From IMG/VR virus record IMGVR_UViG_3300040801_002923, positions 54,482 to 118,481 of that record: a stretch of 64,000 bases of DNA; one strand, given 5' to 3'. Position 1 is the stretch's first letter. Each line of letters opens with the position of its first letter. The notes under the pieces are model-generated. The model saw only the letters and a list, made by a program, of their open reading frames with translations. It did no database searches and was not told the origin of the DNA. Positions 1-64,000 of the stretch are shown one piece after another. Source of the DNA: a virus. A program made the position numbers and the translations under genes.

Positions 1-39
1 GGTCAGGGTGTTGCACTTGGTGGTGCTGGTCGAGAGTAA
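1..39 (+). CDS. 3' end of a gene cut by the window edge
   Basis: Reading frame 1 is open from the first base and stops with TAA at 37-39. The visible tail is GQGVALGGAGRE. The glycine-rich ending and the following terminator suggest the last gene of a virion-protein unit, because gp54-like, gp4 and terminase genes come next. Too little is present to identify the product. Confidence 0.5.
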   Translation, partial: GQGVALGGAGRE

Positions 40-105
40 GGTTAGCGTCCGTCGGAAGACAAGGAAGTCTAACACATCTAACAGGAAGTTTACTTTCTGG
101 ACGCA

Positions 106-133
106 GGGGGGCCTTTTGGCCCCCTTTCTTTAT
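106..133 (+). terminator. Rho-independent terminator
   Basis: A 7-bp perfect stem, GGGGGCC (107-113) and GGCCCCC (118-124), closes a TTTT loop and is followed by the T-rich tract TTTCTTTATTT. It separates the upstream gene from the gp54-like gene. Confidence 0.88.
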
Positions 134-162
134 TTGTTAGAACACGCTTTTTTACTGAACAC

Positions 163-168
163 TAAATA
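163..168 (+). promoter_or_regulatory. Late promoter motif TAAATA, 5 nt before ATG
   Basis: TAAATA ends 5 bases before the ATG at 174. No Shine-Dalgarno sequence is visible. By analogy with T4 late promoters (TATAAATA, start about 6 bases downstream) transcription would begin at or next to the start codon. Confidence 0.65.
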
Positions 169-173
169 ACCGC

Positions 174-1292
174 ATGGCTCTAGATCCTCGCTCATTTCTC
201 ACTAATCCTGTGGTCCGCCAGGTAGCCAACGCTGTGCCTGGCGGTGACCTAGTTATTCAAGCCGTAGACACAGTCCAGGACTTCCGTGATAACGGGGTGG
301 ACTTTAAGAACGGACGCCTGACAATCGGCAGTCCGTCACCATACGCAGTTGATTTAGTGGCTAGAGCTCCTAAGCACAAGTTCATGTTCGTACTGCAAGT
401 GGTTATCGATGGGCCGTTTCAGCAACTGTTCCCTGAATCGCTGCTTGAAGAGATGGCCTTCGTGGTTAAGCGAGCAGGTCGTCCTAATGTTTCGTTCGAC
501 TACGAGGAAGTAAACTTCTACAACCATCGATCCAAAGTACTGAAGCGGATTGAATACCAACCAATCACAATCGGCTTCTACGATGACATGAACAGCAACG
601 TTCTTTCGTTTCTTGAGCGGTATCTTGCAGTAACGTCTCCGATTTCACGTCTTGGCGATAAAGGGCAAGTATACAAGCTGTTTGAAGAGAGCGGTATGAA
701 CTCACCGAACGACTTTGCGTCCGCATCTACGGATGGCTTCGCTCGTGTGCCCGGCGTTACGGATACTGACACATCGATCATCAGCTATATCAATCTCTTT
801 CATATCTATAACGGTGGCTCGCTAGTGGATCAATACACGTTCGCTAAACCCAAGATCACAGAAATTCAGTTGGATGATGTTGATATGACAATGTCTGGAG
901 ACGGCACAGAGGCTGCGTTTACCTTCTCATACGAAGCACTTGGAATCCAGACACGCATTCGAGCTGCTGAGCTTCGCAATCGAATTCAAGATTACACGGA
1001 TGCAGGCCTACATACGCTCAATCTACCACGCTCGCTCAACACACCCCTATCTACTGGTGGTGTATTCGGTGCAGCTGGTCCTGGTGACGTCATTCGCGAA
1101 ACCGCCCGTGATATTGCTTCTGATGCGCTATCCGGTGCGGCGCTAGGAGGTGCAATTGGCGGCGCTATTGGAGGTGTCGGTGGTGCTATCCAGGCTGGGG
1201 TTGGTACAGCAACCAACGTCGTAGGAAACGCTGTTTCAGATCTTCTTGGTATTGGTGGCGACGATCAAGCCAACTCGGATAATTTCGACTAA
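174..1292 (+). CDS. 54: Baseplate tail-tube initiator / tube protein (gp54-like)
   Basis: 372 residues. The central part has the mixed beta pattern of T4-like tail-tube family proteins: a FMFVLQVVIDGPF strand near residue 70, a region on binding the baseplate or tube (FYNHRSKVLKRIEYQPITIGF near 115-135) and the late strands ITEIQLDDVDMTM. The C-terminus (about 320-355) is an Ala/Gly-rich segment with GGAIGGAIGGVGG that may form a hydrophobic helix. T4 gp54 is 320 residues and caps the baseplate to start tube polymerisation. The gene lies just before gp4, gp16 and gp17, as expected for morphogenesis genes. It could instead be gp48- or gp19-like; the family assignment is firmer than the exact paralogue. 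The start has no Shine-Dalgarno and sits 5 bases after TAAATA. Confidence 0.6.
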   Translation: MALDPRSFLTNPVVRQVANAVPGGDLVIQAVDTVQDFRDNGVDFKNGRLTIGSPSPYAVDLVARAPKHKFMFVLQVVIDGPFQQLFPESLLEEMAFVVKRAGRPNVSFDYEEVNFYNHRSKVLKRIEYQPITIGFYDDMNSNVLSFLERYLAVTSPISRLGDKGQVYKLFEESGMNSPNDFASASTDGFARVPGVTDTDTSIISYINLFHIYNGGSLVDQYTFAKPKITEIQLDDVDMTMSGDGTEAAFTFSYEALGIQTRIRAAELRNRIQDYTDAGLHTLNLPRSLNTPLSTGGVFGAAGPGDVIRETARDIASDALSGAALGGAIGGAIGGVGGAIQAGVGTATNVVGNAVSDLLGIGGDDQANSDNFD

Positions 1293-1295
1293 ATA
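1290..1295 (+). promoter_or_regulatory. Late promoter motif TAAATA, 8 nt before ATG
   Basis: TAAATA overlaps the stop codon of the gp54-like gene and lies 8 bases before ATG 1304. No Shine-Dalgarno is seen upstream of that ATG. Confidence 0.55.
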
Positions 1296-1303
1296 GACTC
1301 GCT

Positions 1304-1738
1304 ATGGCGAGATCATATAAGCAAGGTGTATTCACACCGCGACATCCAGAGAAATATGTAGGCAACGCGAATAATATCGTGTTCCGCAGTTCATGGGAGC
1401 TTTCCATGAACCAGTTTCTAGATAACAACCCCAACATTCTTCGCTGGAGTTCCGAAGAGATCGCCATACCGTACGTTAAACCTACCACCGGACGCGTGCA
1501 CCGCTACTTCCCTGACTATTGGATCGAGTATAAGGACCGTGATGGCAATTTGCTTCAGGAAATACTCGAGGTAAAGCCAAGTACGGAAGTTAACCCTAAT
1601 CTCAAGAAACGCAAATCCAACTACGATAAGCTCACCTATGCAATCAACCTTGCAAAGTGGAAAGCAGCCTCTCAGTTTTGCGAGAAGCGGAACATGAAGT
1701 TTAGAATCCTAACCGAAAACCAGTTGTTCAGCCGCTAG
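1304..1738 (+). CDS. 4: Head completion protein gp4
   Basis: 144 residues, close to the 150 of T4 gp4 (gene 50/4), which finishes DNA-filled heads before tail joining. Visible family features are an N-terminal YKQGVFTPRHPEKYVGN segment, the FRSSWELSMNQFLDNNPNILRWSSEE block (about 27-52), YFPDYWIEY (about 67-76) and EILEVKPS (about 85-92). The F-R-S-SWE, PD and E-x-K positions match the TnsA-like nuclease fold described for this family, with the probable catalytic Glu, Asp and Lys. It follows the gp54-like gene by 11 bases and precedes the terminase pair. Confidence 0.85.
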   Translation: MARSYKQGVFTPRHPEKYVGNANNIVFRSSWELSMNQFLDNNPNILRWSSEEIAIPYVKPTTGRVHRYFPDYWIEYKDRDGNLLQEILEVKPSTEVNPNLKKRKSNYDKLTYAINLAKWKAASQFCEKRNMKFRILTENQLFSR

Positions 1739-1744
1739 TAAATA
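1739..1744 (+). promoter_or_regulatory. Late promoter motif TAAATA, 4 nt before ATG
   Basis: The motif overlaps the end of gene 4 and leaves only 4 bases (CAAC) before ATG 1749. No Shine-Dalgarno is visible. Confidence 0.58.
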
Positions 1745-1748
1745 CAAC

Positions 1749-2225
1749 ATGAGCAGCAAAAAAGAAATCGAAGTACCTACATCGCATCCTCTAGAGGCTG
1801 TACTTAACGTAGAGGAGGGGACTACTATGGTCCCTAAAACCATCATCCAGGGTGATGTTGAGCCGCACCAAACCTATGACGAGAAAGACATTGAGATCGA
1901 TAAGCAGTTTCAAGAGATTTACGATCTAGCGTTGACTGCGTTCGAAGATCAAACAGAAACGGCTGAAATTGTAGACCCCCAGTACAAGGCCCGCACAGCT
2001 GAAGTTGCAGCAGCTTATCTAACCACCGCTCTCAACGCCGCGAATTCCAAAATGGCACTCAAGCAACAACGCGAGAAGCTAGAGGTGTCCAAGTCTCGTA
2101 TTACCGGTGGCATCACAAACAATGGCAACATGATTGTCACCAATCGTAATGACCTCCTGCGATTGATGGAAGAAAGGGACGGCGAGCGCGACGCAATCGA
2201 AGGTGAGTTTTCCTCCGACGAGTAA
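1749..2225 (+). CDS. 16: Small terminase subunit (gp16-like)
   Basis: 158 residues, against 164 for T4 gp16. It lies directly before the large terminase, in the same order as in T4. The sequence is acidic at both ends with a predicted helical centre (about 55-120, DKQFQEIYDLALTAFEDQ through NSKMALKQQREKLE), as expected for the coiled-coil ring of small terminases that recognises DNA and stimulates gp17. No sequence motif is diagnostic, so the call rests on size, helical layout and position. Confidence 0.72.
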   Translation: MSSKKEIEVPTSHPLEAVLNVEEGTTMVPKTIIQGDVEPHQTYDEKDIEIDKQFQEIYDLALTAFEDQTETAEIVDPQYKARTAEVAAAYLTTALNAANSKMALKQQREKLEVSKSRITGGITNNGNMIVTNRNDLLRLMEERDGERDAIEGEFSSDE

Positions 2226-2244
2226 CCCCTTGGTTTTGGGTATG

Positions 2245-2250
2245 TAAATA
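2245..2250 (+). promoter_or_regulatory. Late promoter motif TAAATA, 5 nt before ATG
   Basis: TAAATA ends 5 bases before ATG 2256 in the short gap between the two terminase genes. There is no Shine-Dalgarno in front of the start. Confidence 0.62.
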
Positions 2251-2255
2251 CTCAC

Positions 2256-3809
2256 ATGTCACGAGCATTCAAAGATCCGCAAATCAAACGCGCCGGAACC
2301 GAGACGGAATATACCGTCGAGCAGATCCGTGAGTTAAAGAAGTGCATGAACGATCCGGTGTACTTTATCCGGACATACTGCCGAATTCAGCACCCCGTCG
2401 AAGGCGCTATTCCGTTTGAGCTCTACGACTATCAAATTGAGATGGTCGAGAACTTCCACAATCACAGAAACAACATCGTTCTTAGTGCACGGCAGACTGG
2501 TAAGTCGACTGTCTCTTCGATGTACCTGCTGTGGTTTGCTATGTTCAATTTCGACAAGACAATTCTCATTGCGTCGAATAAGAACAAAGGTGCGATGGAA
2601 ATGATCGCTCGTATTCAGTATGCATACAAGAACCTCCCGCACTGGCTAAAGCCGGGAGTAACTGACGATGGTTGGAACAAGCACTCACTAAAGTTTGACA
2701 ACGACAGTGAAATTCAGTCTGAAGCGACGTCGGAGAATTCTGGTCGTGGTATGTCTATCTCCCTACTCTACCTCGATGAGTTTGCGTTTGTTCCCCCAGC
2801 TGTAGCTCAAGAATTCTGGACAGCCATTGCGCCTACGTTGTCTACAGGTGGTGCTTGTATCATTTCTTCTACACCAAACGGCGATCAAAACATCTTCTCT
2901 GAGCTGTGGAACGGTGCTGAAATGGGAGTAAACAACTTCCATCCTTCTCATGTGCGCTGGGATCAACCACCGGGGCGCACTAAAGCGTTCAAGGAAGACA
3001 TGATTGCGCAGATTGGTGAAACGGCCTGGCTGCAAGAATACGAGTGTGAGTTCCTATCATCCGATGCGCTGCTGATCGACACACTTGTTCTTCAGAACTT
3101 GACGCCTGGCATATCCAAGATCAAACCAGACTTCGAGATCAATGATGTTAAGTTCTGGAAAAGACCACAGAGTGGTGTGCAATACCTTGTTGGAGTTGAT
3201 CCAGCTACTGGTACCGGCGAAGACTTCACTGTGATTACTGTTTGGGAATTTCCAGCGATGGAACAAGTGGCTATGTATCGTTCGAATACGATGTCGTCGG
3301 CCAAAGTGTATCCGATTCTCAAGAACCTACTGAAGTTCTTGGAGCGCACTGGGTCGCAGGTCTACTTCTCAATCGAAAACAATGGTGTTGGTGAGGGCCT
3401 TCTAGCACTGTATGAAGCAGACGAAAACCCACCTCTGATGTCCGAAATGATTTCTGAAACGGGCAAGAATCGTCAAGGCGTAACTACGACGGGCAAGTCT
3501 AAGATGCGTTGCTGTCTCAATCTCAAGGAATTGATTGAGAAGCGAACGATGACAATTAAAAGCGAGCTGATGCTCAAAGAGTTGAAGAAATTCGTTCGTC
3601 GCGCGGCTGGGTATTCAGCACAAAACGGGGCAACCGACGACATCATTTCTTCAACACTAATCGTCCTTCGAATTCTCGAAGAAATCTCCTCGTATGACCA
3701 AGCGGCCTTTGATACGCTCCGTGCAGTTGAGGACAGTCCGTGGTCCGAAGCTGACGTCATTCACTACGACGAAGAAGACCCTGATCACGGACCTATGCCT
3801 TTCATCTAG
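2256..3809 (+). CDS. 17: Large terminase subunit, packaging ATPase-nuclease (gp17)
   Basis: 517 residues. It pumps DNA into the prohead and cuts concatemers. The N-terminal ATPase shows Walker A SARQTGKST at about 77-85, Walker B SLLYLDEFAF at about 169-178 with the catalytic Glu, and the coupling motif SSTPNG near 204-209. The C-terminal RNase H-fold nuclease begins with GVDPATGTGEDFTVITV near 313-330, continues with SIENNGVGEG near 372, and ends with the third acidic patch GATDDIISSTLI near 463. T4 gp17 is 610 residues, so this is a compact version without an obvious extra N- or C-terminal extension. It is uninterrupted and all key residues are present. Confidence 0.96.
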   Translation: MSRAFKDPQIKRAGTETEYTVEQIRELKKCMNDPVYFIRTYCRIQHPVEGAIPFELYDYQIEMVENFHNHRNNIVLSARQTGKSTVSSMYLLWFAMFNFDKTILIASNKNKGAMEMIARIQYAYKNLPHWLKPGVTDDGWNKHSLKFDNDSEIQSEATSENSGRGMSISLLYLDEFAFVPPAVAQEFWTAIAPTLSTGGACIISSTPNGDQNIFSELWNGAEMGVNNFHPSHVRWDQPPGRTKAFKEDMIAQIGETAWLQEYECEFLSSDALLIDTLVLQNLTPGISKIKPDFEINDVKFWKRPQSGVQYLVGVDPATGTGEDFTVITVWEFPAMEQVAMYRSNTMSSAKVYPILKNLLKFLERTGSQVYFSIENNGVGEGLLALYEADENPPLMSEMISETGKNRQGVTTTGKSKMRCCLNLKELIEKRTMTIKSELMLKELKKFVRRAAGYSAQNGATDDIISSTLIVLRILEEISSYDQAAFDTLRAVEDSPWSEADVIHYDEEDPDHGPMPFI

Positions 3810-3811
3810 CG

Positions 3812-3840
3812 TTGATCTTCCTGTTGAGCTCAGTGATAAC
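3812..3840 (+). promoter_or_regulatory. Possible sigma70-type promoter
   Basis: TTGATC (3812-3817), a 17-base spacer and GATAAC (3835-3840) partly match a -35/-10 pair. The Shine-Dalgarno AGGAGG follows at 3850-3855. It would drive the small gene at 3866 and the permease after it. The match is weak at two positions in each box. Confidence 0.35.
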
Positions 3841-3865
3841 TAAGACTCACAGGAGGAAAATAGCA

Positions 3866-4069
3866 ATGGCTGACCCTAGATATCGATGGCGCGTTGACAT
3901 CTTCGAATATGAGCGTGGGTGGGGCAGACGTCACGAAGGCGCGAAGTTTTTCGACGATGAAAACGAAGCGTACCAATTTGTCCGAGACTACAATTCTGAA
4001 AACACAGAAACGGTAGTCCCTGATTGGTATATGGCTGCTTCTGCCCCCCAAAAGGTGCAGGTGGCCTAG
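3866..4069 (+). CDS. Small hypothetical protein
   Basis: 67 residues from ATG 3866, chosen because AGGAGG lies 10 bases upstream; an in-frame start at 3812 has no such site. The sequence is rich in aromatic and charged residues (RYRWRVDIFEYERGWGRR) and reads like a small compact domain of the kind that adds a beta-hairpin and a helix (FFDDENEAYQFVRDY). No family is recognised. Its stop codon overlaps the GTG start of the SbtA-like gene by one base, so the two are probably translationally coupled. Confidence 0.7.
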   Translation: MADPRYRWRVDIFEYERGWGRRHEGAKFFDDENEAYQFVRDYNSENTETVVPDWYMAASAPQKVQVA

Positions 4070-5007
4070 TGGGTATAGATGTTGTAGTTGCGTTCTTCGT
4101 ATTGGGCGCTGTTTCTGTACTCATTCGTTCACCAATCAATTTCCCCGAGGGGCTCTACCAAGGGTTGAGCCTCTTCCTGATGTTGGCTATTGGTCTGAAG
4201 GGCGGCGTGGCTTTAGCTGACCACTTTACAGCAAATGTCCTGCTCCAATCAGCCGGAGTGCTGACCTTGGGGCTGGTGATACCCATCATAGCCTTTCTGA
4301 TACTGCGAGGGGTCGGAAACTTTGATCGCATAAATGCTGGATCGATAGCGGCACATTATGGCTCTGTTAGTGTCGGAACTTATGCTGTTGCTATGTCTGT
4401 GTTGCAGAGTATGAACATCTCTTACGAAGAGTACTTCCCGATGTTTGTTGTTCTGCTGGAGATGCCGGCAATATTGGTGGGGTTGTGGCTTGCAAACCTG
4501 GGTGCTGGTGAGCTCAATAAGAAAGCGCTCCTACACGAAATGACTTGCAATCAGGGCGTTACGTTGATGCTCGGTGGTCTCATTATTGGTGCAATGGCCG
4601 GGCATGAAGGTACGGAATCAATTATGCCCCTGTTCAAAACCCTATTCAGCGGCGCACTAGCGTTATTCCTCCTCGAAATGGGGATCGTCGCAGCCAAGCG
4701 GGCTAGAGACATCGGTAACCGTCTGATGTTCTTGTTACCGTTCGGGATGACGATGCCAGTGATAGGCGCCGTGTTGGGGATGTGGATGGGTGATGTGTTG
4801 CACTTCTCTCAAGGTGGCGTGGTTCTACTCACTGTTTTGGCGGCAAGTTGTTCTTACATAGCGGTACCTGCTGTAATGCGCGCTGCTCTGCCTACAGCGG
4901 ATCATGGGATGGCGATAGCCACATCGCTTGCAATCACATTCCCATTCAACGTAATTGTTGGAATTCCAATGTACATCTGGTTCATTCAACGCTTGCACTT
5001 GGGTTAA
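4069..5007 (+). CDS. sbtA: SbtA-like sodium-dependent bicarbonate permease
   Basis: 312 residues from GTG 4069 (TAGTG overlap with the previous gene; AGGTGG just upstream). It is an inner-membrane protein with about ten hydrophobic segments. It resembles the SbtA family (PF05982), which imports bicarbonate with sodium in cyanobacteria and occurs in other bacteria. The family blocks are in order: an N-terminal helix then INFPEGLYQGLSLFLMLAIGLKGG (about 24-47), IAAHYGSVSVGTYAVAMSVL (about 93-112), EMPAILVGLWLA (about 131-142), and near the C-terminus ASCSYIAVPAVMRAALP and ITFPFNVIVGIPMY. The paired small helices and the two GSVS/SYIAVPA half-motifs of the inverted repeat are intact. Family assignment is strong; bicarbonate as substrate is inferred. 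Such a gene is unexpected in a myovirus. Confidence 0.85.
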   Translation: MGIDVVVAFFVLGAVSVLIRSPINFPEGLYQGLSLFLMLAIGLKGGVALADHFTANVLLQSAGVLTLGLVIPIIAFLILRGVGNFDRINAGSIAAHYGSVSVGTYAVAMSVLQSMNISYEEYFPMFVVLLEMPAILVGLWLANLGAGELNKKALLHEMTCNQGVTLMLGGLIIGAMAGHEGTESIMPLFKTLFSGALALFLLEMGIVAAKRARDIGNRLMFLLPFGMTMPVIGAVLGMWMGDVLHFSQGGVVLLTVLAASCSYIAVPAVMRAALPTADHGMAIATSLAITFPFNVIVGIPMYIWFIQRLHLG

Positions 5008-5021
5008 ATCCTCTGTATCAT
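4993..5021 (+). promoter_or_regulatory. Sigma70-type promoter for the HD-Pnk gene
   Basis: TTGCAC (4993-4998), a 17-base spacer, and TATCAT (5016-5021). The predicted start near 5028 leaves about 20 bases with the Shine-Dalgarno CTGAGGA (5034-5040) before ATG 5048. The -35 box lies in the last codons of the permease gene. Confidence 0.55.
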
Positions 5022-5047
5022 GCGACTCAACTTCTGAGGATAGAAAC

Positions 5048-6172
5048 ATGTACACAGATCAAGACAAATTCATTCACTGGTACAATGAAGTGTTCCGGTA
5101 CGATCCACTCTACGCAGCTATGTGGGAGACGGTCGAGGGTTCACCGTGGCACCGTGAGGCCAACGTCGGCGTTCACACCGATATGGTAGTCAGTCAATAT
5201 CTAATGCTGTCCAACAGCGAAGGGCCGGGCATGCTGGATAGTGAGTGCTTTAACGTCCGCGGCGCTCTCGGATGTGCTTTCCACGACGTTGGTAAGCCGC
5301 CCGCTATGCAGATCAAATTCAAGGAAGATCGTGGGGAGTACAAAGCATTCCATGGTCATGAATTGATTTCAGCCCGCATGTGGGAAAATTGGGCTGTTGG
5401 TAACTGGAGCTTTTTGCAACGTGAGTTCGGCTTCGAACCCATCGACATCTACACTGTGGGTTGGATGATCGAACATCATGTACCCTGGGCAACCAAGAAG
5501 GATGAAAAGCTCGACGCATTTGCTGCAACAGCTTACACGACGCTGGGGCATTCATGTGCATGGACCGATATGTTAATGGCTGATCAGCGTGGACGAATCT
5601 CTGATTCGAGCCACCAGCGGTTTGAAGAGGCGCAGATCTGGATTTACGATCATGAAGAGCGTCGTGCTAAGGCTGAGTGGGGGTTCGAGCTGGTCACCGA
5701 CAAGACGGTGTACATGCTTATCGGCGCCCCAGGAGCTGGCAAATCGACGTACCGCCAGAAGCTGCTAGCGGAAAATCCCGGTGCAGCGGTTCTAAGCATG
5801 GACGATCTTCGGATCGAGTTCTATGGTGAGCCGTATGAGAATGCGTTTGCCAAAGCCTCGAAGGACAGCTCTTTCAACGCCAAAGTGGATGCACGGTACA
5901 TCGACACACTTCGCCAGAATGAAGTTGTGATTCTCGACAATACCAATACGGCGGCACGCGCACGTAAGCGCTGGCTCGCTCCGGCACGGGCTCGTGACTT
6001 TCGAATTGTTGCGGTGTTGTTCCCTGTGCAATTGCAGACGGTGCTTGACCGACAGCGGTCGCGAACCGACAAGACAATCCCGGATCAGGTTGTATCCGAT
6101 ATGTACAACCGTATGTCGTTGCCTATGATCGGCGATTTCGATGAGATTATCGTTCACGACGGCAACCTCTGA
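5048..6172 (+). CDS. HD-Pnk: fused HD phosphoesterase and 5'-OH polynucleotide kinase
   Basis: 374 residues from ATG 5048, chosen for its Shine-Dalgarno; the open frame continues upstream without one. The N-terminal half is an HD phosphohydrolase with H43, HD at 79-80 (FHDVGKP), H102/H104, HH 143-144 and D174. The C-terminal half is a P-loop kinase: Walker A GAPGAGKST at 226-234, SMDDLR at 250-255, VILDNTNT near 295 and a basic lid RQRSRTDKT near 337. This domain order matches the bacterial HD-Pnk enzymes (such as that of Runella), in which HD removes 2',3'-cyclic or 3'-phosphate ends and the kinase phosphorylates 5'-OH ends. It is distinct from T4 Pnkp, which has a kinase followed by an HAD phosphatase. 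It has its own promoter and terminator. A role in healing cleaved tRNA is inferred. Confidence 0.85.
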   Translation: MYTDQDKFIHWYNEVFRYDPLYAAMWETVEGSPWHREANVGVHTDMVVSQYLMLSNSEGPGMLDSECFNVRGALGCAFHDVGKPPAMQIKFKEDRGEYKAFHGHELISARMWENWAVGNWSFLQREFGFEPIDIYTVGWMIEHHVPWATKKDEKLDAFAATAYTTLGHSCAWTDMLMADQRGRISDSSHQRFEEAQIWIYDHEERRAKAEWGFELVTDKTVYMLIGAPGAGKSTYRQKLLAENPGAAVLSMDDLRIEFYGEPYENAFAKASKDSSFNAKVDARYIDTLRQNEVVILDNTNTAARARKRWLAPARARDFRIVAVLFPVQLQTVLDRQRSRTDKTIPDQVVSDMYNRMSLPMIGDFDEIIVHDGNL

Positions 6173-6174
6173 GC

Positions 6175-6196
6175 AAGCCCCCTTCTGGGGGCTTTG
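6175..6196 (+). terminator. Terminator after HD-Pnk
   Basis: An 8-bp stem, AAGCCCCC (6175-6182) and GGGGGCTT (6187-6194), closes a TTCT loop. The T-tract is short. It separates the HD-Pnk unit from the late promoter at 6200. Confidence 0.75.
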
Positions 6197-6199
6197 CGC

Positions 6200-6205
6200 T
6201 AAATA
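6200..6205 (+). promoter_or_regulatory. Late promoter motif TAAATA, 6 nt before ATG
   Basis: TAAATA follows the terminator directly and ends 6 bases before ATG 6212. No Shine-Dalgarno is visible, so a leaderless late transcript is likely. Confidence 0.68.
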
Positions 6206-6211
6206 CGATCC

Positions 6212-6760
6212 ATGGAACTCAAAGTAATCCGTGGTGACCGTCTACTGACTCAATTCAACGAAGACTCTACGTACAACCAACTATACACTGGGATTGTTCA
6301 GGCTTTCCCCAACACACGAAAGCGGCAGAATGCCACAGCTCCGGTTGTGGTTAGTCGTATTGAATATGTCCCGTATGTGAACAACGGTGTGCTACGGGTT
6401 GAAGCCGAAGCCCGCAATGGTCCCGGTCGATATCAACCCGTTATACAGTTTCGTGAAGTGAGCTTTGCAGAACAGGGAGCTAGTAACACCGTCACATTTA
6501 GAGCAGCAGACGGTCAGGAGTATGGCATCGTACCTATCCGTCTAGCGGGGTCAAATATCAAAGTTCGTTGCACGTGTCTCGACTTCTATCACAGATTCAG
6601 CATGCACAACCACTCTGACGGTAGTTTAGCGGGCAATCCCCCACCTCCGTACGTTCCGAAGGGTGGGCGGCCATCGGTTAATCCAACGCAAACGCCCGGT
6701 GTGTGCAAACACATAATTAAGCTAGTAGAGCAGCTCAAGCGAGCTAGAATCGTTACTTAA
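6212..6760 (+). CDS. SWIM-like zinc-binding protein
   Basis: 182 residues of unknown function. The C-terminal half has CTCLDFYHRF near 123-132 and GVCKHIIKLVEQL near 161-173. This fits the C-x-C ... C-x-H layout of SWIM zinc domains, which bind DNA or proteins. Between them is a proline-rich insert (NPPPPYVPKGGRP). The N-terminal half contains a predicted beta-rich region (VVVSRIEYVPYVNNGVLRVEAEAR). It is expressed from a late-type promoter, so a virion or late function is likely. Its last 8 bases overlap the end of the convergent minus-strand gene. Confidence 0.75.
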   Translation: MELKVIRGDRLLTQFNEDSTYNQLYTGIVQAFPNTRKRQNATAPVVVSRIEYVPYVNNGVLRVEAEARNGPGRYQPVIQFREVSFAEQGASNTVTFRAADGQEYGIVPIRLAGSNIKVRCTCLDFYHRFSMHNHSDGSLAGNPPPPYVPKGGRPSVNPTQTPGVCKHIIKLVEQLKRARIVT

Positions 6761-7688
6761 CGACCTTACCGCCTTTCTTAAACGCGGCAGTGCTGGGCTT
6801 CGCAGGTTCTGCTTTGAAACTCTCGAGAACAGCCTTCGCGCGCGCGTCAGCTTCCGCATCAATTTGAACTGAGGCGGCCTTGGGGGCACCTTCGGTAATT
6901 ACAGGTTTGGCTGGAGCAGCCTTTTTGGCTTCTGCATTTTTCCGCTCAAGTTGAATCTCGCGGCGCTTTTTCTTCTCAGCTTCCTGTCGCTTGTGCTCAC
7001 GAATAATTTGCTTAACGTCTTTATCGCTAGTTTTGGCTAGGGCAGAATCACCTGTCTTCTCTTCAGCAGCTAGCAGCTTCTTGGCAACGCGGCGCGCTTC
7101 CGTTAGAGCATCTTGATCCGCAAGCGGTTTAACATCTACCGGCTTTTTAGCTGGTGCTGGTTTGGCGTCCTCAATAATAGTCTCCGAAGACGTCAGACGA
7201 GAGATAATGTCCTTGACTTGATCTTCTGTGACATTATCTCCTGGTCGCGCTGGCCGCTGTACTACCCGCTTCTCAGGCACATGATCTTTGGCCTTTGGTT
7301 TCACCGGTGTGGTTGGCGCCGGCTCTTCGGTTACAGGCTTCGGTGCATCCGCCGCCCGCGACTCGACACGCATTTGCATGTCTTCGCGCTTTACGTAAAT
7401 CTCCGGGGACTTACTAACGGTGATTTCGCCTCTATGGGCTTCGAAATAGTAGCCCGTGATCACAGCCGTCACAGTGAATGTGTATGTGGTAGGTACAAGG
7501 TATTGCATCTTCGGTAGGTCAACGCCCCATTTGCCGGGCTTCACACGCTTACACTCAAAACACATGTCAAATGGCTGAGACAAGATGTTGAAGCACACTT
7601 TAGCGTCACTATCATCTAGACCTTCAACAACAAGGTCGAATTCAAAATAGTGCTCGCGGCTGTTGACGATAATCAGTTGTTCGCTCAT
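6753..7688 (-). CDS. Lys/Ala-rich hypothetical protein with a beta-rich N-terminus
   Basis: 311 residues on the minus strand, starting at 7688 with AGAGGA 8 bases upstream. The first 110 residues look like a small beta-sandwich (YFEFDLVVEGLDDSDAKVCFNI, YTFTVTAVITGYYFEAHRGEITV). The rest is low complexity, rich in Lys, Ala, Glu and Pro, with a long charged helix near 225-260 (IREHKRQEAEKKKRREIQLER), suggesting an elongated, possibly coiled-coil linker. I do not recognise the family. The late motif at 7710-7715 suggests a structural or assembly role. Confidence 0.75.
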   Translation of the reverse strand: MSEQLIIVNSREHYFEFDLVVEGLDDSDAKVCFNILSQPFDMCFECKRVKPGKWGVDLPKMQYLVPTTYTFTVTAVITGYYFEAHRGEITVSKSPEIYVKREDMQMRVESRAADAPKPVTEEPAPTTPVKPKAKDHVPEKRVVQRPARPGDNVTEDQVKDIISRLTSSETIIEDAKPAPAKKPVDVKPLADQDALTEARRVAKKLLAAEEKTGDSALAKTSDKDVKQIIREHKRQEAEKKKRREIQLERKNAEAKKAAPAKPVITEGAPKAASVQIDAEADARAKAVLESFKAEPAKPSTAAFKKGGKVVK

Positions 7689-7709
7689 GAGATCCTCTTG
7701 TACAGAGCG

Positions 7710-7715
7710 TATTTA
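7710..7715 (-). promoter_or_regulatory. Late promoter motif TAAATA (minus strand)
   Basis: Read on the minus strand this is TAAATA, preceded by CA. It lies 21 bases before ATG 7688, with an AGAGGA ribosome site between. Confidence 0.6.
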
Positions 7716-7723
7716 TGGGAGCC

Positions 7724-8179
7724 TTACCTCTTCTTCCTGAAGTTGAGGGCCTTAACGATGTTCTTGGAGATGCGTTGGATGTTCTGAGCAGCCACTCTCA
7801 TTCGTTCTTCTGTCATATTCATGAAATTGGCCACACGAACAATCGTCTTCGCACGCTTAGCAGAAACAATGTATTCCTTTTCTGTGGTGGTTTCACCTAT
7901 CGTGATTCGAAGGGTAACATGATTCTTTTCACGGAAGATGTCAGGATACTCGGGGCGAACGTACCCTGGGTGATCCACAGGCTGATACAGGTTGCCAATC
8001 TCCCCAGGCGCCATGGGGTGGCTACCACCGCCGCCCGGGCGGACAATAACTTCGATCTTACCCGCTAGATGGAAAATGTGAGCTGTAATCAGTCCACCAC
8101 TACATGCAGGTAAGCAACTGATGCCGCCTGTAATGATTTGGGTACAAACCTGCGACTCGGTAAGGGTCGTTTCTGACAT
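7724..8179 (-). CDS. Hypothetical protein, probable virion component
   Basis: 151 residues on the minus strand. It is co-transcribed with the gene upstream, whose stop overlaps this start in a TAATG arrangement. The N-terminal third has several cysteines (VCTQIITGGISCLPACSGG). The middle is basic and glycine-rich with prolines (VRPGGGGSHPMAPGEIGNLYQPVDHPGYVRPEYPDI cannot be tied to a family), and the C-terminus is a basic helix (RMRVAAQNIQRISKNIVKAL). No function is assigned. Confidence 0.75.
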   Translation of the reverse strand: MSETTLTESQVCTQIITGGISCLPACSGGLITAHIFHLAGKIEVIVRPGGGGSHPMAPGEIGNLYQPVDHPGYVRPEYPDIFREKNHVTLRITIGETTTEKEYIVSAKRAKTIVRVANFMNMTEERMRVAAQNIQRISKNIVKALNFRKKR

Positions 8180-8757
8180 TACGGTTGTGGATCTCTCTCA
8201 CAAACCTCAGCTGTGCTTGGTGTTCCGGTGCGATCTCTGAGCGTGAAGACAGTCAGAGGTGTCACCCCATCATCGTCAAACACAGTCAGGGTTTTAGCAG
8301 TGGTGTCAATGCGAGTACGGTTTGTGTGGTATTTGCGAACAAGATCAATTAGAGCTTCTATGTCCACAAGATCCAGCAAAATCTGTTCAGTATTCGAGAA
8401 AGTCGCGTTCGCCCGCCCGCCCATCGTAAAGACATCTGTATAAGCAGATTGATCAGCTTCCCATACGCCATCGGCAATCACCTCCGGCTCCGAGGCACAG
8501 CAGGCACCCTCTTGAAAGCGCTCAAATGGGCTGGAAATGCTACTGCCTCCGTCGGCGTCATATACGAAATCCTCACGAGGGTCAAAACCATCTACGTCAG
8601 TGAATTCATATTTGTACCAGCCGTTCGCTACCTCAACCATGGCACCATCATTTACAACTAGCGCATCGTCACTGAGTCGATAGATGTCGATAGTTGGTGT
8701 AAGACCTGTTTGTGGCGTGCCATTGTTTCGAAATCTGGCAGCGATGACTTTTGCCAT
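8179..8757 (-). CDS. Hypothetical structural protein
   Basis: 192 residues on the minus strand from ATG 8757, preferred over an earlier in-frame ATG because CAGGAG lies upstream and the late motif TATAAATA is 32 bases away. The N-terminal half (AARFRNNGTPQTGLTPTIDIYRL; GWYKYEFTDVDGF) resembles beta-sandwich modules common in phage virion proteins. The middle has a double cysteine (EGACCASE), and the C-terminus carries TLTVFDDDGVTPLTVFTLRD, a typical beta-hairpin repeat of fibre or adaptor proteins. It is the first gene of the minus-strand island. Confidence 0.75.
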   Translation of the reverse strand: MAKVIAARFRNNGTPQTGLTPTIDIYRLSDDALVVNDGAMVEVANGWYKYEFTDVDGFDPREDFVYDADGGSSISSPFERFQEGACCASEPEVIADGVWEADQSAYTDVFTMGGRANATFSNTEQILLDLVDIEALIDLVRKYHTNRTRIDTTAKTLTVFDDDGVTPLTVFTLRDRTGTPSTAEVCERDPQP

Positions 8758-8789
8758 AACCCTTTGTGCTCCTGACGACGTTCGACTCG

Positions 8790-8797
8790 TATTTATA
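8790..8797 (-). promoter_or_regulatory. Late promoter TATAAATA (minus strand)
   Basis: On the minus strand the sequence is a perfect T4 late box, TATAAATA. It lies 32 bases before ATG 8757 and is back to back with the plus-strand motif at 8819. Confidence 0.68.
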
Positions 8798-8818
8798 TCA
8801 CCTTCCAAACGCGCTTCA

Positions 8819-8824
8819 TAAATA
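8819..8824 (+). promoter_or_regulatory. Late promoter motif TAAATA
   Basis: Preceded by CA and located 35 bases before ATG 8860. It forms a divergent pair with the minus-strand TATAAATA at 8790-8797 and would start the first fibre operon. Confidence 0.6.
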
Positions 8825-8859
8825 AGGCAAACACGTATACACAGGTTTCGGAGCGCTGA

Positions 8860-9105
8860 ATGAGCATGTTTTCCCTTCTTTCGGGTCTAGATCGAGACGC
8901 TAAAGCTGCAGCGGCGCTCGACCCCAATGCACCCAGTATCACATATCAGCAGTACGATATTCCGGTGAGCGGTGAGGAGACATGTGTCCTTATTCCAGAG
9001 CGAGAATGTAATAACTTTGAGAACGCCGTGATAGAAGCCGGTGAGCTCTCACAAATCAAACTGAAGAAGCTGGTGAGGGAACACCGCGGCATCTTCTCAC
9101 AATAA
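8860..9105 (+). CDS. Small hypothetical protein, head of fibre operon
   Basis: 81 residues with CGGAG upstream of ATG 8860. The sequence starts with an amphipathic helix (MSMFSLLSGLDRDAKAAAAL) and ends with a basic helix (LSQIKLKKLVREHRGIF). There are two cysteines in the middle. No family is recognised. The position, directly before the fibre genes and under a late promoter, suggests a small virion or fibre accessory protein. Confidence 0.65.
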   Translation: MSMFSLLSGLDRDAKAAAALDPNAPSITYQQYDIPVSGEETCVLIPERECNNFENAVIEAGELSQIKLKKLVREHRGIFSQ

Positions 9106-9119
9106 CCATAAGGTAGAAT

Positions 9120-9608
9120 ATGTCAGGAGTAGTCCTACTAAGACCAGTTGGTGGCGGCGGATCAGGAACGTCAAATATCACGATCAGTACGATTAACGGC
9201 CAGCTGGTACCTACATTTCAGGACACCACACGTTCAAAGCAGCTTAGCGTTACAGATCACCCAGTTGTGTGGTCTGAAAATAGGCTACGCGACCGCGATT
9301 GGCTAAATATTGGTAATGCCGTCGATGCTGTGAGTGGTTATATTGCTGACCTCAATGGAACAATTGTGAGTGCCGTTGCACAATGTGAGAGCACAGGAGT
9401 TGCGGAAAAGGAAATCCACGTGTTCGTAAATGGCACAGATCAGGGAAGTTTGGGTATTTTAGGTCCGGGAACTGGAGTGACCTTTATAAATACATCAACA
9501 GACATTGACTTTAACCAAGGCGACTTGATTCGCCTCCGTGCCCTGGATGGCGTTTCGGGCCAGATTGAAGACACGGTGGTTAAACTCACACTAAAGTGGC
9601 GAGCTTAA
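9120..9608 (+). CDS. Small fibre-tip-like protein
   Basis: 162 residues. Residues about 35-162 are a free-standing copy of the tip module found at the C-terminus of the next protein (949 residues): both share PVVWSENR, DW-IGNAVDA-SGY, V-G and IEDTVV-LKWR in the same order. The short N-terminal part is glycine-rich (RPVGGGGSGTSN). It may assemble with, or replace, the tip of the large fibre. Start ATG 9120 has AAGG upstream. Confidence 0.75.
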   Translation: MSGVVLLRPVGGGGSGTSNITISTINGQLVPTFQDTTRSKQLSVTDHPVVWSENRLRDRDWLNIGNAVDAVSGYIADLNGTIVSAVAQCESTGVAEKEIHVFVNGTDQGSLGILGPGTGVTFINTSTDIDFNQGDLIRLRALDGVSGQIEDTVVKLTLKWRA

Positions 9609-9622
9609 GGAGAAGCTAACAA

Positions 9623-12472
9623 ATGAGTTTTATCGTTCGTAACCTAACAGGTTCGGCAATCGCGATTGACGATCTGGGGTTGACAATCCCGGCATCAGCT
9701 GACCTGGACATCACATCCGAGCAACCACAAGACGTTGCTCTATCTGACGACCTTGTAGCTGCCATTCAAGCGAACAGCGTCGCTGTTCTAGATCCACTCG
9801 ATGGAACTACCCCACTAAACGCGGCACGAAGTGAAGAGATCGTTCGTGTTCACAACGATCCGCACTATCGGATCCGAGGTGGTACTCTAGATCAGCTCGA
9901 AGATGTTGATCTGACTGGTGCAGCACAAGACTTCGTGCTGCAGCAAAACGGTGCAGGCACGTTCGTTCCCGTATCTCCTTCATCGCTTGCTTCGAACATT
10001 AATCTCGACGACCTCGGTGATGTTGATGACGCAACGCCACACACTCTCGACACAATTTATGTGTTCAAGGGTGATGGCACAAACCTCGATGTCGTTGACG
10101 CAACAGCTGATCCAGAATTTGGTGAGGTTATCGAAGACATTATTGGTGCAGCATTCCAGAATGGTACTGACACCACTTTTGTGTATGACGATGGGAATGG
10201 TACTCTTCAGGTAGACGTTGATGACGTATTCCTACGCAACACAGGCGATACACTCGACAGCGGCACGCTAACAATCGCTTCTGGTGCAGCAATCAACGTA
10301 GCGACGGGCGGCACGCTTACAATCCAAGACGATCCCGTTAACCCCAAGGATGCGGCTAACAAGGAGTACGTTGACAGCGTAGCATCAGGTCTCGATCCAA
10401 AAGAATCCGTACGAGTCGCAACGACGCCAGTAGGCGGTGACATTGGTGGTACATATAACTCTGCTGGTGGTACAGGCGGTACGGGTAACTTCACCGGTGT
10501 CGACCTTACCTCCGATGCGATTTTCGACGGTGTGCCATCAGGCGTCGGCGCTCTCCAGGTCGGCGACCGTATTCTCATCAAAAACCAGACTGACAGCACA
10601 CAGAACGGTATCTACGTTGTAACCGTTGCTGGGGCAGCTGGCTCTATCGAACGTGCTCCGGACCACGACGCCTCTCCTTCTAACGAAGTGTCTGGTGGTA
10701 ACTTCACGTTCGTTGAGAACGGTACCGTTAACGCGGGCACAGGTTGGGTATTGCAGGGCGACGGCGAACAAACACTGAACACAGATCCGATCACATGGGC
10801 GCAGTTCAGCGAAAGTACAACATTGAACGCCGGGGAAGGTCTGTCGCAGAGTGGTAGCACAATTGATCTCGATATCGACGACCTAACCGTTGCTTCAATC
10901 GTAGATACAGACTTCCTTGCGTTTCACGATGGCAACGGAGCAGCACAGCCATCCGGTTCTCAAACATACAAGATTACAGCAGCTGACTTTATTGCTGATC
11001 TGGGTATTCTCACCGGTGGTCCAGGTGGCGCTCTAACAGCGTCTGATGGTGTCCTGATCACAGCTGGTAATGACATCCAGCTTGACATCACTAGCCTCGC
11101 CAACACGCCTGTAACAGCTGCTGATGAGCTGGTATTTGACGATGGTGCTTCAGGCTCTCACATCAAGCGTACGGCTGGTGACTTCCTTAACGACTTGGAC
11201 GTTGTACGCAATCTGGGTGGTAACGGTATTGCTGTACAAACGGCGCCTGACACATATACGGCACGCTCAATCGCAGTTGATGGTCTTGGCAACCTAGACG
11301 GTCTTGCCGTTACAAACGGTGACGGTGTTGCTGGTAACCCTACACTCGGCCTCGACATCCAGAACCTGCCAATTCAAACGGGCATTTCCACAGTTGACCG
11401 AGTTGCTGTTTACGACGTAACTGCCGATGCAAACGTCTACTACACAGTTGGCGACATCGCTGGTGCTCTTGCAAACGTCAACTCTTTTGAAACATGGTCC
11501 GCAGCTGGTAACACGACAGGTGATGCGAGCATCGTTGCCGACGACGCGACCGATACAGTAACACTGACTGGTGGCACGGGTATCAACATCGATTTCAATT
11601 CCGCGTCTGATACGCTGGTATTTGACTTCGACGTCGCCCTACTGACAGCTGGTACAGGTCCTCTTACGCTTTCGGATCAGATTGTTGTACTCGACGGTAC
11701 AGATAATCTGCGCTTCACACTGCAGGATCTGGTTGACGATCTCGACATCGTTAACGGTATCGCGGCTGACGGTATTCTGGTCCGCACAGCAGCTGATACA
11801 TACGCTTCTCGCACGATCGAAGCTTCCGCCGCAGCTGGCGAAGAAGGTCTAACGGTAACAAACGGCGACGGTGTTGCTGGTAACCCAACAGTCGGCCTAG
11901 ATATCGACAACCTGGCTGACAGCGCCGACGATCTAGCGGCAACTGATGAGCTTGTTGCATTCGATGGCACGAACAATGTTTCGATGTCTGGTCAGCAGGT
12001 TGCTGACGGTGTATCAACAATTCTGGGTCTAGGCGGATTGACGGTAACAACAATCGGCGGCCAGGAAGTCCTAACACTCGAAGATACAACACGAGCAAAC
12101 AAAGTGCTTTCGATTGAGACAACGCCAGTTGTATGGTCTGAAAACCGCATCACCAACAACGATTGGATGAGTATCGGTAACGCCGTTGACGCCGACAGTG
12201 GATATGTTCTTCCTCTCAACGCAACAATTGTTAAGGTGTCGATGCACACAGCAGACGACAATAACAACTCGAAGGGCATCGATCTTTACATCGACGGTGT
12301 GAATAACGGTAACATCGCTGCGTTCACAGCTGTGAACGGTGAAAACGAAGTTACCGACGTTACTCTCAACATCGATGTCAACGCTGGCCAGAAGATTCGT
12401 CTACGCGGCGATGCAGCCGGTGGTGTAATTGAGGACACTGTAGTTACCGTATGGCTCAAGTGGAGAGGCTAA
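9623..12472 (+). CDS. Large tail-fibre / adhesin protein
   Basis: 949 residues, strong AAGGAGA ribosome site. The N-terminal module (about 1-100: FIVRNLTGSAIAIDDLGLTIP ... YRIRGGTLDQLEDV) is shared with the 314-residue protein at 12532. Residues about 240-400 hold a common phage fibre module (NKEYVDSVASGLDPKESVR, GDRILIKNQTD, NGIYVVTVAG) shared with the 2013-residue protein. A run of repeats with VTNGDGVAGNPT(L/V)GLDI appears twice (about 560-580 and 745-765). The C-terminal 120 residues match the whole of the preceding small protein. The very Asp-, Thr- and Gly-rich sequence is typical of elongated trimeric fibres. It probably contributes to host recognition. Confidence 0.85.
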   Translation: MSFIVRNLTGSAIAIDDLGLTIPASADLDITSEQPQDVALSDDLVAAIQANSVAVLDPLDGTTPLNAARSEEIVRVHNDPHYRIRGGTLDQLEDVDLTGAAQDFVLQQNGAGTFVPVSPSSLASNINLDDLGDVDDATPHTLDTIYVFKGDGTNLDVVDATADPEFGEVIEDIIGAAFQNGTDTTFVYDDGNGTLQVDVDDVFLRNTGDTLDSGTLTIASGAAINVATGGTLTIQDDPVNPKDAANKEYVDSVASGLDPKESVRVATTPVGGDIGGTYNSAGGTGGTGNFTGVDLTSDAIFDGVPSGVGALQVGDRILIKNQTDSTQNGIYVVTVAGAAGSIERAPDHDASPSNEVSGGNFTFVENGTVNAGTGWVLQGDGEQTLNTDPITWAQFSESTTLNAGEGLSQSGSTIDLDIDDLTVASIVDTDFLAFHDGNGAAQPSGSQTYKITAADFIADLGILTGGPGGALTASDGVLITAGNDIQLDITSLANTPVTAADELVFDDGASGSHIKRTAGDFLNDLDVVRNLGGNGIAVQTAPDTYTARSIAVDGLGNLDGLAVTNGDGVAGNPTLGLDIQNLPIQTGISTVDRVAVYDVTADANVYYTVGDIAGALANVNSFETWSAAGNTTGDASIVADDATDTVTLTGGTGINIDFNSASDTLVFDFDVALLTAGTGPLTLSDQIVVLDGTDNLRFTLQDLVDDLDIVNGIAADGILVRTAADTYASRTIEASAAAGEEGLTVTNGDGVAGNPTVGLDIDNLADSADDLAATDELVAFDGTNNVSMSGQQVADGVSTILGLGGLTVTTIGGQEVLTLEDTTRANKVLSIETTPVVWSENRITNNDWMSIGNAVDADSGYVLPLNATIVKVSMHTADDNNNSKGIDLYIDGVNNGNIAAFTAVNGENEVTDVTLNIDVNAGQKIRLRGDAAGGVIEDTVVTVWLKWRG

Positions 12473-12493
12473 TCATCTGATTAGCCTCTTACT
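12464..12493 (+). terminator. Terminator overlapping the fibre stop codon
   Basis: An 11-bp perfect stem (12464-12474 with 12479-12489) closes an ATCT loop; the TAA of the fibre gene (12470-12472) lies in the left arm. T's at 12489-12490 and 12492 follow. Confidence 0.75.
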
Positions 12494-12497
12494 CTCC

Positions 12498-12503
12498 TAA
12501 ATA
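12498..12503 (+). promoter_or_regulatory. Late promoter motif TAAATA
   Basis: Directly after the terminator and 28 bases before GTG 12532, with TTGGAGAG as ribosome site between. Confidence 0.62.
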
Positions 12504-12531
12504 CGTTAATACTGTTGGAGAGTGCTAAAGC

Positions 12532-13476
12532 GTGTTCATAATTCGTAATGTTGCTCCGGGGGTTGTAATACTCGATGATTTGGGTATCGAGCTGCAGCCC
12601 TTGGAGGAGTACAACTTCTCTGAAAACGAGAGTCCAAACGATGTTCAAATCAGTAGCGATCTCCGCGATCGCATCAGCGCTGGTGACATTGTTGTACTTG
12701 ACCCCCTCGACAACGTAACGGCCCTTAACACTATTCGTAGTTTAGAAGCTGTCGATCTAGCCAACTCTCCGAACTACCGCATCTTTGGGGGTGACCTCAA
12801 CCAGCTCGAAGATGTTGTGATCACCACACCAACCACCAATCAGTTACTGAGATACAACGGTTCGGAGTGGGTGAACGTAACGATTGACGAAATCGGAACG
12901 ATCGTTGTAGAGGATGAGGGGGTGACAGTTCCAGGCGGACCGCACGGCACTCTCAATTTCGTGGGGCCGGGCGTAGTTGTAACAGACGCCGGCAACGGCG
13001 AAGCAACGGTAACAATCACTGGTACTGAGCAATCGCATCTACTACGCACCAATGGAGTAACCACTCAAACGTTTAACACAACCCCAATCACAGTGTTGTT
13101 TGGTACGAGCGTACGCACAGACACGGAGTTCGCATATAGTGCTGGAGTTGTTACTGTGAGTGAAGCCGGCTGGTACGATATTGCATTTGATGTCACCACA
13201 CAAGCCACGGCGGGTACTGCATTCTTCTCAACGGCCCAAGCGACTGCCCAAGCATCTATCTTCATAAATGGTGTGGAAGACACCGACACGAGAGCATATG
13301 GGTGGCACCACGCTTCTGCTGGCAATACAACTACTTTCTCTAGTCGGATGAAGGTTAATCTCGCGGCTAATGACGATATAGAAGTACGCGTCGTTCGTTC
13401 GGGCGGAGACAACTTGGGACTACAAACACTAGCACAGGGATGTCGATTGGCTATTCAATCGATCGACGCACCATAA
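12532..13476 (+). CDS. Tail-fibre protein with C1q-like tip
   Basis: 314 residues, GTG start after TTGGAGAG. Residues 1-100 are the same head module as the 949-residue fibre (RNVAPGVVILDDLGIELQP ... YRIFGGDLNQLEDV). About 120-160 carries a short module, VVEDEGVTVPGGPHGTLNFVG, found again in the next protein. The C-terminal 140 residues look like a jelly-roll (C1q/TNF-like) tip: TTQTFNTTPITVLF, FAYSAGVVTVSEAGWYDIAFD, and CRLAIQSIDAP at the end. It ends one base before the next gene. Confidence 0.8.
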   Translation: MFIIRNVAPGVVILDDLGIELQPLEEYNFSENESPNDVQISSDLRDRISAGDIVVLDPLDNVTALNTIRSLEAVDLANSPNYRIFGGDLNQLEDVVITTPTTNQLLRYNGSEWVNVTIDEIGTIVVEDEGVTVPGGPHGTLNFVGPGVVVTDAGNGEATVTITGTEQSHLLRTNGVTTQTFNTTPITVLFGTSVRTDTEFAYSAGVVTVSEAGWYDIAFDVTTQATAGTAFFSTAQATAQASIFINGVEDTDTRAYGWHHASAGNTTTFSSRMKVNLAANDDIEVRVVRSGGDNLGLQTLAQGCRLAIQSIDAP

Positions 13477-13477
13477 T

Positions 13478-15145
13478 ATGGCAGTCACTTATCTAAGAGC
13501 GTTTACAACAACATGTCCGGGTGCTCTAATTGACGCAGTTAACGATGACGTGTCAATCACACCGGTACTTGAACAGATCACAAACGAAGGTGGAGCTGGG
13601 AACTCTACGTTCTACTTCACGTCTGCTCTATCCGGGCCAGAAGAGACAGCTTTTGATGCTATTCTCTCAACGTGGACGTGTGATCCTATTCCTGAAACGT
13701 ACACCAGTTTCGACGAGTTTGCTGACGATGTGCGCGGATTTGGAATCTACGCGTACGCAAAGACGCAGGGCAATGGTACGCCTGTTTCGAGCAATGGTTT
13801 GCTGGTTACGCGAACGGGCGTCGGCGTATATCAGTACGAATTCACACAACCATACGGTTCTGCCGATTACGCAGTAGTTGGCAATCCAATTCTAACCGTA
13901 ACCGATACCAATTTGCAGGTATCAAACGAAACATCAACAGGATTCACAGTTACGGTAGGACAAGGCGATAACGGTACAACATCTGATGTGCCAGTCGACG
14001 AACTCCACACAGTTGTTGTGTTTGGCGTAGATGGACCAACTGGCTTAGGAAGTGCTTACCAATCATGGCTTGCAGTTGGTAATGTAGGAACAGAAGAAGA
14101 CTTCCTTGATGATCTTCGTCCACCACCAGCCGATCTCGCTGTCGTTCAGGCTCGTCGTTCTACAATTGCTGCAGATATCCCCCTCGCGTGGATTGATGTA
14201 AACTTTGATGTCACTGATGTAGAAAACGATCCTGCGGTTATAGAGCACGACGATGTTCTTCGTGATCGCATCCTGATCAAGGAAACAGGACTGTACGAAG
14301 TGTGGTATTCGTGGACCGTTGACGACGAAGCGCAGGGCCGTGTGCGTGTTAACGATAATGTTGTCCTGCCTGGATCTGAGCGCGAGGCTGGTGAGATATT
14401 CGACGCCAATGATGTTATCGTAAGCATGAGCGTGAAAACAATCGCTCAGCTAACAGCGGGTGATTTCCTAACAGTTCAGATCCAATCACGCACAACAGCC
14501 GAAATTTTGTTTGAGAATGCGACATTCATTGTAACAAAACTTGAAGGCACCCAGGGCCCAGCTGGCCCACCTGGTGCTGGTTCTTCGGTTGTGCTCGAAG
14601 ACGAGGGTGCTTTGGTACCCGGTGGCCCTCACGGTATACTTAACTTTGTTGGCGACGGCGTCAACGTAGTTGACGCAGGCGGCGGTAGAGCTACTGTCAA
14701 CGTTCCCGGTTTCGAAGGAAAGGAAATCTTCTACCACCACAACGGCACAACGACGCAGACGTTGTCAGGTTCGTTTGCTACAGCGCTGTTTAACTCAGCT
14801 GTTCGAACAGACGGTGGAGCTTTCTCGTATGCTTCAGGAGAAGTGACAGTCACACAAACGGGGTGGTATGAAGTCACATACAACATCGGCGCTGACTCCG
14901 ACAATGGCGATCGCTCGACACTAGAAGCAGTGCTTCAGCAAAATGCTGTCGACGTGCCAGGCACGTTTGCTTACTCGTATCATCGAACTTCCGCCGCGGG
15001 TGAAAATACAGCGTCATGCACAGCGATTGTAAATATCACAGCGAACGATGTGATGCGAGTTCGGATTCGCATTCGCGACGGCTCAGGAATCGTAACACTA
15101 TCGAACGCGTGCCGCCTAATGATTAGACGCGTCGATGGGCCTTAA
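13478..15145 (+). CDS. Tail-fibre protein with collagen-like hinge and C1q-like tips
   Basis: 555 residues. The first 75 residues (YLRAFTTTCPGALIDAVNDD ... ILSTWTCDP) are a head module shared with the 263-residue protein at 15156. A central beta-rich region (about 265-350) has TGLYEVWYSWTVDDE. A short collagen-like stretch, GTQGPAGPPGAG (about 360-370), leads to the VLEDEGALVPGGPHGILNFVG module, then a C-terminal jelly-roll tip (FSYASGEVTVTQTGWYEVTYN; CRLMIRRVDGP) related to that of the preceding protein. No Shine-Dalgarno is visible and only one base separates it from the previous gene, so translational coupling is likely. Confidence 0.8.
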   Translation: MAVTYLRAFTTTCPGALIDAVNDDVSITPVLEQITNEGGAGNSTFYFTSALSGPEETAFDAILSTWTCDPIPETYTSFDEFADDVRGFGIYAYAKTQGNGTPVSSNGLLVTRTGVGVYQYEFTQPYGSADYAVVGNPILTVTDTNLQVSNETSTGFTVTVGQGDNGTTSDVPVDELHTVVVFGVDGPTGLGSAYQSWLAVGNVGTEEDFLDDLRPPPADLAVVQARRSTIAADIPLAWIDVNFDVTDVENDPAVIEHDDVLRDRILIKETGLYEVWYSWTVDDEAQGRVRVNDNVVLPGSEREAGEIFDANDVIVSMSVKTIAQLTAGDFLTVQIQSRTTAEILFENATFIVTKLEGTQGPAGPPGAGSSVVLEDEGALVPGGPHGILNFVGDGVNVVDAGGGRATVNVPGFEGKEIFYHHNGTTTQTLSGSFATALFNSAVRTDGGAFSYASGEVTVTQTGWYEVTYNIGADSDNGDRSTLEAVLQQNAVDVPGTFAYSYHRTSAAGENTASCTAIVNITANDVMRVRIRIRDGSGIVTLSNACRLMIRRVDGP

Positions 15146-15155
15146 AGAGTAAGCT

Positions 15156-15947
15156 ATGTCAAACTATACCAGAACATTTTCAACCGACTGTCCTGCTGCT
15201 CTGCTTGAGGCTATCAACGCAGATGCTAACATCACATCTTCGCTGGTGCAGATTGTCTCTCTTGCTGGGGGTACTGCAATATTTGAGTTCGACGGCGAAC
15301 TGACGAGCAACGAAGTCACACAACTTGATGGCATATTGTCGGGGTGGACGTGCCCACCGCCAGTAAATGATATCGACGGAATGCTTGTTGTCGACGGTGA
15401 TCCTGCTGAGACCACACCAAACACACTTTGGTCCTCGTCACGCGTGGTTGAATTCACTACAGCTGAGATTACTGCAGTTTCAGCTGGCGATCCAAATAAC
15501 CTAACTGGTAAGACGTTTGGTGCAACGTTTGTTCACAACTCCGGCGCAAAAAACGTATGGCTGCGACACGAATCTCATGACGGTGGGCTATCTTCAGATA
15601 AGGTACCTTTTGTGATTCCATGGGATTGTAACCTAGTAGCGGTTACATACAGCAACCGTGAGTACACATCACGTGTTGACGTTGAAGTATGGGCCACACC
15701 TCTGGGGCAGAACCCTGAGACTAACTGCACAAAAAAATGTACTTTGGAAATTCGCAACCATCGAACTGCTGTAGCAACAGACCTTGGAGGTACTATCGCA
15801 TTCAATCGGGGCGATACGGTAGCTGTATACGTAGCCGACCGGGGAGAAGAAGCTGATCACCCCGTTGTTCACCTAACGATGCTAATCACCGACAACACGA
15901 TTGGTAATGTTAGCGATAACTTCCGCGACGATTTCGACCGCGACTAA
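15156..15947 (+). CDS. Tail-fibre / structural protein
   Basis: 263 residues. The N-terminal 75 residues match the head of the preceding protein (TFSTDCPAALLEAINADANI ... ILSGWTCPPP). The C-terminal domain is different: beta-rich with KNVWLRHESHDGG, a pair CTKKC near 190, and DTVAVYVADRGEEADHPVVHLTMLI near the end, probably a distinct receptor-binding tip. AAGAG precedes ATG 15156. It ends four bases before the next late promoter motif. Confidence 0.75.
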   Translation: MSNYTRTFSTDCPAALLEAINADANITSSLVQIVSLAGGTAIFEFDGELTSNEVTQLDGILSGWTCPPPVNDIDGMLVVDGDPAETTPNTLWSSSRVVEFTTAEITAVSAGDPNNLTGKTFGATFVHNSGAKNVWLRHESHDGGLSSDKVPFVIPWDCNLVAVTYSNREYTSRVDVEVWATPLGQNPETNCTKKCTLEIRNHRTAVATDLGGTIAFNRGDTVAVYVADRGEEADHPVVHLTMLITDNTIGNVSDNFRDDFDRD

Positions 15948-15951
15948 TAGG

Positions 15952-15957
15952 TAAATA
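15952..15957 (+). promoter_or_regulatory. Late promoter motif TAAATA, 4 nt before ATG
   Basis: TAAATACAAC then ATG 15962, the same layout as in front of the terminase small-subunit gene. Only a weak AGG lies further upstream. Confidence 0.6.
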
Positions 15958-15961
15958 CAAC

Positions 15962-16993
15962 ATGGCAAGAATCTACACACTAACTAACGTATCAGGTACT
16001 TCGCGAACATACGCAGGTCAGACAATTGCTGACACAGCTACGTATACGGTTGCTAACGAAACAGAGCGTCAGGCCTTTAAGTCCGACAAGAATCTATTCC
16101 AAGCCGTATCATCGGGAATCGTCCGTGTTGGTGATGGCACCACGATTTTCGACGATCCCATTAAGGGATGGGAATGGTTGCAGGGCGCTGTCCCCGAAGT
16201 AACAATCGCTCAAAACACACCCGCGCTGGGTGGTAAAGTTGCTGTGCACTCGTCATCGAAACCAGAGCTCGAAGGTACGGAAACGTTTGTTGTGTGGACG
16301 GGTGCAGGCGATGATCCCAACGCTGCAGATGGCTGTGGTCTCGGCGATGGTGACCTGCTAAACTTTCAAATGACGATTGGCACGCCGCATGTAACGAAAG
16401 ACGTAATATGGAGCCAAAGAGAATTTGGCCGCGTGTGGATTCACGAAGCGTACTTGAAATTCACCAGTGGCGGTAATGGTGATTACATCACCGCACTCGT
16501 GATGTCAAAGCCGTCGACTATTCTGGATGCAGCCACCGTATCAGCACTCGAAGGAGCGGGACAGATTCCTCCCGGCGCGGTAAGTTTGGATCTTGTTCAG
16601 CACGAAACAGACGCAACCAGATTTAAGATGTCGCCCGATGGGCCGGGAACGGGTACACACGGCTTCGGCGACACACCTGTTTTGGTTCCTCACACATTCA
16701 CCAAGAATGGCGATTGGGACTATGATGGCGTCAACTTAATCCCGAACGTGAATGGAACCGGTGCATTCACTATTCACACCACCGAAATGAGTTGCCACAA
16801 ATACGTAAACAAAGTTCCGTGCTTTGGTACATGCTCGACGTATTTCATGATGTCATCAGACGAGACGGCTGAAATCCGTGATGGCTATTTTGTCCGGATA
16901 ACATGCTATAACAACTCTAACACTAACTGGCAAGCGTCTGTGCTGATGGAGATTTATCGAGAGCAAACTGTCTCGCACGATTGCACCGTGTAA
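15962..16993 (+). CDS. Tail-fibre / structural protein
   Basis: 343 residues. The N-terminal 75 residues (YTLTNVSGTSRTYAGQTIAD ... GIVRVGDGTTIFDDPIKGW) look like a diverged form of the head module at 9623 and 12532. The rest is a single large beta-rich domain with several cysteines near the end (EMSCHKYVNKVPCFGTCSTYF), suggesting metal binding or a disulfide-stabilised tip. No known domain is recognised. It sits between two late promoter motifs, so it is probably a monocistronic late gene. Confidence 0.7.
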   Translation: MARIYTLTNVSGTSRTYAGQTIADTATYTVANETERQAFKSDKNLFQAVSSGIVRVGDGTTIFDDPIKGWEWLQGAVPEVTIAQNTPALGGKVAVHSSSKPELEGTETFVVWTGAGDDPNAADGCGLGDGDLLNFQMTIGTPHVTKDVIWSQREFGRVWIHEAYLKFTSGGNGDYITALVMSKPSTILDAATVSALEGAGQIPPGAVSLDLVQHETDATRFKMSPDGPGTGTHGFGDTPVLVPHTFTKNGDWDYDGVNLIPNVNGTGAFTIHTTEMSCHKYVNKVPCFGTCSTYFMMSSDETAEIRDGYFVRITCYNNSNTNWQASVLMEIYREQTVSHDCTV

Positions 16994-16999
16994 TAAATA
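16994..16999 (+). promoter_or_regulatory. Late promoter motif TAAATA for the giant fibre
   Basis: It overlaps the stop codon region of the previous gene and lies 30 bases before ATG 17030, directly ahead of a hairpin in the leader. Confidence 0.62.
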
Positions 17000-17023
17000 C
17001 CTCTCATAACGCGCTATGAGAGG
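17000..17023 (+). promoter_or_regulatory. Leader hairpin covering the ribosome site
   Basis: A perfect 9-bp inverted repeat, CCTCTCATA (17000-17008) and TATGAGAGG (17015-17023), with a 6-base loop. The right arm contains the only Shine-Dalgarno-like sequence (GAGAGG) for ATG 17030, and the hairpin would lie at the very 5' end of the late mRNA. It could control translation or protect the message. Confidence 0.55.
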
Positions 17024-17029
17024 CTATAA

Positions 17030-20000
17030 ATGAGACTGAACTTTCGCCAGGGAATCGTAAGCTACCCGCAGCCAGGTAACCCACCTAGCTTTCTGCTTGT
17101 GAGTGGTAACTTCGTTGATCTTCGTACAACCAACGGCCCAATAAGTGTTACGTTTGCCCACAAAGATACCGATTACTTCTTCTCTGAAGGAAGAGATGTA
17201 GTCGGAGCTTGGGGACCATTCCCCGATGGCTTTCCGGTGTGGTTGTACTGGGATATCGATCGTCAAACTGGCCAGCGTACTTTCGGTCACACAACTGTGG
17301 AGCCTATCGCCAGTATTTCAGCTCCTCTCGATCCTGTAGAAGACCAGCATTGGTTCAACACAGGCAATGCAACACACTTTGTGTGGCAAAGTGGTCGATG
17401 GGTAGAGGTAATTCGCGTCTTTGCAGCTCGATACGATGGTGGTGGTATTCCGTTTGGCGCGCTCGGCAGCAATTCACAACTCCCCTTCGCAGGTACACAG
17501 GTCGGTCTTGTTGGTGGAACAGTTTTCGCTGGCACACTTCTATTTGACGAAGCTGGCAACCCTATTGTAAAGTCTTCAAACGGCACATTCTACACCACTG
17601 AAACAGAGTTCTTCTCCGGTGCTACACGTATCAATGGTATCCGCCTCGAGAGCGACGTCATCACAGGCGTCGTCGCGCAGAACACACCCGCGTACTCCGT
17701 TGTCCGTTTCGGCTCAGACAACCGACTACAACTAGCTGAATACAACGACTCAGAGCTCAATGCAATCGCGATTACAACGCAGCAAGGGCTTGTTAATGAT
17801 TTGATCAACGTTGTGGCTCAAGGTGTTGTCGTCAATGAACAGTGGAACTGGCCTAACATTGGTGCTGCCTTGTACATCGGTGCGGGTGGAGTGCTCACAG
17901 AAGAAGACGCGCACGATACAAATCCATCAGTATTCCCAATCGCAAGAGTCCCAGTCGCTCGTGTAATCGGCAGACGCTCAGTTATCTTCCAACAAGGTCT
18001 CGGTGGGGTTGGTCCTGCAGGTCCGGCTGGTAGTGTTGGTAATCTACCTTTCGCCTCGTCAACAGAGCGCGGTACGACGTTCCTCGACGTAGACCCTGCA
18101 ACAGGCACACTACCCATCGCAGTTGGCGTTAACAGTCCGTTGCTGGCTGGCGCGCCTTTTGCGCCTCTAGCTCACCTCACGGATCCAAACGCACACCCAG
18201 CAACGAGTATCACATTCGCGCCGAGCGGTAACCTAACGTCAACTGACGTGCAGGCGGCACTCGAAGAGCTCGATACGTTTGCTCAGAGTATTGCAGCAGG
18301 ATTTGATCCAAAGGAATCTGTGCGTGCAGCTACAAACGGACCACTAGCGGGCGCTGTATACACCCCAACAAACGGTTTCGCAGGTACAGGCCAATTTACG
18401 TCCCCGCCTACGGTGATTGACGGCGTGACGCTGCAGACAGGCGACCGTGTTCTTGTTAAAGATCAAGCTGATCCTCGTGAGAACGGCATCTACACAGTCG
18501 TTACAGCGGGTGGTTTCTGGGACCGAGCTCCTGATCAAAACGGCACACCATCGGCCGAAGTGTCCGCTGGTAACTTCACGGTCGTTGAGCAGGGTGCTGT
18601 AAACACCAACGTTGGATGGATCCTCGCCGGCAACGGTGAACTTACACTGAACACGGATCCACTCGTATGGGTTCGCTTCTCCGGAGGCGTTCCACTATCG
18701 CACCTGACCGATCCCGACGCACACACTGCAGCTAATATCACCAACGTAGCCGCCGTGTCAACGCAGTTTGGCACACCGTCGGTCGTCGCCGATGTTGCAG
18801 CAACAGATGTTCAGGGAGCAGTTAACGAGCTACTCGACGAGAAGGCTCTGGCACGTCCTGCCTACACCGCGTTTGGAAATCTACCTGATGCAACCACGGC
18901 TAGTGGAATGTATGCCTTCGTTTCTGGCGACGACAAGCACTATGTGTCTGACGGCGTTGATTGGATCGGCCTGATCCGAGAAGACTCCAATCTCACAATT
19001 GATATTCCTTTCTTTGCGCGCGATACGTGGGCAACACCTGGTGATATCATGGCGTCATACGTCGCCGCAAGAACCATTACCGTTCCGGCTGGTGCTCCAG
19101 GTTCTGTTGCTGTGGCCAACACACCAGCAGCATCAAACACCAGCTTCGATCTGGTTCAGGTTCCTGTTGGCGGTGTCGGTTCTTTCATCGTCGGCACAGT
19201 AGACTTTGCAGCTGGATCAAACGTCGGTACTTTCAACGTTGCTGCTAACTTTGGTCTAATTGCTGGCGAGCAGCTTCGCCTTGTTGCCTCGGCACCTGTT
19301 GACGGTACGATTGCTGACATTTCCGTTAACATCGTTGGTTGTGCACCTCTAGCAGTTTGCATCCCTGTAACACCTGCACCGCCTCCTGTTGTCGGTCCAG
19401 AACTACTGATCTTCGGCTATGCATATGACGGTGTGTTCTCCTTGGATCCTGAAGATCCACCAATTGTGATTGCAGATGCTGGATATCTTGTCGATGCGTA
19501 CGCTGTCACGGAAAATAGTGACCTAAGTGACGTGATTGCACAAGGTGGCGATCCTATCACAAGCATCACCATCCGCGCGACGCATTACTACGCAGCCCCT
19601 GATAACTTCACACAGGTAGAGCGCGAAACGCCGCCCGAGTATCCATCGAGCGAGTGGTATGCTCTAGGCACAGGACCTAACCCAACGTATGGTGTTCGTC
19701 TGACGTACAACGCAGCGAGTGTAGATTATCCAGCTCTAACGCCGCTGGATATCACCTCTCTCACAGGCACGTTCGACTACACAGAACTTGCTGGTGGAAC
19801 ACCATCGGCTATCGGCCATTGGATTCGCGCGGAAGTCACAGCTGAGAACGGCGGTGGTGGTGAAACCGTTAAGGCTCTCTACCTGCGCAGACAAGTCGCA
19901 CAACCAAACGACTTGAACGCAATAGATCTCCTACTGACTGTTGATGGCTGGGTAGACCAGCACGACGCTCCAGTAACGCCTCTTGCACGTAATGCCGGTG

Positions 20001-23000
20001 ACTGGGATCCAAACGATCTGTATGCGTATGATCGCCTCCCAGCCGCAGTAAAACTGTCCGCAGGGCCAAACGCCTCTTCGAACGCAACGCGAATTCGAAT
20101 TGTACAGAAAAACGTAACATCAACGGCTGATGGATCAACACCACCGGCGTCTGGATGGGTTCCATTTGACAACGAGATCGACGTAACGGGTGATGGGTTG
20201 GTCATCGGTGCTCTTGGCTCAAACCTGGGATCGTTTACCGGTCAAGACAACACAGTTGTTCTCACTGATGCGACAACCGACGAACACGTGTTCCTCGCTG
20301 ACCTAACGGATATCGATTTCACAAATTTCTTTGCTGAGGCGCCTAACTCAACACCAGGCGCCTGGTATCGCATGGAAGTCACAGCACAGAACTACGTGGG
20401 CGGTGAACTCGACGCGCAGTCAAACACAGAAACGGTCGACGTTCGCGTAGGGTCTCCGCCTGCTGGCACACCAACGCTGACAATCAACGGTCCTGTCGAT
20501 CAAGCAGGCGAGGGTGGGCCTTCTGCGTTTACGAACCTCCGCGACGCTATTACAATTGGTGGTGGCACTATCCAAAGCTTCGGTCTGCGTTTCACGGCAG
20601 CAGAATTCAACACCACATCGACGTCCGCGGGGCCACCGCCAACAACTGGCTGGCAACCGCTATCAATGCCTGAACTCGCAACATCATCTATTGGTGACCT
20701 GGAATCTGTGAGTTGGAACGATGATGGCTACTACTCATCGGCATCGCGCCTAGTACCACGAAATACATCATCGTTTGGCACGGGTGTCGTTTCGCCGGTA
20801 CCGTTGCCAGATACAACAACGTTCTTCGCTCTCGGTGGCGAAGCGACGCCTGGTGTGTGGTTCCGCTATGCTGTAACAGCTGTTAACGCCAGTGGCGCAT
20901 CGCGCGCTGCATTGCTAACAATGCGTGTTGGAAGCGATGGTGTTGTTCCGACGACTCCAGATTTTCAGGTGAATGGATTTATTTCAAACCCAATTGCTCC
21001 GTTTTCCGGTAGTGTTATTGGTCACTCAGCTGCCGCTTCAACAAGCAGCAATCAAATCAACAACATTCTAACATTCCCAGGACCTAGCGTCGGCGCAACC
21101 GTGACAGCAACGGTCACTCACTACGCGGAGATAACACCTAGACACAATCTCACACCGCCTGATTATCCAACAGATGCTGATACAACATGGTATGTACCAG
21201 GTACAGGTCCTGAATCGACTGCAACACTATCTGTTGGGCCGTCAGGAAGTCAAGTCGTGTTCCCACCAGGTCCGAGTGTAGTATTTGACGTATCGTCGGG
21301 ATTCATGGCAGCTGTATTCACCGCCGGTCCTGATAACTCCGATGAAGTGTGGTGGAGACTTGAACTCGAGTACAACGATGGCGTTGGTGGTATTCAGACA
21401 CGTCCTCTATACCTCAAGTTTAGTGAGACATCCTACGGCACCATTGACAATGTTCCTACTTTGTCAGCAGAGGGGTGGATTGACCAAACAATGGGCGATG
21501 TTACACCAGCTCAGCGTATTCCGAATGAATACAACCCCAACGATCTGCATCCGTATGATTCGTTCCCCGACGCTGTTGTGCAGCAGGTCGATTCGGGTGG
21601 GGCAGCGACTGGCAGAACACTAGTACCAACAATCCTCGAAAAAAACCTCACTGCCACGTTGCCGGGGGAGGCACCACCAACAGCAGGGTGGATACCGTTT
21701 GGTGGCGAAAGTGAAACTGATGGTCTTGCTATGGGGGTCGCCTGGCGCTCAGGATCGACAGGAACTTCAACAGATATCGGATCAATTGCTGTTATCGGTG
21801 GAGACGACGTAACGGTACCCAACCTAATACCAGCTCCGTGGAGAGTATCTGGTCCGTCAACGAGTGGAACAGCACGATCCTTTGAGACGACCAACTACTT
21901 TGCGGAACTACCGGGATCTACCCCAGGTGCGTGGTATCGCGTTGGACTCATACCTCTTCAAGCAGATTTCTACCCGCAGGGTGGTGAATTGATTCCGGGG
22001 GAAAATGAACCAATCATCATCGAAGTCAAGGCAGGCCCAGCCGTTACGGGTGGTAATGGTGCACCAACGCTGGTGATCAATGGACCTGTTGATCAGTCGC
22101 CAGGTCGCGATTCTGGTTCCTTCGAAACGTTCGCGGATGCAATTACCGTTAGTGGTGTTGCCGGTGGGTCTGGCACGGGTCAGCTGAAGTACACACTGGT
22201 TGCTAAGAACGATACAGCACCGCAGGCTGGTGCAACACCACCGACGACTGGTTGGGTTGCGTTCGACGCTAACGATCCAACAGACGGTTTGATTATCAAC
22301 AACAGCTCTACCGATGGCCCAGGTGCAACAGGACCGTTTACGTTCCCTGCGCAGAGTTCGTTTATCTCCCCGTCGACGGGTACATATCGATGCTTAACAC
22401 CATCGACAACAACCAATTACCTTGCGGAGCGCCCTGGGGCAACGCCAGGTACCTGGTATCGTTTCCTTGTCACCGCGACACGGGACTCGGGATCTAACGA
22501 TCATGGCGCAAGAACAGCTACCGCATATCTGGATGTTCGTGTCTCCAACACGGGTGGCGGCAGCGGCGTTGAAATTCCGGGTCTGGTAACACTGTCGGCA
22601 CCTGGCGCGTTCTTGGTAGATGCTAATGGAGCAACACCAGCTGCGGGTGGTGTAACACAAATGTCGGATCTATTGGTTGTTGATCCAAGTGTGACAATTT
22701 TGAGCTTCACCCCAATAGGATTTGTTGACGCGGCGTCGGGTAGCAGTGGGAACCCACCACCGGCACCGGGCTCGTTTGGCACAATCACAGCCGTTACGGA
22801 AGGTATTCGCTTCAACCCGCTCACACAATATAGTGGTGGATCCTTCTCGGGATACCCACCGCAGACGGATGTATGGCCTGGTGGCACGCCAAGCTATGTA
22901 GTTAACCCGTATCAGGGAGTTCTGCCAGACGACACAGGTTCGTTCCTCAATAAGTTCATCACCGGCGGCGGTGGAACATCCGCTTCGGGTCGCTGGTGGG

Positions 23001-23071
23001 AGGTTGAAGTGCGCGCTGAACGGCTGGACGGGGACTTCACTCTCTTGACGGTGTATATGGCAGACTTCTAA
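17030..23071 (+). CDS. Giant tail-fibre protein with super-repeats
   Basis: 2013 residues, the largest product in the window. The first 380 residues carry fibre-head-like modules and a GLGGVGPAGPAG collagen-like hinge (about 322-335). About 385-420 and 565-600 hold HLTDPNAH/HLTDPDAH-type modules ending in TDVQ-A--EL. About 425-560 is the GFDPKESVR ... NGIYTVVTAGG module shared with the 949-residue fibre. From about 790 to 1850 there are six repeats of roughly 160-200 residues, each ending in a G-W(Y/F/I)R--VTA-type strand, arranged A-B-C-A-B-C, then a seventh terminal domain. Repeat architecture suggests a long shaft of Ig- or fibronectin-like domains. Probably involved in host contact. Confidence 0.85.
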   Translation: MRLNFRQGIVSYPQPGNPPSFLLVSGNFVDLRTTNGPISVTFAHKDTDYFFSEGRDVVGAWGPFPDGFPVWLYWDIDRQTGQRTFGHTTVEPIASISAPLDPVEDQHWFNTGNATHFVWQSGRWVEVIRVFAARYDGGGIPFGALGSNSQLPFAGTQVGLVGGTVFAGTLLFDEAGNPIVKSSNGTFYTTETEFFSGATRINGIRLESDVITGVVAQNTPAYSVVRFGSDNRLQLAEYNDSELNAIAITTQQGLVNDLINVVAQGVVVNEQWNWPNIGAALYIGAGGVLTEEDAHDTNPSVFPIARVPVARVIGRRSVIFQQGLGGVGPAGPAGSVGNLPFASSTERGTTFLDVDPATGTLPIAVGVNSPLLAGAPFAPLAHLTDPNAHPATSITFAPSGNLTSTDVQAALEELDTFAQSIAAGFDPKESVRAATNGPLAGAVYTPTNGFAGTGQFTSPPTVIDGVTLQTGDRVLVKDQADPRENGIYTVVTAGGFWDRAPDQNGTPSAEVSAGNFTVVEQGAVNTNVGWILAGNGELTLNTDPLVWVRFSGGVPLSHLTDPDAHTAANITNVAAVSTQFGTPSVVADVAATDVQGAVNELLDEKALARPAYTAFGNLPDATTASGMYAFVSGDDKHYVSDGVDWIGLIREDSNLTIDIPFFARDTWATPGDIMASYVAARTITVPAGAPGSVAVANTPAASNTSFDLVQVPVGGVGSFIVGTVDFAAGSNVGTFNVAANFGLIAGEQLRLVASAPVDGTIADISVNIVGCAPLAVCIPVTPAPPPVVGPELLIFGYAYDGVFSLDPEDPPIVIADAGYLVDAYAVTENSDLSDVIAQGGDPITSITIRATHYYAAPDNFTQVERETPPEYPSSEWYALGTGPNPTYGVRLTYNAASVDYPALTPLDITSLTGTFDYTELAGGTPSAIGHWIRAEVTAENGGGGETVKALYLRRQVAQPNDLNAIDLLLTVDGWVDQHDAPVTPLARNAGDWDPNDLYAYDRLPAAVKLSAGPNASSNATRIRIVQKNVTSTADGSTPPASGWVPFDNEIDVTGDGLVIGALGSNLGSFTGQDNTVVLTDATTDEHVFLADLTDIDFTNFFAEAPNSTPGAWYRMEVTAQNYVGGELDAQSNTETVDVRVGSPPAGTPTLTINGPVDQAGEGGPSAFTNLRDAITIGGGTIQSFGLRFTAAEFNTTSTSAGPPPTTGWQPLSMPELATSSIGDLESVSWNDDGYYSSASRLVPRNTSSFGTGVVSPVPLPDTTTFFALGGEATPGVWFRYAVTAVNASGASRAALLTMRVGSDGVVPTTPDFQVNGFISNPIAPFSGSVIGHSAAASTSSNQINNILTFPGPSVGATVTATVTHYAEITPRHNLTPPDYPTDADTTWYVPGTGPESTATLSVGPSGSQVVFPPGPSVVFDVSSGFMAAVFTAGPDNSDEVWWRLELEYNDGVGGIQTRPLYLKFSETSYGTIDNVPTLSAEGWIDQTMGDVTPAQRIPNEYNPNDLHPYDSFPDAVVQQVDSGGAATGRTLVPTILEKNLTATLPGEAPPTAGWIPFGGESETDGLAMGVAWRSGSTGTSTDIGSIAVIGGDDVTVPNLIPAPWRVSGPSTSGTARSFETTNYFAELPGSTPGAWYRVGLIPLQADFYPQGGELIPGENEPIIIEVKAGPAVTGGNGAPTLVINGPVDQSPGRDSGSFETFADAITVSGVAGGSGTGQLKYTLVAKNDTAPQAGATPPTTGWVAFDANDPTDGLIINNSSTDGPGATGPFTFPAQSSFISPSTGTYRCLTPSTTTNYLAERPGATPGTWYRFLVTATRDSGSNDHGARTATAYLDVRVSNTGGGSGVEIPGLVTLSAPGAFLVDANGATPAAGGVTQMSDLLVVDPSVTILSFTPIGFVDAASGSSGNPPPAPGSFGTITAVTEGIRFNPLTQYSGGSFSGYPPQTDVWPGGTPSYVVNPYQGVLPDDTGSFLNKFITGGGGTSASGRWWEVEVRAERLDGDFTLLTVYMADF
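19405..22577 (+). repeat. A-B-C-A-B-C protein super-repeat (coding)
   Basis: Approximate unit starts: A1 19405, B1 19930, C1 20473, A2 20953, B2 21454, C2 22063. A1/A2 share WY-(L/V)(G)TGP and P-YP; B1/B2 share GW(V/I)DQ, PNDL--YD and AGW-type segments (ASGWVPF/TAGWIPF); C1/C2 share INGPVDQ and PPTTGW. The order suggests duplication of a three-domain block after the domains had already diverged. Boundaries are estimated by eye. Confidence 0.65.
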
Positions 23072-23074
23072 GGG

Positions 23075-23104
23075 CTAGGGTAGGAGCAGTGGCTCCTACC
23101 CTAG
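23075..23104. terminator. Bidirectional terminator between convergent genes
   Basis: A perfect 13-bp stem (23075-23087 with 23092-23104) with a 4-base loop AGTG. It follows the giant fibre gene on the plus strand and contains the stop codon of the minus-strand gene (23096-23098). T-tracts are poor on both sides, so termination may depend on the very strong stem. Confidence 0.7.
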
Positions 23105-23650
23105 AACGCACTCTACGAAGTCCAGGTTGGCAAAGCGGGGGAACGAGTAGTTCTCCCGTAAGTACTTGTATGTCACAGCTTTACGCCCCGTCATATCGAT
23201 GTATACAAGGTCTATACCAACAGCCCTGTAGGCTTCGGGCCACGGCCATCCGTCTTTTTGATATGGTGTCAGCGCCTGATTCTCAGCATCAGTTGTTTTA
23301 TGGATTTGCCTCTGCACACTAAGAAGATGTGAGAACTGTTTGAGTGTTGGTGGGTTATTACGCCTTGCAGCAAAGTAGTCGAGAATAATCACCCCACTCT
23401 GCTGTCTCGATCTGAAGTGCTCGGGTGTTCCTTTGAGAGCTCGTTTTTGTCGATGACATTCATCAAGTAGCGCCATCGACATGAATCCTGTCCAGATGTT
23501 GGGTAGATCGTAGATTGCGTTGCTAATGATTCGCGCCACTATACCGATTCTATCCGCGCACTGCTTATCGTAATCTTCGAGCCACCAATAAGATGTTAGC
23601 TTTTTGTGCAACATCTCAATCATGATCTCACTTCTTCCTGCTTTTGCCAT
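23096..23650 (-). CDS. Hypothetical protein
   Basis: 184 residues on the minus strand; GGGAGG lies 7-12 bases before ATG 23650. The sequence is mostly helical and charged, with several aromatic residues (TSYWWLEDYDKQCADRIG; WPWPEAYRAVGIDLVYIDM). No motif is recognised. It is the only minus-strand gene between the fibre cluster and the replication block, convergent with the giant fibre and divergent from gene 32. Confidence 0.65.
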   Translation of the reverse strand: MAKAGRSEIMIEMLHKKLTSYWWLEDYDKQCADRIGIVARIISNAIYDLPNIWTGFMSMALLDECHRQKRALKGTPEHFRSRQQSGVIILDYFAARRNNPPTLKQFSHLLSVQRQIHKTTDAENQALTPYQKDGWPWPEAYRAVGIDLVYIDMTGRKAVTYKYLRENYSFPRFANLDFVECVLG

Positions 23651-23718
23651 ATATGCCTCCCTGTTGCGATCGTCCAGGGGACAACCGGTCAGGGGGGCTT
23701 ACAGGACGTCCAGCTCCG

Positions 23719-23746
23719 TTGTCAACGGGGACCTAGCAAATACCAT
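23719..23746 (+). promoter_or_regulatory. Possible early promoter for gene 32
   Basis: TTGTCA (23719-23724), a 16-base spacer and TACCAT (23741-23746). Five and four of six positions match the sigma70 boxes. A strongly expressed early or middle promoter is expected for gene 32, but no better match is seen in the gap. Confidence 0.3.
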
Positions 23747-23808
23747 TTTAACAGGTAAAAACCACGTTTAGGTAGTCTAAAAATAGGCAACTTTGTAAGG
23801 GTAAAGCA

Positions 23809-23814
23809 TAAATA
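23809..23814 (+). promoter_or_regulatory. Late promoter motif TAAATA upstream of gene 32
   Basis: It is preceded by GCA and lies 121 bases before ATG 23936, directly before the leader hairpin. It could supply late transcripts of gene 32 with the full regulatory leader. Confidence 0.5.
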
Positions 23815-23819
23815 CCTAT

Positions 23820-23935
23820 GTTAAGGACGTTGTCCTTAACTCAGAACGGAAGTAGTATTCAGAACTGAAGTACAGAACAATCTCCTCCAAAAAAGAAGAG
23901 AACAACAACAAGAAGAGAACAAATAGGAGGCCCCG
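23820..23935 (+). promoter_or_regulatory. Structured then unstructured leader of gene 32
   Basis: A perfect 9-bp hairpin, GTTAAGGAC (23820-23828) and GTCCTTAAC (23832-23840), is followed by about 90 bases almost free of pairing: two copies of TCAGAAC(G/T)GAAGTA at 23841 and 23859, then two copies of AAGAAGAGAACAA and the ribosome site AGGAGG. T4 gene 32 is repressed by its own product binding an upstream pseudoknot and then spreading over an unstructured leader. The layout here is analogous; a pseudoknot partner for the 3-base loop was not identified. Confidence 0.55.
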
Positions 23936-24868
23936 ATGGCACTTTCTCTCGAACAACTACGCGCCGCGTTCAAAACCCCCGAGCGTTCCGGCAACACACT
24001 ACCAAACAACTACTACCCCTTCTTCAACATGAAGACAGGCGAGCAGGCAACAGTCCGCTTCCTTCCGGATGCAAATGCTGATAACCCTCTCGGCTTTCTT
24101 GTCGAGAAGCTGACCCACGTACTAGAAATCAACGGCGAGCGTAAGACAGTTCCGTGTCTCCGCATGTATGGCGAAGACTGCCCGATCTGTGCCGTGTCCT
24201 CTGCATACTACAAGGCGGAAGACAAGGTGAACGGTAAGAAGTACTGGCGGAAGAAGTCACACCTTGCGCAGGCTCTTGTCGTCGAAGACCCAATGCCAGC
24301 TGATGAGCAGACAGGCGAAACACACGAAGGCAAGGTTCGCTTCTTGAACCTCGGTTACCAGGTGTACAACGTCATCAAAGATGCGTTCGAGTCGGGTGAG
24401 CTGGATGACGTACCGTTTGCTTTCGAAGGCGGGTGCAACTTCATCCTCAAGAAGACGCAGCAGGGTGAATACCCAGCATGGACGATGTCAAAGTTTGCAC
24501 GCAGCGAATCTGACCTCACGGCTGAGGAGATTGAGATCGCTGAAGAGGGAATGATCGACTTGTCCACTCTTCTGCCGAAGAACCCAGGTCGTGAAAAGGT
24601 CGAAGCGATGCTTGAAGCGGCTCTATCAGGTGCCGAGTATGTCGAGCCAAGCTCTGGCGATTCAGCACCGACAACTCCAGCTCCCGCTTCAGCTCCCGCT
24701 TCAGCTCCAGCTCCAGCTCCAGCTCCAGCTCCTACCAAGGCAGAGAACGTGAAGGAAACTTCAGTCCCAACCCCTGCAGTGTCTGACGAAGACAGCGAAG
24801 GTGGTGAAGCCGACGCGGAGAAGATTCTTGCGCAGATTCGCGCTCGCCGCAACAAGCGCGCGGAGTAA
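23936..24868 (+). CDS. 32: Single-stranded DNA-binding protein gp32
   Basis: 310 residues (T4: 301). It coats ssDNA in replication, recombination and repair. The core has the family start RSGNTLPNNYYPFFNMK-type region (about 17-33), a zinc site H61, C74, C82, C85 with the same order as T4 H64/C77/C87/C90, YWRKKSHLAQALVV (about 102-116), and FLNLGYQVYNVI. After about 240 comes an Ala/Pro-rich linker (24,680-24,735) made of repeated GCTCCA codons, then an acidic segment (SDEDSEGGEADAEK) that corresponds to the T4 acidic tail for protein contacts, and a short basic end. Strong AGGAGG ribosome site. Confidence 0.95.
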   Translation: MALSLEQLRAAFKTPERSGNTLPNNYYPFFNMKTGEQATVRFLPDANADNPLGFLVEKLTHVLEINGERKTVPCLRMYGEDCPICAVSSAYYKAEDKVNGKKYWRKKSHLAQALVVEDPMPADEQTGETHEGKVRFLNLGYQVYNVIKDAFESGELDDVPFAFEGGCNFILKKTQQGEYPAWTMSKFARSESDLTAEEIEIAEEGMIDLSTLLPKNPGREKVEAMLEAALSGAEYVEPSSGDSAPTTPAPASAPASAPAPAPAPAPTKAENVKETSVPTPAVSDEDSEGGEADAEKILAQIRARRNKRAE

Positions 24869-24887
24869 TCTGAAGTTGCATAATCAG

Positions 24888-24913
24888 ATGGGCGGCCCTG
24901 CCGCCCATGTTTT
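24888..24913 (+). terminator. Terminator after gene 32
   Basis: A 9-bp perfect stem, ATGGGCGGC (24888-24896) and GCCGCCCAT (24900-24908), with a 3-base loop, followed by GTTTT. It would reduce read-through from gene 32 into uvsX. Confidence 0.85.
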
Positions 24914-24929
24914 CCGGAGGTACGTCTAA

Positions 24930-26015
24930 GTGAAATTCCTCAACGACTTCAAAAAGGATCTGGGTAAGCTAGGTCTGCAGGAAGGTACGGCTGAGCCACC
25001 AAAGTACTGGTATTCGTCTGGTAGCTACGTCCTTAACCGCACAATTTCAGGCGACTTCATGAAATGTGTCGCACAAGGCCGCATTCTGGGTCTTGTCGGG
25101 CCGTCAGGTTCGGGTAAGAGTTTTGTAGCATGTAACATCATGCGCGAAGCTCAACGGGCAGGTGCACACATCGTCGTTCTCGACAGCGAAAACGCGCTCG
25201 ATAGTGACTTTGTAAGCAAAATTGGTGTCGATCCAGAGAACAACTACACCTACGTATCGGTTGATACGATTCCGCAGGTGCAAAAGGTTGTCTCATCCTT
25301 CATCAACGGCTACAAGAAAGAGTACGATGGTAGCGATGACGATCCGCAAGTTCTGTTCGTCATTGACAGCCTCGATATGCTGATCACCGAAACAGAGGAG
25401 GAGAACTTCCGCAAAGGGGTTCACAAAGGCGATCAGGGCCAACGAAACAAGCAGCTGAAAGCTATGCTAAGGCAGTTTGTTCAGGCTATCAAGAACTACA
25501 ACATCGCCATGGTAATCACCGATCAGGTTTATCGCAACCAAGATGTGATGAATGGCGAGGGTGTTTGGATGGTGAAAGATGCGGTCAAGTATTCGCTCTC
25601 TCAAATCATCATGCTAACGAAGCTCAAGCTGCGCGGCGAAGGTCGTGATATCGAGGGCATTCGCATGAAATGTGAGGGCTACAAGACCCGCTTTACAAAA
25701 CCATTCCAGACAGTAACGCTGGAGGTTCCATATGAGACGGGCATCGATCCGTATAATGGTCTTCTGGAAGTTGCAATCGAGCTTGATGTAGTTCAGAAGA
25801 AAGGCAGCTGGTATGTATTCAAAGACCAGCAGTTCCGTCGCACGGACTTTAACACGGTAGGCGAAGATGTAATGATTGCATGTCAAGCCCTAAGTGATAG
25901 GTTCCTCACAGCGTTGGTGTCAACGGATGAAGAAGAAACCGTTGATCAACCAACTAGCAAATCGCGGCGCGAAGCCAAATTCGTTGGCGATAAGCAGGAA
26001 AGACTAGACGACTAA
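24930..26015 (+). CDS. uvsX: UvsX RecA-like recombinase
   Basis: 361 residues (T4 UvsX 391). GTG start with CCGGAGG upstream. It forms filaments on ssDNA and drives strand exchange with UvsY and gp32. Walker A is GPSGSGKS at 57-64, followed by NIMREAQ; IVVLDSENALDSDF near 85-98; Walker B QVLFVIDSLDML near 139-150; and the QLKAMLRQFVQAIKNYNIAMVITDQVYRNQD region (about 178-208) containing the loop L1/L2 area. The C-terminus ends in a charged tail. It lies between a terminator and a strong second terminator, so it is probably its own unit. Confidence 0.95.
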   Translation: MKFLNDFKKDLGKLGLQEGTAEPPKYWYSSGSYVLNRTISGDFMKCVAQGRILGLVGPSGSGKSFVACNIMREAQRAGAHIVVLDSENALDSDFVSKIGVDPENNYTYVSVDTIPQVQKVVSSFINGYKKEYDGSDDDPQVLFVIDSLDMLITETEEENFRKGVHKGDQGQRNKQLKAMLRQFVQAIKNYNIAMVITDQVYRNQDVMNGEGVWMVKDAVKYSLSQIIMLTKLKLRGEGRDIEGIRMKCEGYKTRFTKPFQTVTLEVPYETGIDPYNGLLEVAIELDVVQKKGSWYVFKDQQFRRTDFNTVGEDVMIACQALSDRFLTALVSTDEEETVDQPTSKSRREAKFVGDKQERLDD

Positions 26016-26020
26016 GCCTT

Positions 26021-26056
26021 GGTGGGTCCGAGCTTGTCTCGGACCCACCTTTCCTT
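26021..26056 (+). terminator. Strong terminator after uvsX
   Basis: A perfect 12-bp stem, GGTGGGTCCGAG (26021-26032) and CTCGGACCCACC (26038-26049), with loop CTTGT, followed by TTTCCTTT. Confidence 0.9.
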
Positions 26057-26062
26057 TATACT
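26034..26062 (+). promoter_or_regulatory. Promoter overlapping the uvsX terminator
   Basis: TTGTCT (26034-26039) sits in the loop and right arm of the terminator, followed by a 17-base spacer and TATACT (26057-26062). It would restart transcription for the RlaP-like gene at 26087, whose ribosome site is TTAGGAAA. Confidence 0.5.
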
Positions 26063-26086
26063 AAGCTATTTGCTTAGGAAATAACG

Positions 26087-26785
26087 ATGAGACGAGACGA
26101 AATACTCAACCGGCTTATTTGTAGGCACGTGGCAGGATCCCGTGCCTACGGGACCAGCGGTGAAATGTCTGACTGGGATTATCGTGGTATCTGGGCGTCA
26201 CCTAGAAAGGCGGTGCTCACACCGCTGTTTGGAAATCACCAAACATTCGAAGATGGTCAAGAAGAAGATACGGTGTATTACGAGTTGCGCCACTATGTCA
26301 AGCTCGCTGCAAACATGAACCCAAACGTTCTCGAAACGCTTTGGATTCCTCTTGAGAAGTTTGACATTGCGGAGACACCCTATATGTTTCTTCGCAACAT
26401 TCGCGACTCGTTCATGTCGAAGCAAATCGCAACAACTACCATTGGCTATGCAACAGCTGAGTTCAGTCGAGTTAAGAAGAAACTCGAACGCACCGGTGCA
26501 ATGAGTCATAAAAATGCAATGCATGTTGTACGACTAATGCGTATGGGAATGGAAGCGTTACAAACTGGACAGTACAACGTTGAACGGCCAGACGCCGATG
26601 AGTTGCTCCACATTAAAAATGGCGGGTGGACTCTCGATGAGTTAGAGGCGTATACTAACGATATGTATGCTAAAATGAAGAAGGTTGAACTCACAACTGA
26701 TCTTCCTGAATCACCAGACCGCGAAGAGATTGCTGAAACGGTTTGGGATATCTATAACCTGACGTGGAGTTTGCATGACGACTAA
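26087..26785 (+). CDS. RlaP-family nucleotidyltransferase
   Basis: 232 residues. DNA polymerase beta-type nucleotidyltransferase of the RlaP family (PF10127, named for its link to RNA repair). The signature is GSRAYG at 17-22 followed by SDWDYRG at 28-34, the usual GS ... D-x-D active site with the trailing RG of this family. YYELRHYVKLAANMNPNVLETLW (about 65-87) is the second diagnostic block. The C-terminal part is helical. It lies between uvsX and uvsY, driven by its own promoter, and overlaps the next gene by 11 bases. The substrate is unknown; with the HD-Pnk enzyme in the same genome a role in repairing damaged RNA is plausible. Confidence 0.8.
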   Translation: MRRDEILNRLICRHVAGSRAYGTSGEMSDWDYRGIWASPRKAVLTPLFGNHQTFEDGQEEDTVYYELRHYVKLAANMNPNVLETLWIPLEKFDIAETPYMFLRNIRDSFMSKQIATTTIGYATAEFSRVKKKLERTGAMSHKNAMHVVRLMRMGMEALQTGQYNVERPDADELLHIKNGGWTLDELEAYTNDMYAKMKKVELTTDLPESPDREEIAETVWDIYNLTWSLHDD

Positions 26786-27317
26786 GCTCAGCCTTCTGTT
26801 CAAACGCAGATCAGAGCAGTTCAACAAAACAACAAAGGTGATCGAAGGGGCGCTCGAGCCAACACTACGGGCAATTCGCACCCATCTAGCAAACCAACAG
26901 GGACAAGACTTCGCAGATGTAGTAGAATGGATTGGATTTGGAACTGGTGAAAGAACAGATAGTGCTGATGACACGGACTATCTGGTAATCGTAGCAAAAG
27001 CTAATTACACCATCGACCAACCTTTCCAAGATGCAGATGGTAATTACATCGCAAGCATGAGTCCGACAGATGTAGCACATCTGTCGCAGCCGTTCCAAGT
27101 TATCATGCCCATGGCTCTAGCCGAAGAGGGCGACGAAGCAAAAGTTTTGAAGTTCTTTGAGGACTTGCAGCAGGAACGCAAAGAGATGTCCGAGGCATGG
27201 ATGGGTGCCTTCGATGACGAAGCCTTTGACGATGATGATGACGAAGGCATCAACGTCGATGATGAACTAGAGATGCTTGATCACCTTCGTGGACCAACGG
27301 AGAAAATCATCCATTGA
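26775..27317 (+). CDS. Hypothetical acidic protein between RlaP and UvsY
   Basis: 180 residues, overlapping the RlaP gene by 11 bases and uvsY by 4 (TTGA). The N-terminal half is mixed (RSEQFNKTTKVIEGALEPTLRAIRTHL), with IDQPFQDADGNYIASMSPTDVAHLSQPFQVI in the middle (about 96-110). The C-terminus is strongly acidic (AFDDEAFDDDDDEGINVDDELEML), which might contact a basic partner or polymerase. I do not recognise a family. Position suggests a recombination or repair accessory role. Confidence 0.7.
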   Translation: MTTKLSLLFKRRSEQFNKTTKVIEGALEPTLRAIRTHLANQQGQDFADVVEWIGFGTGERTDSADDTDYLVIVAKANYTIDQPFQDADGNYIASMSPTDVAHLSQPFQVIMPMALAEEGDEAKVLKFFEDLQQERKEMSEAWMGAFDDEAFDDDDDEGINVDDELEMLDHLRGPTEKIIH

Positions 27318-27778
27318 GCGCACTAGATCGCATTGTAGGCAACATCCACCGTCTCCCCGCCGTACTCGAAGAGTATGAGCGGGGCCTTGACCAGGAGACA
27401 GTTGAAGCAAACCTTGCGATCAAAGGGAAGGTACTCGAAGTAGCCAATACCGAACAAGCGGGTTGGCTACTCTATTACTCCTCACGCAAGGCTGAGCTGT
27501 ACGCTCTTCTTAAATGGCTGGAGGGGCAACTGTCCGCCGTTCGAGGCAAGCACTTTCGCGCGTATACCGAACACTATCAGCGCGAGCTATCAGACCGACA
27601 AAAGGACAAGTACATCGACAATGAGCAAGATGTACAAGTGCAGCTGGAATTGTACCTCACAGTTAAAGAGATGCACGATCGCTATGAAGCTGTAGTTGAT
27701 GCGTTTCAAGCGAGAGGTTTCGCACTGCGAAACATCACCGAACTAAGAATAAGAAGTCTTGAAGACTCAGTAATTTAA
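27314..27778 (+). CDS. uvsY: UvsY recombination mediator
   Basis: 154 residues (T4 UvsY 137). TTG start overlapping the stop of the previous gene, with GGAG about 10 bases upstream. It loads UvsX onto gp32-coated ssDNA. The helical sequence carries the family region: GWLLYYSSRKAELYALLKWLE (about 50-71), a basic RELSDRQKDKYIDNEQDV stretch (about 92-108) and the closing AFQARGFALRNITELRI (about 130-146), comparable to the ssDNA-binding and hexamer-forming parts of UvsY. It lies immediately before uvsW. Confidence 0.82.
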   Translation: MSALDRIVGNIHRLPAVLEEYERGLDQETVEANLAIKGKVLEVANTEQAGWLLYYSSRKAELYALLKWLEGQLSAVRGKHFRAYTEHYQRELSDRQKDKYIDNEQDVQVQLELYLTVKEMHDRYEAVVDAFQARGFALRNITELRIRSLEDSVI

Positions 27779-30327
27779 TGGCCCATGTTAAGGTAAAGAT
27801 CCTAGACGAAGTTAACTGCGTAATCATCGGTCTCAAAGGCGACCACGCACTATATTTCTGGGAAGAATACGGCAAGCACCCACCCAACCACTTTTTCAAC
27901 CCGCGATTCAAAACGGGACAGTGGGACGGGAAGATCCGCTTTTTCACAAAGGCGGGGAAGACGTACGTCTTTCTGCTACCCGAGATTATTCCACGGCTGA
28001 CGGGACTGGGGTATAAAGTCCACATTGACGACCAACGTACAGCTGAAATTCCTGAAGTCCCGCTGATTGACAAGAACTACTTTAAGCACATCTTCCATCC
28101 AGACTTCGACGAATACGTCGAACTGCGCGATCATCAAGTAGAAGCGGTAAACACCATCACACAGGACCCGGGAATTATCATTGCGGGAACCGGTGCTGGT
28201 AAGGCACAACCACTGTACAGCAAGGTTCTCACTACCACAGGGTGGAAACGCATGGGTGATATCGATGTTGGCGAAACACTAGTTAATCCGGCTGGTGGTG
28301 TGACCTCTGTGATTGGAGTGTTCCCGCAGTCGCATCCCAAGCCTGTGTATGAATTGACGTTCCACGACGGTGCAAAAGCTAGAGCGTGTAATGAGCACTT
28401 GTGGGATGCATATGTGCCGAAGCAACAACACAAGGCTTGGACGGAACGTAAAACAATCACCACCCAACAGATTGTTGATTTCTATAGTAGAAAGTCTAGC
28501 GAACGCCGCACTCCGGGGAATATATCAATTCCACTAACCGAACCAGTTGAATATTGCGAACAGGTGTTGCCTCTTGACCCCTACGTACTGGGCCTGCTGA
28601 TTGGGGATGGACACTTGTGTCACACGCCAACTTTCACCACAGCAGACGAAGAACTGTTATCTGCTCTAGAAGAAGGACTTTCATGTTTTTCAAACATCGG
28701 TGTGAAATATACTGGACATGGATACGATTATCGTCTGTCAAAGCTAAATGAAACACACAATCGCTATGTTTCTAATGAACTATCAGATGTGTTAAAGGAT
28801 CTCGGTCTGTATGGTACTACTAGCCACACAAAGTTCATCCCTGCCACATACATGCAGGGCAGTATTGAACAGCGACTGGCTATGGTGCAGGGGTTGATGG
28901 ATACTGATGGTACCGCTGACCGCCGCGGAAATACATCGTTTAGCACCGCCAGTCCACAACTAGCCAGGGATATGCAGGAAGTTTGTTGGTCGTTGGGCAT
29001 GACGTGCACAATGACTGAAAAGATATCTAACATACAGACTGTGTCGTACACTCTACAAATACGATCTAAGACACCACGACAACTCTTCCGCCTTGCGCGA
29101 AAGCGAGATCGATGCCGGAATACCCACGCCAACGGTCGTATTGAGTTAACTCGCCGCGTGAAAGCTGTTGAATTTGTAGGATATGAAGATACGCAGTGTA
29201 TAGCTGTCGATAGTGATCAACATCTTTACATCACCGATGACTATGTTGTGACGCATAACACGTTGATGTGTGCCGCTTTGTGCGATCTGTACGGTAAGGC
29301 TGGCCTCCGCACACTAACGATAGTTCCTTCGAAAGACCTCATTGAGCAGACGCACAAGGAATACGTTATATGTGAGCTTGACGCCGGTCGGTACTATGGC
29401 GAAAAGAAAGAATTGGGACATCCGCATCTAGTATCGACGTGGCAATCACTCAAGAATAATCCAGGCTTGATGGAATACTTTGATATGATCATCGTAGATG
29501 AGTGTCATGGTGCCAAGGGCCAAATGCTGCAGAGTCTTCTGATTGAACATGGTGCTCACATTGCCTTACGGTTCGGTCTAACGGGTACACTACCCAAAGC
29601 GCAGACGGATGCAATGGCTGTACGGATCTGTATAGGTGATGTGAAATACACGATCACGGCCCGACAATTGATGGATCAAGGGCACCTGGCGCAACTCGAC
29701 ATCCAGATCATGCAGCTGGAAGAGGACTTCGACGAAGATTATGCTGAGTATAAAGCAGCTAATCCCCTCGCCGTTGAAACCTTAACGCAATACAAGGATG
29801 GATATTTTCCTGATTACCAGGCAGAAAAGCGGTTTCTTCAGCACAATAACGAACGGATCGCCTACATTGCTGATTACATCTCGTTGAAAAGAGACGACAA
29901 AAAAGGTAATGTCCTTTGTCTAGTTGATGGAGTTCGGTTTGGTCAAAAGCTAGCTGATGCAATACCAGAGTCTAAGTTCATTTATGGAAAGGACAAACAA
30001 AAGGCTAGACAAGAGATTTACGAGTTGTTCAGAGAGAACGATAACTTAGTTGTTATCGCGACAGTCGGAATTGCGTCAACGGGTTTGAGCATTAACCGCA
30101 TTTACAACATGATGTTCATCGACATTGGGAAATCATTCATCCGCGTTATTCAGACGATCGGGCGAGGATTACGAAAAGCGAAGGACAAGGACAGCGTACT
30201 GGTCACAGACATATGCTCTGACTTAAAGTACGGAAAGCGCCATCTAGCGGAGCGAACAAAGTTCTATAGAGAAGCGCAGTACCCATATAAGAAGATCAAG
30301 GTAAAATACAGCAATGCTGATACTTGA
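27778..30327 (+). CDS. uvsW: UvsW helicase interrupted by an intein
   Basis: 849 residues as encoded; 497 after removal of a 352-residue intein, close to the 503 of T4 UvsW. UvsW is a superfamily 2 RNA-DNA and branched-DNA helicase that unwinds R-loops and remodels forks. The N-terminal domain (1-110) has KTGQWDGKIRFF typical of UvsW. The split motif I reads GTGAGK (to residue 142), intein, then T at 495, so splicing restores GTGAGKT. Downstream are DECHGAKG (motif II, near 576), FGLTGTLP (motif III, near 598), ATVGIASTGLSI and a QTIGRGLRK motif VI near the end. The last 14 bases overlap the next gene. The host protein cannot work without splicing, as Lys and Thr/Ser of Walker A are separated. 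Confidence 0.95.
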   Translation: MAHVKVKILDEVNCVIIGLKGDHALYFWEEYGKHPPNHFFNPRFKTGQWDGKIRFFTKAGKTYVFLLPEIIPRLTGLGYKVHIDDQRTAEIPEVPLIDKNYFKHIFHPDFDEYVELRDHQVEAVNTITQDPGIIIAGTGAGKAQPLYSKVLTTTGWKRMGDIDVGETLVNPAGGVTSVIGVFPQSHPKPVYELTFHDGAKARACNEHLWDAYVPKQQHKAWTERKTITTQQIVDFYSRKSSERRTPGNISIPLTEPVEYCEQVLPLDPYVLGLLIGDGHLCHTPTFTTADEELLSALEEGLSCFSNIGVKYTGHGYDYRLSKLNETHNRYVSNELSDVLKDLGLYGTTSHTKFIPATYMQGSIEQRLAMVQGLMDTDGTADRRGNTSFSTASPQLARDMQEVCWSLGMTCTMTEKISNIQTVSYTLQIRSKTPRQLFRLARKRDRCRNTHANGRIELTRRVKAVEFVGYEDTQCIAVDSDQHLYITDDYVVTHNTLMCAALCDLYGKAGLRTLTIVPSKDLIEQTHKEYVICELDAGRYYGEKKELGHPHLVSTWQSLKNNPGLMEYFDMIIVDECHGAKGQMLQSLLIEHGAHIALRFGLTGTLPKAQTDAMAVRICIGDVKYTITARQLMDQGHLAQLDIQIMQLEEDFDEDYAEYKAANPLAVETLTQYKDGYFPDYQAEKRFLQHNNERIAYIADYISLKRDDKKGNVLCLVDGVRFGQKLADAIPESKFIYGKDKQKARQEIYELFRENDNLVVIATVGIASTGLSINRIYNMMFIDIGKSFIRVIQTIGRGLRKAKDKDSVLVTDICSDLKYGKRHLAERTKFYREAQYPYKKIKVKYSNADT
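28204..29259 (+). mobile_element. Class 3-type intein with LAGLIDADG endonuclease in uvsW
   Basis: 352 residues from Ala (codon 28204) to His-Asn (ending 29259), followed by Thr as +1 residue. There is no Cys, Ser or Thr at position 1. The features of class 3 inteins are present: Trp67 in EHLW (block B), Cys332 in TQCIAVD (block F) and Thr350 in VVTHN (block G). Two LAGLIDADG motifs, LGLLIGDG and QGLMDTDG, mark a homing endonuclease in the middle. Insertion is at the Walker A Lys/Thr junction, a favoured highly conserved site. The frame is open throughout. Confidence 0.92.
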
Positions 30328-30808
30328 CGACGAAGAGCGTGTAATCATGCTCGACAGCATCTACAATCCGACTCCAACGGAGTTCATGTGGGTTCTAGAT
30401 CTCAACATGATGGACTACACCTTAGCACCTATAACCAATCTAGAAGAGCACATCTGTTCATGTGTGCAGCTAATGGTCAACGGGTTTCGATTCTATGTGC
30501 CTGGCGGGTGGAATGTGTTGACGGTGTCGGATGATACATCACAACTAGATGTGATTGCAGTGAAGGATCTTGTAGGCAAAGAGTTCATGGCGCTTGTTGT
30601 TGGTATGACGAAAAACGGCGCGCTCAAGCATCAGCCTTCCACGATTGTGGCTACTGATTTTCAAATGGACCACATGCTTGTGACACCACAGTTGGCAAAG
30701 CATCAAATGCTGTGTCATATGATTGGACCAGCATGCTGGGTCAACGTAGCCCCCTCAGATACGTACAATAAATACTTCAAAGACCTCGTAGTGGGCGACA
30801 TCATATAA
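30314..30808 (+). CDS. Hypothetical protein downstream of uvsW
   Basis: 164 residues, ATG 30314 inside the end of uvsW with AAGGTAAAA upstream. The sequence is hydrophobic and regular with LDSIYNPTPTEFMWVLDLNMMD, HICSCVQLMVNGFRFYVPGGW and VKDLVGKEFMALVVG, suggesting a globular mixed alpha/beta or beta-barrel domain. Three cysteines are spread over the chain. I do not recognise it. Tight coupling to uvsW suggests a replication or recombination function. Confidence 0.65.
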   Translation: MLILDDEERVIMLDSIYNPTPTEFMWVLDLNMMDYTLAPITNLEEHICSCVQLMVNGFRFYVPGGWNVLTVSDDTSQLDVIAVKDLVGKEFMALVVGMTKNGALKHQPSTIVATDFQMDHMLVTPQLAKHQMLCHMIGPACWVNVAPSDTYNKYFKDLVVGDII

Positions 30809-30822
30809 GAGAGATAACATAG

Positions 30823-31566
30823 ATGGCAATCGGCGATTGGGGTATCATTAATTCCATCAAGAGCGCAAGCAACGGACTAGATCCTGACAATTACACGTAC
30901 ACATCTGGTACTTCAGGTGACTATATGTGGTACGCCATGCGCGAAAACCTAGCAAAGACGTGGAACGGATCGCAGTGGGTTCACACCCCTGCGCATAAGC
31001 TTGATGGACACACCGAACAGCTATCCGCTGATCATCCTGAAGATCCTCCGTCGGATTTGCCAGGACCATCCGACGAGTACATTTCCGTAGCAGATTTCAA
31101 GCGGGCGGTCACCAAGATTGTGCGCAACAAGGGTGGTGCCTTACCCGACGTTTCAGATTGGAAAGAAATCAAACAGCTAATGGACAAGCTGTATGATATT
31201 GAGCTACACGGAAATGTACCCCAGCCATCCAAGGTGGATGCCTTGCCTCCCGCTCCGCAGGAAGATGAGGTATGGAAAGACGGGGTATATAATCCCCAGT
31301 CTCTTCAAGAAGACTATTACTTTGGTGGAACTATTGGAAGTTTGGCTGCCGTCCCTCCCATGACGCATGCAGCGGTGTGTGATTCAATTCAAGTAGGAAA
31401 CGTAGGATTCGATCCCCGCGTAGAATCTCTCACTGTTTCTAACATGACGGTGGCAGCACAGGTTGAGGCCAGTCTTGTGGATATTGAGAGTGAAATCTGC
31501 GACCGCCTCGCCAAACGGCTTAGAGCAGAGATAGATCAACGTTGCACCACAGGAGATTGGAAATAA
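30823..31566 (+). CDS. Hypothetical protein, possibly virion-associated
   Basis: 247 residues; AAGAGAGA lies upstream. The first 60 residues are aromatic and polar (GDWGIINSIKSASNGLDPDNYTYTSGTSGDYMWYAMREN), followed by a Pro/Glu-rich linker, a helix with basic residues (VADFKRAVTKIVRNKGGAL) and a charged C-terminal helix (LVDIESEICDRLAKRLRAEID). No domain is recognised. The stop shares one base with the next start (TAATG). Confidence 0.6.
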   Translation: MAIGDWGIINSIKSASNGLDPDNYTYTSGTSGDYMWYAMRENLAKTWNGSQWVHTPAHKLDGHTEQLSADHPEDPPSDLPGPSDEYISVADFKRAVTKIVRNKGGALPDVSDWKEIKQLMDKLYDIELHGNVPQPSKVDALPPAPQEDEVWKDGVYNPQSLQEDYYFGGTIGSLAAVPPMTHAAVCDSIQVGNVGFDPRVESLTVSNMTVAAQVEASLVDIESEICDRLAKRLRAEIDQRCTTGDWK

Positions 31567-31997
31567 TGGCCAGTAAAGTAGAGAAGCTAAAAGCTCTGCT
31601 TGAGGCACTAGATCTCATGCAGGAAGAAGAGGAGTGGACGCCCACACCCAAGCAGTGGAAGCGCATTCGCTCGCTAATTGAGGACCTCGATGAAGAAGCA
31701 CCAGCACCAGCAGCTGAAGCACCAGTACGTTTCGTAGGTGCAGATCGAGCAGGATCTGGGGCACGGCCAGCTGGTCGATCGAATCCCTGGGCCGATGGTA
31801 CCGCTCGTATGCCAGAAGTACCATCCGCGATTCCCGAAGGAGCAGAGCGCTTGGCACCAACGGGCACATCTGCACTAGCCCCCCAGGGGTCTGCGCTAAG
31901 ACCACAGGGAGGTGTTGCCAACCCAAATCAACCTATCGGAATGTTAGAGGATGGCACACCTGTACACGATTCCCATCCAGGAAGCCCTGGACTGTAA
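31566..31997 (+). CDS. Hypothetical protein with Pro/Ala-rich tail
   Basis: 143 residues from ATG 31566 (TAATG overlap). Residues 1-45 form a helical start with KVEKLKALLEALDLMQEEEEW, a possible short coiled coil. The rest is disordered, rich in Ala, Pro, Gly and Thr. Nothing suggests an enzyme. The last 47 bases overlap the DnaE-like gene in another frame. Confidence 0.6.
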   Translation: MASKVEKLKALLEALDLMQEEEEWTPTPKQWKRIRSLIEDLDEEAPAPAAEAPVRFVGADRAGSGARPAGRSNPWADGTARMPEVPSAIPEGAERLAPTGTSALAPQGSALRPQGGVANPNQPIGMLEDGTPVHDSHPGSPGL

Positions 31998-32529
31998 CCT
32001 ATTCACGGAGCTAAAGGACCGTGTCCTGTTTTTCGACGGCGATATGGTTGTTCCCTCATCAGAAGTAACAAAGTTTCTCAAATTAGCCAGCACTGGCAAA
32101 CTCTGCGTTACCGAAACGACGCCAGATATAGAGATGTTTAATTCAGTGTCTGACGTGCCGATCAGGCAGAAAGAAGATGTCACAATACCTGATCTCGCGT
32201 GGAATCTTCCTGACCCCTGGAACAGCCTGGATGTCGAAGCGTACATATATGAGCGCTTCGAAGAAGAGCTGCAGAATGATTCAACTGTGGCTGTAAATGC
32301 TAAAGTGTATCTGAAGAGAGTTGAAGAAGAGATTGAGGCCTATCGGGACCTTAAACTCTACGCGCTGCTCCGGGCAGTCATATATACGGTAAGTACACTT
32401 CGTAGCTATAATGTCGTGTGGGGAGTTGGTAGAGGAAGTAGCGTATCTAGCTACGTATTGTATTTAGTCGGAGTACATGACGTAGATAGCGTTTTCTTCG
32501 AACTAGACTACACCGACTTCCTACGCTAA
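31951..32529 (+). CDS. DnaE-like fragment: N-terminal half of a family C polymerase palm
   Basis: 192 residues. From about 90 to the end it follows the bacterial replicative polymerase DnaE: YIYERFEEEL, YLKRVEEEIEAYRDLKLYALLRAVIYTV (the helix before the palm) and WGVGRGSSVSSYVLYLVGVHDVDS (the GRGS palm loop that binds nucleotide). The chain ends at DYTDFLR, the place where DnaE has the LFERFL segment just before its catalytic D-x-D. The missing continuation is encoded at 45163-45738. The first 85 residues are not recognised. ATG 31951 has AGAGG touching it, so the true start could be slightly downstream. Function is unknown; see the paired gene. Confidence 0.7.
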   Translation: MAHLYTIPIQEALDCNLFTELKDRVLFFDGDMVVPSSEVTKFLKLASTGKLCVTETTPDIEMFNSVSDVPIRQKEDVTIPDLAWNLPDPWNSLDVEAYIYERFEEELQNDSTVAVNAKVYLKRVEEEIEAYRDLKLYALLRAVIYTVSTLRSYNVVWGVGRGSSVSSYVLYLVGVHDVDSVFFELDYTDFLR

Positions 32530-32542
32530 CAGGGAGAACCGT

Positions 32543-32896
32543 ATGGGTAAGAAAGTAAGATCAATGCGTGGCCAGCTGATCGATTGGGATCTAGCGATGG
32601 TCAAGAACGAAATGAAGAAAAAGCCTGCACCACTTAACGTCACCAACCGTCAAGATTTCATCGATGCAAAACTTCGCCGCCGAGTTAAGAAAGTCCGAGA
32701 TGATCTAAGCAAGGTTGAGGCAGCTAAGGTTGAACGAGAAATTGCTTCACCGCCTGTTGAAGAACAACCACTAATCGATGAAGCTGTGGACAAGACTAAT
32801 GCAGATGCACCTGAGACAGCAGTGGTTGATGAAGATACCACAGCAACAACTCATCGGACGGTTCGCAGGAAGTCTCAAACCTCCAAACCTAAGTAA
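32543..32896 (+). CDS. Small basic-to-acidic hypothetical protein
   Basis: 117 residues, AGGGAGA upstream of ATG. The N-terminal half is basic and helical (GKKVRSMRGQLIDWDLAMVKNEMKKKP; DAKLRRRVKKVRDDLSKVEAAK); the C-terminal half is acidic and disordered and ends in RRKSQTSKPK. I cannot name the family; this kind of layout is common in small phage nucleic-acid- or head-associated proteins. Confidence 0.65.
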   Translation: MGKKVRSMRGQLIDWDLAMVKNEMKKKPAPLNVTNRQDFIDAKLRRRVKKVRDDLSKVEAAKVEREIASPPVEEQPLIDEAVDKTNADAPETAVVDEDTTATTHRTVRRKSQTSKPK

Positions 32897-32905
32897 GGAA
32901 CATAC

Positions 32906-33226
32906 ATGGATACAACAGTTTTTGACGAGATTGAGGTACTAGACGGATTTATCCTTTTCCAATTTGAAGAGGAGATTGATCCGAGTCGCCACAACGCCTT
33001 TACGGAGAAGACACAATCAGGTATCATTCTGCCGTCTAACCCACTTACCGCAGGTCAATATGCTCGGTGGGCTACTGTTGTAGCTGTTGGTCCAAATGTT
33101 CCAGAAGACGTAGTGCCTGGATCAAAAGTCTGCATCGAAGCTCTAAAGTGGACGAAGGTCAGCACATACAAAGGCGAAGAGTTCGCACGAACTGAAGCCA
33201 AGTTTATTCTTGCCGTGGGAGAATAA
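32906..33226 (+). CDS. 31: GroES-like co-chaperonin (gp31-like)
   Basis: 106 residues (T4 gp31 is 111). Co-chaperonins cap host GroEL and, in T4, allow folding of the major capsid protein. The Cpn10 fold is visible: LDGFILFQFEEEID, a mobile loop with TEKTQSGIILPS (about 35-46) containing the IIL hydrophobic tripeptide, ATVVAVGPNVPEDVVPGSKVCIEAL, and a C-terminal strand AKFILAVGE. It is the first of two co-chaperonins; the second (51511) is closer to bacterial GroES. Its stop overlaps the next start by one base. Confidence 0.78.
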   Translation: MDTTVFDEIEVLDGFILFQFEEEIDPSRHNAFTEKTQSGIILPSNPLTAGQYARWATVVAVGPNVPEDVVPGSKVCIEALKWTKVSTYKGEEFARTEAKFILAVGE

Positions 33227-34590
33227 TGCTAGCCGCTGTTCTTGCTTTCCTAACCTCGCTCGCACTGGCCGGTGTTGCTGCATACTTCAGCATCACTGGT
33301 CTAATGGCTATTTTTGCCGCATTGCCTGTTTCCATTGCTGTAATGGCGGGTGTTCTTGAAGTTGGAAAACTGGTTACAGCTAGTGTTTTGTACCGGAACT
33401 GGTCAACAATTCCGTGGTCGTTGAAAACATATCTATCATCAGCTGTTGTCATCCTGATGTTGATTACATCGCTTGGAATCTTCGGATACTTGAGCAAAGC
33501 GCACCTTGATCAAAACGCTCCTGTGTCAACCAACCTCGCTCGCGTCGAGCGCATTGAGGCTCGAATAGAGCAACAAGAGCGTGTGATTGCTGATGCAGAC
33601 GCCGAAATTGAGATACTTGACGGTATCGTTGCCACTTTGATTGAGTACGATAAGATCAGTGGTCCAGATGGGTCTCGCGCTGTCCGTGCTAGCCAACAAG
33701 AACAGCGCGATGAGCTCACTGATAGAATCGACGCCGCACAAGACCGCATCGAAGAATTGCAGGACGAGAAGTTCGAGTACGAGCAGGAAGTCCGCGATTT
33801 TGAAACAGAAGTCGGCCCAATTAAGTACATCGCAGCGCTTGCGTACGACAACCCAGCTGACCATTACGATTCGGCTGTTCGTGGAATCATTCTACTGTTA
33901 GTGTTTGTGTTCGACCCCCTAGCTGTGCTTCTGTTGATTACTGCAAACATGCTACAGATGCAGCACCGCAACCCAAATCCCGATGACCCCGATGGTTTGG
34001 AAGAATTGTTCGACCCTGCAGAAGAAGTCGAACATGACCCCGCTCCCCGTAACCTTGTTGAGTTTTATCAGGACCCATCCATTCCGTTCACCTTGACGGA
34101 GGATGACCATCCTCCGCCCCCACCAATGCCCGAGAACACCGAGTGGAAAGAACATGATGTCAACATTGACAACGACTTGGGATCGGTTGAAGATGCATTC
34201 TTTAATGCGGAGATTCTAGATGAAAACAATGGACCAAAAGCTAGCGCTAGCGAGGAGCCTCAGGAGCTACCGTGGCGGATCCAAGTCCAAGAAGAGTGGG
34301 ACGAAGAAGAGGAGTCCATCGAGACTGCTGTCTCAGAGACATTGGACAGACAAGAACATGCCGGTGAAAAAGAAGAAGTACTCAACAGCGCCGAAAACAC
34401 GATGCCAGACACCCTCGACCGAGAGCGTAGATTCGACCCAAGATCAGTACAGCTACGAGAACGAATCGCGCGCCAGCACGAGGCGCTCGAGAGAGTCGCA
34501 GGATCAACCGATCGGAATCGCGTCGGCGGCACTCGCGTTGTTCCTCCTGTCATAGCAGACGTTACGGAAAACGGTACACGTATTAGTTGA
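33226..34590 (+). CDS. Membrane protein with periplasmic or cytoplasmic coiled coil
   Basis: 454 residues. Hydrophobic segments are near 1-22, 25-48, 65-90 and 218-245 (GIILLLVFVFDPLAVLLLI). Between the third and fourth is a long heptad-rich coiled coil (about 100-200: RVERIEARIEQQERVIADADAEIEIL ... RIDAAQDRIEELQDE). The C-terminal 200 residues are acidic, proline-rich and disordered. This architecture appears in many marine T4-like phages, but I know no proven function; membrane attachment of the replication complex or lysis/exclusion are options. It sits between co-chaperonin and clamp-loader genes. Confidence 0.72.
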   Translation: MLAAVLAFLTSLALAGVAAYFSITGLMAIFAALPVSIAVMAGVLEVGKLVTASVLYRNWSTIPWSLKTYLSSAVVILMLITSLGIFGYLSKAHLDQNAPVSTNLARVERIEARIEQQERVIADADAEIEILDGIVATLIEYDKISGPDGSRAVRASQQEQRDELTDRIDAAQDRIEELQDEKFEYEQEVRDFETEVGPIKYIAALAYDNPADHYDSAVRGIILLLVFVFDPLAVLLLITANMLQMQHRNPNPDDPDGLEELFDPAEEVEHDPAPRNLVEFYQDPSIPFTLTEDDHPPPPPMPENTEWKEHDVNIDNDLGSVEDAFFNAEILDENNGPKASASEEPQELPWRIQVQEEWDEEEESIETAVSETLDRQEHAGEKEEVLNSAENTMPDTLDRERRFDPRSVQLRERIARQHEALERVAGSTDRNRVGGTRVVPPVIADVTENGTRIS

Positions 34591-34616
34591 CACCCGATAC
34601 GCTACCCGACTATAAT
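34587..34616 (+). promoter_or_regulatory. Strong sigma70 promoter for gene 44
   Basis: Consensus TTGACA (34587-34592), an 18-base spacer and consensus TATAAT (34611-34616). The predicted start is near 34623, leaving about 24 bases with AAGGAGA before ATG 34647. The -35 box overlaps the stop of the preceding gene. Confidence 0.85.
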
Positions 34617-34646
34617 CAGCTGATAACAATAAGGAGAAACAGCTGA

Positions 34647-35570
34647 ATGCCGGGTGCTCACGCTCTGTGGGTCGAGAAGTATAGACCCACCACGCTAGAC
34701 GGATACATCTTCCACGACGAGTCGCACAAGCGTGCTTTTGTGCGAATGGTTGCAGATCGCAGTATTCCACATCTCCTACTCACAGGAATTCAAGGTGCTG
34801 GTAAAACAACGATTGCACGCATACTGATCAACGAACTCGAAGTAGACGAACTTGATGTTCTATACATCAACGCCTCCGAAGAGAACTCAGTCGACACCAT
34901 TCGCGACAAGATCAAAAGCTTCGTCTCCACCTTTGCTCTCGGTGATTTCAAAGTCATTCTACTTGACGAGGCCGACTTCATTACACTGAACGGTCAAGCG
35001 ATTCTCCGCAACCTAATGGAAGCGTACAACGAGACTACCCGCTTCATTCTTACGTGCAACTACGAGCACAAGATCATGCCGCAGATTGTATCGCGGTGTC
35101 AGCATTTTCGCTTCAAAGCAGGTAACCGCGACGATATCACTGAGTACGTAGCTCAAATCCTCATACAAGAAGGGGTAAAGTTCGATCTGGATACACTGGA
35201 CCGTTACATCAGCCTTGCATATCCGGACGTCCGTAAGATCGTCAACTCACTTCAGCAGAATGTATACGAGGGCGCTCTTCATGACCCGATTGGTATGGCT
35301 GATTCTGGCGACTACAAGCTAGAGTTGCTGGGGAAGATTGAGGCAGGCGATTGGCACGGCGCGCGCGAAATTTGTTGCGGGGCCGTGGTAGCTGAGGAAT
35401 GGGAAGACGTATATAGGTTCATTTACGAAAATGCACACAAGGCGTTTAAGGATCAGGCTAAGTGGGAAGCTGCAATCGTCGTTGTAGCAGAGCACTTGTA
35501 CAAACATGGTATATGCGCCGATCCAGAGATCAACGCGGCGGCGATGTTTATTTCGCTGTCGACAATTTAG
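34647..35570 (+). CDS. 44: Clamp loader large subunit gp44
   Basis: 307 residues (T4 gp44 319). AAA+ ATPase that opens and loads the sliding clamp. It starts with WVEKYRP-type residues (8-14), Walker A GIQGAGKT at 47-54, Walker B VILLDEAD near 103-110 (with LLDEAD at 105-110), sensor 1 ILTCNYE near 134-140 and the arginine-finger motif SRC at 149-151. The C-terminal region (about 170-300) is helical. It has a strong early promoter of its own. Gene 62 lies 1.6 kb downstream, further apart than in T4 where it is adjacent. Confidence 0.96.
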   Translation: MPGAHALWVEKYRPTTLDGYIFHDESHKRAFVRMVADRSIPHLLLTGIQGAGKTTIARILINELEVDELDVLYINASEENSVDTIRDKIKSFVSTFALGDFKVILLDEADFITLNGQAILRNLMEAYNETTRFILTCNYEHKIMPQIVSRCQHFRFKAGNRDDITEYVAQILIQEGVKFDLDTLDRYISLAYPDVRKIVNSLQQNVYEGALHDPIGMADSGDYKLELLGKIEAGDWHGAREICCGAVVAEEWEDVYRFIYENAHKAFKDQAKWEAAIVVVAEHLYKHGICADPEINAAAMFISLSTI

Positions 35571-35579
35571 GAGTCTAAA

Positions 35580-36341
35580 ATGAAATTACCGGCACAAACG
35601 TTACAAACTTGTAGCGTTAAAATTAGTCATACAGGTACGCATGAAATTACAGCTTCAATTGAGTACAATGTAGCAGAATCGCGCCACCCGACGGAGAACG
35701 ACTACGCAACGTTGTATGTTAATGGTCAAGTTGTAGCATCTAATTGCGCATCGAAGGTATCTGATAAGGAGTGGTTCTGCGGCGTGGCAGACGGAGACCG
35801 GCGCGTGATGGAAGCCGGTTTCATCTTGCCGTTTCAAGACGGGGATATCGTAGAAGTACATTTTCACGATTCCGAGATGAAACAACTAAGTTACGTCCAT
35901 ACATTTGACATCACCGCGCAATCAATCTTCGAAATTGATTCCATCGAAGATTCCCAATCGCAGGCAGATGATGGTGCAATTACCTTCTGTGATGCTAGTC
36001 TGGGATCGAATGCTAACATTGCTCTCAGTACAATCGACTCGGGGTTGCTTGCGAACGGTTCAATCTCGATTGCCGAAACGTTCGACCGTCACAAGCTACG
36101 GTTCTTTGATGGTAGTCAAGATATCATGTCGATCAATACGATGACAGGTGAGATCGAATTCCACACTGAGCCGTCGGAAGCGGCACGCAAGGCGTGGGAA
36201 ATCATGGCTACAGCGTACTCAGAAATGTTCCCACCAATGAGCGCAACACTTGATGTCGACAAAGAAGCTCGCGAGGAGCTGATCGCACAATTGGAAACCA
36301 ACGACGCTCGGTTTGAGCGAGCAATGAGGATTGTAGAATGA
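35580..36341 (+). CDS. Hypothetical protein
   Basis: 253 residues, AGGAG upstream. The first 120 residues are beta-rich (TCSVKISHTGTHEITASIEYNV, ATLYVNGQVVAS, GDIVEVHFHD), resembling a small beta-sandwich. The C-terminal part is helical and charged (EAARKAWEIMATAYSEMFPPM; REELIAQLETNDARFERAMRIVE). No family is recognised. Overlaps the next gene by 4 bases. Confidence 0.6.
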   Translation: MKLPAQTLQTCSVKISHTGTHEITASIEYNVAESRHPTENDYATLYVNGQVVASNCASKVSDKEWFCGVADGDRRVMEAGFILPFQDGDIVEVHFHDSEMKQLSYVHTFDITAQSIFEIDSIEDSQSQADDGAITFCDASLGSNANIALSTIDSGLLANGSISIAETFDRHKLRFFDGSQDIMSINTMTGEIEFHTEPSEAARKAWEIMATAYSEMFPPMSATLDVDKEAREELIAQLETNDARFERAMRIVE

Positions 36342-36853
36342 ACTGCAGAGACGCCGACAATCTAATCCGCATCAAGGAAGGAGACCCTGACTGGAAGCTT
36401 TATTGTGCTGTCGATGTTCCTTATTGTCCTGATGAAAAGCTACGCGAACGGGTAGATGCTTCCGCAGCGCTACAAACGGATATGCTGTACTCAGGCACGC
36501 TATGGAAACTCAAGGCCGCTAGACCTAACTGTACGATCTGGAATCGTGTTAGTGACTGGGTTGCCCCCGCCGTTACGCAGTACAATCCTGAAGGCCGATA
36601 CGGAGGAATGCGAACCAGACTAACGTTCCACTTCGGCGGTGACCACTATAGAGCGGGCATATATGCGGCCCGAGTCAGCTGGATTGACGATGAAACGGGT
36701 CTAGCTGCTCCAATTGGAAAACCTAGATTGATTGGCAAGGCACGTGTTGAAGCCGGTCCTCCTGTGCGAGCTGAGTCAATTCGCGATATGAATAGGTACA
36801 TTCATGAACTGCTCACTGCAGAACGATACAAGTATGCCATGGAGATTGTATGA
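36338..36853 (+). CDS. Hypothetical protein
   Basis: 171 residues; overlaps both neighbours by 4 bases (ATGA), so it is part of a coupled operon from gene 44 to 62. Several cysteines and aromatics (DADNLIRIKEGDPDWKLYCAVDVPYCPDEKLRERV) and a middle section TFHFGGDHYRAGIYAARVSW suggest a compact mixed domain. Function is unknown. Confidence 0.65.
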   Translation: MNCRDADNLIRIKEGDPDWKLYCAVDVPYCPDEKLRERVDASAALQTDMLYSGTLWKLKAARPNCTIWNRVSDWVAPAVTQYNPEGRYGGMRTRLTFHFGGDHYRAGIYAARVSWIDDETGLAAPIGKPRLIGKARVEAGPPVRAESIRDMNRYIHELLTAERYKYAMEIV

Positions 36854-37140
36854 GTAAGAAACTGATTGAACGTGTAGCCAATACACCAAATCGAAGTGAT
36901 AAGGTGTCGTGGAACCGCAAAATGGACAACATGGTGAAGCTAATCGCCAAGATGTCTGCGCTTGAGGAGCAAGCAGCAGACATCGAAGCTCAGAAGATGC
37001 CGATCTTCGATGAAATTCAAGAGCTCCGTGAAGTGATGGTTCGTGAATGCATTCACCCGCTTCAATACCTCGTTGAGCACGAAGATCACATCCTCTGCAA
37101 GTTCTGCAACACCAAGATTGCTCCAGCTGTCGATGGCTAA
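36850..37140 (+). CDS. Small helical protein with CxxC
   Basis: 96 residues, ATGA overlap with the previous gene and 8-base overlap with gene 62. The first 70 residues are helical and charged (VKLIAKMSALEEQAADIEAQ). The C-terminus contains CIHPLQYLVEHEDHILCKFCNT, with one Cys-His and a CxxC pair that may bind zinc. In T4, genes here encode clamp-loader and RegA; this protein does not resemble RegA. Confidence 0.65.
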   Translation: MSKKLIERVANTPNRSDKVSWNRKMDNMVKLIAKMSALEEQAADIEAQKMPIFDEIQELREVMVRECIHPLQYLVEHEDHILCKFCNTKIAPAVDG

Positions 37141-37612
37141 ACAACGCGCACTTGACATCTTCAATCTGCTCTCTAACATCAGTACAAAGCGAAGAGAGCA
37201 CTTTGATGCTCTCACGGAGCAGGAACTCAAGGAGATGCAACCATATGTGGTTATGCGCTGGCTGACCGGTACGTTCGATGCGCAACAGATTTATTTCATC
37301 AACGAGCTTGTCAACCCCTTCGTGTTTGAGTTGCGAGATAAGCGATTGCTGTACTACCTACTGACGATCGCCGCGGCTGGAAAAAATCAACGCTATAAGT
37401 GGATTAAGCCAGCTTCTCGCAAGGGAACAGGGTTATCGACAACGATGTTAGTAATCAAGAAAACCTATAACTACACCACCAAGCAAGCCACAGAAGTGTT
37501 GCCGATACTGACAAACGAACAGATCATGCAGCACGCGGAGGATCTTGGTCTTCAGAAGGAGGAGATCGCCCAACTCCGTAAAGAGCTGAAGACCCGTAAT
37601 GGCAAAGTATAA
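37133..37612 (+). CDS. 62: Clamp loader small subunit gp62
   Basis: 159 residues from ATG 37133 (T4 gp62 187). It completes the gp44-gp62 clamp loader. Visible features are an N-terminal helix (RALDIFNLLSNISTKRREHF), the PYVVMRWLTGT region (about 38-48) seen in gp62 of T4-like phages, FINELVNPFVFELRD (about 55-70) and a basic YKWIKPASRKG stretch. The C-terminus is helical and charged. The longer reading frame upstream is unlikely, as it would overlap the preceding gene in full. Overlaps the next gene by 14 bases. Confidence 0.78.
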   Translation: MAKQRALDIFNLLSNISTKRREHFDALTEQELKEMQPYVVMRWLTGTFDAQQIYFINELVNPFVFELRDKRLLYYLLTIAAAGKNQRYKWIKPASRKGTGLSTTMLVIKKTYNYTTKQATEVLPILTNEQIMQHAEDLGLQKEEIAQLRKELKTRNGKV

Positions 37613-38279
37613 ATTCCGATGCAAATTCTGTGGATCTGGCTTCGTTCGTGAAGACAGATACCTCAAACATCGCTGCAAAGCAATGGAGCGTGACGAAGAA
37701 ATTCGCACGCCCGTTGGGCAAGCAGCATGGGAGTACTATAAGCTTTGGATGACCCTTCAGCGTCGCCAACCACCGACGATCCAGACCTTTCTTGATTCGC
37801 GCTTCTACACGTACATGATTAAGTTCGCTAAGTTTGTGAACAAGGTTGGTATTCCAGACGCGAAACTGTACATCAAGTACATGATTAGGCAGCAGACGCC
37901 GCCTATGCTGTGGACAAACGATGAGATCTACAGTGAGTATTTGCAATACTTGGATCGCGGTAGGGATCCAATGGGGCAGGTACAATACACTATCGACTTC
38001 TTATTCAAGGTAGCTGATGCAATTGAGTGTGACGTAGGCGACATATTCGATCACCTAGATCCCGACGAAGTGATCATGATGCTACGCCGCCGACAACTAA
38101 CTCCTTGGATTCTGTTGCATTCTCAGAAGTTCCGACAGTTTACTCAAGATAAGATGTCGACCGATCAGAAGATGGTGTTCAAAACTGTCGTCAAGCCTGA
38201 AACATGGGTAAAGCGCAGAAAGGACAATCCTGAGCTCGTTGCTCAAATGAAAGAAATCGTCCGTGAACTGAACTTGTAA
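37599..38279 (+). CDS. C2H2 zinc-finger hypothetical protein
   Basis: 226 residues. Residues 8-26 form a zinc finger: CKFCGSGFVREDRYLKHRC, with C-x2-C ... H-x3-C spacing. The rest is helical with a basic C-terminus (KRRKDNPELVAQMKEIV). It follows gene 62, in the position of regA/43 in T4, but resembles neither. A nucleic-acid-binding or regulatory role is possible. Confidence 0.7.
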   Translation: MAKYKFRCKFCGSGFVREDRYLKHRCKAMERDEEIRTPVGQAAWEYYKLWMTLQRRQPPTIQTFLDSRFYTYMIKFAKFVNKVGIPDAKLYIKYMIRQQTPPMLWTNDEIYSEYLQYLDRGRDPMGQVQYTIDFLFKVADAIECDVGDIFDHLDPDEVIMMLRRRQLTPWILLHSQKFRQFTQDKMSTDQKMVFKTVVKPETWVKRRKDNPELVAQMKEIVRELNL

Positions 38280-38286
38280 GTCCGCC

Positions 38287-38292
38287 TAAATA
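38287..38292 (+). promoter_or_regulatory. Late promoter motif TAAATA
   Basis: Preceded by CC and lying 25 bases before ATG 38318, with GGAAG as ribosome site. It starts the second fibre cluster. Confidence 0.62.
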
Positions 38293-38317
38293 CGGCACAA
38301 GTTTTCACGGATGGAAG

Positions 38318-39622
38318 ATGTCAGATACATACTACCTCTATTACGCCGACGGCGCGTTTGCGGGAGCTGTCGAGCCGGGCACCACAGTTACTCTCAATGA
38401 TTTGAAGCTAGATGGGTTTCAGAAACCCATCTATGGCGAACGACGTAACAACAACCTGATTAAACTCCTCACACACTTTGCTAGTGAGGAAGATCCGTCC
38501 AATCCCGGAAACCCACCTCCAGAAGTGATCGCAGCTCCTCGTCCAGGCCAGCTGTGGTTCAACCGAACGCCAAACCCACCTTCTTACCCCAATGGACAGC
38601 TGTTACTGTTCGATGGTAGCGTTAACCAGTGGGTAGAAATTGGGACCGACATTTATTCGATCGATGCTGTTGGCACATCTGGTACTGTGACAATCAACAA
38701 GATTGCGGCTTCAGAACCACCTACAGAGATTACAAATATTGCGCCAAGAGACCTATTCGAAGCGCATGTAGTTGAAACCACAGATGTGCACACGTCTGGT
38801 CAAATTGAAGTAAATCCTGCAATCAACGGTCAAGAGGATGTGCAAAACGCTATTGCTGCTCTTGCTATCCCCACCCAACTTCACATCGACATGCTGACCG
38901 GTGCTCACGCTAGTGAGCACATCTCTATTGCTGGAATTCCAGGTCTAATTGCAACTGATACCAGAGCAGCGATTGACGAGCTTCAATCAGACATCAACAC
39001 CCTGAGCTCGACGGTTGGTGGGTCGGGCGCTTCGCTGATTGCCCACATCAACAGCGGCACCGACGCGCACGACGCAGAGGCAATATCCTTTGATAACGCA
39101 GTTACAGGATTTTCTGCAACAAACGTAGAAGCCGCGCTCGTCGAACTCAACAACAACGCCAACGTATCTTCGGCGAGTAACGTACTCGATAGTTTGCGTG
39201 TATTTCGGTCAACCAACCAGACGCTAAACAGTACCGCCGGAAACAAGGTGCTGTTCAACCAGCAAACGGTTGGGATTGGAACACTGGGTGCACAATATAA
39301 CACCATTACCGGCCGGTATACAGCAGCATATGATCAGATCATCAGGGTCCGCGTGACGCTGAGATTCCAAGGCATTCAAAATGAAAACTACTCTTTCGGA
39401 GAGATTCGCAGAAATGGGTCTGTGCAACGACGCGCTCAGATGTACGAGTGGTCAGAAAATACACCCCTAGCTGGCACAGTCGCATTCTCATGCTTGGTTG
39501 AACTGTCAGCTGGTCAATATATCGAAGTGTTTGCGGGGCGAAATAATCCAGGATCGCATAACTTAATCGGTGGTTCGTCTTCCACATACATGGAAATTGA
39601 TATTCTGAGGGATCTATCATGA
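38318..39622 (+). CDS. Tail-fibre protein, paralogue 1
   Basis: 434 residues. The N-terminal 130 residues (YYLYYADGAFAGAVEPG ... YGERRNNNLIKLLTHFASEE ... GQLWFNRTP) are a module shared with the next two proteins. About 240-290 holds HINSGTDAHDAEAISFDN ... TNVEAALVELN, a coiled or beta-helical shaft element. The C-terminal 130 residues look like a jelly-roll tip (RYTAAYDQIIRVRVTLRFQG; ELSAGQYIEVFAG). Its last 4 bases overlap the next start. Confidence 0.8.
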   Translation: MSDTYYLYYADGAFAGAVEPGTTVTLNDLKLDGFQKPIYGERRNNNLIKLLTHFASEEDPSNPGNPPPEVIAAPRPGQLWFNRTPNPPSYPNGQLLLFDGSVNQWVEIGTDIYSIDAVGTSGTVTINKIAASEPPTEITNIAPRDLFEAHVVETTDVHTSGQIEVNPAINGQEDVQNAIAALAIPTQLHIDMLTGAHASEHISIAGIPGLIATDTRAAIDELQSDINTLSSTVGGSGASLIAHINSGTDAHDAEAISFDNAVTGFSATNVEAALVELNNNANVSSASNVLDSLRVFRSTNQTLNSTAGNKVLFNQQTVGIGTLGAQYNTITGRYTAAYDQIIRVRVTLRFQGIQNENYSFGEIRRNGSVQRRAQMYEWSENTPLAGTVAFSCLVELSAGQYIEVFAGRNNPGSHNLIGGSSSTYMEIDILRDLS

Positions 39623-40974
39623 GCGACAGATATCTACTAACGTTCGCTGATGGCCAGTTTATCGGTTTTGTTGAACCAAACGATAGGCTCAACGTTGGTG
39701 GGTTGGTTATTACAGGTCGTGGTGACAGTCCGTATGGCGATCACCGTAACGAAAACCTACTACACCTACTTGAGAACTTTGCTAGTGACGAAGTTGCTCC
39801 GGATACCCCCGACTCAACTATTATCGGCATCCCTGTCGTAGGTCAAACGTGGTTCAACAAAGCAACCAACAGCCTGCTGGTATTTAACGGCGTAGAATGG
39901 ACTAACGTATCAATCGATCGACACGTTACTACTTCTGACGATACGCGCTTGGTGTCGGACGGTATCATTGAACTGGAACGCAATCTGCCGGTAACAGGTC
40001 TACCGGATCTGGTGATCGAGAACATTTTGCATAACACAGAGCCAGGATTACCGATACCGCTGGGTCCTGGTGGCTTCCAGCAACATCTGGTCCAAAATCC
40101 TGCACACGCAGGGACATCAGTTTCATTCATCCCTATATCAGTCAATCCTCCGGCTGTCCTTATATCAGCAACCAACGCACAAGATGCGCTGGTACAAACC
40201 TACACGCTCATTAATGACCACATCAACAATACAGTTGCCGCACACGACGCCTCCGCAATAGGATATATCGGTGCTGTACCAGAACCCAATGTCCAGCTGG
40301 CTCTAGAAAATCTCGATACACAGCTAGACACTATCAGCGGCGACATTGGTGGGGGTAGTGGTGATCTTCAAGATCACATCGATGATCTGTCAGATGCGCA
40401 CGATGCGTCGGCTATTTCTCTCCCTGTGGGACTGGGCATTGCAGGTAACCCAACGAATGTCCAAGATGCTATCGAGATCATCAATACTATCGTTGGCGTA
40501 GGCACTTCAGGACTACTTGAAGTTACTCGAGCAACTGCGGCTGGGGGACAGGTAATTGGTGCATCTACCAAACTTAACTTCACCAACGTAGTACTTGGTA
40601 ACGCCTCCAATCAATTTTCAACCGCAACTAGCACATATACAGCAGCGTTTGATCAAGAAGTAAACATTACAGCGGCCTTATTGTACAACATTCCAAACAA
40701 CACTCTATCGTCAACATTATCTATTCGCGTTAACGGTGTTCAACGGGCCTCGTGGACTACGGCTAACAGTTCTAACACTGTTAGCCCGTCGTTGATCGAT
40801 GCTGACTTTGGCTTTGAGCTTCACCTTAAAACGATATTGTCTGCAGGTGATACAGTTGAGATCTTCGCGTCTGCTGATAACCCTTCAGTTGTCCAAGTAA
40901 CAGATAGAGCAGGTGCGCTCCTTGCAGGAGCCGGTACATCGGTTGAGTTCGATATTGTAAGAGATCTATCATAA
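39619..40974 (+). CDS. Tail-fibre protein, paralogue 2
   Basis: 451 residues. The N-terminal module (YLLTFADGQFIGFVEPN ... YGDHRNENLLHLLENFASDE ... GQTWFNKAT) is like that of the previous gene. HIDDLSDAHDASAISLPVG ... TNVQDAIEIIN (about 253-293) is the shaft element, and the C-terminal tip again has FSTATSTYTAAFDQEVNITAALL and ILSAGDTVEIFAS. Its stop overlaps the next start by one base (TAATG). Confidence 0.8.
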   Translation: MSDRYLLTFADGQFIGFVEPNDRLNVGGLVITGRGDSPYGDHRNENLLHLLENFASDEVAPDTPDSTIIGIPVVGQTWFNKATNSLLVFNGVEWTNVSIDRHVTTSDDTRLVSDGIIELERNLPVTGLPDLVIENILHNTEPGLPIPLGPGGFQQHLVQNPAHAGTSVSFIPISVNPPAVLISATNAQDALVQTYTLINDHINNTVAAHDASAIGYIGAVPEPNVQLALENLDTQLDTISGDIGGGSGDLQDHIDDLSDAHDASAISLPVGLGIAGNPTNVQDAIEIINTIVGVGTSGLLEVTRATAAGGQVIGASTKLNFTNVVLGNASNQFSTATSTYTAAFDQEVNITAALLYNIPNNTLSSTLSIRVNGVQRASWTTANSSNTVSPSLIDADFGFELHLKTILSAGDTVEIFASADNPSVVQVTDRAGALLAGAGTSVEFDIVRDLS

Positions 40975-42269
40975 TGGCTAATACGTACACAATTACATCT
41001 AGCGACGGTACGTTTGATTTTCTCGTCGATGAATCAACCGAGGTACAGCAGTACGGACTCACATTCACGGGGAGAGGCGTCACTAATTATGGTGCGAGCA
41101 GAAACCAAAACCTCCTACTACTGTTGGATAATTTTGCAAGTGCAAACACAAGTGAACCAGTGCCGTTGCTTGGTAGATTGTGGTATGACACCACCGATGA
41201 CACATTAAAATTATGCGACGATGGAGCTAATTTCAACACGTTCGGAGATGACATCTATCTGTTGGGCGTCACGCGAGGTATCTCTGGCAATACAGTCTTG
41301 CTTCCCCGAGCTAATGCTTCTGATATAAATCTGTCGCCGACGGCAAACATCGCGCAGCAGAATGAACTATTGGACCACTTTAACGGAACGGAGTCGCACA
41401 GGGCGGATGCGATTTCATTACCAGCAGGCCTTGGTATTCCAACGAACCCAACGAACGTGCAAGCCGCGCTGGCACAAATCGATCTGGTGCTTGATAATCA
41501 CTTAGCGCTAGTCAACAGTCGCCACACCGCGTCGGCAATTCGTGTTAACCCAGCGGTACTGAGTGAGAACAACGTACAAGACGCTCTCGAAGCGTTGAAT
41601 TCGCGGCGTCAAACGCTACAAGCCTCCGCCGGTGGGGGGTCGAGTGCGGTCACCGCTCACATCAACGACCCAACAGATGCGCACGATGCAACAGCCATAT
41701 CTTTCGACAATACTGGCGTTGTTCCACCAATGGCCAGTACAGATGTGCAAGACGCCATCGAGGAAATCAATACCAATATTGGAGCTCTACCAACAGCTGT
41801 TGGCTACGTAGACGTTGCACGGGCTTATGCGGTATCGAGCACCTCAATTACCCCAACCCCATCCACGTGGACGCCACTCAACACGAGTACGGTACTCTTT
41901 GGAGACGACTTCAACAACTTCAGTGGGGGTGTATACACCGCCGATCGCAACATGCTGGTTCGGATTCGGGGGTATGCCACATTTGAATTTGGAGCAACTA
42001 ACCCGTTTGCTTCACAGGAAGCGGGATTACGGATCACCGTGAACGGTAACATGGTTCGCCGTGGCAGCGAGCCCAGAAAGGGAAGTACGTCTGTGCTTCC
42101 TGTTCGCATATACGTCGAATGCTCCGTTGTTGCTGAGCTTGCAGCGTCCGATCAAGTGAGACTTGAAGCCACAACTCTAAAAACATCTGGTGTGGAACCG
42201 GAAGGATCTACTGTACTTGGTGGCTTCTCCAACAACTCACTTGAGATCGAAGTTCTAGCAGAGCTTTAA
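40974..42269 (+). CDS. Tail-fibre protein, paralogue 3
   Basis: 431 residues. Head module: YTITSSDGTFDFLVDES ... YGASRNQNLLLLLDNFASAN ... GRLWYDTTD. The shaft has HINDPTDAHDATAISFDNTG ... TDVQDAIEEINTN. The tip (FSGGVYTADRNMLVRIRGYATFEFG; ELAASDQVRLEATT) resembles those of the two preceding paralogues but is diverged. Three such genes in tandem suggest duplication followed by tip diversification. Confidence 0.8.
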   Translation: MANTYTITSSDGTFDFLVDESTEVQQYGLTFTGRGVTNYGASRNQNLLLLLDNFASANTSEPVPLLGRLWYDTTDDTLKLCDDGANFNTFGDDIYLLGVTRGISGNTVLLPRANASDINLSPTANIAQQNELLDHFNGTESHRADAISLPAGLGIPTNPTNVQAALAQIDLVLDNHLALVNSRHTASAIRVNPAVLSENNVQDALEALNSRRQTLQASAGGGSSAVTAHINDPTDAHDATAISFDNTGVVPPMASTDVQDAIEEINTNIGALPTAVGYVDVARAYAVSSTSITPTPSTWTPLNTSTVLFGDDFNNFSGGVYTADRNMLVRIRGYATFEFGATNPFASQEAGLRITVNGNMVRRGSEPRKGSTSVLPVRIYVECSVVAELAASDQVRLEATTLKTSGVEPEGSTVLGGFSNNSLEIEVLAEL

Positions 42270-42290
42270 GGACCCCTAGAGCACCACGAG

Positions 42291-42296
42291 TAAATA
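42291..42296 (+). promoter_or_regulatory. Late promoter motif TAAATA
   Basis: Located 30 bases before ATG 42327, with TGAGGAAAA as ribosome site between. Confidence 0.62.
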
Positions 42297-42326
42297 CGCC
42301 GCACGTATTGAGGAAAAATGCGCTAA

Positions 42327-44600
42327 ATGGCAAATCCAGAAGACTACATCATCAGATTTACGGATCCTGTTCGTAGTGACGGTCAAGTTGTAAGCTCTAC
42401 CGAAGCACCTACGTTTATCATTCGTCCGTTTACAGTAGATGGTCCACAACACCCAACGCTTAATCAGGTGTTTTCGGATCCCGAGACAGGCACCGGTGTT
42501 AGTAAGCGATCTCCTGTTGTACTGTACGGTAAAGGTATCCCTCAGTACGGCGAACAGATGGCAAACAACTGGTTGCAATCTGTTGAAAACTTTGCTGGAT
42601 CTACTCCTCCTTTGGGATCTGCAGCTATCCCCGGCGTGGCGTGGTTCCAAGACGAGCGGTATTGGTTCAATACCGCTCTAGGCACGTTGTTTGTGTGGTC
42701 TGATGCCACTGACGAATGGCTGCCTCAAGCGGTTACCGTTCAAGGACCTGTACCAACCGCAGCAGGAACTGTTGGCGACTATATCTACGCAACAGACACG
42801 GGGGAACTTTTCCTCTACTACGAGTGGACAGATTACACCCCTGCGTTCGGTGGGTGGATTCAGCGTCTCGTTCGACAAGAGATCGTTGATGCGCCTAACC
42901 CTGTAGTAAATCCAGCGGATTTGCCGCGACGTACGCTAAGTGTATACGATCCGACTGTTGGTACCGAAGGGTTCAACAAACTGCTATCGTATCGTGGTAA
43001 CGACGCGGGCGATCCGGTTCTTGGAGATCTGCACGTCGGCGGCGAGGGGTTCTTCGCTGGAACGGTTACCGCAGCTGCGCCAACACTCGATACGCACTTA
43101 GCCACAAAGCAATATGTTGATGGTGAAATTAGCATTGCGATTGGCGGCAACAATCAACTTCACGAGCTGCTCGATGTTGATACAGGAATCAACGCATTAT
43201 CTACGCCACCGGCCGATGGTGATGCCTTTTTCTTCGACACCAGTCTTGGAGGTACATTCGGAGGTGAGGCGTATCCCGGTAGGTGGACGGCCCGCGGAAT
43301 CGTATCTGCAGACATTGGCGATCTAACAGCGACAATCAATGCGGGTATCGGTGGAGCCTCTCTGACCGACTTGGCAAACGTAGACGTCCCCGCACCGAGC
43401 AATGACCAGATTCTCAGCTTCAATAACGTTTCAGGCAGCTGGGAAGCGCGCAACGAGCGTTTTGTACTGGGTACAGCCGAAGCAACGTCATATACAGTTA
43501 CGAGTAACGAAATCACGCTAAATCGAAACGACGGTAGCACAGTTGTTATCGGTGATGTTTCAGCAGCTAGCGATCTTAGCGCCCACATTGGTGCAACTAT
43601 CGCCCACGATGATACTCAGATTGATTGGACAGGTGGTGCTCTGCCTAATGCAGCCAGCACACCTAACAACATTCAGGAAGCGGTTATAGCAGTTGACGCA
43701 GCTCTTGCTTCTGCTGGCGCTATTGGATACACCTCTCTGGGCGGTGGTGGAACAAATGGTAGCGGCTCAGCCGATTCATCCACGGGACTCGGTTCCATTC
43801 AATTTGTTTCTAACACAGCAGCTATTGGCATTACTGTAGCCAACGGTTCGCCAGTCGACACAGTAACATTCACTTTCAGTGATGCAGGAATCAACCATGA
43901 CGCCCTTTTGAACTTTGTCGCAAACGAACATATTGATCACGCATCGGTTAATATCAACTCCGGTGCAGGTCTAACGGGTGGTGGCAACATCACAACGTCC
44001 CGAACGCTGTCCCTCGACACGAGTAACTCTAGAAACGTTGACCACAACGCAGTCAGCATTAATGCCGGTACGGGGTTGACTGGTGGTGGCACAATTGCTT
44101 CGTCCCGAACAATCAACCTGACCAACACCGGTGTAGCAGCAGGGTCATATACAAACCCCAACATTACCGTCGACGCACAGGGGCGAATTACGTCTGCAGC
44201 AAATGGATCGGGTGGATCTGGTGTTACGGAATCAGGCACTTCAGCTGCGTTCACACCAAACGGTGGCACAAATATTGGGATTGTGAATCCTTTGAGTGGA
44301 CCACCCGATATGTTCCAATGCGTACTGGTTTGCCAGAGTCCTGACCAAGGATATGCAGCTGGGGACATCATTGTGTTGAATCCCCAAGGTGTAGATTTCG
44401 ATGAAGCGGGCGGCCAATCGACATATGGTGGTAAAGTTGCTTATGACTCCAGCTCGGACCAATTCCGTGTAAGCTTCTACTCGCACACAGTTGCTCCTGG
44501 TCTTGCTATTCTTGTGCAACCATTTGCGACAGCAACTTCTGCAATGGCCACAATCGTATCAGCAAACTGGCAAGGCTTCATTAAGGCGATAAGGTTTTAA
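42327..44600 (+). CDS. Large tail-fibre protein with a related head module
   Basis: 757 residues. The head (about 60-105: VLYGKGIPQYGEQMANNWLQSVENFAGSTPP ... GVAWFQDE) is a diverged form of the module in the three preceding genes. HLATKQYVDGEI (about 253-264) is a common fibre linker. The shaft region near 410-450 has an HIGATIAHDDTQIDW element, and 550-620 has two copies of AGLTGGGNITTSRTLSL / TGLTGGGTIASSRTINL, a repeat frequent in phage fibres. The C-terminus (QCVLVCQSPDQGYAAGDIIVL) is unlike those of the three paralogues, so it probably carries another binding tip. Confidence 0.82.
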   Translation: MANPEDYIIRFTDPVRSDGQVVSSTEAPTFIIRPFTVDGPQHPTLNQVFSDPETGTGVSKRSPVVLYGKGIPQYGEQMANNWLQSVENFAGSTPPLGSAAIPGVAWFQDERYWFNTALGTLFVWSDATDEWLPQAVTVQGPVPTAAGTVGDYIYATDTGELFLYYEWTDYTPAFGGWIQRLVRQEIVDAPNPVVNPADLPRRTLSVYDPTVGTEGFNKLLSYRGNDAGDPVLGDLHVGGEGFFAGTVTAAAPTLDTHLATKQYVDGEISIAIGGNNQLHELLDVDTGINALSTPPADGDAFFFDTSLGGTFGGEAYPGRWTARGIVSADIGDLTATINAGIGGASLTDLANVDVPAPSNDQILSFNNVSGSWEARNERFVLGTAEATSYTVTSNEITLNRNDGSTVVIGDVSAASDLSAHIGATIAHDDTQIDWTGGALPNAASTPNNIQEAVIAVDAALASAGAIGYTSLGGGGTNGSGSADSSTGLGSIQFVSNTAAIGITVANGSPVDTVTFTFSDAGINHDALLNFVANEHIDHASVNINSGAGLTGGGNITTSRTLSLDTSNSRNVDHNAVSINAGTGLTGGGTIASSRTINLTNTGVAAGSYTNPNITVDAQGRITSAANGSGGSGVTESGTSAAFTPNGGTNIGIVNPLSGPPDMFQCVLVCQSPDQGYAAGDIIVLNPQGVDFDEAGGQSTYGGKVAYDSSSDQFRVSFYSHTVAPGLAILVQPFATATSAMATIVSANWQGFIKAIRF

Positions 44601-44601
44601 C

Positions 44602-45141
44602 ATGAATACACTAGCAGCACTTGAACACCTCGGCTTTGTAAATGGTACCGATTTCACTGTTTCTTTCGACGGCACTCTTACGTGGCTGTCCGCTAGCTCA
44701 CAGCCTACCGAACAGGAGATTGTTGATGCGTGGGACCAGATACAGATTGACGTATCGGGACAGGAGTTTGCTCTCAAACAAGCGCTATGTCTGCACGACA
44801 TTGACACGCTGGCTGAGCAGAAGCGACTAACCTATATCTCAGCTGGTAACGGACAAGTTCTCGTTTATGAAAAAAAGGAACAACAAGCGCAGGCATTCAA
44901 AGATGGTGGGTATGCTAATCCAGAAAATTATCCTTTTGTGCAGAAAGAAGCGGCTGCCGTGGGGTTAACACCAACCGAAATGGCTGACCTGATTCTTCTC
45001 AGAGCAAGTGAATGGGAAAATGTGGGATCGTCCATTGAAGCACTGCGCCGCGCTGCTAAAATTGCCGTCGAAGCAGCGATCAATACTCCAGAAATCGAAG
45101 GAATCATGACGCAATACCAAACGGATCTTGACGCGATCTAA
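44602..45141 (+). CDS. Putative tail-fibre accessory or chaperone protein
   Basis: 179 residues starting one base after the large fibre gene. The C-terminal 80 residues (GLTPTEMADLILLRASEWENVGSSIEALRRAAKIAVEAA) are helical and resemble phage proteins found directly after fibre genes that act as fibre assembly factors or accessory tips (DUF4376-like region). The N-terminal part (DFTVSFDGTLTWLSASSQPTEQEIVDAWDQI) is a short mixed region. Assignment rests on position and general similarity. Confidence 0.6.
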   Translation: MNTLAALEHLGFVNGTDFTVSFDGTLTWLSASSQPTEQEIVDAWDQIQIDVSGQEFALKQALCLHDIDTLAEQKRLTYISAGNGQVLVYEKKEQQAQAFKDGGYANPENYPFVQKEAAAVGLTPTEMADLILLRASEWENVGSSIEALRRAAKIAVEAAINTPEIEGIMTQYQTDLDAI

Positions 45142-45156
45142 TCGCCCTGGTATAAT
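45128..45156 (+). promoter_or_regulatory. Strong sigma70 promoter, 6 nt before ATG
   Basis: TTGACG (45128-45133), a 17-base spacer and consensus TATAAT (45151-45156). ATG 45163 follows after 6 bases, so the transcript would start at or within a base or two of the initiation codon. The -35 box lies in the end of the preceding gene. Confidence 0.8.
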
Positions 45157-45162
45157 GTCGGT

Positions 45163-45738
45163 ATGGATATTGACATTGACTTTCCTTCCGACTTTGACCC
45201 ACTTACCATCTTCGATGCTACCAGAGCGTCGATGGTTAAGAACGGCAACTTGGTCAAGCATCCGGTTGGTATCTATTTTCAGAATATTCCAACCGACTCG
45301 CTAACGGGATTAGCCGCGATTCCGCATAAAGAAGCTCAGGATCTTGGATATCTGAAGATTGACTTTCTGCACTTGACTATCCTGGACAACTTCAACAACA
45401 AAGAAGAAATTCGGCAGTTGATGAAGATTCCTCCCGATTGGTCTTTACTGCAAGATCCAGAGGTAGTGCCCAAGTTGTTTCAGCTTGGTAGACAAGGTCA
45501 GCTCCTGGCTAAAACCAAACCCCAATCGATTCAGGAGCTAGCTGAAACGATCGCTCTAATCCGCCCCGGAAAACGTGAACTCGTGCCAGCCTATCTCAAA
45601 GACCCGGACGCTGTGCGCCCGTACCTGTACACTAAACCTGAGAACGGAAAGCAGTATTACAAGAAGTCGCATGCAATTGCTTATGCATTGACGATTGTTC
45701 TTCAGTTACACCTCATCAAAGGTGGGATCATCCCATAA
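45163..45738 (+). CDS. DnaE-like fragment: catalytic half of a family C polymerase palm
   Basis: 191 residues. It opens with MDIDIDFPSDFD, the catalytic D-x-D motif of bacterial DnaE (PDIDIDF), at the exact point where the protein at 31951-32529 ends. HPVGIYFQNIPTDSLTG (about 37-53) parallels the HAAGVVIS-PL segment, LGYLKIDFLHLTILD (about 64-78) contains the third catalytic Asp, SIQELAETIALIRPG (about 126-140) parallels the DLVALVALYRPG helix, and KKSHAIAYALTIVLQLHLIKGG (about 165-186) parallels KSHAAAYALISYQTAYLK. The helix-turn finger regions and the tail are absent, so it is a severely reduced enzyme or a regulatory relic. No intein sequence is present at the break. It has its own promoter. 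Confidence 0.75.
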   Translation: MDIDIDFPSDFDPLTIFDATRASMVKNGNLVKHPVGIYFQNIPTDSLTGLAAIPHKEAQDLGYLKIDFLHLTILDNFNNKEEIRQLMKIPPDWSLLQDPEVVPKLFQLGRQGQLLAKTKPQSIQELAETIALIRPGKRELVPAYLKDPDAVRPYLYTKPENGKQYYKKSHAIAYALTIVLQLHLIKGGIIP

Positions 45739-45741
45739 ATA
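45736..45741 (+). promoter_or_regulatory. Late promoter motif TAAATA, 5 nt before ATG
   Basis: TAAATA overlaps the stop of the DnaE-like gene and leaves 5 bases before ATG 45747. No Shine-Dalgarno is present. Confidence 0.62.
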
Positions 45742-45746
45742 GTTGC

Positions 45747-46097
45747 ATGAGAATCTTCGAAGACCGCACAGCAGCCATACTATCGCCCACACTTCATCAG
45801 AAGATAGTGTTGGCTAAAATTCACGTTTCTGCAAACCCCGAGGTCGCGGGACGCGCAATTTCTGCTGACGGCAAATTAGTCGCCGCGCGTGACATTCTAG
45901 CTCGGTTAGGGATGATTGAGTATTCCGACAAAGGCGCTCGATTGACTGCTCAGGGTGAGGAGCTTATGGCAAACGTAAGTCCGCCTCTTATTGACGAAAC
46001 AGGTTCTTTGACTCCCGAAGGCGAAAAGCTAGCTAAAGATGGGACGCAACAAACGGAAAGTATTTTCCGATCTATAGCTCGACAGTTGCGTTCTTAA
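45747..46097 (+). CDS. Small hypothetical protein, possible winged helix
   Basis: 116 residues. The middle part (VAGRAISADGKLVAARDILARLGMIEYSDKGARLTAQGEELM) has the helix-turn-helix then beta-wing order of winged-helix DNA-binding domains, with the recurring T-x-x-G-E-E element twice (LTAQGEEL; LTPEGEKL). No enzyme motif. Late-type leaderless start. It overlaps the end of the convergent minus-strand gene by 26 bases. Confidence 0.6.
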   Translation: MRIFEDRTAAILSPTLHQKIVLAKIHVSANPEVAGRAISADGKLVAARDILARLGMIEYSDKGARLTAQGEELMANVSPPLIDETGSLTPEGEKLAKDGTQQTESIFRSIARQLRS

Positions 46098-46530
46098 TGA
46101 TTTGAACCCCCGCGGGTACAGGTTTGCGGCGACGACGCTTAACGCTGCGGACCTTCTCCATGTCAAACATCGGTAACGGTCCTATTACGCGCGTGACGAA
46201 CTCTGTGTTCATCGTGCGATAGACGGGCGCTAGCTGTCCACCCAGCCCAGCTCTTGCAAACGCCATTGACACGGGGATCGTGCCGTAATCAGGCTCTTTG
46301 AACCACTCATGAGCGGCAGTAATTAGAAGTTCTTCGCTAACCCCCGTTGGACTGCACAGGTCAAGTACGTACGCCCTAATTTGCTTGTCGTCAGCATTGT
46401 CAATTACGGTTAGAGAGTGCTCTTTTCGATACTGAACAAGTGTGATGAATGGATAGCCTGAATAGGTGTCCGGATGCGGTTCGACGATCAGTGGATATGG
46501 ATTGCCGCGCTTCGATCTCTTTCTAGTCAT
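46072..46530 (-). CDS. Hypothetical basic protein
   Basis: 152 residues on the minus strand, with ACAGAGAGA before ATG 46530. Both ends are basic (TRKRSKRGNPYPL; RSVKRRRRKPVPAG), the middle holds YPFITLVQYRKEHSLTV and VSEELLITAAHEWFKEPDYGTIPVSMAFARAGL. The charged ends suggest nucleic-acid or capsid contact. Family not recognised. Confidence 0.6.
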   Translation of the reverse strand: MTRKRSKRGNPYPLIVEPHPDTYSGYPFITLVQYRKEHSLTVIDNADDKQIRAYVLDLCSPTGVSEELLITAAHEWFKEPDYGTIPVSMAFARAGLGGQLAPVYRTMNTEFVTRVIGPLPMFDMEKVRSVKRRRRKPVPAGVQIIKNATVEL

Positions 46531-46551
46531 GTATCTCTCTGTCCGACTTGA

Positions 46552-46557
46552 TAAATA
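46552..46557 (+). promoter_or_regulatory. Late promoter motif TAAATA
   Basis: Located 22 bases before ATG 46580 in the gap after the divergent minus-strand gene. Confidence 0.55.
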
Positions 46558-46579
46558 GAGTTAGTTACGGGGTGTATAT

Positions 46580-46924
46580 ATGAGCAAGACACAAGGACTA
46601 TCCTTTGGTGAATTCCTCTCTCTTGAAGAGGGATCGAACAACTACTGCGATTCAATCAAAGACCCAAAATTACGCAAGCAGTGCAAGAAGATGTTTAGCA
46701 AAACAGCTCGTAACGTGACGTACGGGGGTTACTTTGGCCGTGGAAAATCAAACGGCCAGCACCACGGTGCTGGAACCGGTCCTGGACCAGGTACAGGTGG
46801 TGGACACGGACCGGGAGATGGTTCCGGTGGAGGAGCGTACGGTGGTTCTGCTGGTGCCGGTGGCGCAGCAGGTTCAGGATCTGGTAGCGGGGGAGCAGGT
46901 GCAGGCACAGGTGGAGGCGCGTAA
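46580..46924 (+). CDS. Small protein with glycine-rich tail
   Basis: 114 residues. The first 55 residues look like a small globular or helical domain (LSFGEFLSLEEGSNNYCDSIKDPKLRKQCKKMF), with two cysteines. The last 55 are almost only Gly, Ser and Ala (repeats of GAGTG, GSGG), a flexible tail that may be translated from repetitive GGT/GGA codons. Ends 2 bases before the next start. Unknown function; such tails occur in phage structural proteins. Confidence 0.6.
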   Translation: MSKTQGLSFGEFLSLEEGSNNYCDSIKDPKLRKQCKKMFSKTARNVTYGGYFGRGKSNGQHHGAGTGPGPGTGGGHGPGDGSGGGAYGGSAGAGGAAGSGSGSGGAGAGTGGGA

Positions 46925-46926
46925 AT

Positions 46927-47508
46927 ATGTCTATGTTAGATGAAGTGCTACAGGAAATGACAACATCAGGTCGCATCCCTTTGGTATGGGAAAAGCGACT
47001 GCCCTATGTAGCTCAAAAGCGCCTCAAGGGGTCTGTTGAGAACGAGGAAGAGGATGATGATCTTGAGTTCGATGATGAAGATCCGGCATCCGACATTGAT
47101 GATGAAGATCACGACTTCGAGTTCGACGACGAGGACGACGAAGACTTTGACGACGAAGACGATCTTGGTCTCGACGGCGATGATGATCTCGAAGACTTTG
47201 AAGTTGGCGACGACGACTTCTCGGAACTCGACGACGAACAAGATGACCCCGACCGTCAAGGCCTAATCCGAGTAGTTCCAAACGCGCATCTGGTGTACAA
47301 ACGGGCAGCCGAAGACGGGACGTTCGAAGAGCTTTGGATCTACAATACGGGCGACTCCTTTGAGCCTGAGCTCGAAACTCGCCGCGCGATCCTGGCTGGC
47401 ACGGACATCCCGATGAATAGTATGACATCTCAAGATGGCAACCAAGCCTATGTGCTATGGACAGCCGGCAACGCTCAGATGCTACATATTACAGGACTGC
47501 CTTCATAA
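46927..47508 (+). CDS. Protein with a long Asp/Glu tract
   Basis: 193 residues; ATG 46927 overlaps a TAAATA motif (46922-46927). After a short helical start, about 37-100 is nearly pure Asp/Glu (EEEDDDLEFDDED ... DDDFSELDDE). The C-terminal 90 residues are a different globular part with ordered strands (LIRVVPNAHLVYKRAAEDGTFEELWIY; MNSMTSQDGNQAYVLWTAGN). The acidic tract could mimic DNA or bind basic proteins. No family is recognised. Confidence 0.6.
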   Translation: MSMLDEVLQEMTTSGRIPLVWEKRLPYVAQKRLKGSVENEEEDDDLEFDDEDPASDIDDEDHDFEFDDEDDEDFDDEDDLGLDGDDDLEDFEVGDDDFSELDDEQDDPDRQGLIRVVPNAHLVYKRAAEDGTFEELWIYNTGDSFEPELETRRAILAGTDIPMNSMTSQDGNQAYVLWTAGNAQMLHITGLPS

Positions 47509-47549
47509 CCGTTGCCCTGGCCCGAAGGTTTCCTTAAACTGGAGGATCC

Positions 47550-47840
47550 ATGAGCAAGATTAGCCCCGTATTCACTGAACCGAAGAAACCTGCATCAGTA
47601 GAAATTGCTGAAGATGCAGAACTCACGCCGATTACCAAAAAGAAGATCCCCAAAGTCGATGCATCGCGTTGGGATGACATGACTCCCAGTGAGCTGTATG
47701 ACCAACTGTTTATTCTTGAACAGCGCATAATGTATTGCAAGCAATATGGTCATATGGATGCTGCGAAGCAAATTGAACGTGGTGTTGTAGCTCTTCGGCA
47801 ACTAATCGAACAACGAGACAAAGGACTAAACCTACTATGA
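47550..47840 (+). CDS. Small helical hypothetical protein
   Basis: 96 residues, GGAGGA upstream of ATG 47550. The first 45 residues are disordered (EPKKPASVEIAEDAELTPITKKK), the rest forms a helical hairpin (TPSELYDQLFILEQRIMYCKQYGHMDAAKQIERGVVALRQLIEQRD). It ends in GLNLL. Overlaps the glutaredoxin start by 4 bases. Function unknown. Confidence 0.6.
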   Translation: MSKISPVFTEPKKPASVEIAEDAELTPITKKKIPKVDASRWDDMTPSELYDQLFILEQRIMYCKQYGHMDAAKQIERGVVALRQLIEQRDKGLNLL

Positions 47841-48094
47841 GCGTTACAGTATACACCAAAGGTGGATGTACATATTGCGTCCGCGCCAAGCGACTCCTAA
47901 CACAGCGCGGTGTTACATTCCGTGAAGTCAATCTAGATCACGTCGATCGCCGAGACATCGATGCGTTGATTGAAAGCACAAACTGCCGTACAGTTCCCCA
48001 GATATTCATCAACGGGAACTTCATTGGTGGATTTGATGCCCTCGAGGCACTCGACATGAAAGGCGAGCTTGAAGACTTCAAGCCTATCGACTGA
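47837..48094 (+). CDS. nrdC: Glutaredoxin
   Basis: 85 residues. A thiol-disulfide carrier of the glutaredoxin fold; in T4-like phages such proteins often reduce ribonucleotide reductase. The active site is C-T-Y-C at 11-14. TVPQIFINGNFIGGFDAL (about 52-69) is the cis-Pro and GG-hand that binds glutathione. No ribonucleotide reductase is in the window. Coupled to the upstream gene by an ATGA overlap. Confidence 0.92.
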   Translation: MSVTVYTKGGCTYCVRAKRLLTQRGVTFREVNLDHVDRRDIDALIESTNCRTVPQIFINGNFIGGFDALEALDMKGELEDFKPID

Positions 48095-48095
48095 A

Positions 48096-48422
48096 ATGGA
48101 ACAAGAACAGCAACAAGAGCGACACCCAGAGCTAGTTGAAATCCTGCAAGCGGAACTGCAGGAGCTTGCTGCAATCGGAATCTCGCTCAAGAACAAGATT
48201 GCATCGGCTAAGACAAAGCCGAAAAAGGCTTTGTATCTCAAGAAGCAGGAGCGCAACAGTAAGCGTGCTGCTGAGATTCTTCTCTATCTCGAGCGTGTTC
48301 AGATCAGTCAGGCTATCAAGCGCGGTCGCCAGAATCAAGAAATGATTGACGAAAGGACGTCCGATGAACACACTCCTACCGGAGAAAACACTAGCAGCGA
48401 AAGCAATCGACCACAAGTTTGA
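48096..48422 (+). CDS. Small helical charged protein
   Basis: 108 residues from ATG 48096, one base after the glutaredoxin stop; an in-frame TTG at 48069 is a possible but less likely start. It is strongly charged, with helices EILQAELQELAAIGISLKNKIASAKTK and RAAEILLYLERVQISQAIKRGR. The Gln/Glu-rich start (MEQEQQQERHPE) and polar end suggest a disordered or coiled-coil protein. Overlaps the next gene by 59 bases. Confidence 0.55.
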   Translation: MEQEQQQERHPELVEILQAELQELAAIGISLKNKIASAKTKPKKALYLKKQERNSKRAAEILLYLERVQISQAIKRGRQNQEMIDERTSDEHTPTGENTSSESNRPQV

Positions 48423-48804
48423 TTGGCCCAGCATGACCTTTTATGCATCAGCAGAAGGTATTCCCTTCGCAGATGTAGAGATCATCACACTCGCCCAGCG
48501 GTGCAGAGACATTCACGTAAATGCAGCGTTTGGGTGGTGTATGGAGACAGATCTCGTTAACCCCGAAAAGGTCTTGAGTAAACATTTCAACACATTAACA
48601 GAGCCCGAAGCGTATCGTGAGTTTGTCGAGGTAATCACAACCCCCGAGCCACGTGTAATCGTTGGCGTTAACGCTGAGGAAGTAGATGACAACGCGCTTT
48701 CTCATGCGCTCTCTCTCCTCGAGAACGTTGAAAACTACAGCGTACCTTCCTATACTGAGTTTGGATCAACTATCACGATAACTCCCTCCGAGGTGTGGCA
48801 ATGA
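48364..48804 (+). CDS. Hypothetical protein
   Basis: 146 residues from ATG 48364 with GAAAGGA upstream; an earlier in-frame start lacks a good site. The sequence is mixed with FDWPSMTFYASAEGIPFADVEIITLAQ and a cysteine in WCMETDLVN. No motif is recognised. It overlaps the next gene by 4 bases (ATGA), suggesting joint expression with the P-loop protein. Confidence 0.6.
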   Translation: MNTLLPEKTLAAKAIDHKFDWPSMTFYASAEGIPFADVEIITLAQRCRDIHVNAAFGWCMETDLVNPEKVLSKHFNTLTEPEAYREFVEVITTPEPRVIVGVNAEEVDDNALSHALSLLENVENYSVPSYTEFGSTITITPSEVWQ

Positions 48805-49421
48805 TTGTAGCTGTTATGGGTAGTCAAGGCTCCGGTAAGTCAACCGTGTTGGCCGAACTAGAAAAGCGTGGCCACAACGTTGTGTCGCGGAAAACGTCGC
48901 GCTCTATTCTCGAGGAGTGGGGTGTAACTCTTAGCCAAGTCAACAACGATCGCGAGTTAACAATTCGGTTTCAAGATGAAATTCGTGACCGCAAAATTCA
49001 AGATGACATGCAACACAAGATCGGTTCAGAAGAGATTTGGTTCACGGAACGCACCTTCGCAGACCTTTTCACTTACGCGCTGATTGCTGTTGGGAAGGAC
49101 AACGAGTTTAGCGATTGGTTGAATGAATACTATGCCGCTTGCAGGTATTCACAAAATTGCTACGATGGTATCTTCTATCTCAAGGGGGGTCTGTTCGCTG
49201 TTGCCGCCGATGGGGTCAGAGGTGCCAATCAACATTACGCGCGCATGGTTGATATCGTAATGGAAGACATTACGACTGGTATGAATTACGATAGAACTCC
49301 TCTATATAAGGTTGACATTGTAGACTTGCAGGCGCGTGTTGATTTCATCGAAAGCACTGCATTGCGTTTGCAGGCCGAAAAAAGAGTCAGATTCTCATCA
49401 GAGCGGAATACGACTTCGTGA
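48801..49421 (+). CDS. P-loop ATPase/kinase (AAA_28-like)
   Basis: 206 residues from ATG 48801. The N-terminus has VMGSQGSGKST (Walker A at about 7-15), followed by a mobile ELEKRGHNVV. WFTERTFADLFTYALI near 79-94 (with Asp-Leu) is reminiscent of the NMP-binding part of nucleoside or NadR-type kinases. The C-terminal part is helical. It is most like the AAA_28 family of predicted ATPases/nucleotide kinases, whose substrates are mostly unknown. ATGA overlap upstream and GTGA overlap downstream. Confidence 0.7.
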   Translation: MIVAVMGSQGSGKSTVLAELEKRGHNVVSRKTSRSILEEWGVTLSQVNNDRELTIRFQDEIRDRKIQDDMQHKIGSEEIWFTERTFADLFTYALIAVGKDNEFSDWLNEYYAACRYSQNCYDGIFYLKGGLFAVAADGVRGANQHYARMVDIVMEDITTGMNYDRTPLYKVDIVDLQARVDFIESTALRLQAEKRVRFSSERNTTS

Positions 49422-49609
49422 CCACATCCGAGTCCACGATCGCTACGCTCCGTCGCGATCATATCAAACATATTCAACAACGCGTTGAAGGTTTGACGAC
49501 AGCGCAGCTTGAAGCTGTTCGGCTGGTCGTGGACAACGCCAGTGATTTTGAGCGATTTATTTGGTTGCTCGGACAATTTGCCAAGAATAAAAGCAGGGAG
49601 AAACTATGA
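49418..49609 (+). CDS. Small helical hypothetical protein
   Basis: 63 residues from GTG 49418, overlapping the previous stop (GTGA). Nearly all helix (RRDHIKHIQQRVEGLTTAQLEAVRLVVDNASDFERFIWLLGQF). Overlaps the FolE2 start by 4 bases. No function is known. Confidence 0.55.
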   Translation: MTTSESTIATLRRDHIKHIQQRVEGLTTAQLEAVRLVVDNASDFERFIWLLGQFAKNKSREKL

Positions 49610-50697
49610 AAGACAATTGCTGCCAACAAGGCTGCTGCGATCAAACACACGCGCACGAGCACCAAGCACCATCGGGCACGTACAACCATAACGATTACAG
49701 CGAGAAGATGCCCGATCTGTTGTTCCGCTACGATCAAGAATACTATCCGATGGATGAAGAGCTACCTGATCCGCAGGTAGATCCTATCTTGCCTGGAGCA
49801 CGTGTGCCGATTCAAAAGGTTGGTATTGCTCCCGTCGATTTCCCTATCCAGGTTCGCCGCCGCGATGGTGGTATCCAGACACTGCAAGCACAAGCATCGC
49901 TCTATTGTTCCCTAGATGATCCGGACGCAAAAGGCTTGAACCTTAGCCGTCTGTACTTGTTGATGCACGAGAAGATCAAAGATCACCTCACGATTGATGG
50001 TATCCGGAGTGTGCTTGAGGCAATGGCCACAAAGCAGGGATCTGACAACGCATACTGCAAACTGCGTTTCCGATACCCCTGGACACAAAAAGCGCTGCGC
50101 ACCCGCCAGCCGCTGAACGCGTGGGAAGAGGAAAATGGAGAGTACGAAACACTGGCCAATGGCGAGAAAGTATCGTTGCGCAAGATGGTTGGTCACATTG
50201 CATACGACGTCGTAATTGAAGGTCGCTTCCATCGCCATGCACCTGACGGCCGTCAGTTCCGGTTCTTCCTAACGACCGACTACACGTACAGCTCTACGTG
50301 TCCGTGCTCGTTTGAACTGGCACACACAGCCACTGAGAAGCGAGAAGCTGCAGCAAACGCTCACTCACAGCGTTCAATCATGAAAACGACAGTTGAGTTC
50401 GATCCTTCAAACTTCATCTGGATCGAGGATATGATTGAGCTGCATCGTCAGCACATTCCAACAGAAGTACAGATCGTTGTTAAGCGTCGCGACGAACAGG
50501 CGTTTGCGGAACTTAATGGGTCTAATCTGTTGTTCAGTGAGGACGCGGTCCGCATCATGTACAACGCTCTCGATCAATGGTACGACGAAGGTAAGGTGTT
50601 TGACTTCACAATCTCGACGTCACACGAAGAGAGTCTTCACCCATGGGATGCTATTGCGGTAGTGTGGAAGCACAGCGATGTTGCACCCAAAGGCTGA
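49606..50697 (+). CDS. folE2: GTP cyclohydrolase IB (FolE2)
   Basis: 363 residues, GGGAGAAA upstream. FolE2 converts GTP to 7,8-dihydroneopterin triphosphate, the first step of folate and of 7-deazaguanine synthesis. Evidence: VGIAPVDFPIQV (about 72-83), the catalytic Cys region YSSTCPCSFELA (C232/C234), NAHSQRS near 256-262 and EDMIELH near 279. FolE2 is usually 260-300 residues. The extra 60-70 N-terminal residues are rich in Cys and His (NCCQQGCC, THAHEH) and might bind metal. In phages this gene type usually serves 7-deazaguanine DNA modification, which fits the QueD-like and DpdA-like genes 2.3-4.6 kb downstream. Confidence 0.9.
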   Translation: MKDNCCQQGCCDQTHAHEHQAPSGTYNHNDYSEKMPDLLFRYDQEYYPMDEELPDPQVDPILPGARVPIQKVGIAPVDFPIQVRRRDGGIQTLQAQASLYCSLDDPDAKGLNLSRLYLLMHEKIKDHLTIDGIRSVLEAMATKQGSDNAYCKLRFRYPWTQKALRTRQPLNAWEEENGEYETLANGEKVSLRKMVGHIAYDVVIEGRFHRHAPDGRQFRFFLTTDYTYSSTCPCSFELAHTATEKREAAANAHSQRSIMKTTVEFDPSNFIWIEDMIELHRQHIPTEVQIVVKRRDEQAFAELNGSNLLFSEDAVRIMYNALDQWYDEGKVFDFTISTSHEESLHPWDAIAVVWKHSDVAPKG

Positions 50698-51181
50698 TCG
50701 ACACGGCGGTATGCGCGACCAGATTGCTGATCTGGTCGAACGTGTTATGAATCTGCCCGACTCAGAGAGATCTCTGCGATCGGGTTTGCGGCGCCACCTT
50801 CGCTTGCAACAGTTCATCCACGAGCACCTATCGCTTGCGATTCGGTTACCAAGATGCAGCGGTCATACCTCCGCTGCAGCCGTTCTGTGGAAAAGATACA
50901 ATGCGGTTTACATTGCGCCGCAGTGGGAAATGTGTCGGTACTTTGCACAGTACTATCTTGAAAGGCGACTAACTAACGACATGCCTGTGTACTCAGCTGA
51001 ACCAATTGCGCGAGACGTCTGTAGATACGTTAACATCCTAGAAGGATTGGGACATCCGCTTGATCTGATCATCCTCGATGTGTATTCGCAGGTCCGTGAG
51101 CGCGATAAGCCTTATTTGCAAATGTTCATTGGTGAATTGGTAATGCGTAATCCCATCAGAGCAGTGGCTTATCTACAATGA
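50678..51181 (+). CDS. Hypothetical protein with degenerate P-loop
   Basis: 167 residues from ATG 50678; ATG 50711 is an alternative start. LPRCSGHTSAAAVLWKRYNAVYIAPQ (about 57-82) looks like a nucleotide-binding loop in which the Walker A Lys is replaced by His (S-G-H-T-S), and LDLIILDVYSQ (about 130-140) is a plausible Walker B-like strand. A C-terminal helix follows. This GHT variant is seen in some phage proteins; activity cannot be claimed. Overlaps folE2 by 20 bases. Confidence 0.55.
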   Translation: MLHPKADRHGGMRDQIADLVERVMNLPDSERSLRSGLRRHLRLQQFIHEHLSLAIRLPRCSGHTSAAAVLWKRYNAVYIAPQWEMCRYFAQYYLERRLTNDMPVYSAEPIARDVCRYVNILEGLGHPLDLIILDVYSQVRERDKPYLQMFIGELVMRNPIRAVAYLQ

Positions 51182-51243
51182 CCGTTGAACTCTTCTAAGT
51201 GGACAGTGGACAATCCATAGTTCCTAACCACAAAGGAGTTATT

Positions 51244-51441
51244 ATGCAACCGGTTCTAGCAATCACACCAAATACCCGCAACACAGTCGTATTCAGTTCT
51301 ATCAACAGCGCAGCACGTCAGCTGAGTGGTGATGGAACGACGAGTCGAGCTCGCACGATTCGTCGTCGACTTGCAGAGGGCGGCGGTTACGTCGGAGGCG
51401 TTTACGTAGAGCGCCTGGCAACGCGTCCTTTGGGACGTTGA
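51244..51441 (+). CDS. Small basic protein
   Basis: 65 residues from ATG 51244, with AAAGGAGT upstream; the in-frame start at 51199 is less likely. TVVFSSINSAARQLSGDGTTSRARTIRRRLAEGGGYVGG reads like a short helix followed by a basic patch, similar to DNA-binding domains of homing-endonuclease accessory regions or small phage regulators. The stop is embedded in the left edge of the following terminator. Confidence 0.6.
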   Translation: MQPVLAITPNTRNTVVFSSINSAARQLSGDGTTSRARTIRRRLAEGGGYVGGVYVERLATRPLGR

Positions 51442-51468
51442 AAAAAGGGGGCACAAGCCCCCTTTTTC
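51440..51468 (+). terminator. Strong rho-independent terminator
   Basis: A GGGGGC (51447-51452)/GCCCCC (51457-51462) stem, extended by pairing of the A-tract with the T-tract, with loop ACAA and TTTTT after it. It separates the FolE2 unit from the GroES-SodB unit. Confidence 0.92.
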
Positions 51469-51482
51469 AATTCTGTACATAC

Positions 51483-51488
51483 TAAATA
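51483..51488 (+). promoter_or_regulatory. Late promoter motif TAAATA for GroES-SodB
   Basis: Preceded by AC and lying 22 bases before ATG 51511, with AGAGG as ribosome site. It follows the terminator directly. Confidence 0.6.
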
Positions 51489-51510
51489 ACAACTATAACA
51501 GAGGTATTCC

Positions 51511-51795
51511 ATGGCATTTCGAGCACTCCACGCTGTCGTCGCTGTAAAGGTAGACGAATCGCAAGAATTCAAACGAGGTATCGCAATCCCTGTGTTTGCA
51601 CGTGAAGAATTGGACACGGGAACTGTAGTGTCTGCTGGTCCCGGTGAGTATGATAAGAATGGACGCTTCAAGCCGAACCCAGTCTCAACTGGAGATCGCG
51701 TTTTGATTGCTAAAGGTGCTGGATTTAAGGTTGAGGTTGAAGGCGAAACCCTTCTAATGCTAACCCCCTCAGAAATTACAGGCATCCTTCCGTGA
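51511..51795 (+). CDS. groES: GroES-type co-chaperonin (Cpn10)
   Basis: 94 residues, close to the 97 of bacterial GroES. It would cap a host GroEL. FRALHAVVAVKVDE parallels the RPLHDRVLVKR start of GroES. The mobile loop is short, EFKRGIAIPVFAREE (about 20-34), with an IAI tripeptide in place of IVL. TGTVVSAGPGEYDKNGRF (about 36-53) is the roof hairpin, and GDRVLIAKGAGFKVEVEGE follows. The window has two Cpn10 proteins; this one is the more standard. It overlaps the superoxide dismutase gene by 4 bases (GTGA). Confidence 0.9.
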   Translation: MAFRALHAVVAVKVDESQEFKRGIAIPVFAREELDTGTVVSAGPGEYDKNGRFKPNPVSTGDRVLIAKGAGFKVEVEGETLLMLTPSEITGILP

Positions 51796-52388
51796 AGTTT
51801 GAGTTCCCCAAACTACCGTACGCGCTTGACGCTCTCGAGCCCGTGCTTTCCAGAGAGCAGGTTGATGAGCACTACAATAAACATCATCGCAAGTACTACG
51901 ATAACCTGGTTAAACTAGCCAAAGGCACAGAGTTTGAGGACATGGATCTTGTTGAGATCATCCGAAAAGCTCGAAATGATGTTCTGTTTAACAACGCCGC
52001 TCAAGTGTACAATCACGACGTTTGGTGGAATTCGCTCTCACCCGAAGAAGTTAAAGTCCCGCAATCTCTCCAGCAAGCCATAGAGGATCACTATGGAACG
52101 TTTGACGCGTTCAAGGAAGAGTTTCTCTCCCGCGGCACTAAGCACTTTGGATCCGGATGGATATGGCTTGTGTGGTCGAACAACCAGGTTGCTTGGTGGA
52201 CCCGCGGAAATGCCGAAACCCCAATCACACGATCTGATGAAACGCGCGCTGTGGTCCTTGGTGTGGTAGATCTGTGGGAGCACGCGTGGTACATCGACTA
52301 TAAATCCGCCAAGGCAGAGTATCTTGAAAAGGTATTCGGTAGGCTGAACTGGAACTACGTGAACGATAACCTACACAATTCCATGTAG
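51792..52388 (+). CDS. sodB: Iron-type superoxide dismutase
   Basis: 198 residues from GTG 51792, overlapping the GroES stop. It converts superoxide to oxygen and hydrogen peroxide. Metal ligands are in place: H27 in EHYNKHH, H75 in YNHDVWW, D160 and H164 in DLWEHAWY. FNNAAQVYNH with Gln71 and the HFGSGWIWLV stretch match bacterial SodB (193 residues in E. coli). No signal peptide, so it acts in the cytoplasm of the infected cell. Coupling to a co-chaperonin suggests a stress-handling unit. Confidence 0.95.
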   Translation: MKFEFPKLPYALDALEPVLSREQVDEHYNKHHRKYYDNLVKLAKGTEFEDMDLVEIIRKARNDVLFNNAAQVYNHDVWWNSLSPEEVKVPQSLQQAIEDHYGTFDAFKEEFLSRGTKHFGSGWIWLVWSNNQVAWWTRGNAETPITRSDETRAVVLGVVDLWEHAWYIDYKSAKAEYLEKVFGRLNWNYVNDNLHNSM

Positions 52389-52407
52389 ACTTTTTCCGTG
52401 CGATATG

Positions 52408-52413
52408 TATAAT
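52408..52413 (+). promoter_or_regulatory. -10 box TATAAT, 6 nt before ATG
   Basis: Consensus TATAAT followed by GATCGC and ATG 52420, the same spacing as at 45151-45163. The -35 region (GTAGAC at 52385-52390, spacer 17) is only a partial match. It implies a leaderless transcript for the next gene. Confidence 0.5.
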
Positions 52414-52419
52414 GATCGC

Positions 52420-52968
52420 ATGGTCAACGTAATCGAACAAATCGAAGCCTACGATATTCCCACCCACTCCTATATCGCCGCCATCCAGTATATGACGGAT
52501 GATCCAGGTAGATATGCAGACGTCTCGCTAGAAGAAGCGGTCGTAATGATTCAGAACATTGTTGGGTTCTCGATTGATGTCGAGAACGCTGGCTTTGAGT
52601 TCGATCAGCGTGCTGCAAACTATATCCTTGCTTATCTAGTTCAGGAGTCCATTCGAGCGCATCTACAGGGATCTACTCCAGATTCACTAGACATCTACAA
52701 TCTGGCGATCGATAAAGCGCTCTCTTTCATCGAGAACAACCCATGGGTGTTCGCTAAGCCCGAAGAGGAAGAGCGAATCGACGAAGCCACTGGCAAGCCG
52801 AAGATGAAGAAAGGCAAGAAGCAAGAAATTGCTGCCGATCTCTACAAGCAATACCGAGAAGAAGGTAAGGACAAGATCATCGAAGTGTTTCAGGCTGAGC
52901 TCGACATGTCGAAAGCAGGAGCACGCACGTACTACTACAACATGAGAAAGAAGTTCGGAGACACCTAA
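52420..52968 (+). CDS. Hypothetical helical protein
   Basis: 182 residues from ATG 52420; an in-frame ATG at 52405 would overlap the -10 box. The chain is mainly helical. A central part has FDQRAANYILAYLVQESIRAHL, and the C-terminal third is basic and mobile (GKPKMKKGKKQEIAADLYKQYREEGKDKII), ending with KAGARTYYYNMRKKFGD, which could bind nucleic acid. No family is recognised. Its stop overlaps the next start by one base. Confidence 0.65.
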   Translation: MVNVIEQIEAYDIPTHSYIAAIQYMTDDPGRYADVSLEEAVVMIQNIVGFSIDVENAGFEFDQRAANYILAYLVQESIRAHLQGSTPDSLDIYNLAIDKALSFIENNPWVFAKPEEEERIDEATGKPKMKKGKKQEIAADLYKQYREEGKDKIIEVFQAELDMSKAGARTYYYNMRKKFGDT

Positions 52969-53339
52969 TGGGAGAGACGTACCGAGTGTATAGCGAAGAA
53001 GTCTACTGCACGCTCCAAGTCGAAGCGCTGCATTGCTGGCCTGGTTGTCCGTTCGACGAAGTTGCATATCTTCGCGATCCACACCGCCATATGTTCCACA
53101 TCAAAGCTCACAAGACGGTTACACACAGCGACCGCGACGTTGAGTTCATCATGCTCAAGCACGAGATTCGTGACTACCTCCATGAGCAGTATCGAGTTCA
53201 TACTACCAAAGTGCTTAACTTCGGTGCTAAGTCCTGCGAGATGATTGCAAAAGAACTGATTGAGCGTTTCGATCTCTGCCGGTGCGAAGTATCCGAAGAC
53301 GGCGAGAACGGCGCTATCGTCACAGTGGAGGAAGTGTAA
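52968..53339 (+). CDS. queD: QueD-like T-fold protein (6-pyruvoyl-tetrahydropterin synthase family)
   Basis: 123 residues. QueD-type enzymes convert dihydroneopterin triphosphate (the FolE product) into 6-carboxytetrahydropterin. Visible family positions are an N-terminal His (LQVEALHCW), RDPHRHMFHIKAH (about 37-49) as the metal-binding H-x-H block, SCEMIAKELI (about 89-98) in the place of the S/T-x-E-x-(L/A) helix, and CEVSEDGENGAIV near the end resembling the V-V-x-E motif. The match is by pattern; the sequence is diverged. The place between SodB and DpdA supports a 7-deazaguanine role. TAATG overlap with dpdA. Confidence 0.55.
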   Translation: MGETYRVYSEEVYCTLQVEALHCWPGCPFDEVAYLRDPHRHMFHIKAHKTVTHSDRDVEFIMLKHEIRDYLHEQYRVHTTKVLNFGAKSCEMIAKELIERFDLCRCEVSEDGENGAIVTVEEV

Positions 53340-54229
53340 TGGCCAAACAGACTGCTAAGCGCGGCTACCCTCGCTTCTGTTTCATCACTCCTACGGCGTA
53401 CCTAGAGCGTTATGCATCTCAATCAGAGATGCACCTTGTACTCGCGCATCTCGTTGATACGGACGAGGAGTACGCAAACTTCTACGCCAAGAACGACTAC
53501 TACAAGATCATGGACAATGGTGCATTCGAACTTGGCGAAAGCTATGCACCAGAGAAGCTCGTTGAGCTCGGTCGTAAGTGTAATGCGAATGCTGTAGTCC
53601 TTCCTGACTATCCGTTCCAGCCAGCGCAAGTAACAATCGATGCGAGCTCTGCTGTCCTCGATGAGATCAAGGATGCAGGGTTCGAGACGATGTTCGTTCC
53701 TCAGTCCGAAACTGGTGACCTCAAAGATTGGATCAACGGTTATGTGTGGGCTGCAACTAACCCGAGTATCGACATCATCGGGATGAGTATTCTCGGCATG
53801 CCGAATGCAATTCCGCATGTCGACATCTCCTACGCACGTGTGGTGCTGACACAGATTCTGATCGAACGCGGCGTGTTCAACTTCGACAAGTACCATCACT
53901 ATCTTGGACTCAACGCAGGTCCTGCTCTTGAGATCCCAACGCTGATCAAGATGGGTGCACTCGATTCCTGCGATAGTTCGAATCCAGTGTGGATGGCTAT
54001 CTGTGGACACAGGTATAATCCGTTCAGTGATAGCTTCCTGCAAGTGGGTAAAGTCAAGAAGGAAGTCGAGTTCGACTACCCAATGGTCAAGGATCCAGCT
54101 GTGCTCAGCAACATTCAGTACAACATCGATCTCACGCAGGATATGATCGAGCGGTGCCGTGGCCGCCGCGATGAGTCGACCATTGAGCAGATCCAACGCG
54201 AGAAGCTAATCGGAGTCGTCGACGCATGA
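53339..54229 (+). CDS. dpdA: DpdA-like transglycosylase (7-deazaguanine insertion into DNA)
   Basis: 296 residues from ATG 53339 (TAATG overlap with the QueD-like gene). DpdA proteins are tRNA-guanine transglycosylase relatives that exchange guanine in DNA for preQ0 or derivatives. Features seen are KIMDNGAFELGESY (about 57-70), with the N-G/S-A-F motif of the family, NANAVVLPDYPFQ (about 82-94), MFVPQSE, DIIGMSILGMPN (about 142-153), HYLGLNAG (about 183-190) and LDSCDSSNP (about 206-214), which could hold the nucleophilic Asp. The TIM-barrel order of strands fits. Substrate and exact family (DpdA subgroup) need comparison; with FolE2 and the QueD-like protein the context is consistent. Confidence 0.72.
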   Translation: MAKQTAKRGYPRFCFITPTAYLERYASQSEMHLVLAHLVDTDEEYANFYAKNDYYKIMDNGAFELGESYAPEKLVELGRKCNANAVVLPDYPFQPAQVTIDASSAVLDEIKDAGFETMFVPQSETGDLKDWINGYVWAATNPSIDIIGMSILGMPNAIPHVDISYARVVLTQILIERGVFNFDKYHHYLGLNAGPALEIPTLIKMGALDSCDSSNPVWMAICGHRYNPFSDSFLQVGKVKKEVEFDYPMVKDPAVLSNIQYNIDLTQDMIERCRGRRDESTIEQIQREKLIGVVDA

Positions 54230-54513
54230 GCACAATGAGCATGTACAGCTTGACTGCAAGCGACTTGTCGAATCACATCAACGCCGCTCTTCACAATTAT
54301 CTACTCCAGATGATGAGAGAAGAGGTAATAACCGAGGAACAGTTCGAACGCATGGTTCGCAACTTTAAGATGGTGGCACACGAACCAGGCTTGTTTGGTA
54401 CGTTGGTCAGCAGCGTCCTCGGACATGAGAAAGGACTACGATACACAGTCGTAAAAGTCCTCGCAGACGAAATGAGGGAAACAGATGATCATCGATCCGA
54501 GAATAGCGATTGA
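54226..54513 (+). CDS. Small helical hypothetical protein
   Basis: 95 residues, ATGA overlap with dpdA. Mostly helical (YLLQMMREEVITEEQFERMVRNFKMVAHEPG; EKGLRYTVVKVLADEMRE) with a polar end. Its last 29 bases overlap the Dcd/Dut-like gene. Position suggests co-expression with dpdA, but no function can be inferred. Confidence 0.6.
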   Translation: MSTMSMYSLTASDLSNHINAALHNYLLQMMREEVITEEQFERMVRNFKMVAHEPGLFGTLVSSVLGHEKGLRYTVVKVLADEMRETDDHRSENSD

Positions 54514-55048
54514 AGAGGGCTGGGTAACCGGCATCGCTAATCCAGAAAAGCAAGTCCAACCCAATGCGATCGACTTTACGGCCGATCGTGCATTCCGCAT
54601 CGACTTCAAGCCTTTCTACGTTAGTGAAGAGCAAAAGGTGATGCGTGGCAGCGTTCCCGCTGCAAGACGAACAGTATCTGGCACCTCACCACATGATCCA
54701 CTTTGCCAAGTAGAGGGCAATCAGGCATGGCTGCTATCAACCAGCGGCACATACAGGTCGCTTGACATCCTATCTGATATGTTCGTTAAGCTACCCGAAG
54801 GTGTAGCTGCACAACTAATCATCAGATCAACGCTCGCCCGCAATGGTTTGATTCTACGGTCCGGTCTGTACGACAGCGGGTTCGAAGGACACATCGGTTG
54901 TGTGATCCATAATCTGCACAACTGGGATGCCTACATCGCACCCGGCACGCGTGTTGGTCAGATCTTCTTCGTCGAGGCAGGTACATCAGGCATGTACAGC
55001 GGTTCATACAATCACGATGAAGGTACAGCTTTGGAGTATCAGGGATGA
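54485..55048 (+). CDS. dcd: dCTP deaminase / dUTPase family protein
   Basis: 187 residues (E. coli Dcd 193). This trimeric fold deaminates dCTP to dUTP or hydrolyses dUTP. Motifs: QPNAIDFTADRAF near 24-36, a loop of 40 residues, MFVKLPEGVAAQLIIRSTLARNGLIL (about 97-122) with the RSTLAR motif, YDSGFEGHIGCVIHN (about 126-140) with the catalytic Glu of Dcd (FEG), and GTRVGQIFFVEA (about 152-163). GMYSGSYN follows. This could lower dCTP or dUTP, or supply dUMP for dTMP. It fits the nucleotide-metabolism cassette. Confidence 0.85.
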   Translation: MIIDPRIAIEEGWVTGIANPEKQVQPNAIDFTADRAFRIDFKPFYVSEEQKVMRGSVPAARRTVSGTSPHDPLCQVEGNQAWLLSTSGTYRSLDILSDMFVKLPEGVAAQLIIRSTLARNGLILRSGLYDSGFEGHIGCVIHNLHNWDAYIAPGTRVGQIFFVEAGTSGMYSGSYNHDEGTALEYQG

Positions 55049-55344
55049 AGCGATCAATTGAGGAGCTCAGAGGATCGCTGCGTGCTCCAGCTAAGCCAAG
55101 GCTAGCGGCCGCGTGCGAGTTGTTTGAGCTTGAGCGCGAGAACCAGCTGAGCCGCGGATATACTGAGAACCGAGACACGAATCATCACACCGTACCGAGC
55201 TTTCTTTTGATGCTCGAGCGTCACCTTGCAGAAGCAAAGGAAGCCTGGTACACACATGGCGATGGTGCAGCTCTCAAACCACTAGTCCAGATCGGAACGC
55301 TTGCTGCGGCATGCATCCAATCGCAGTACGAGGATGACCGATGA
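55045..55344 (+). CDS. Small conserved-looking phage protein
   Basis: 99 residues, ATGA overlap with the Dcd-like gene and the next gene. LERENQLSRGYTENRDTNHHTVPSFLLMLERHLAEAKEAWY contains an R-x-x-x-x-x-x-G-Y-T-x-x-x-D-x-x-H pattern common in small phage proteins of unknown role. Helical overall. No function can be given. Confidence 0.6.
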   Translation: MKRSIEELRGSLRAPAKPRLAAACELFELERENQLSRGYTENRDTNHHTVPSFLLMLERHLAEAKEAWYTHGDGAALKPLVQIGTLAAACIQSQYEDDR

Positions 55345-55628
55345 ACGAAGACATCGAACAAGAGCTTACCAGTGCAATCGAAGAAGCCAAGGAATTGCGC
55401 ACCGTAAGACGGTACTATCCAGCCACTGGTACATCGGAAGTGGTTCGTATGATCGAACTTAGAGAAGGCGACATTTTCTCTCTGCAGAACTCTGATGGTA
55501 CGTTTGTGGGCAGTGATGACCCGAACACCGAAACGAAATGGATTGCATGCGATGATCCACAACTAAACGGATACGCCCAACTTGGTGTTCCGGCAAAGCC
55601 CTACGAGGAAACCAATGAAGACGCTTGA
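55341..55628 (+). CDS. Hypothetical protein
   Basis: 95 residues; ATGA overlap upstream, 14-base overlap downstream. EVVRMIELREGDIFSLQNSDGTFVGSDDPNTETKWIACDDP suggests a small beta-barrel-like or SH3-like fold, with a single cysteine. No family is recognised. Confidence 0.55.
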   Translation: MNEDIEQELTSAIEEAKELRTVRRYYPATGTSEVVRMIELREGDIFSLQNSDGTFVGSDDPNTETKWIACDDPQLNGYAQLGVPAKPYEETNEDA

Positions 55629-55938
55629 AGAGATCGTCACGCATCTGAATCAACCGACACAAGACTTTTACATCGTCACAGTCACGCATCCGATTAATGG
55701 CGTTGTGCTAAACGAGGTGTTTGACAATCTCAACGACGCAATTGCATACAGCGCTGGAAGCAACGTGTACGAACAATTGTCGATTGAGTACGGTGAAGAC
55801 GTGGCTAGCAACCCCAACGTCGCTATCGTGATGAGCACACGAAAGCTGAATGCTGCAGACGCAATCACAGCTGATCGAGTACTTGTCAATAGACTCATTC
55901 CATTTACGGTGCGGGAGCGTAACGATGGCGACGATTAA
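55615..55938 (+). CDS. Hypothetical protein
   Basis: 107 residues from ATG 55615 (ACGAGGAA upstream). Mixed alpha/beta (QDFYIVTVTHPINGVVLNEVFDNLNDAIAYSAG), with the C-terminal part LNAADAITADRVLVNRLIPFTVRER. It overlaps the exonuclease gene by 14 bases. Unknown function. Confidence 0.55.
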   Translation: MKTLEEIVTHLNQPTQDFYIVTVTHPINGVVLNEVFDNLNDAIAYSAGSNVYEQLSIEYGEDVASNPNVAIVMSTRKLNAADAITADRVLVNRLIPFTVRERNDGDD

Positions 55939-56548
55939 GGGCAAGCCAACAGGCTACTTTGAGAAGCTACTCGTCATGGATGCCGAGACAACAGGTCTTG
56001 CATTCAACAGCGATGATCCTTCATACGACCCGCGCACATGCGAGGAGTATCAGGCTGTTTCATGGGGACTGATCGTAGCCGACTCTCACACACTGAATCC
56101 AATTGAAGAGCTGTACGTCGAAGTGCAGTGGAACGGCGATTCGGTGTGGAGTCCTAAGGCAGAAGCTATTCACGGTCTGTCGAAGGATTACCTACTGAAC
56201 AACGGTGTTGGTGAAGACGAGGCTGTCGCTCAGATTGCGAACTTTGTGATCAAGCACTGGGGACCAGAAGTCAGCATTCGAGCTCTTGGCCACAACGTTG
56301 CAACATTCGACATCTGGTTCATGAAGCGGATGTGTCGCCGTCATGGCATTGAGCTGAAATTCGGTAACCGTAACATCGACACATCAACGGTTGGCTTCGT
56401 CAACTATGAAGTGTACACATCGGATCAACTATTTGAACTCATGGGATATGACCCGCGTGGCGACCACAACGCACTAGAAGATGCACACATGTCACTTGCG
56501 TCTGCGCGAATGACGCGACAAGCAATGCAAGCGGCACTCGGATCATGA
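55925..56548 (+). CDS. DEDD-type 3'-5' exonuclease
   Basis: 207 residues from ATG 55925. The four acidic motifs are visible: VMDAETTG (about 17-24, motif I), IHGLSKDYL (about 86), GHNVATFDIWFM (about 124-135, motif II) and GDHNALEDAHMSL (about 178-190, motif III with His and Asp). This is the DnaQ/RNase T-like layout. In phage it may trim DNA or RNA ends or remove host transcripts. It lies at the end of the nucleotide cassette and overlaps the next gene by 4 bases. Confidence 0.82.
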   Translation: MATIKGKPTGYFEKLLVMDAETTGLAFNSDDPSYDPRTCEEYQAVSWGLIVADSHTLNPIEELYVEVQWNGDSVWSPKAEAIHGLSKDYLLNNGVGEDEAVAQIANFVIKHWGPEVSIRALGHNVATFDIWFMKRMCRRHGIELKFGNRNIDTSTVGFVNYEVYTSDQLFELMGYDPRGDHNALEDAHMSLASARMTRQAMQAALGS

Positions 56549-56871
56549 AACTAACAGATCTCAATAAAGAGTACGACACAATGGAAGTCAAGGACTGCTT
56601 CCACATTGTCTTCGCGACGGAGAGTGGTGAATTCATGCATTCCGTCGCGATGGAGAATCGTCCCGGTGAAGAGGACATCGAGCGAATTTACGATGTCCTA
56701 CTCAACGATTCTGAGATAGGTGTACCTGAGGAAGTTCTTCGCGAGTGGCGGGTTGCTGTTCTAGACCCAAACGAGAATCCAGACGAGGTCAAAGAGTTCG
56801 AAGAGTTTCTCGCATCTCTGGATATTGACGACCACGGTTACGTTCAGCTGCCAAACAAAGCCTCCGACTAA
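56545..56871 (+). CDS. Small acidic hypothetical protein
   Basis: 108 residues; ATGA overlap upstream. Strongly acidic (MENRPGEEDIERIYDVLLNDSEIGVPEEVL; NENPDEVKEFEEFLASLDIDD) with a short beta strand (CFHIVFATESGEFMHSV). Ends this coupled operon. No function is known. Confidence 0.6.
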   Translation: MKLTDLNKEYDTMEVKDCFHIVFATESGEFMHSVAMENRPGEEDIERIYDVLLNDSEIGVPEEVLREWRVAVLDPNENPDEVKEFEEFLASLDIDDHGYVQLPNKASD

Positions 56872-56920
56872 TAAAAAGTTTTGTAGACCCATATAGCTAC
56901 AACTACCCCTCGACACCGAG

Positions 56921-56926
56921 TAAATA
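56921..56926 (+). promoter_or_regulatory. Late promoter motif TAAATA for the exported-protein genes
   Basis: Located 48 bases before ATG 56975, with AGGAGA near the start. The leader holds a small 7-bp hairpin around CGTTCAC (56934) and GTGGACG (56944), one G-T pair. Confidence 0.6.
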
Positions 56927-56974
56927 AGAAGACACGTTCACTTCGTGGACGCCATTCTGCAATGAGGAGAATTC

Positions 56975-59140
56975 ATGAAATCAACTATACTGTCCGCAGT
57001 AACGCTCTTGCTGTGTCTGTTTAGCACGAGCGCGTTCGCAGGCGTGAATCCGGCATGTCTAGCAACAAAACATATAGCAGAAGCCGCAACAGGTAATTAC
57101 ATGGGGTGTATCGAGTTTGACGCAGCTCCTAATGCTGCTCCACCTAACCTCGATTATGACCCATCCGGCACGGTCACCAGCAACGAGCCGATCGTTTTCA
57201 CCTTCTTCTATCACACATCGCGTACTACACAACTCGAAGCTGAACAGCAAATGCATGAGTTTGCCGATGCTTTCACGTTTGCTGGTGGTAATGAACTCGA
57301 TGGTTACTTCCTAGTCCGAAGACCGATCCCCATCGACAGCGCCGTAACCGACCTGACCGGAACGGTCTTTTCGGGCAATTACGGGGAGGCTGTACGAGAA
57401 ATGTTGCTTAATACCGATTTGACGGATGTGATCTGGTATGACGACTGTCAAGCAGCTGGCGGCGTACCAACGCCATGTGGAACCGAACCTAACTGGACAT
57501 TCGATGGATTCGACGACGAAGAACTCCTGCGTATACGCAACGACAATGCGATCGATATTGCAATTTGGATCGATTATATGAATCTGACGTTTAACGATCA
57601 GAATGTCAACGGCGTAACGCAGTATCTGGAATTGGACGTCAACGATCCAGGAACACAAGAAACCCCAGTCACTCCTCTTCAAAGTCCATTCAATGACAAC
57701 TGGTCTTCCACGGCTACAGCTGCAGCTAATCGTAAAATCGCATACGGTTCAGAGCGCTCGTGGTTGGGTTTGTCGCGAATTAACGACAGCGCCCTTGAGG
57801 GTTATGCATCATACGAAGAGCGAAGTGGTGGCTACGTTGTTAGAGTGTCACAACTGGCACAACTTGAGGCTCTTGGATATCTATTTGGAATGGGTCGTGG
57901 TGACTGCGATGATCATCCTGCCGACATAACGCCCCTGGACTGTTCACACTACGATAACTCAGGATTTGCTCAAGACATGTTGGGCACAGCGGAAAGTGCA
58001 AAATACCCAGCGGAGTTGGACGCTCAGGTATCCGGTACTTTGTTTGGCACATTCTTAATACCTCTATTGGAAAACTCTAGTCACTACGGTTACCAGCAGT
58101 ACGCAAGTCACCTGTCGGCCCTCATAAATCCTTACGTTGACGGTTTTGAATTCGAAGCGCACGGCGTAAGTGTTAATGGTACAGTGACATCAGCTGATGC
58201 CGTAGTAACAACTACGACACAGAGCGGACAAACGCCAATCGAGGAAATTACCGTTACACCTTCGGGTCAGTTGCCGCCATACGATACAATCATGGCGATC
58301 TCCAATGAAAACCGCATCAGCCCATTTGCCTTCATTCCCGACTATGAAAACATCATCCCTTTCTACTCTTCCTTGGGTAGAAACTACTTCAACACTCAGT
58401 TCGATCGTAGTTTGATGACGTATCAGGGAAACAACACTGCTGCGCTTTCGCGCAACAACTCGTACTTGAGCGAAATTCCACAGTATCGAGGTGGAATTCC
58501 CACACCTCCTTCGTTCCCGACGCCTGAACTACGCGTGGAAGGTATGTGCGAAGCAACCGTTCCAGGGCGCTCGGGTATCGTATCTGTTGTTGTAAGTGAT
58601 ACAGACCCAATTGTTCAAGATATCCTCGATGGTACTGTAGTCGTAGACTTCGAAGCATCTACTATTCCAGGGTTTGACGTAGAGGAAACAATTCTGCGAT
58701 CGGTGAGAATCCCGATCCTTGGACCACCAACGGTTAACTACTTTATCAACCCAGGATCCTTCACTTTTTCTCTACCAGGATTTTCTATCGGGGGGTTTGG
58801 CGGAGGATTTGGTGGTTTCGACTTCCCGTTCGCTAGAATTCCAGTAATCACTGGTCCAACGCTGATCGGTTTTGAAGACGCAGAAGTGCCGTTCGTAATG
58901 ACACGAGCGCGTTTCTGTTCAATTTTCTCAAACTCAACAGGTCAATTTGGTTTCCCAGGCCCACTGGATCCAGCGTGTGGCGACTGGTCAACGGGTACAG
59001 TGTTGCAACTTACAACACCGCTGCAGTGCGAAACGGCTTGCGAAAGTCCTAGCGATCCAGAATGTCAAATCACAGCACAACCCAATCCGTTCGAAGGAAC
59101 AATAACTGATGCCGACGGCGCAGTAAAACTGGTATGGTAA
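56975..59140 (+). CDS. Large exported protein of unknown function
   Basis: 721 residues with a typical Sec signal peptide: MKSTILSAVTLLLCLFSTSAFAG (cleavage after AFA, about residue 22). TTATAAANRKIAYGSERSWLGL (about 246-265) and YLFGMGRGDCDDHPADITPLDC (about 304-325, a cysteine-rich patch) are distinct. Six or more cysteines suggest disulfides, fitting the periplasm or outside. Near the C-terminus is a glycine/phenylalanine-rich stretch (PGFSIGGFGGGFGGFDFPFAR). No family is recognised. Signal peptides are uncommon in phage proteins; a surface or periplasmic role such as exclusion, adhesion or lysis help is possible. Confidence 0.7.
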   Translation: MKSTILSAVTLLLCLFSTSAFAGVNPACLATKHIAEAATGNYMGCIEFDAAPNAAPPNLDYDPSGTVTSNEPIVFTFFYHTSRTTQLEAEQQMHEFADAFTFAGGNELDGYFLVRRPIPIDSAVTDLTGTVFSGNYGEAVREMLLNTDLTDVIWYDDCQAAGGVPTPCGTEPNWTFDGFDDEELLRIRNDNAIDIAIWIDYMNLTFNDQNVNGVTQYLELDVNDPGTQETPVTPLQSPFNDNWSSTATAAANRKIAYGSERSWLGLSRINDSALEGYASYEERSGGYVVRVSQLAQLEALGYLFGMGRGDCDDHPADITPLDCSHYDNSGFAQDMLGTAESAKYPAELDAQVSGTLFGTFLIPLLENSSHYGYQQYASHLSALINPYVDGFEFEAHGVSVNGTVTSADAVVTTTTQSGQTPIEEITVTPSGQLPPYDTIMAISNENRISPFAFIPDYENIIPFYSSLGRNYFNTQFDRSLMTYQGNNTAALSRNNSYLSEIPQYRGGIPTPPSFPTPELRVEGMCEATVPGRSGIVSVVVSDTDPIVQDILDGTVVVDFEASTIPGFDVEETILRSVRIPILGPPTVNYFINPGSFTFSLPGFSIGGFGGGFGGFDFPFARIPVITGPTLIGFEDAEVPFVMTRARFCSIFSNSTGQFGFPGPLDPACGDWSTGTVLQLTTPLQCETACESPSDPECQITAQPNPFEGTITDADGAVKLVW

Positions 59141-59154
59141 GGAGCCAAAACACA

Positions 59155-62100
59155 ATGCTACGTACTGCAATACTCTTTTTGACGCTATTTGTGAGCTCTT
59201 TGGCTCACTCCACAACGCTAACAGCAAGACCGGATGCGGCGGTTGTCCCTGATGTGACGTCCGTCATGGGTGTTGCTGTTACCGACGGTCGAGGAGTAGG
59301 TAACATCCATCCCTCGACCACCCCTCCCCAAAACGGATACAACGAAGCTCATACCGTCGACACATTTGACGAAGGATCGTTGTATTTTCGCTTTGAACTT
59401 GATGCAGGGTCGTCTGTGGTCGGTTTGCGCCCTGCTGCGCAAACAGGACTAGCGCCGAATCAGCACGACTACACCATTCGACTGGAAAGCGATAACGCTG
59501 TTCGCATCTACAAGAATGCATCGGTTGTGCAGACTCTGTGGAGCGGCGCAGATGTTACACGATTTGAGCAAAATCCTGTCTTCATATTTGATGTGTATCA
59601 GGATCCAAATAATCCTGCGCACCGTCGTGTAGTAATGTACTACGGCTTTGGGACATCTCAAGGCAGCCCAGCGTACACTAAGGCATACGAGGATGTTGTG
59701 ACATCACCGCCGGCGGACTATCAATTCAGTTTTCTGTTTGGTCATCCGCGTGCTGGTATTGAGTTCATGTTGGCAGAGTGGGGGAACATTACATCCCGAC
59801 CTCCGACGCCGTTCTCTACAGGTACAGGTGATGAACCGGCTGAAATGAGATCATATGATGGTCTTAGCACATTCACCAACAACGGAAGAACGTGGACGCG
59901 CACAGTTGCAAGAGCTTCAAGCGACCTAACGCGAACTCTCGACGATCTGTACACACATATGTTCACGCGAGACGTAATCGGTGAGGGGCATTTTGTGTGG
60001 CAGCACGCATCACGCGATTCTGGCGGCGACGCAGGAAAGAAACTAATCGCCGGCATCACAGCTGCCGATAGTCCTTTTGAGATCATGGTTCATGAACTCG
60101 ACGACATGGATTATAGCATCCTCACCGCTGGAACAACGGGAACAGCATCGCTGTACTCGCCGTCTAGTGTCGGTGCCGAGGCCACAATACCATGGCCTAC
60201 TTCATATGATCCGCTTGTGAGATTTGAGATCATTCAAATCACTTCAGGCGCTGACAAATACAAGCGCGAGGTGGTTGTATCCACTGCCGATCCATCAGCG
60301 CCTTCCGTATGGACAGAACAGCATAGATTCGCTGAGTTGATTGATCATGTAGCACCCATGCGCTTTCACGCACTTGCGCAGGAAGTCTCAGCATTCATCA
60401 ACGACGTTCGCGTTGATGAGAAGGAAACCGATTCACCTGTGATTAACACAGGACCAGCAAAACGCATTCAAATGGCAGACGACATCCCTGGTGCTGGAAG
60501 CCCAATGAATGAGCGATTCAGTGTAAACGGCTTTCGTGTCAGCCCAAATCCACCATTTATTCTGATTCAAAACGGCTACGGTTTCACAAACCGTTTTGGC
60601 CTCGATGTTGATGAGGATGGTTCGTTCTTTTGGACACTCGGCCAAGACAACATTCCTGAAGGTGTAACGGCTGGTCTGTACATCCACCAACCGGGCCATC
60701 ACGCCTACACACCACACATCAATCGCACAGACGATTTTGAACTCAATGTGCGCGCCGTTGTTGATTCTGTCGATGGTAAACATTACCTTGAAATGCATCA
60801 GGGCGACGTATCCTTGCAGCGCATCGAAGGAATTCCAGCGATTGAAGACTGGACGCGCGATTGGGTGTTCGGGTTTATCCTTGATGATGACACGACAACG
60901 AGAAGTGTGTCCTTGGTGGCCGGTGAAGTAGGTAAGGCAAATGCCCACACAGTGTGGATTGACGAAACCACTGGTCTGTTCACGAATAAGATCGTTGGCT
61001 TCGGCGGACATCTGGATGCAACACTACCAGGAACGGGCATCAATCGTGTAACAGCAATCGCCACCTACGATTTTGGCACACTGAATAACGTTAGCTTTGC
61101 ACCGGTGTATGAATCGGGTGGTCCGTACGAGAGTGCTACGGCACTGCTGCTGCCCAACGGTGTTACAGGTACTGCGTACTACGAATTCGACATCAGATAC
61201 GATGAGATTAGCGGTGGTGTAGATCATTACCCTGCGGACTCCGTATTCGATACAATCGATGTAATCGAAAACATCAAGATCAGCGACTATAAGGCCATCC
61301 AGGACGATTGGTACTTCTCTGTTGAACCGGGTGCTAATCTCTATGCAGGACCGCACAATGAGATCACTTTTGGTCAGAAATACTCTGTTGTTCGCCTGCC
61401 CACCTTTGATCCGCGTAAGGTTGTAGTCGGTCGTGATTTCAACAGCACAGCACAGGGTGTAATCACAGATACACTCAACGTGAAGTTCTGGGAAGAAACG
61501 TCACCTGGCGTATTCACGCTGCGCCGCGACATTCCAGTGGCGTTGAAAACAAGCGTTGTGCGTACCACGGGTCCGGCAGCTGTGGGCGGCACGATCTTCT
61601 TTGCGCAGGGATATCCTACAGTGTATACGTACGATCTGCAGGATGCTGTGATTCCAGGTCCAAACGACACGTACGGTGATCTAACCTACTCTCTCGGAGC
61701 GGTACCAACAGAAGGAACTACAACTCTCAGCGGTAGCACTCTGACCTATACGACAACGACAACTCAAGCTGTTGGTACGTATCCAATCGAGTTCACTGTG
61801 TCTAATTCTCAGTACAGCCATACCGGTACTGTTGTTGCTGAGGTGAAGGTACCATATTCTGTGTACAACGTTGGGTGGATGTTTAACACTAGAAACAAGG
61901 CGCTTGGTAATCCGGCGCAGGGGACGCTCGTACAGGGAAATCCAGCGAGCCATTCTCCTACAAATTGTATGATTACGCCTGAGTCCGTTGCTGCTCCACC
62001 AGCAATACCGCTCGATGTTGCATTCTATAATCCAAACAACTTCTGCGACGGTAGTTTCTTGATTGACGCTCGATATCCAGACGTTGGTAACTCGTACTTC

Positions 62101-62493
62101 GTTATGATGAATGAAAATAGTGATCCTCATGTGTACCTGTATGAGTCTCGCACAGGATTCGATTCCATCGTAAATGACTGGGAGTATGTCGAAACAACGT
62201 ACACTGATCCGATCACCATTGATGTACTGGCACGAGATGTTGACACGCAACCAGGGCCAAACGCCTTGTCGGTGTCTCAAATCTTCGACCCTTACGTAAC
62301 AAGCAGATGGGCACCAGTTGGGTCGGCTGTAATTAACGCCGATAACACAATAACGTACACACCTGATCCTACGTACGTTCCAACTTCGGAAAATGAGCGC
62401 GTAATGCTAGTGTATGAAATCACCGACGGCAGTTGGTTGAGGCGACAAGGTCGCGTCTACATCAAGCTATCGGAACGACTTCCGGCCCCTTAA
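59155..62493 (+). CDS. Large exported protein with adhesin-like domains
   Basis: 1119 residues from ATG 59155 (AAGGAG upstream). The N-terminus MLRTAILFLTLFVSSLAHS is a signal peptide. Residues about 20-230 resemble a beta-sandwich (LYFRFELDAGSSVVGLRPA; YTIRLESDNAVRIYKN). About 890-910 has TTTTQAVGTYPIEFTVSNSQYSH, and the C-terminal 100 residues (TYTDPITIDVLARDVDTQPGPNALSV ... NADNTITYTPDPTYVPTSEN ... LVYEITDG) resemble the cadherin-like/VCBS repeat of surface adhesins. It is probably secreted and co-transcribed with the 721-residue gene, 14 bases upstream. Confidence 0.75.
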   Translation: MLRTAILFLTLFVSSLAHSTTLTARPDAAVVPDVTSVMGVAVTDGRGVGNIHPSTTPPQNGYNEAHTVDTFDEGSLYFRFELDAGSSVVGLRPAAQTGLAPNQHDYTIRLESDNAVRIYKNASVVQTLWSGADVTRFEQNPVFIFDVYQDPNNPAHRRVVMYYGFGTSQGSPAYTKAYEDVVTSPPADYQFSFLFGHPRAGIEFMLAEWGNITSRPPTPFSTGTGDEPAEMRSYDGLSTFTNNGRTWTRTVARASSDLTRTLDDLYTHMFTRDVIGEGHFVWQHASRDSGGDAGKKLIAGITAADSPFEIMVHELDDMDYSILTAGTTGTASLYSPSSVGAEATIPWPTSYDPLVRFEIIQITSGADKYKREVVVSTADPSAPSVWTEQHRFAELIDHVAPMRFHALAQEVSAFINDVRVDEKETDSPVINTGPAKRIQMADDIPGAGSPMNERFSVNGFRVSPNPPFILIQNGYGFTNRFGLDVDEDGSFFWTLGQDNIPEGVTAGLYIHQPGHHAYTPHINRTDDFELNVRAVVDSVDGKHYLEMHQGDVSLQRIEGIPAIEDWTRDWVFGFILDDDTTTRSVSLVAGEVGKANAHTVWIDETTGLFTNKIVGFGGHLDATLPGTGINRVTAIATYDFGTLNNVSFAPVYESGGPYESATALLLPNGVTGTAYYEFDIRYDEISGGVDHYPADSVFDTIDVIENIKISDYKAIQDDWYFSVEPGANLYAGPHNEITFGQKYSVVRLPTFDPRKVVVGRDFNSTAQGVITDTLNVKFWEETSPGVFTLRRDIPVALKTSVVRTTGPAAVGGTIFFAQGYPTVYTYDLQDAVIPGPNDTYGDLTYSLGAVPTEGTTTLSGSTLTYTTTTTQAVGTYPIEFTVSNSQYSHTGTVVAEVKVPYSVYNVGWMFNTRNKALGNPAQGTLVQGNPASHSPTNCMITPESVAAPPAIPLDVAFYNPNNFCDGSFLIDARYPDVGNSYFVMMNENSDPHVYLYESRTGFDSIVNDWEYVETTYTDPITIDVLARDVDTQPGPNALSVSQIFDPYVTSRWAPVGSAVINADNTITYTPDPTYVPTSENERVMLVYEITDGSWLRRQGRVYIKLSERLPAP

Positions 62494-62517
62494 TCTCTTA
62501 GAGTAGAGTAAAGCTCT

Positions 62518-62545
62518 CGAAAGGCCCTCTTCGGAGGGCCTTTCG
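62518..62545 (+). terminator. Strong terminator with UUCG loop
   Basis: A perfect 12-bp stem, CGAAAGGCCCTC (62518-62529) and GAGGGCCTTTCG (62534-62545), closed by the stable TTCG loop. It ends the exported-protein unit. Confidence 0.88.
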
Positions 62546-62611
62546 TATCTGTTGATCCGGATCTAGAGCTGTGTGATCATCCATAACTCACTCATCTCAC
62601 CAGGAAGCAAA

Positions 62612-63160
62612 ATGCGGAACCAGAGAGGATTTCTCGGCGACTTGATCATGATCGCGCTGATCATTGGCATTCTGTTTTCAGTGATGCTTCCCGCGTATCA
62701 GGAGTACATCGAAAAAGCGCAACAGAGAGCCGCACAAGGTGAAGATGTTGTGGTTCCGCCGACTCCTGAAGAACTGACCAACGCAATCTCTCGGACTGCA
62801 AACCAGCTCGTAGAGCGGGCAAATCAACGAGGTGAAGCAACACCAGCGCCGACACCTCCTCAAGTGAACACACCAGCCAACTACAGTCCGATCTGCATCG
62901 GTAATGCTGTGTATCTGCGTAGCGATGCAAATCATTCTGTTGCACCCAAGTATGTGCAATACGGCGGCCGGTTGATTCCAACCGAGTGCGGTTCGGAACC
63001 AGACTACACATCCAACTACACTGCTGTATGCGTCGATGAGGTGATGTACTGGCGCGATCACAGCAGTACAATGGTACCTTTGTACCGTGACTATGCGGGA
63101 CGTCTTGTACCTCAGACGTGCGCGCAATACGAAGTAGAACAGGAACGAAACAGACGATGA
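62612..63160 (+). CDS. Type IV pilin-like protein with repeated C-terminus
   Basis: 182 residues from ATG 62612 (AGGAAG upstream). MRNQRG then FLGDLIMIALIIGILFSVMLPAYQEYIEKAQQ resembles a prepilin leader and N-terminal helix: basic leader, cleavable Gly-Phe and the long hydrophobic helix ending in LPAYQ-Y--KA. Position 5 is Leu, with Asp at 4, instead of the usual Glu5. The C-terminal part holds two related units of about 38 residues, NYSPICIGNAVYL ... YGGRLIPTEC and NYTAVCVDEVMYW ... YAGRLVPQTC, each with two cysteines. It may enter host type IV pilus or secretion machinery. ATGA-type overlap with the next gene. Confidence 0.72.
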   Translation: MRNQRGFLGDLIMIALIIGILFSVMLPAYQEYIEKAQQRAAQGEDVVVPPTPEELTNAISRTANQLVERANQRGEATPAPTPPQVNTPANYSPICIGNAVYLRSDANHSVAPKYVQYGGRLIPTECGSEPDYTSNYTAVCVDEVMYWRDHSSTMVPLYRDYAGRLVPQTCAQYEVEQERNRR

Positions 63161-63600
63161 AGAAGGAATACGTACATTGGGACACATTTGACGAGCTGCT
63201 CTCCCTCGCAATTGAGAAAATCAACGACGCCGACCTAGGGATCGACACAGTCGTTGGTCTTTCGCGAGGCGGACTGATTCCAGGTGTGATGGCATCGCAT
63301 CAGCTCGACGATATCCCGTTTGTTGCTGTGGATTACTCATCAGCACACGGCAAAGGGGATAATCGTGGTGCGCACTACAATACCATTCCGGGGATTGACG
63401 CGGAACACATTCTTTTGGTAGACGACATCGCTGATTCCGGTCACACCATGTTTGAAGTAGCAGAACAGCTCCATCAACGTGGACATCAGGTGACATCATA
63501 TGTCTTCTATTGGAAGACGACATCCGTGTTCCAGCCCGACTACTACTCACGAGCGCTAGGTAGTGATGCGCCGTGGATCGTGTTTCCGTGGGAGCTATGA
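63157..63600 (+). CDS. Phosphoribosyltransferase
   Basis: 147 residues from ATG 63157 (ATGA overlap). Type I PRTase fold that transfers phosphoribose from PRPP to a base. VVGLSRGGLIPGVMASHQL (about 32-50) is the early strand-loop, and HILLVDDIADSGHTM (about 82-96) is the 13-residue PRPP-binding motif with the paired Asp and the D-S-G-x-T turn. Substrate is uncertain (hypoxanthine/xanthine/guanine-type or ComF-like). It may salvage purines for phage DNA. Confidence 0.85.
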   Translation: MKKEYVHWDTFDELLSLAIEKINDADLGIDTVVGLSRGGLIPGVMASHQLDDIPFVAVDYSSAHGKGDNRGAHYNTIPGIDAEHILLVDDIADSGHTMFEVAEQLHQRGHQVTSYVFYWKTTSVFQPDYYSRALGSDAPWIVFPWEL

Positions 63601-63866
63601 AGAAGACATTTGACTTCGAAGAGTGGAACCAGCTGTACAAGCAGGATCCGGAACTGTTTGAACAGAAGCGCAAGGCGTTCCTGACCGAGTACATTGGAAA
63701 GCAGTGGGGTGATGATCCCGACGCAGCCCAACGTGCTCATGCAATCCTCTGGCGGATGGAGCAGAACTACCGCCACGTCAACAACGACGTTGAAAGGTTC
63801 AACATGGTCGTTGCCGAATTCTGGAAGCAGGTCGTAAAGTTCAAGGATGCCCTCGACCAAGTATAA
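63597..63866 (+). CDS. DUF3135-like small protein
   Basis: 89 residues from ATG 63597 (ATGA overlap with the PRTase). FDFEEWNQLYKQDPELFEQKRKAFLTEYIG resembles the DUF3135 family found in proteobacteria, with unknown function. The C-terminal half is helical (AHAILWRMEQNYRHVNNDVERFNMVVAEFWKQ). Ends just before a perfect late box. Confidence 0.65.
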   Translation: MKKTFDFEEWNQLYKQDPELFEQKRKAFLTEYIGKQWGDDPDAAQRAHAILWRMEQNYRHVNNDVERFNMVVAEFWKQVVKFKDALDQV

Positions 63867-63869
63867 ATA
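63862..63869 (+). promoter_or_regulatory. Late promoter TATAAATA, 6 nt before ATG
   Basis: Perfect T4 late box overlapping the stop of the preceding gene. ATG 63876 follows after 6 bases without a Shine-Dalgarno. Confidence 0.75.
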
Positions 63870-63875
63870 GCTTCC

Positions 63876-64000
63876 ATGGAATTCAAGATGCTCAAGGATC
63901 TCAACGAAGTCGTGAAAGTCCGCAACATGCAGGCTATGCACATGCACAACCGTGGTGGCAAAGGTCGCCACGAAGAGAAGCAAGGCAAGAACGCAAAGCG
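63876..64000 (+). CDS. Start of a late gene cut by the window edge
   Basis: 41 residues are visible, open to the last base: MEFKMLKDLNEVVKVRNM then a His/Met/Gly-rich, basic segment (HMHNRGGKGRHEEKQGK). The T4-type late box 6 bases upstream marks a virion or assembly gene. Not identifiable from this part. Confidence 0.6.
   Translation, partial: MEFKMLKDLNEVVKVRNMQAMHMHNRGGKGRHEEKQGKNAK

What the first reader, a model, noticed from the sequence alone, without database searches (positions are those of the whole stretch)
31951..32529. Phage gene encodes the first half of a DnaE polymerase palm and stops at the catalytic site
The C-terminal 100 residues follow bacterial DnaE helix by helix (YLKRVEEEIEAYRDLKLYALL, then GRGSSVSSYVLYLVG) and end where DnaE has LFERFL, just before the D-x-D. 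A T4-like phage should use its own family B polymerase, so a fragment of a family C enzyme is unexpected. It could be a minimal nucleotide-binding module, a decoy for the host replisome, or a relic.
Basis: partly seen in the sequence, partly recalled or inferred. Interest (0 to 1): 0.8.

Follow-up and report, generated by a model that had tools for sequence, protein, structure and literature searches.

The report
Two-piece mini DNA polymerase in phages
The gene encodes one half of a stripped-down bacterial-type DNA polymerase whose other half, with the catalytic residues, lies 13 kb away; split enzymes of this kind were described in large T4-related phages in 2021, so this is a new member of a known kind whose activity has, as far as I found, not been tested.

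Summary
ORF A (31951-32529) matches family C polymerases (Pfam DNA_pol3_alpha, E=7e-9) and ends at E. coli DnaE residue 393, seven residues before the catalytic D-x-D. ORF B (45163-45738) starts on the catalytic motif (MDIDIDF = DnaE 400-406) and carries the third aspartate (D67 = D555), K553, R639 and H760. Together they hold a nearly complete Pol III palm plus a rudimentary finger region; PHP, thumb, most of the fingers and everything C-terminal are missing. Catalytic residues are conserved throughout both families, both genes evolve under purifying selection (median dN/dS 0.17 and 0.09), both AlphaFold2 models (pLDDT 91) match Pol III alpha best in the PDB, and the halves co-occur almost always and were never found fused. 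This argues against a relic or decoy and for an enzyme assembled from two chains. It is not new as a kind: Iyer et al. 2021 (PMC7824862) described this minimal, split Pol III alpha in group 2.2 jumbo phages. Small additions: both halves occur in a 141-kb non-jumbo phage; at least 597 IMG/VR stretches encode half A; the split point is mapped to the residue. Polymerase activity and the A-B complex remain untested.

The parts
31951..32529 (+). ORF A, 192 aa: N-terminal half of the split minimal Pol III alpha. Residues 1-77 have no DnaE counterpart; residues 78-192 correspond to E. coli DnaE 270-393.
   Evidence: Pfam PF07733 7e-9, phrog_11127 1e-31, hhalign, AF2 pLDDT 91.0, Foldseek top 11 all Pol III alpha
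32428..32442 (+). GRGSS motif (A160-164 = DnaE G361-R362-G363-S364-G365), the nucleotide-binding signature of the palm
   Evidence: G158, G160, R161, G162, S163 and S167 invariant in 67 sequences
45163..45738 (+). ORF B, 191 aa: C-terminal half. B1-7 = DnaE 400-406, B31-137 = 509-642, B164-178 = 754-768. The thumb and most of the fingers are missing.
   Evidence: phrog_11778 2e-65, PF17657 2.9e-6, hhalign, AF2 pLDDT 91.3, Foldseek top 15 all family C polymerases
45166..45180 (+). DIDID = catalytic D401/D403 (and D405)
   Evidence: D2, D4 and D6 invariant in 33 sequences; the two apparent exceptions come from start-codon choice (both frames read DIDID upstream)
45355..45363 (+). K65-I-D67 = K553/D555, third catalytic carboxylate
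   Evidence: invariant in 33 sequences and 46 of 46
45562..45564 (+). R134 = DnaE R639, finger-region arginine
   Evidence: invariant; mapping
45670..45672 (+). H170 = DnaE H760 in the (N/K)KSHAxxYA motif
   Evidence: invariant; mapping
34647..35570 (+). Clamp loader large subunit (T4 gp44-like), downstream of A here and in XacN1, CBB and Atu_ph07
   Evidence: Pfam AAA 2e-13 and DNA_pol3_delta2 1e-10
46072..46530 (-). Conserved convergent gene of unknown function (phrog_11637) just downstream of B; context marker only
   Evidence: within 600 bp of B on the opposite strand in 19 of 23 B-gene pairings tested

Best explanation
A and B are the two chains of a minimal family C (DnaE/Pol III alpha type) nucleotidyltransferase. 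A supplies the helical half of the palm with the GRGSS nucleotide-binding motif. B supplies the central sheet with all three catalytic aspartates and a small finger remnant that holds the incoming nucleotide and template. The two fold together into one active palm, break point between DnaE 393 and 400, and carry out metal-dependent nucleotide transfer to a primer end. They probably act as an accessory DNA polymerase (short gap filling, repair or lagging-strand tasks) beside the phage's family B replicase. Shown here: homology, split point, conservation, purifying selection, co-occurrence, fold of each chain. Inferred: the heterodimer, catalysis, and the role in replication or repair.
For: Profile matches of both halves to Pol III alpha and fold matches of both models to Pol III alpha ahead of everything else in the PDB. 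The residue mapping is complementary with only about seven residues missing at the junction. Active-site residues are invariant in both families: A E127, GxGRGS, S167; B D2/D4/D6, K65/D67, R134, H170. Median dN/dS is 0.167 for A (55 pairs) and 0.091 for B (76 pairs). A is present in all 9 named phages with B examined and in 8 of 9 IMG/VR records of 130 kb or more that have B; B is present in all 6 A-bearing records of 160 kb or more newly searched. No fusion in 104 A and 66 B frames. A and B distances correlate (r=0.89 over 17 genomes). A is linked to the clamp-loader gene and B lies in the uvsW to primase/helicase cluster of RaK2-like phages. Iyer et al. 2021 reached the same reading independently.
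Against: No complex could be predicted here and no activity is known. Thumb, PHP and most of the fingers, which grip primer-template in Pol III, are absent, so ordinary DNA synthesis is not assured. One 415-kb record (G006) has B without a detectable A. B's sequence match to DnaE is piecewise (PDB profile E only 0.005), and its Foldseek TM-score is about 0.43. The distance correlation is expected of any two genes inherited together.
Confidence: 0.75

Rival explanations
1. A two-chain nucleotidyltransferase of Pol III descent that no longer copies DNA. With thumb and most fingers lost, it modifies another substrate (for example a terminal transferase, or an RNA- or protein-modifying enzyme).
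For: Retained residues are those of nucleotide binding and metal catalysis, while the primer-template grip is gone. The palm fold is the Pol beta superfamily fold, which includes many non-polymerase transferases (established knowledge).
Against: The finger residues R639 and H760 are invariant, and the genes lie in replication/recombination gene clusters.
Confidence: 0.15
2. Relic or degraded fragments of a captured host dnaE.
For: Both proteins are truncated relative to DnaE.
Against: Low dN/dS, invariant catalytic residues in both chains, wide distribution at low identity, clean complementary breakpoints.
Confidence: 0.03
3. Decoy or inhibitor of the host replisome: A (or B) mimics host DnaE to titrate clamp, tau or epsilon.
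For: A resembles a fragment of the host enzyme.
Against: The clamp-, tau- and epsilon-binding parts of DnaE (PHP and C-terminal regions) are exactly the missing ones; a decoy would not need an invariant catalytic triad in a second gene.
Confidence: 0.04

Closest known systems
Minimal split DNA polymerase III alpha of group 2.2 jumbo phages (Iyer et al. 2021, PMC7824862); phrog_11127 + phrog_11778
   Same: Two separately encoded chains, N-terminal nucleotide-binding and C-terminal Mg/template-binding; no other Pol III domains; phage of the RaK2/XacN1/Atu_ph07 assemblage.
   Different: Nothing essential. In this phage A and B are 13 kb apart on one strand with tail-fibre-like genes between them; sequences are only 20-43% (A) and 34-61% (B) identical to the relatives aligned.
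Truncated Pol III alpha CBB_328 (172 aa) of phage CBB (PMC5259590) and gp316 of Atu_ph07 (PMC6102473)
   Same: Orthologues of A, near the clamp loader gene in both phages.
   Different: Those papers did not describe the second half as its partner in the passages read.
Bacterial DnaE / Pol III alpha (E. coli dnaE)
   Same: Palm nucleotidyltransferase: GRGS, D401, D403, K553, D555, R639 and H760 are kept.
   Different: One chain of 1160 aa with PHP, palm, thumb, fingers and C-terminal domains; here 383 aa in two chains without PHP, thumb, most fingers or C-terminal domains.
Phage full-length DnaE-like polymerases (phrog_405; group 3.2 jumbo phages)
   Same: Family C.
   Different: Single chain; according to Iyer et al. 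with a PHP domain and host-derived.

Membership tests
Minimal split Pol III alpha (Iyer et al. 2021) | N-terminal NTP-binding half encoded as a separate gene | tested here: met
   ORF A = phrog_11127, E 1.1e-31; maps to DnaE 270-393 with GRGSS
Minimal split Pol III alpha (Iyer et al. 2021) | C-terminal Mg2+/template-binding half encoded by a distant gene | tested here: met
   ORF B = phrog_11778, E 2e-65, 12.6 kb downstream; DIDID and D67
Minimal split Pol III alpha (Iyer et al. 2021) | No PHP or other Pol III domains in the genome | tested here: met
   PF02811 and PF14579: 0 of 9 records including this one, controls ring; this record is partial
Minimal split Pol III alpha (Iyer et al. 2021) | Co-resident family B replicase | tested here: inconclusive
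   Not in this 118-kb partial record; present in 17 of 18 relatives of 130 kb or more
Minimal split Pol III alpha (Iyer et al. 2021) | Reconstitutes an active enzyme (predicted by the authors) | not testable with these tools
   No complex prediction available; no biochemistry found in the library
Family C DNA polymerase (DnaE/PolC) | Significant profile similarity | tested here: met
   PF07733 7e-9 for A, PF17657 2.9e-6 for B, both above curated cut-offs
Family C DNA polymerase (DnaE/PolC) | Three catalytic aspartates and GRGS motif | tested here: met
Family C DNA polymerase (DnaE/PolC) | PHP-palm-thumb-fingers in one polypeptide (PMC3666897) | tested here: not met
   Split in two chains; DnaE 1-269, 407-508 and most of 643-753 have no counterpart. 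So it is a derivative of the family, not a canonical member.
Family C DNA polymerase (DnaE/PolC) | Template-directed DNA synthesis | not testable with these tools
   needs biochemistry

The most novel reading that the evidence does not exclude
The A:B pair is an active two-subunit enzyme of about 45 kDa that works without thumb and PHP: either the smallest known family C polymerase, or a Pol III-derived nucleotidyltransferase with a different substrate, conserved in T4-related phages beyond the jumbo size class.
Probability: 0.4. Interest if true: 0.65.

Novelty: new member of a known kind. Interest (0 to 1): 0.35.

Why it matters
Cellular family C replicases are large multidomain enzymes. A 383-residue version split through the palm, kept under selection in many phages beside a family B replicase, would define the minimal catalytic core of the bacterial replicase and could show how Pol III alpha arose or can be reduced. 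Iyer et al. read it as a model of an ancestral polymerase. That is testable, but the idea itself has been in print since 2021.

Tried and rejected
Single-sequence phmmer of A against the PDB gave only E of about 0.15; the family profile was needed. Pattern search with A alone found one locus; with the alignment it found at least 597. I considered a split intein: the end of A and the start of B show no intein-like extension, and both stop at the DnaE breakpoints. I considered further fragments in other genes: no PHP or HHH_6 domain in 9 records, no fused A-B frame. A paired-alignment coevolution analysis was not done because only about 17-30 genome pairs are at hand. Relic and decoy readings were rejected on dN/dS, invariant catalysis and missing replisome-binding domains.

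Full report
Check of the observation. The ORF at 31951-32529 is present as described. By itself it matches the Pfam family DNA_pol3_alpha above the curated cut-off (E 7.3e-9, residues 103-191), phrog_11127 'DNA polymerase' (1.1e-31) and the NCBI DnaE superfamily model (1.6e-7). A profile of 18 phage relatives finds Pol III alpha chains, and nothing else of significance, in the PDB (2.5e-6 to 6.4e-5). hhalign of a 67-sequence alignment places residues 78-192 on E. coli DnaE 270-393. The protein therefore ends seven residues before P400-D401-x-D403. The first 77 residues have no counterpart in DnaE.

The partner. ORF B, 45163-45738, starts MDIDIDF, which corresponds to DnaE PDFDVDF (400-406). 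Its family is phrog_11778 (2e-65) and it passes the Pfam cut-off for the Pol III finger domain (2.9e-6). hhalign maps B31-137 to DnaE 509-642 and B164-178 to 754-768; the N-terminal MDIDIDF match is by motif (also weakly). Hence the thumb (between 407 and 508) is replaced by about 24 residues, most of 643-753 by about 26, and everything after about 770 is gone. A plus B equals one Pol III palm with a rudimentary finger region, 383 residues in all. No PHP or HHH_6 domain was found in this record or in eight relatives, although the same searches ring in control genomes.

Conservation. In A, E127, G158, G160, R161, G162, S163 and S167 are invariant in 67 sequences; they correspond to DnaE E328, G359, G361, R362, G363, S364 and S368. 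In B, D2, D4, D6, H33, K65, D67, R134 and H170 are invariant in 33 sequences, corresponding to D401, D403, D405, H511, K553, D555, R639 and H760. The complete catalytic triad and the nucleotide-binding motif are thus retained, split over two chains. Nei-Gojobori dN/dS on close pairs has a median of 0.167 for A (range 0.046-0.351, 55 pairs) and 0.091 for B (0.014-0.174, 76 pairs); many of these pairs are not independent and some have dS near or above 1. Both genes are under purifying selection.

Fold. AlphaFold2 with family alignments gives pLDDT 91.0/pTM 0.72 for A and 91.3/0.73 for B. Foldseek against the PDB returns Pol III alpha for A's first 11 hits (probability 0.93-1.00, rmsd 1.5-6.9 A; E-values modest, 0.02-0.5). 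B's first 15 hits are all family C polymerases (best E 1e-4). B carries the strands of the DnaE-like core and A mostly helices there, so each chain alone would hold half of one globular palm. That suggests an obligate pair (inference). The complex itself could not be predicted with the tools given.

Distribution. tblastn finds B in 106 phage records, of which 89 cover at least 80% of it. They include RaK2, 121Q, PBECO4, GAP32, CBB, Atu_ph07, XacN1, SCTP-2 and PA5oct; the weak tail probably includes ordinary Pol III polymerases. A is present in all nine named phages with B examined and in eight of nine IMG/VR records of 130 kb or more with B; the exception is a 415-kb record. Conversely all six A-bearing records of 160 kb or more have B; smaller records, which may be fragments, often lack it. 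In the loci held, A frames are 166-230 residues and intact B frames 185-253 (stop to stop), never fused. A and B protein distances correlate (r 0.89, 17 genomes), which is expected under vertical co-inheritance and is not proof of contact. Of the 18 records of 130 kb or more, 17 also carry a family B polymerase.

Neighbourhood. A is followed by a small protein, a gp31/GroES-like protein and the clamp loader gp44 in this window, CBB and Atu_ph07; in XacN1 the clamp loader follows at the corresponding place. B lies between uvsW and primase/gp41 helicase in RaK2-like phages and is followed here and in relatives by a convergent gene of unknown function. In this window much of the span between gp44 and B is filled by four tail-fibre-like genes (38318-44600; description from the sequence only). 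The setting is DNA replication and recombination.

Comparison with what is known. Iyer et al. 2021 (Viruses 13:63, PMC7824862; [quoted passage not shown] They suggest it reconstitutes a complete enzyme and may serve synthesis of one strand or repair. Earlier genome papers had noted a truncated Pol III alpha only (PMC5259590; PMC6102473). The window's pair meets every testable feature of that description except the family B gene, which the partial record cannot settle. It is therefore a new member of a published kind. I found no biochemical follow-up in the held library; the library lacks most subscription papers and preprints.

What is added. The split point is mapped to the residue. Selection is measured. 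The pair also occurs in a 141-kb circular genome (Alishewanella phage Slicko01), below the jumbo size limit. The gene linkage to gp44 is conserved. What remains open is activity and role. With thumb and PHP gone the enzyme may be distributive, suited to gap filling, or may have left DNA synthesis altogether.

Noticed in passing
window 4024-5007 (+): Complete SbtA-type sodium-dependent bicarbonate transporter gene (Pfam Sbt_1, E 7e-105) between terminase and a polynucleotide-kinase-like gene; tblastn finds no relative in 50,697 phage records. Possible new auxiliary metabolic gene, or an assembly chimera to be excluded.
   Followed up: partly
window 27778-30327 (+): UvsW helicase carries an intein with a LAGLIDADG endonuclease, inserted in the Walker A motif (GTGAGK / AQPLYSK...VVTHN / TLM); the first intein residue appears to be Ala rather than Cys or Ser.
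   Followed up: no
window 51792-52388; 49606-50697; 26087-26785; 47837-48094: Phage-encoded Fe/Mn superoxide dismutase, FolE2 GTP cyclohydrolase, RlaP-type Pol-beta-family RNA repair protein, glutaredoxin.
   Followed up: no
Slicko01 OQ508956 3529-5033; Atu_ph07 NC_042013 212336-213688: The family B polymerase is itself divided over two open frames in these phages (578+322 aa and 578+418 aa frames), which also carry the split Pol III alpha.
   Followed up: no
IMG/VR record of L024 (415 kb): Has B and family B polymerase but no detectable A: a very divergent A, a partner replacement, or an incomplete record.
   Followed up: partly
window 31951-32180: The first 77 residues of A form a small conserved domain (strands and two short helices, D29-G30 conserved) without a match in DnaE or in the families searched.
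   Followed up: partly
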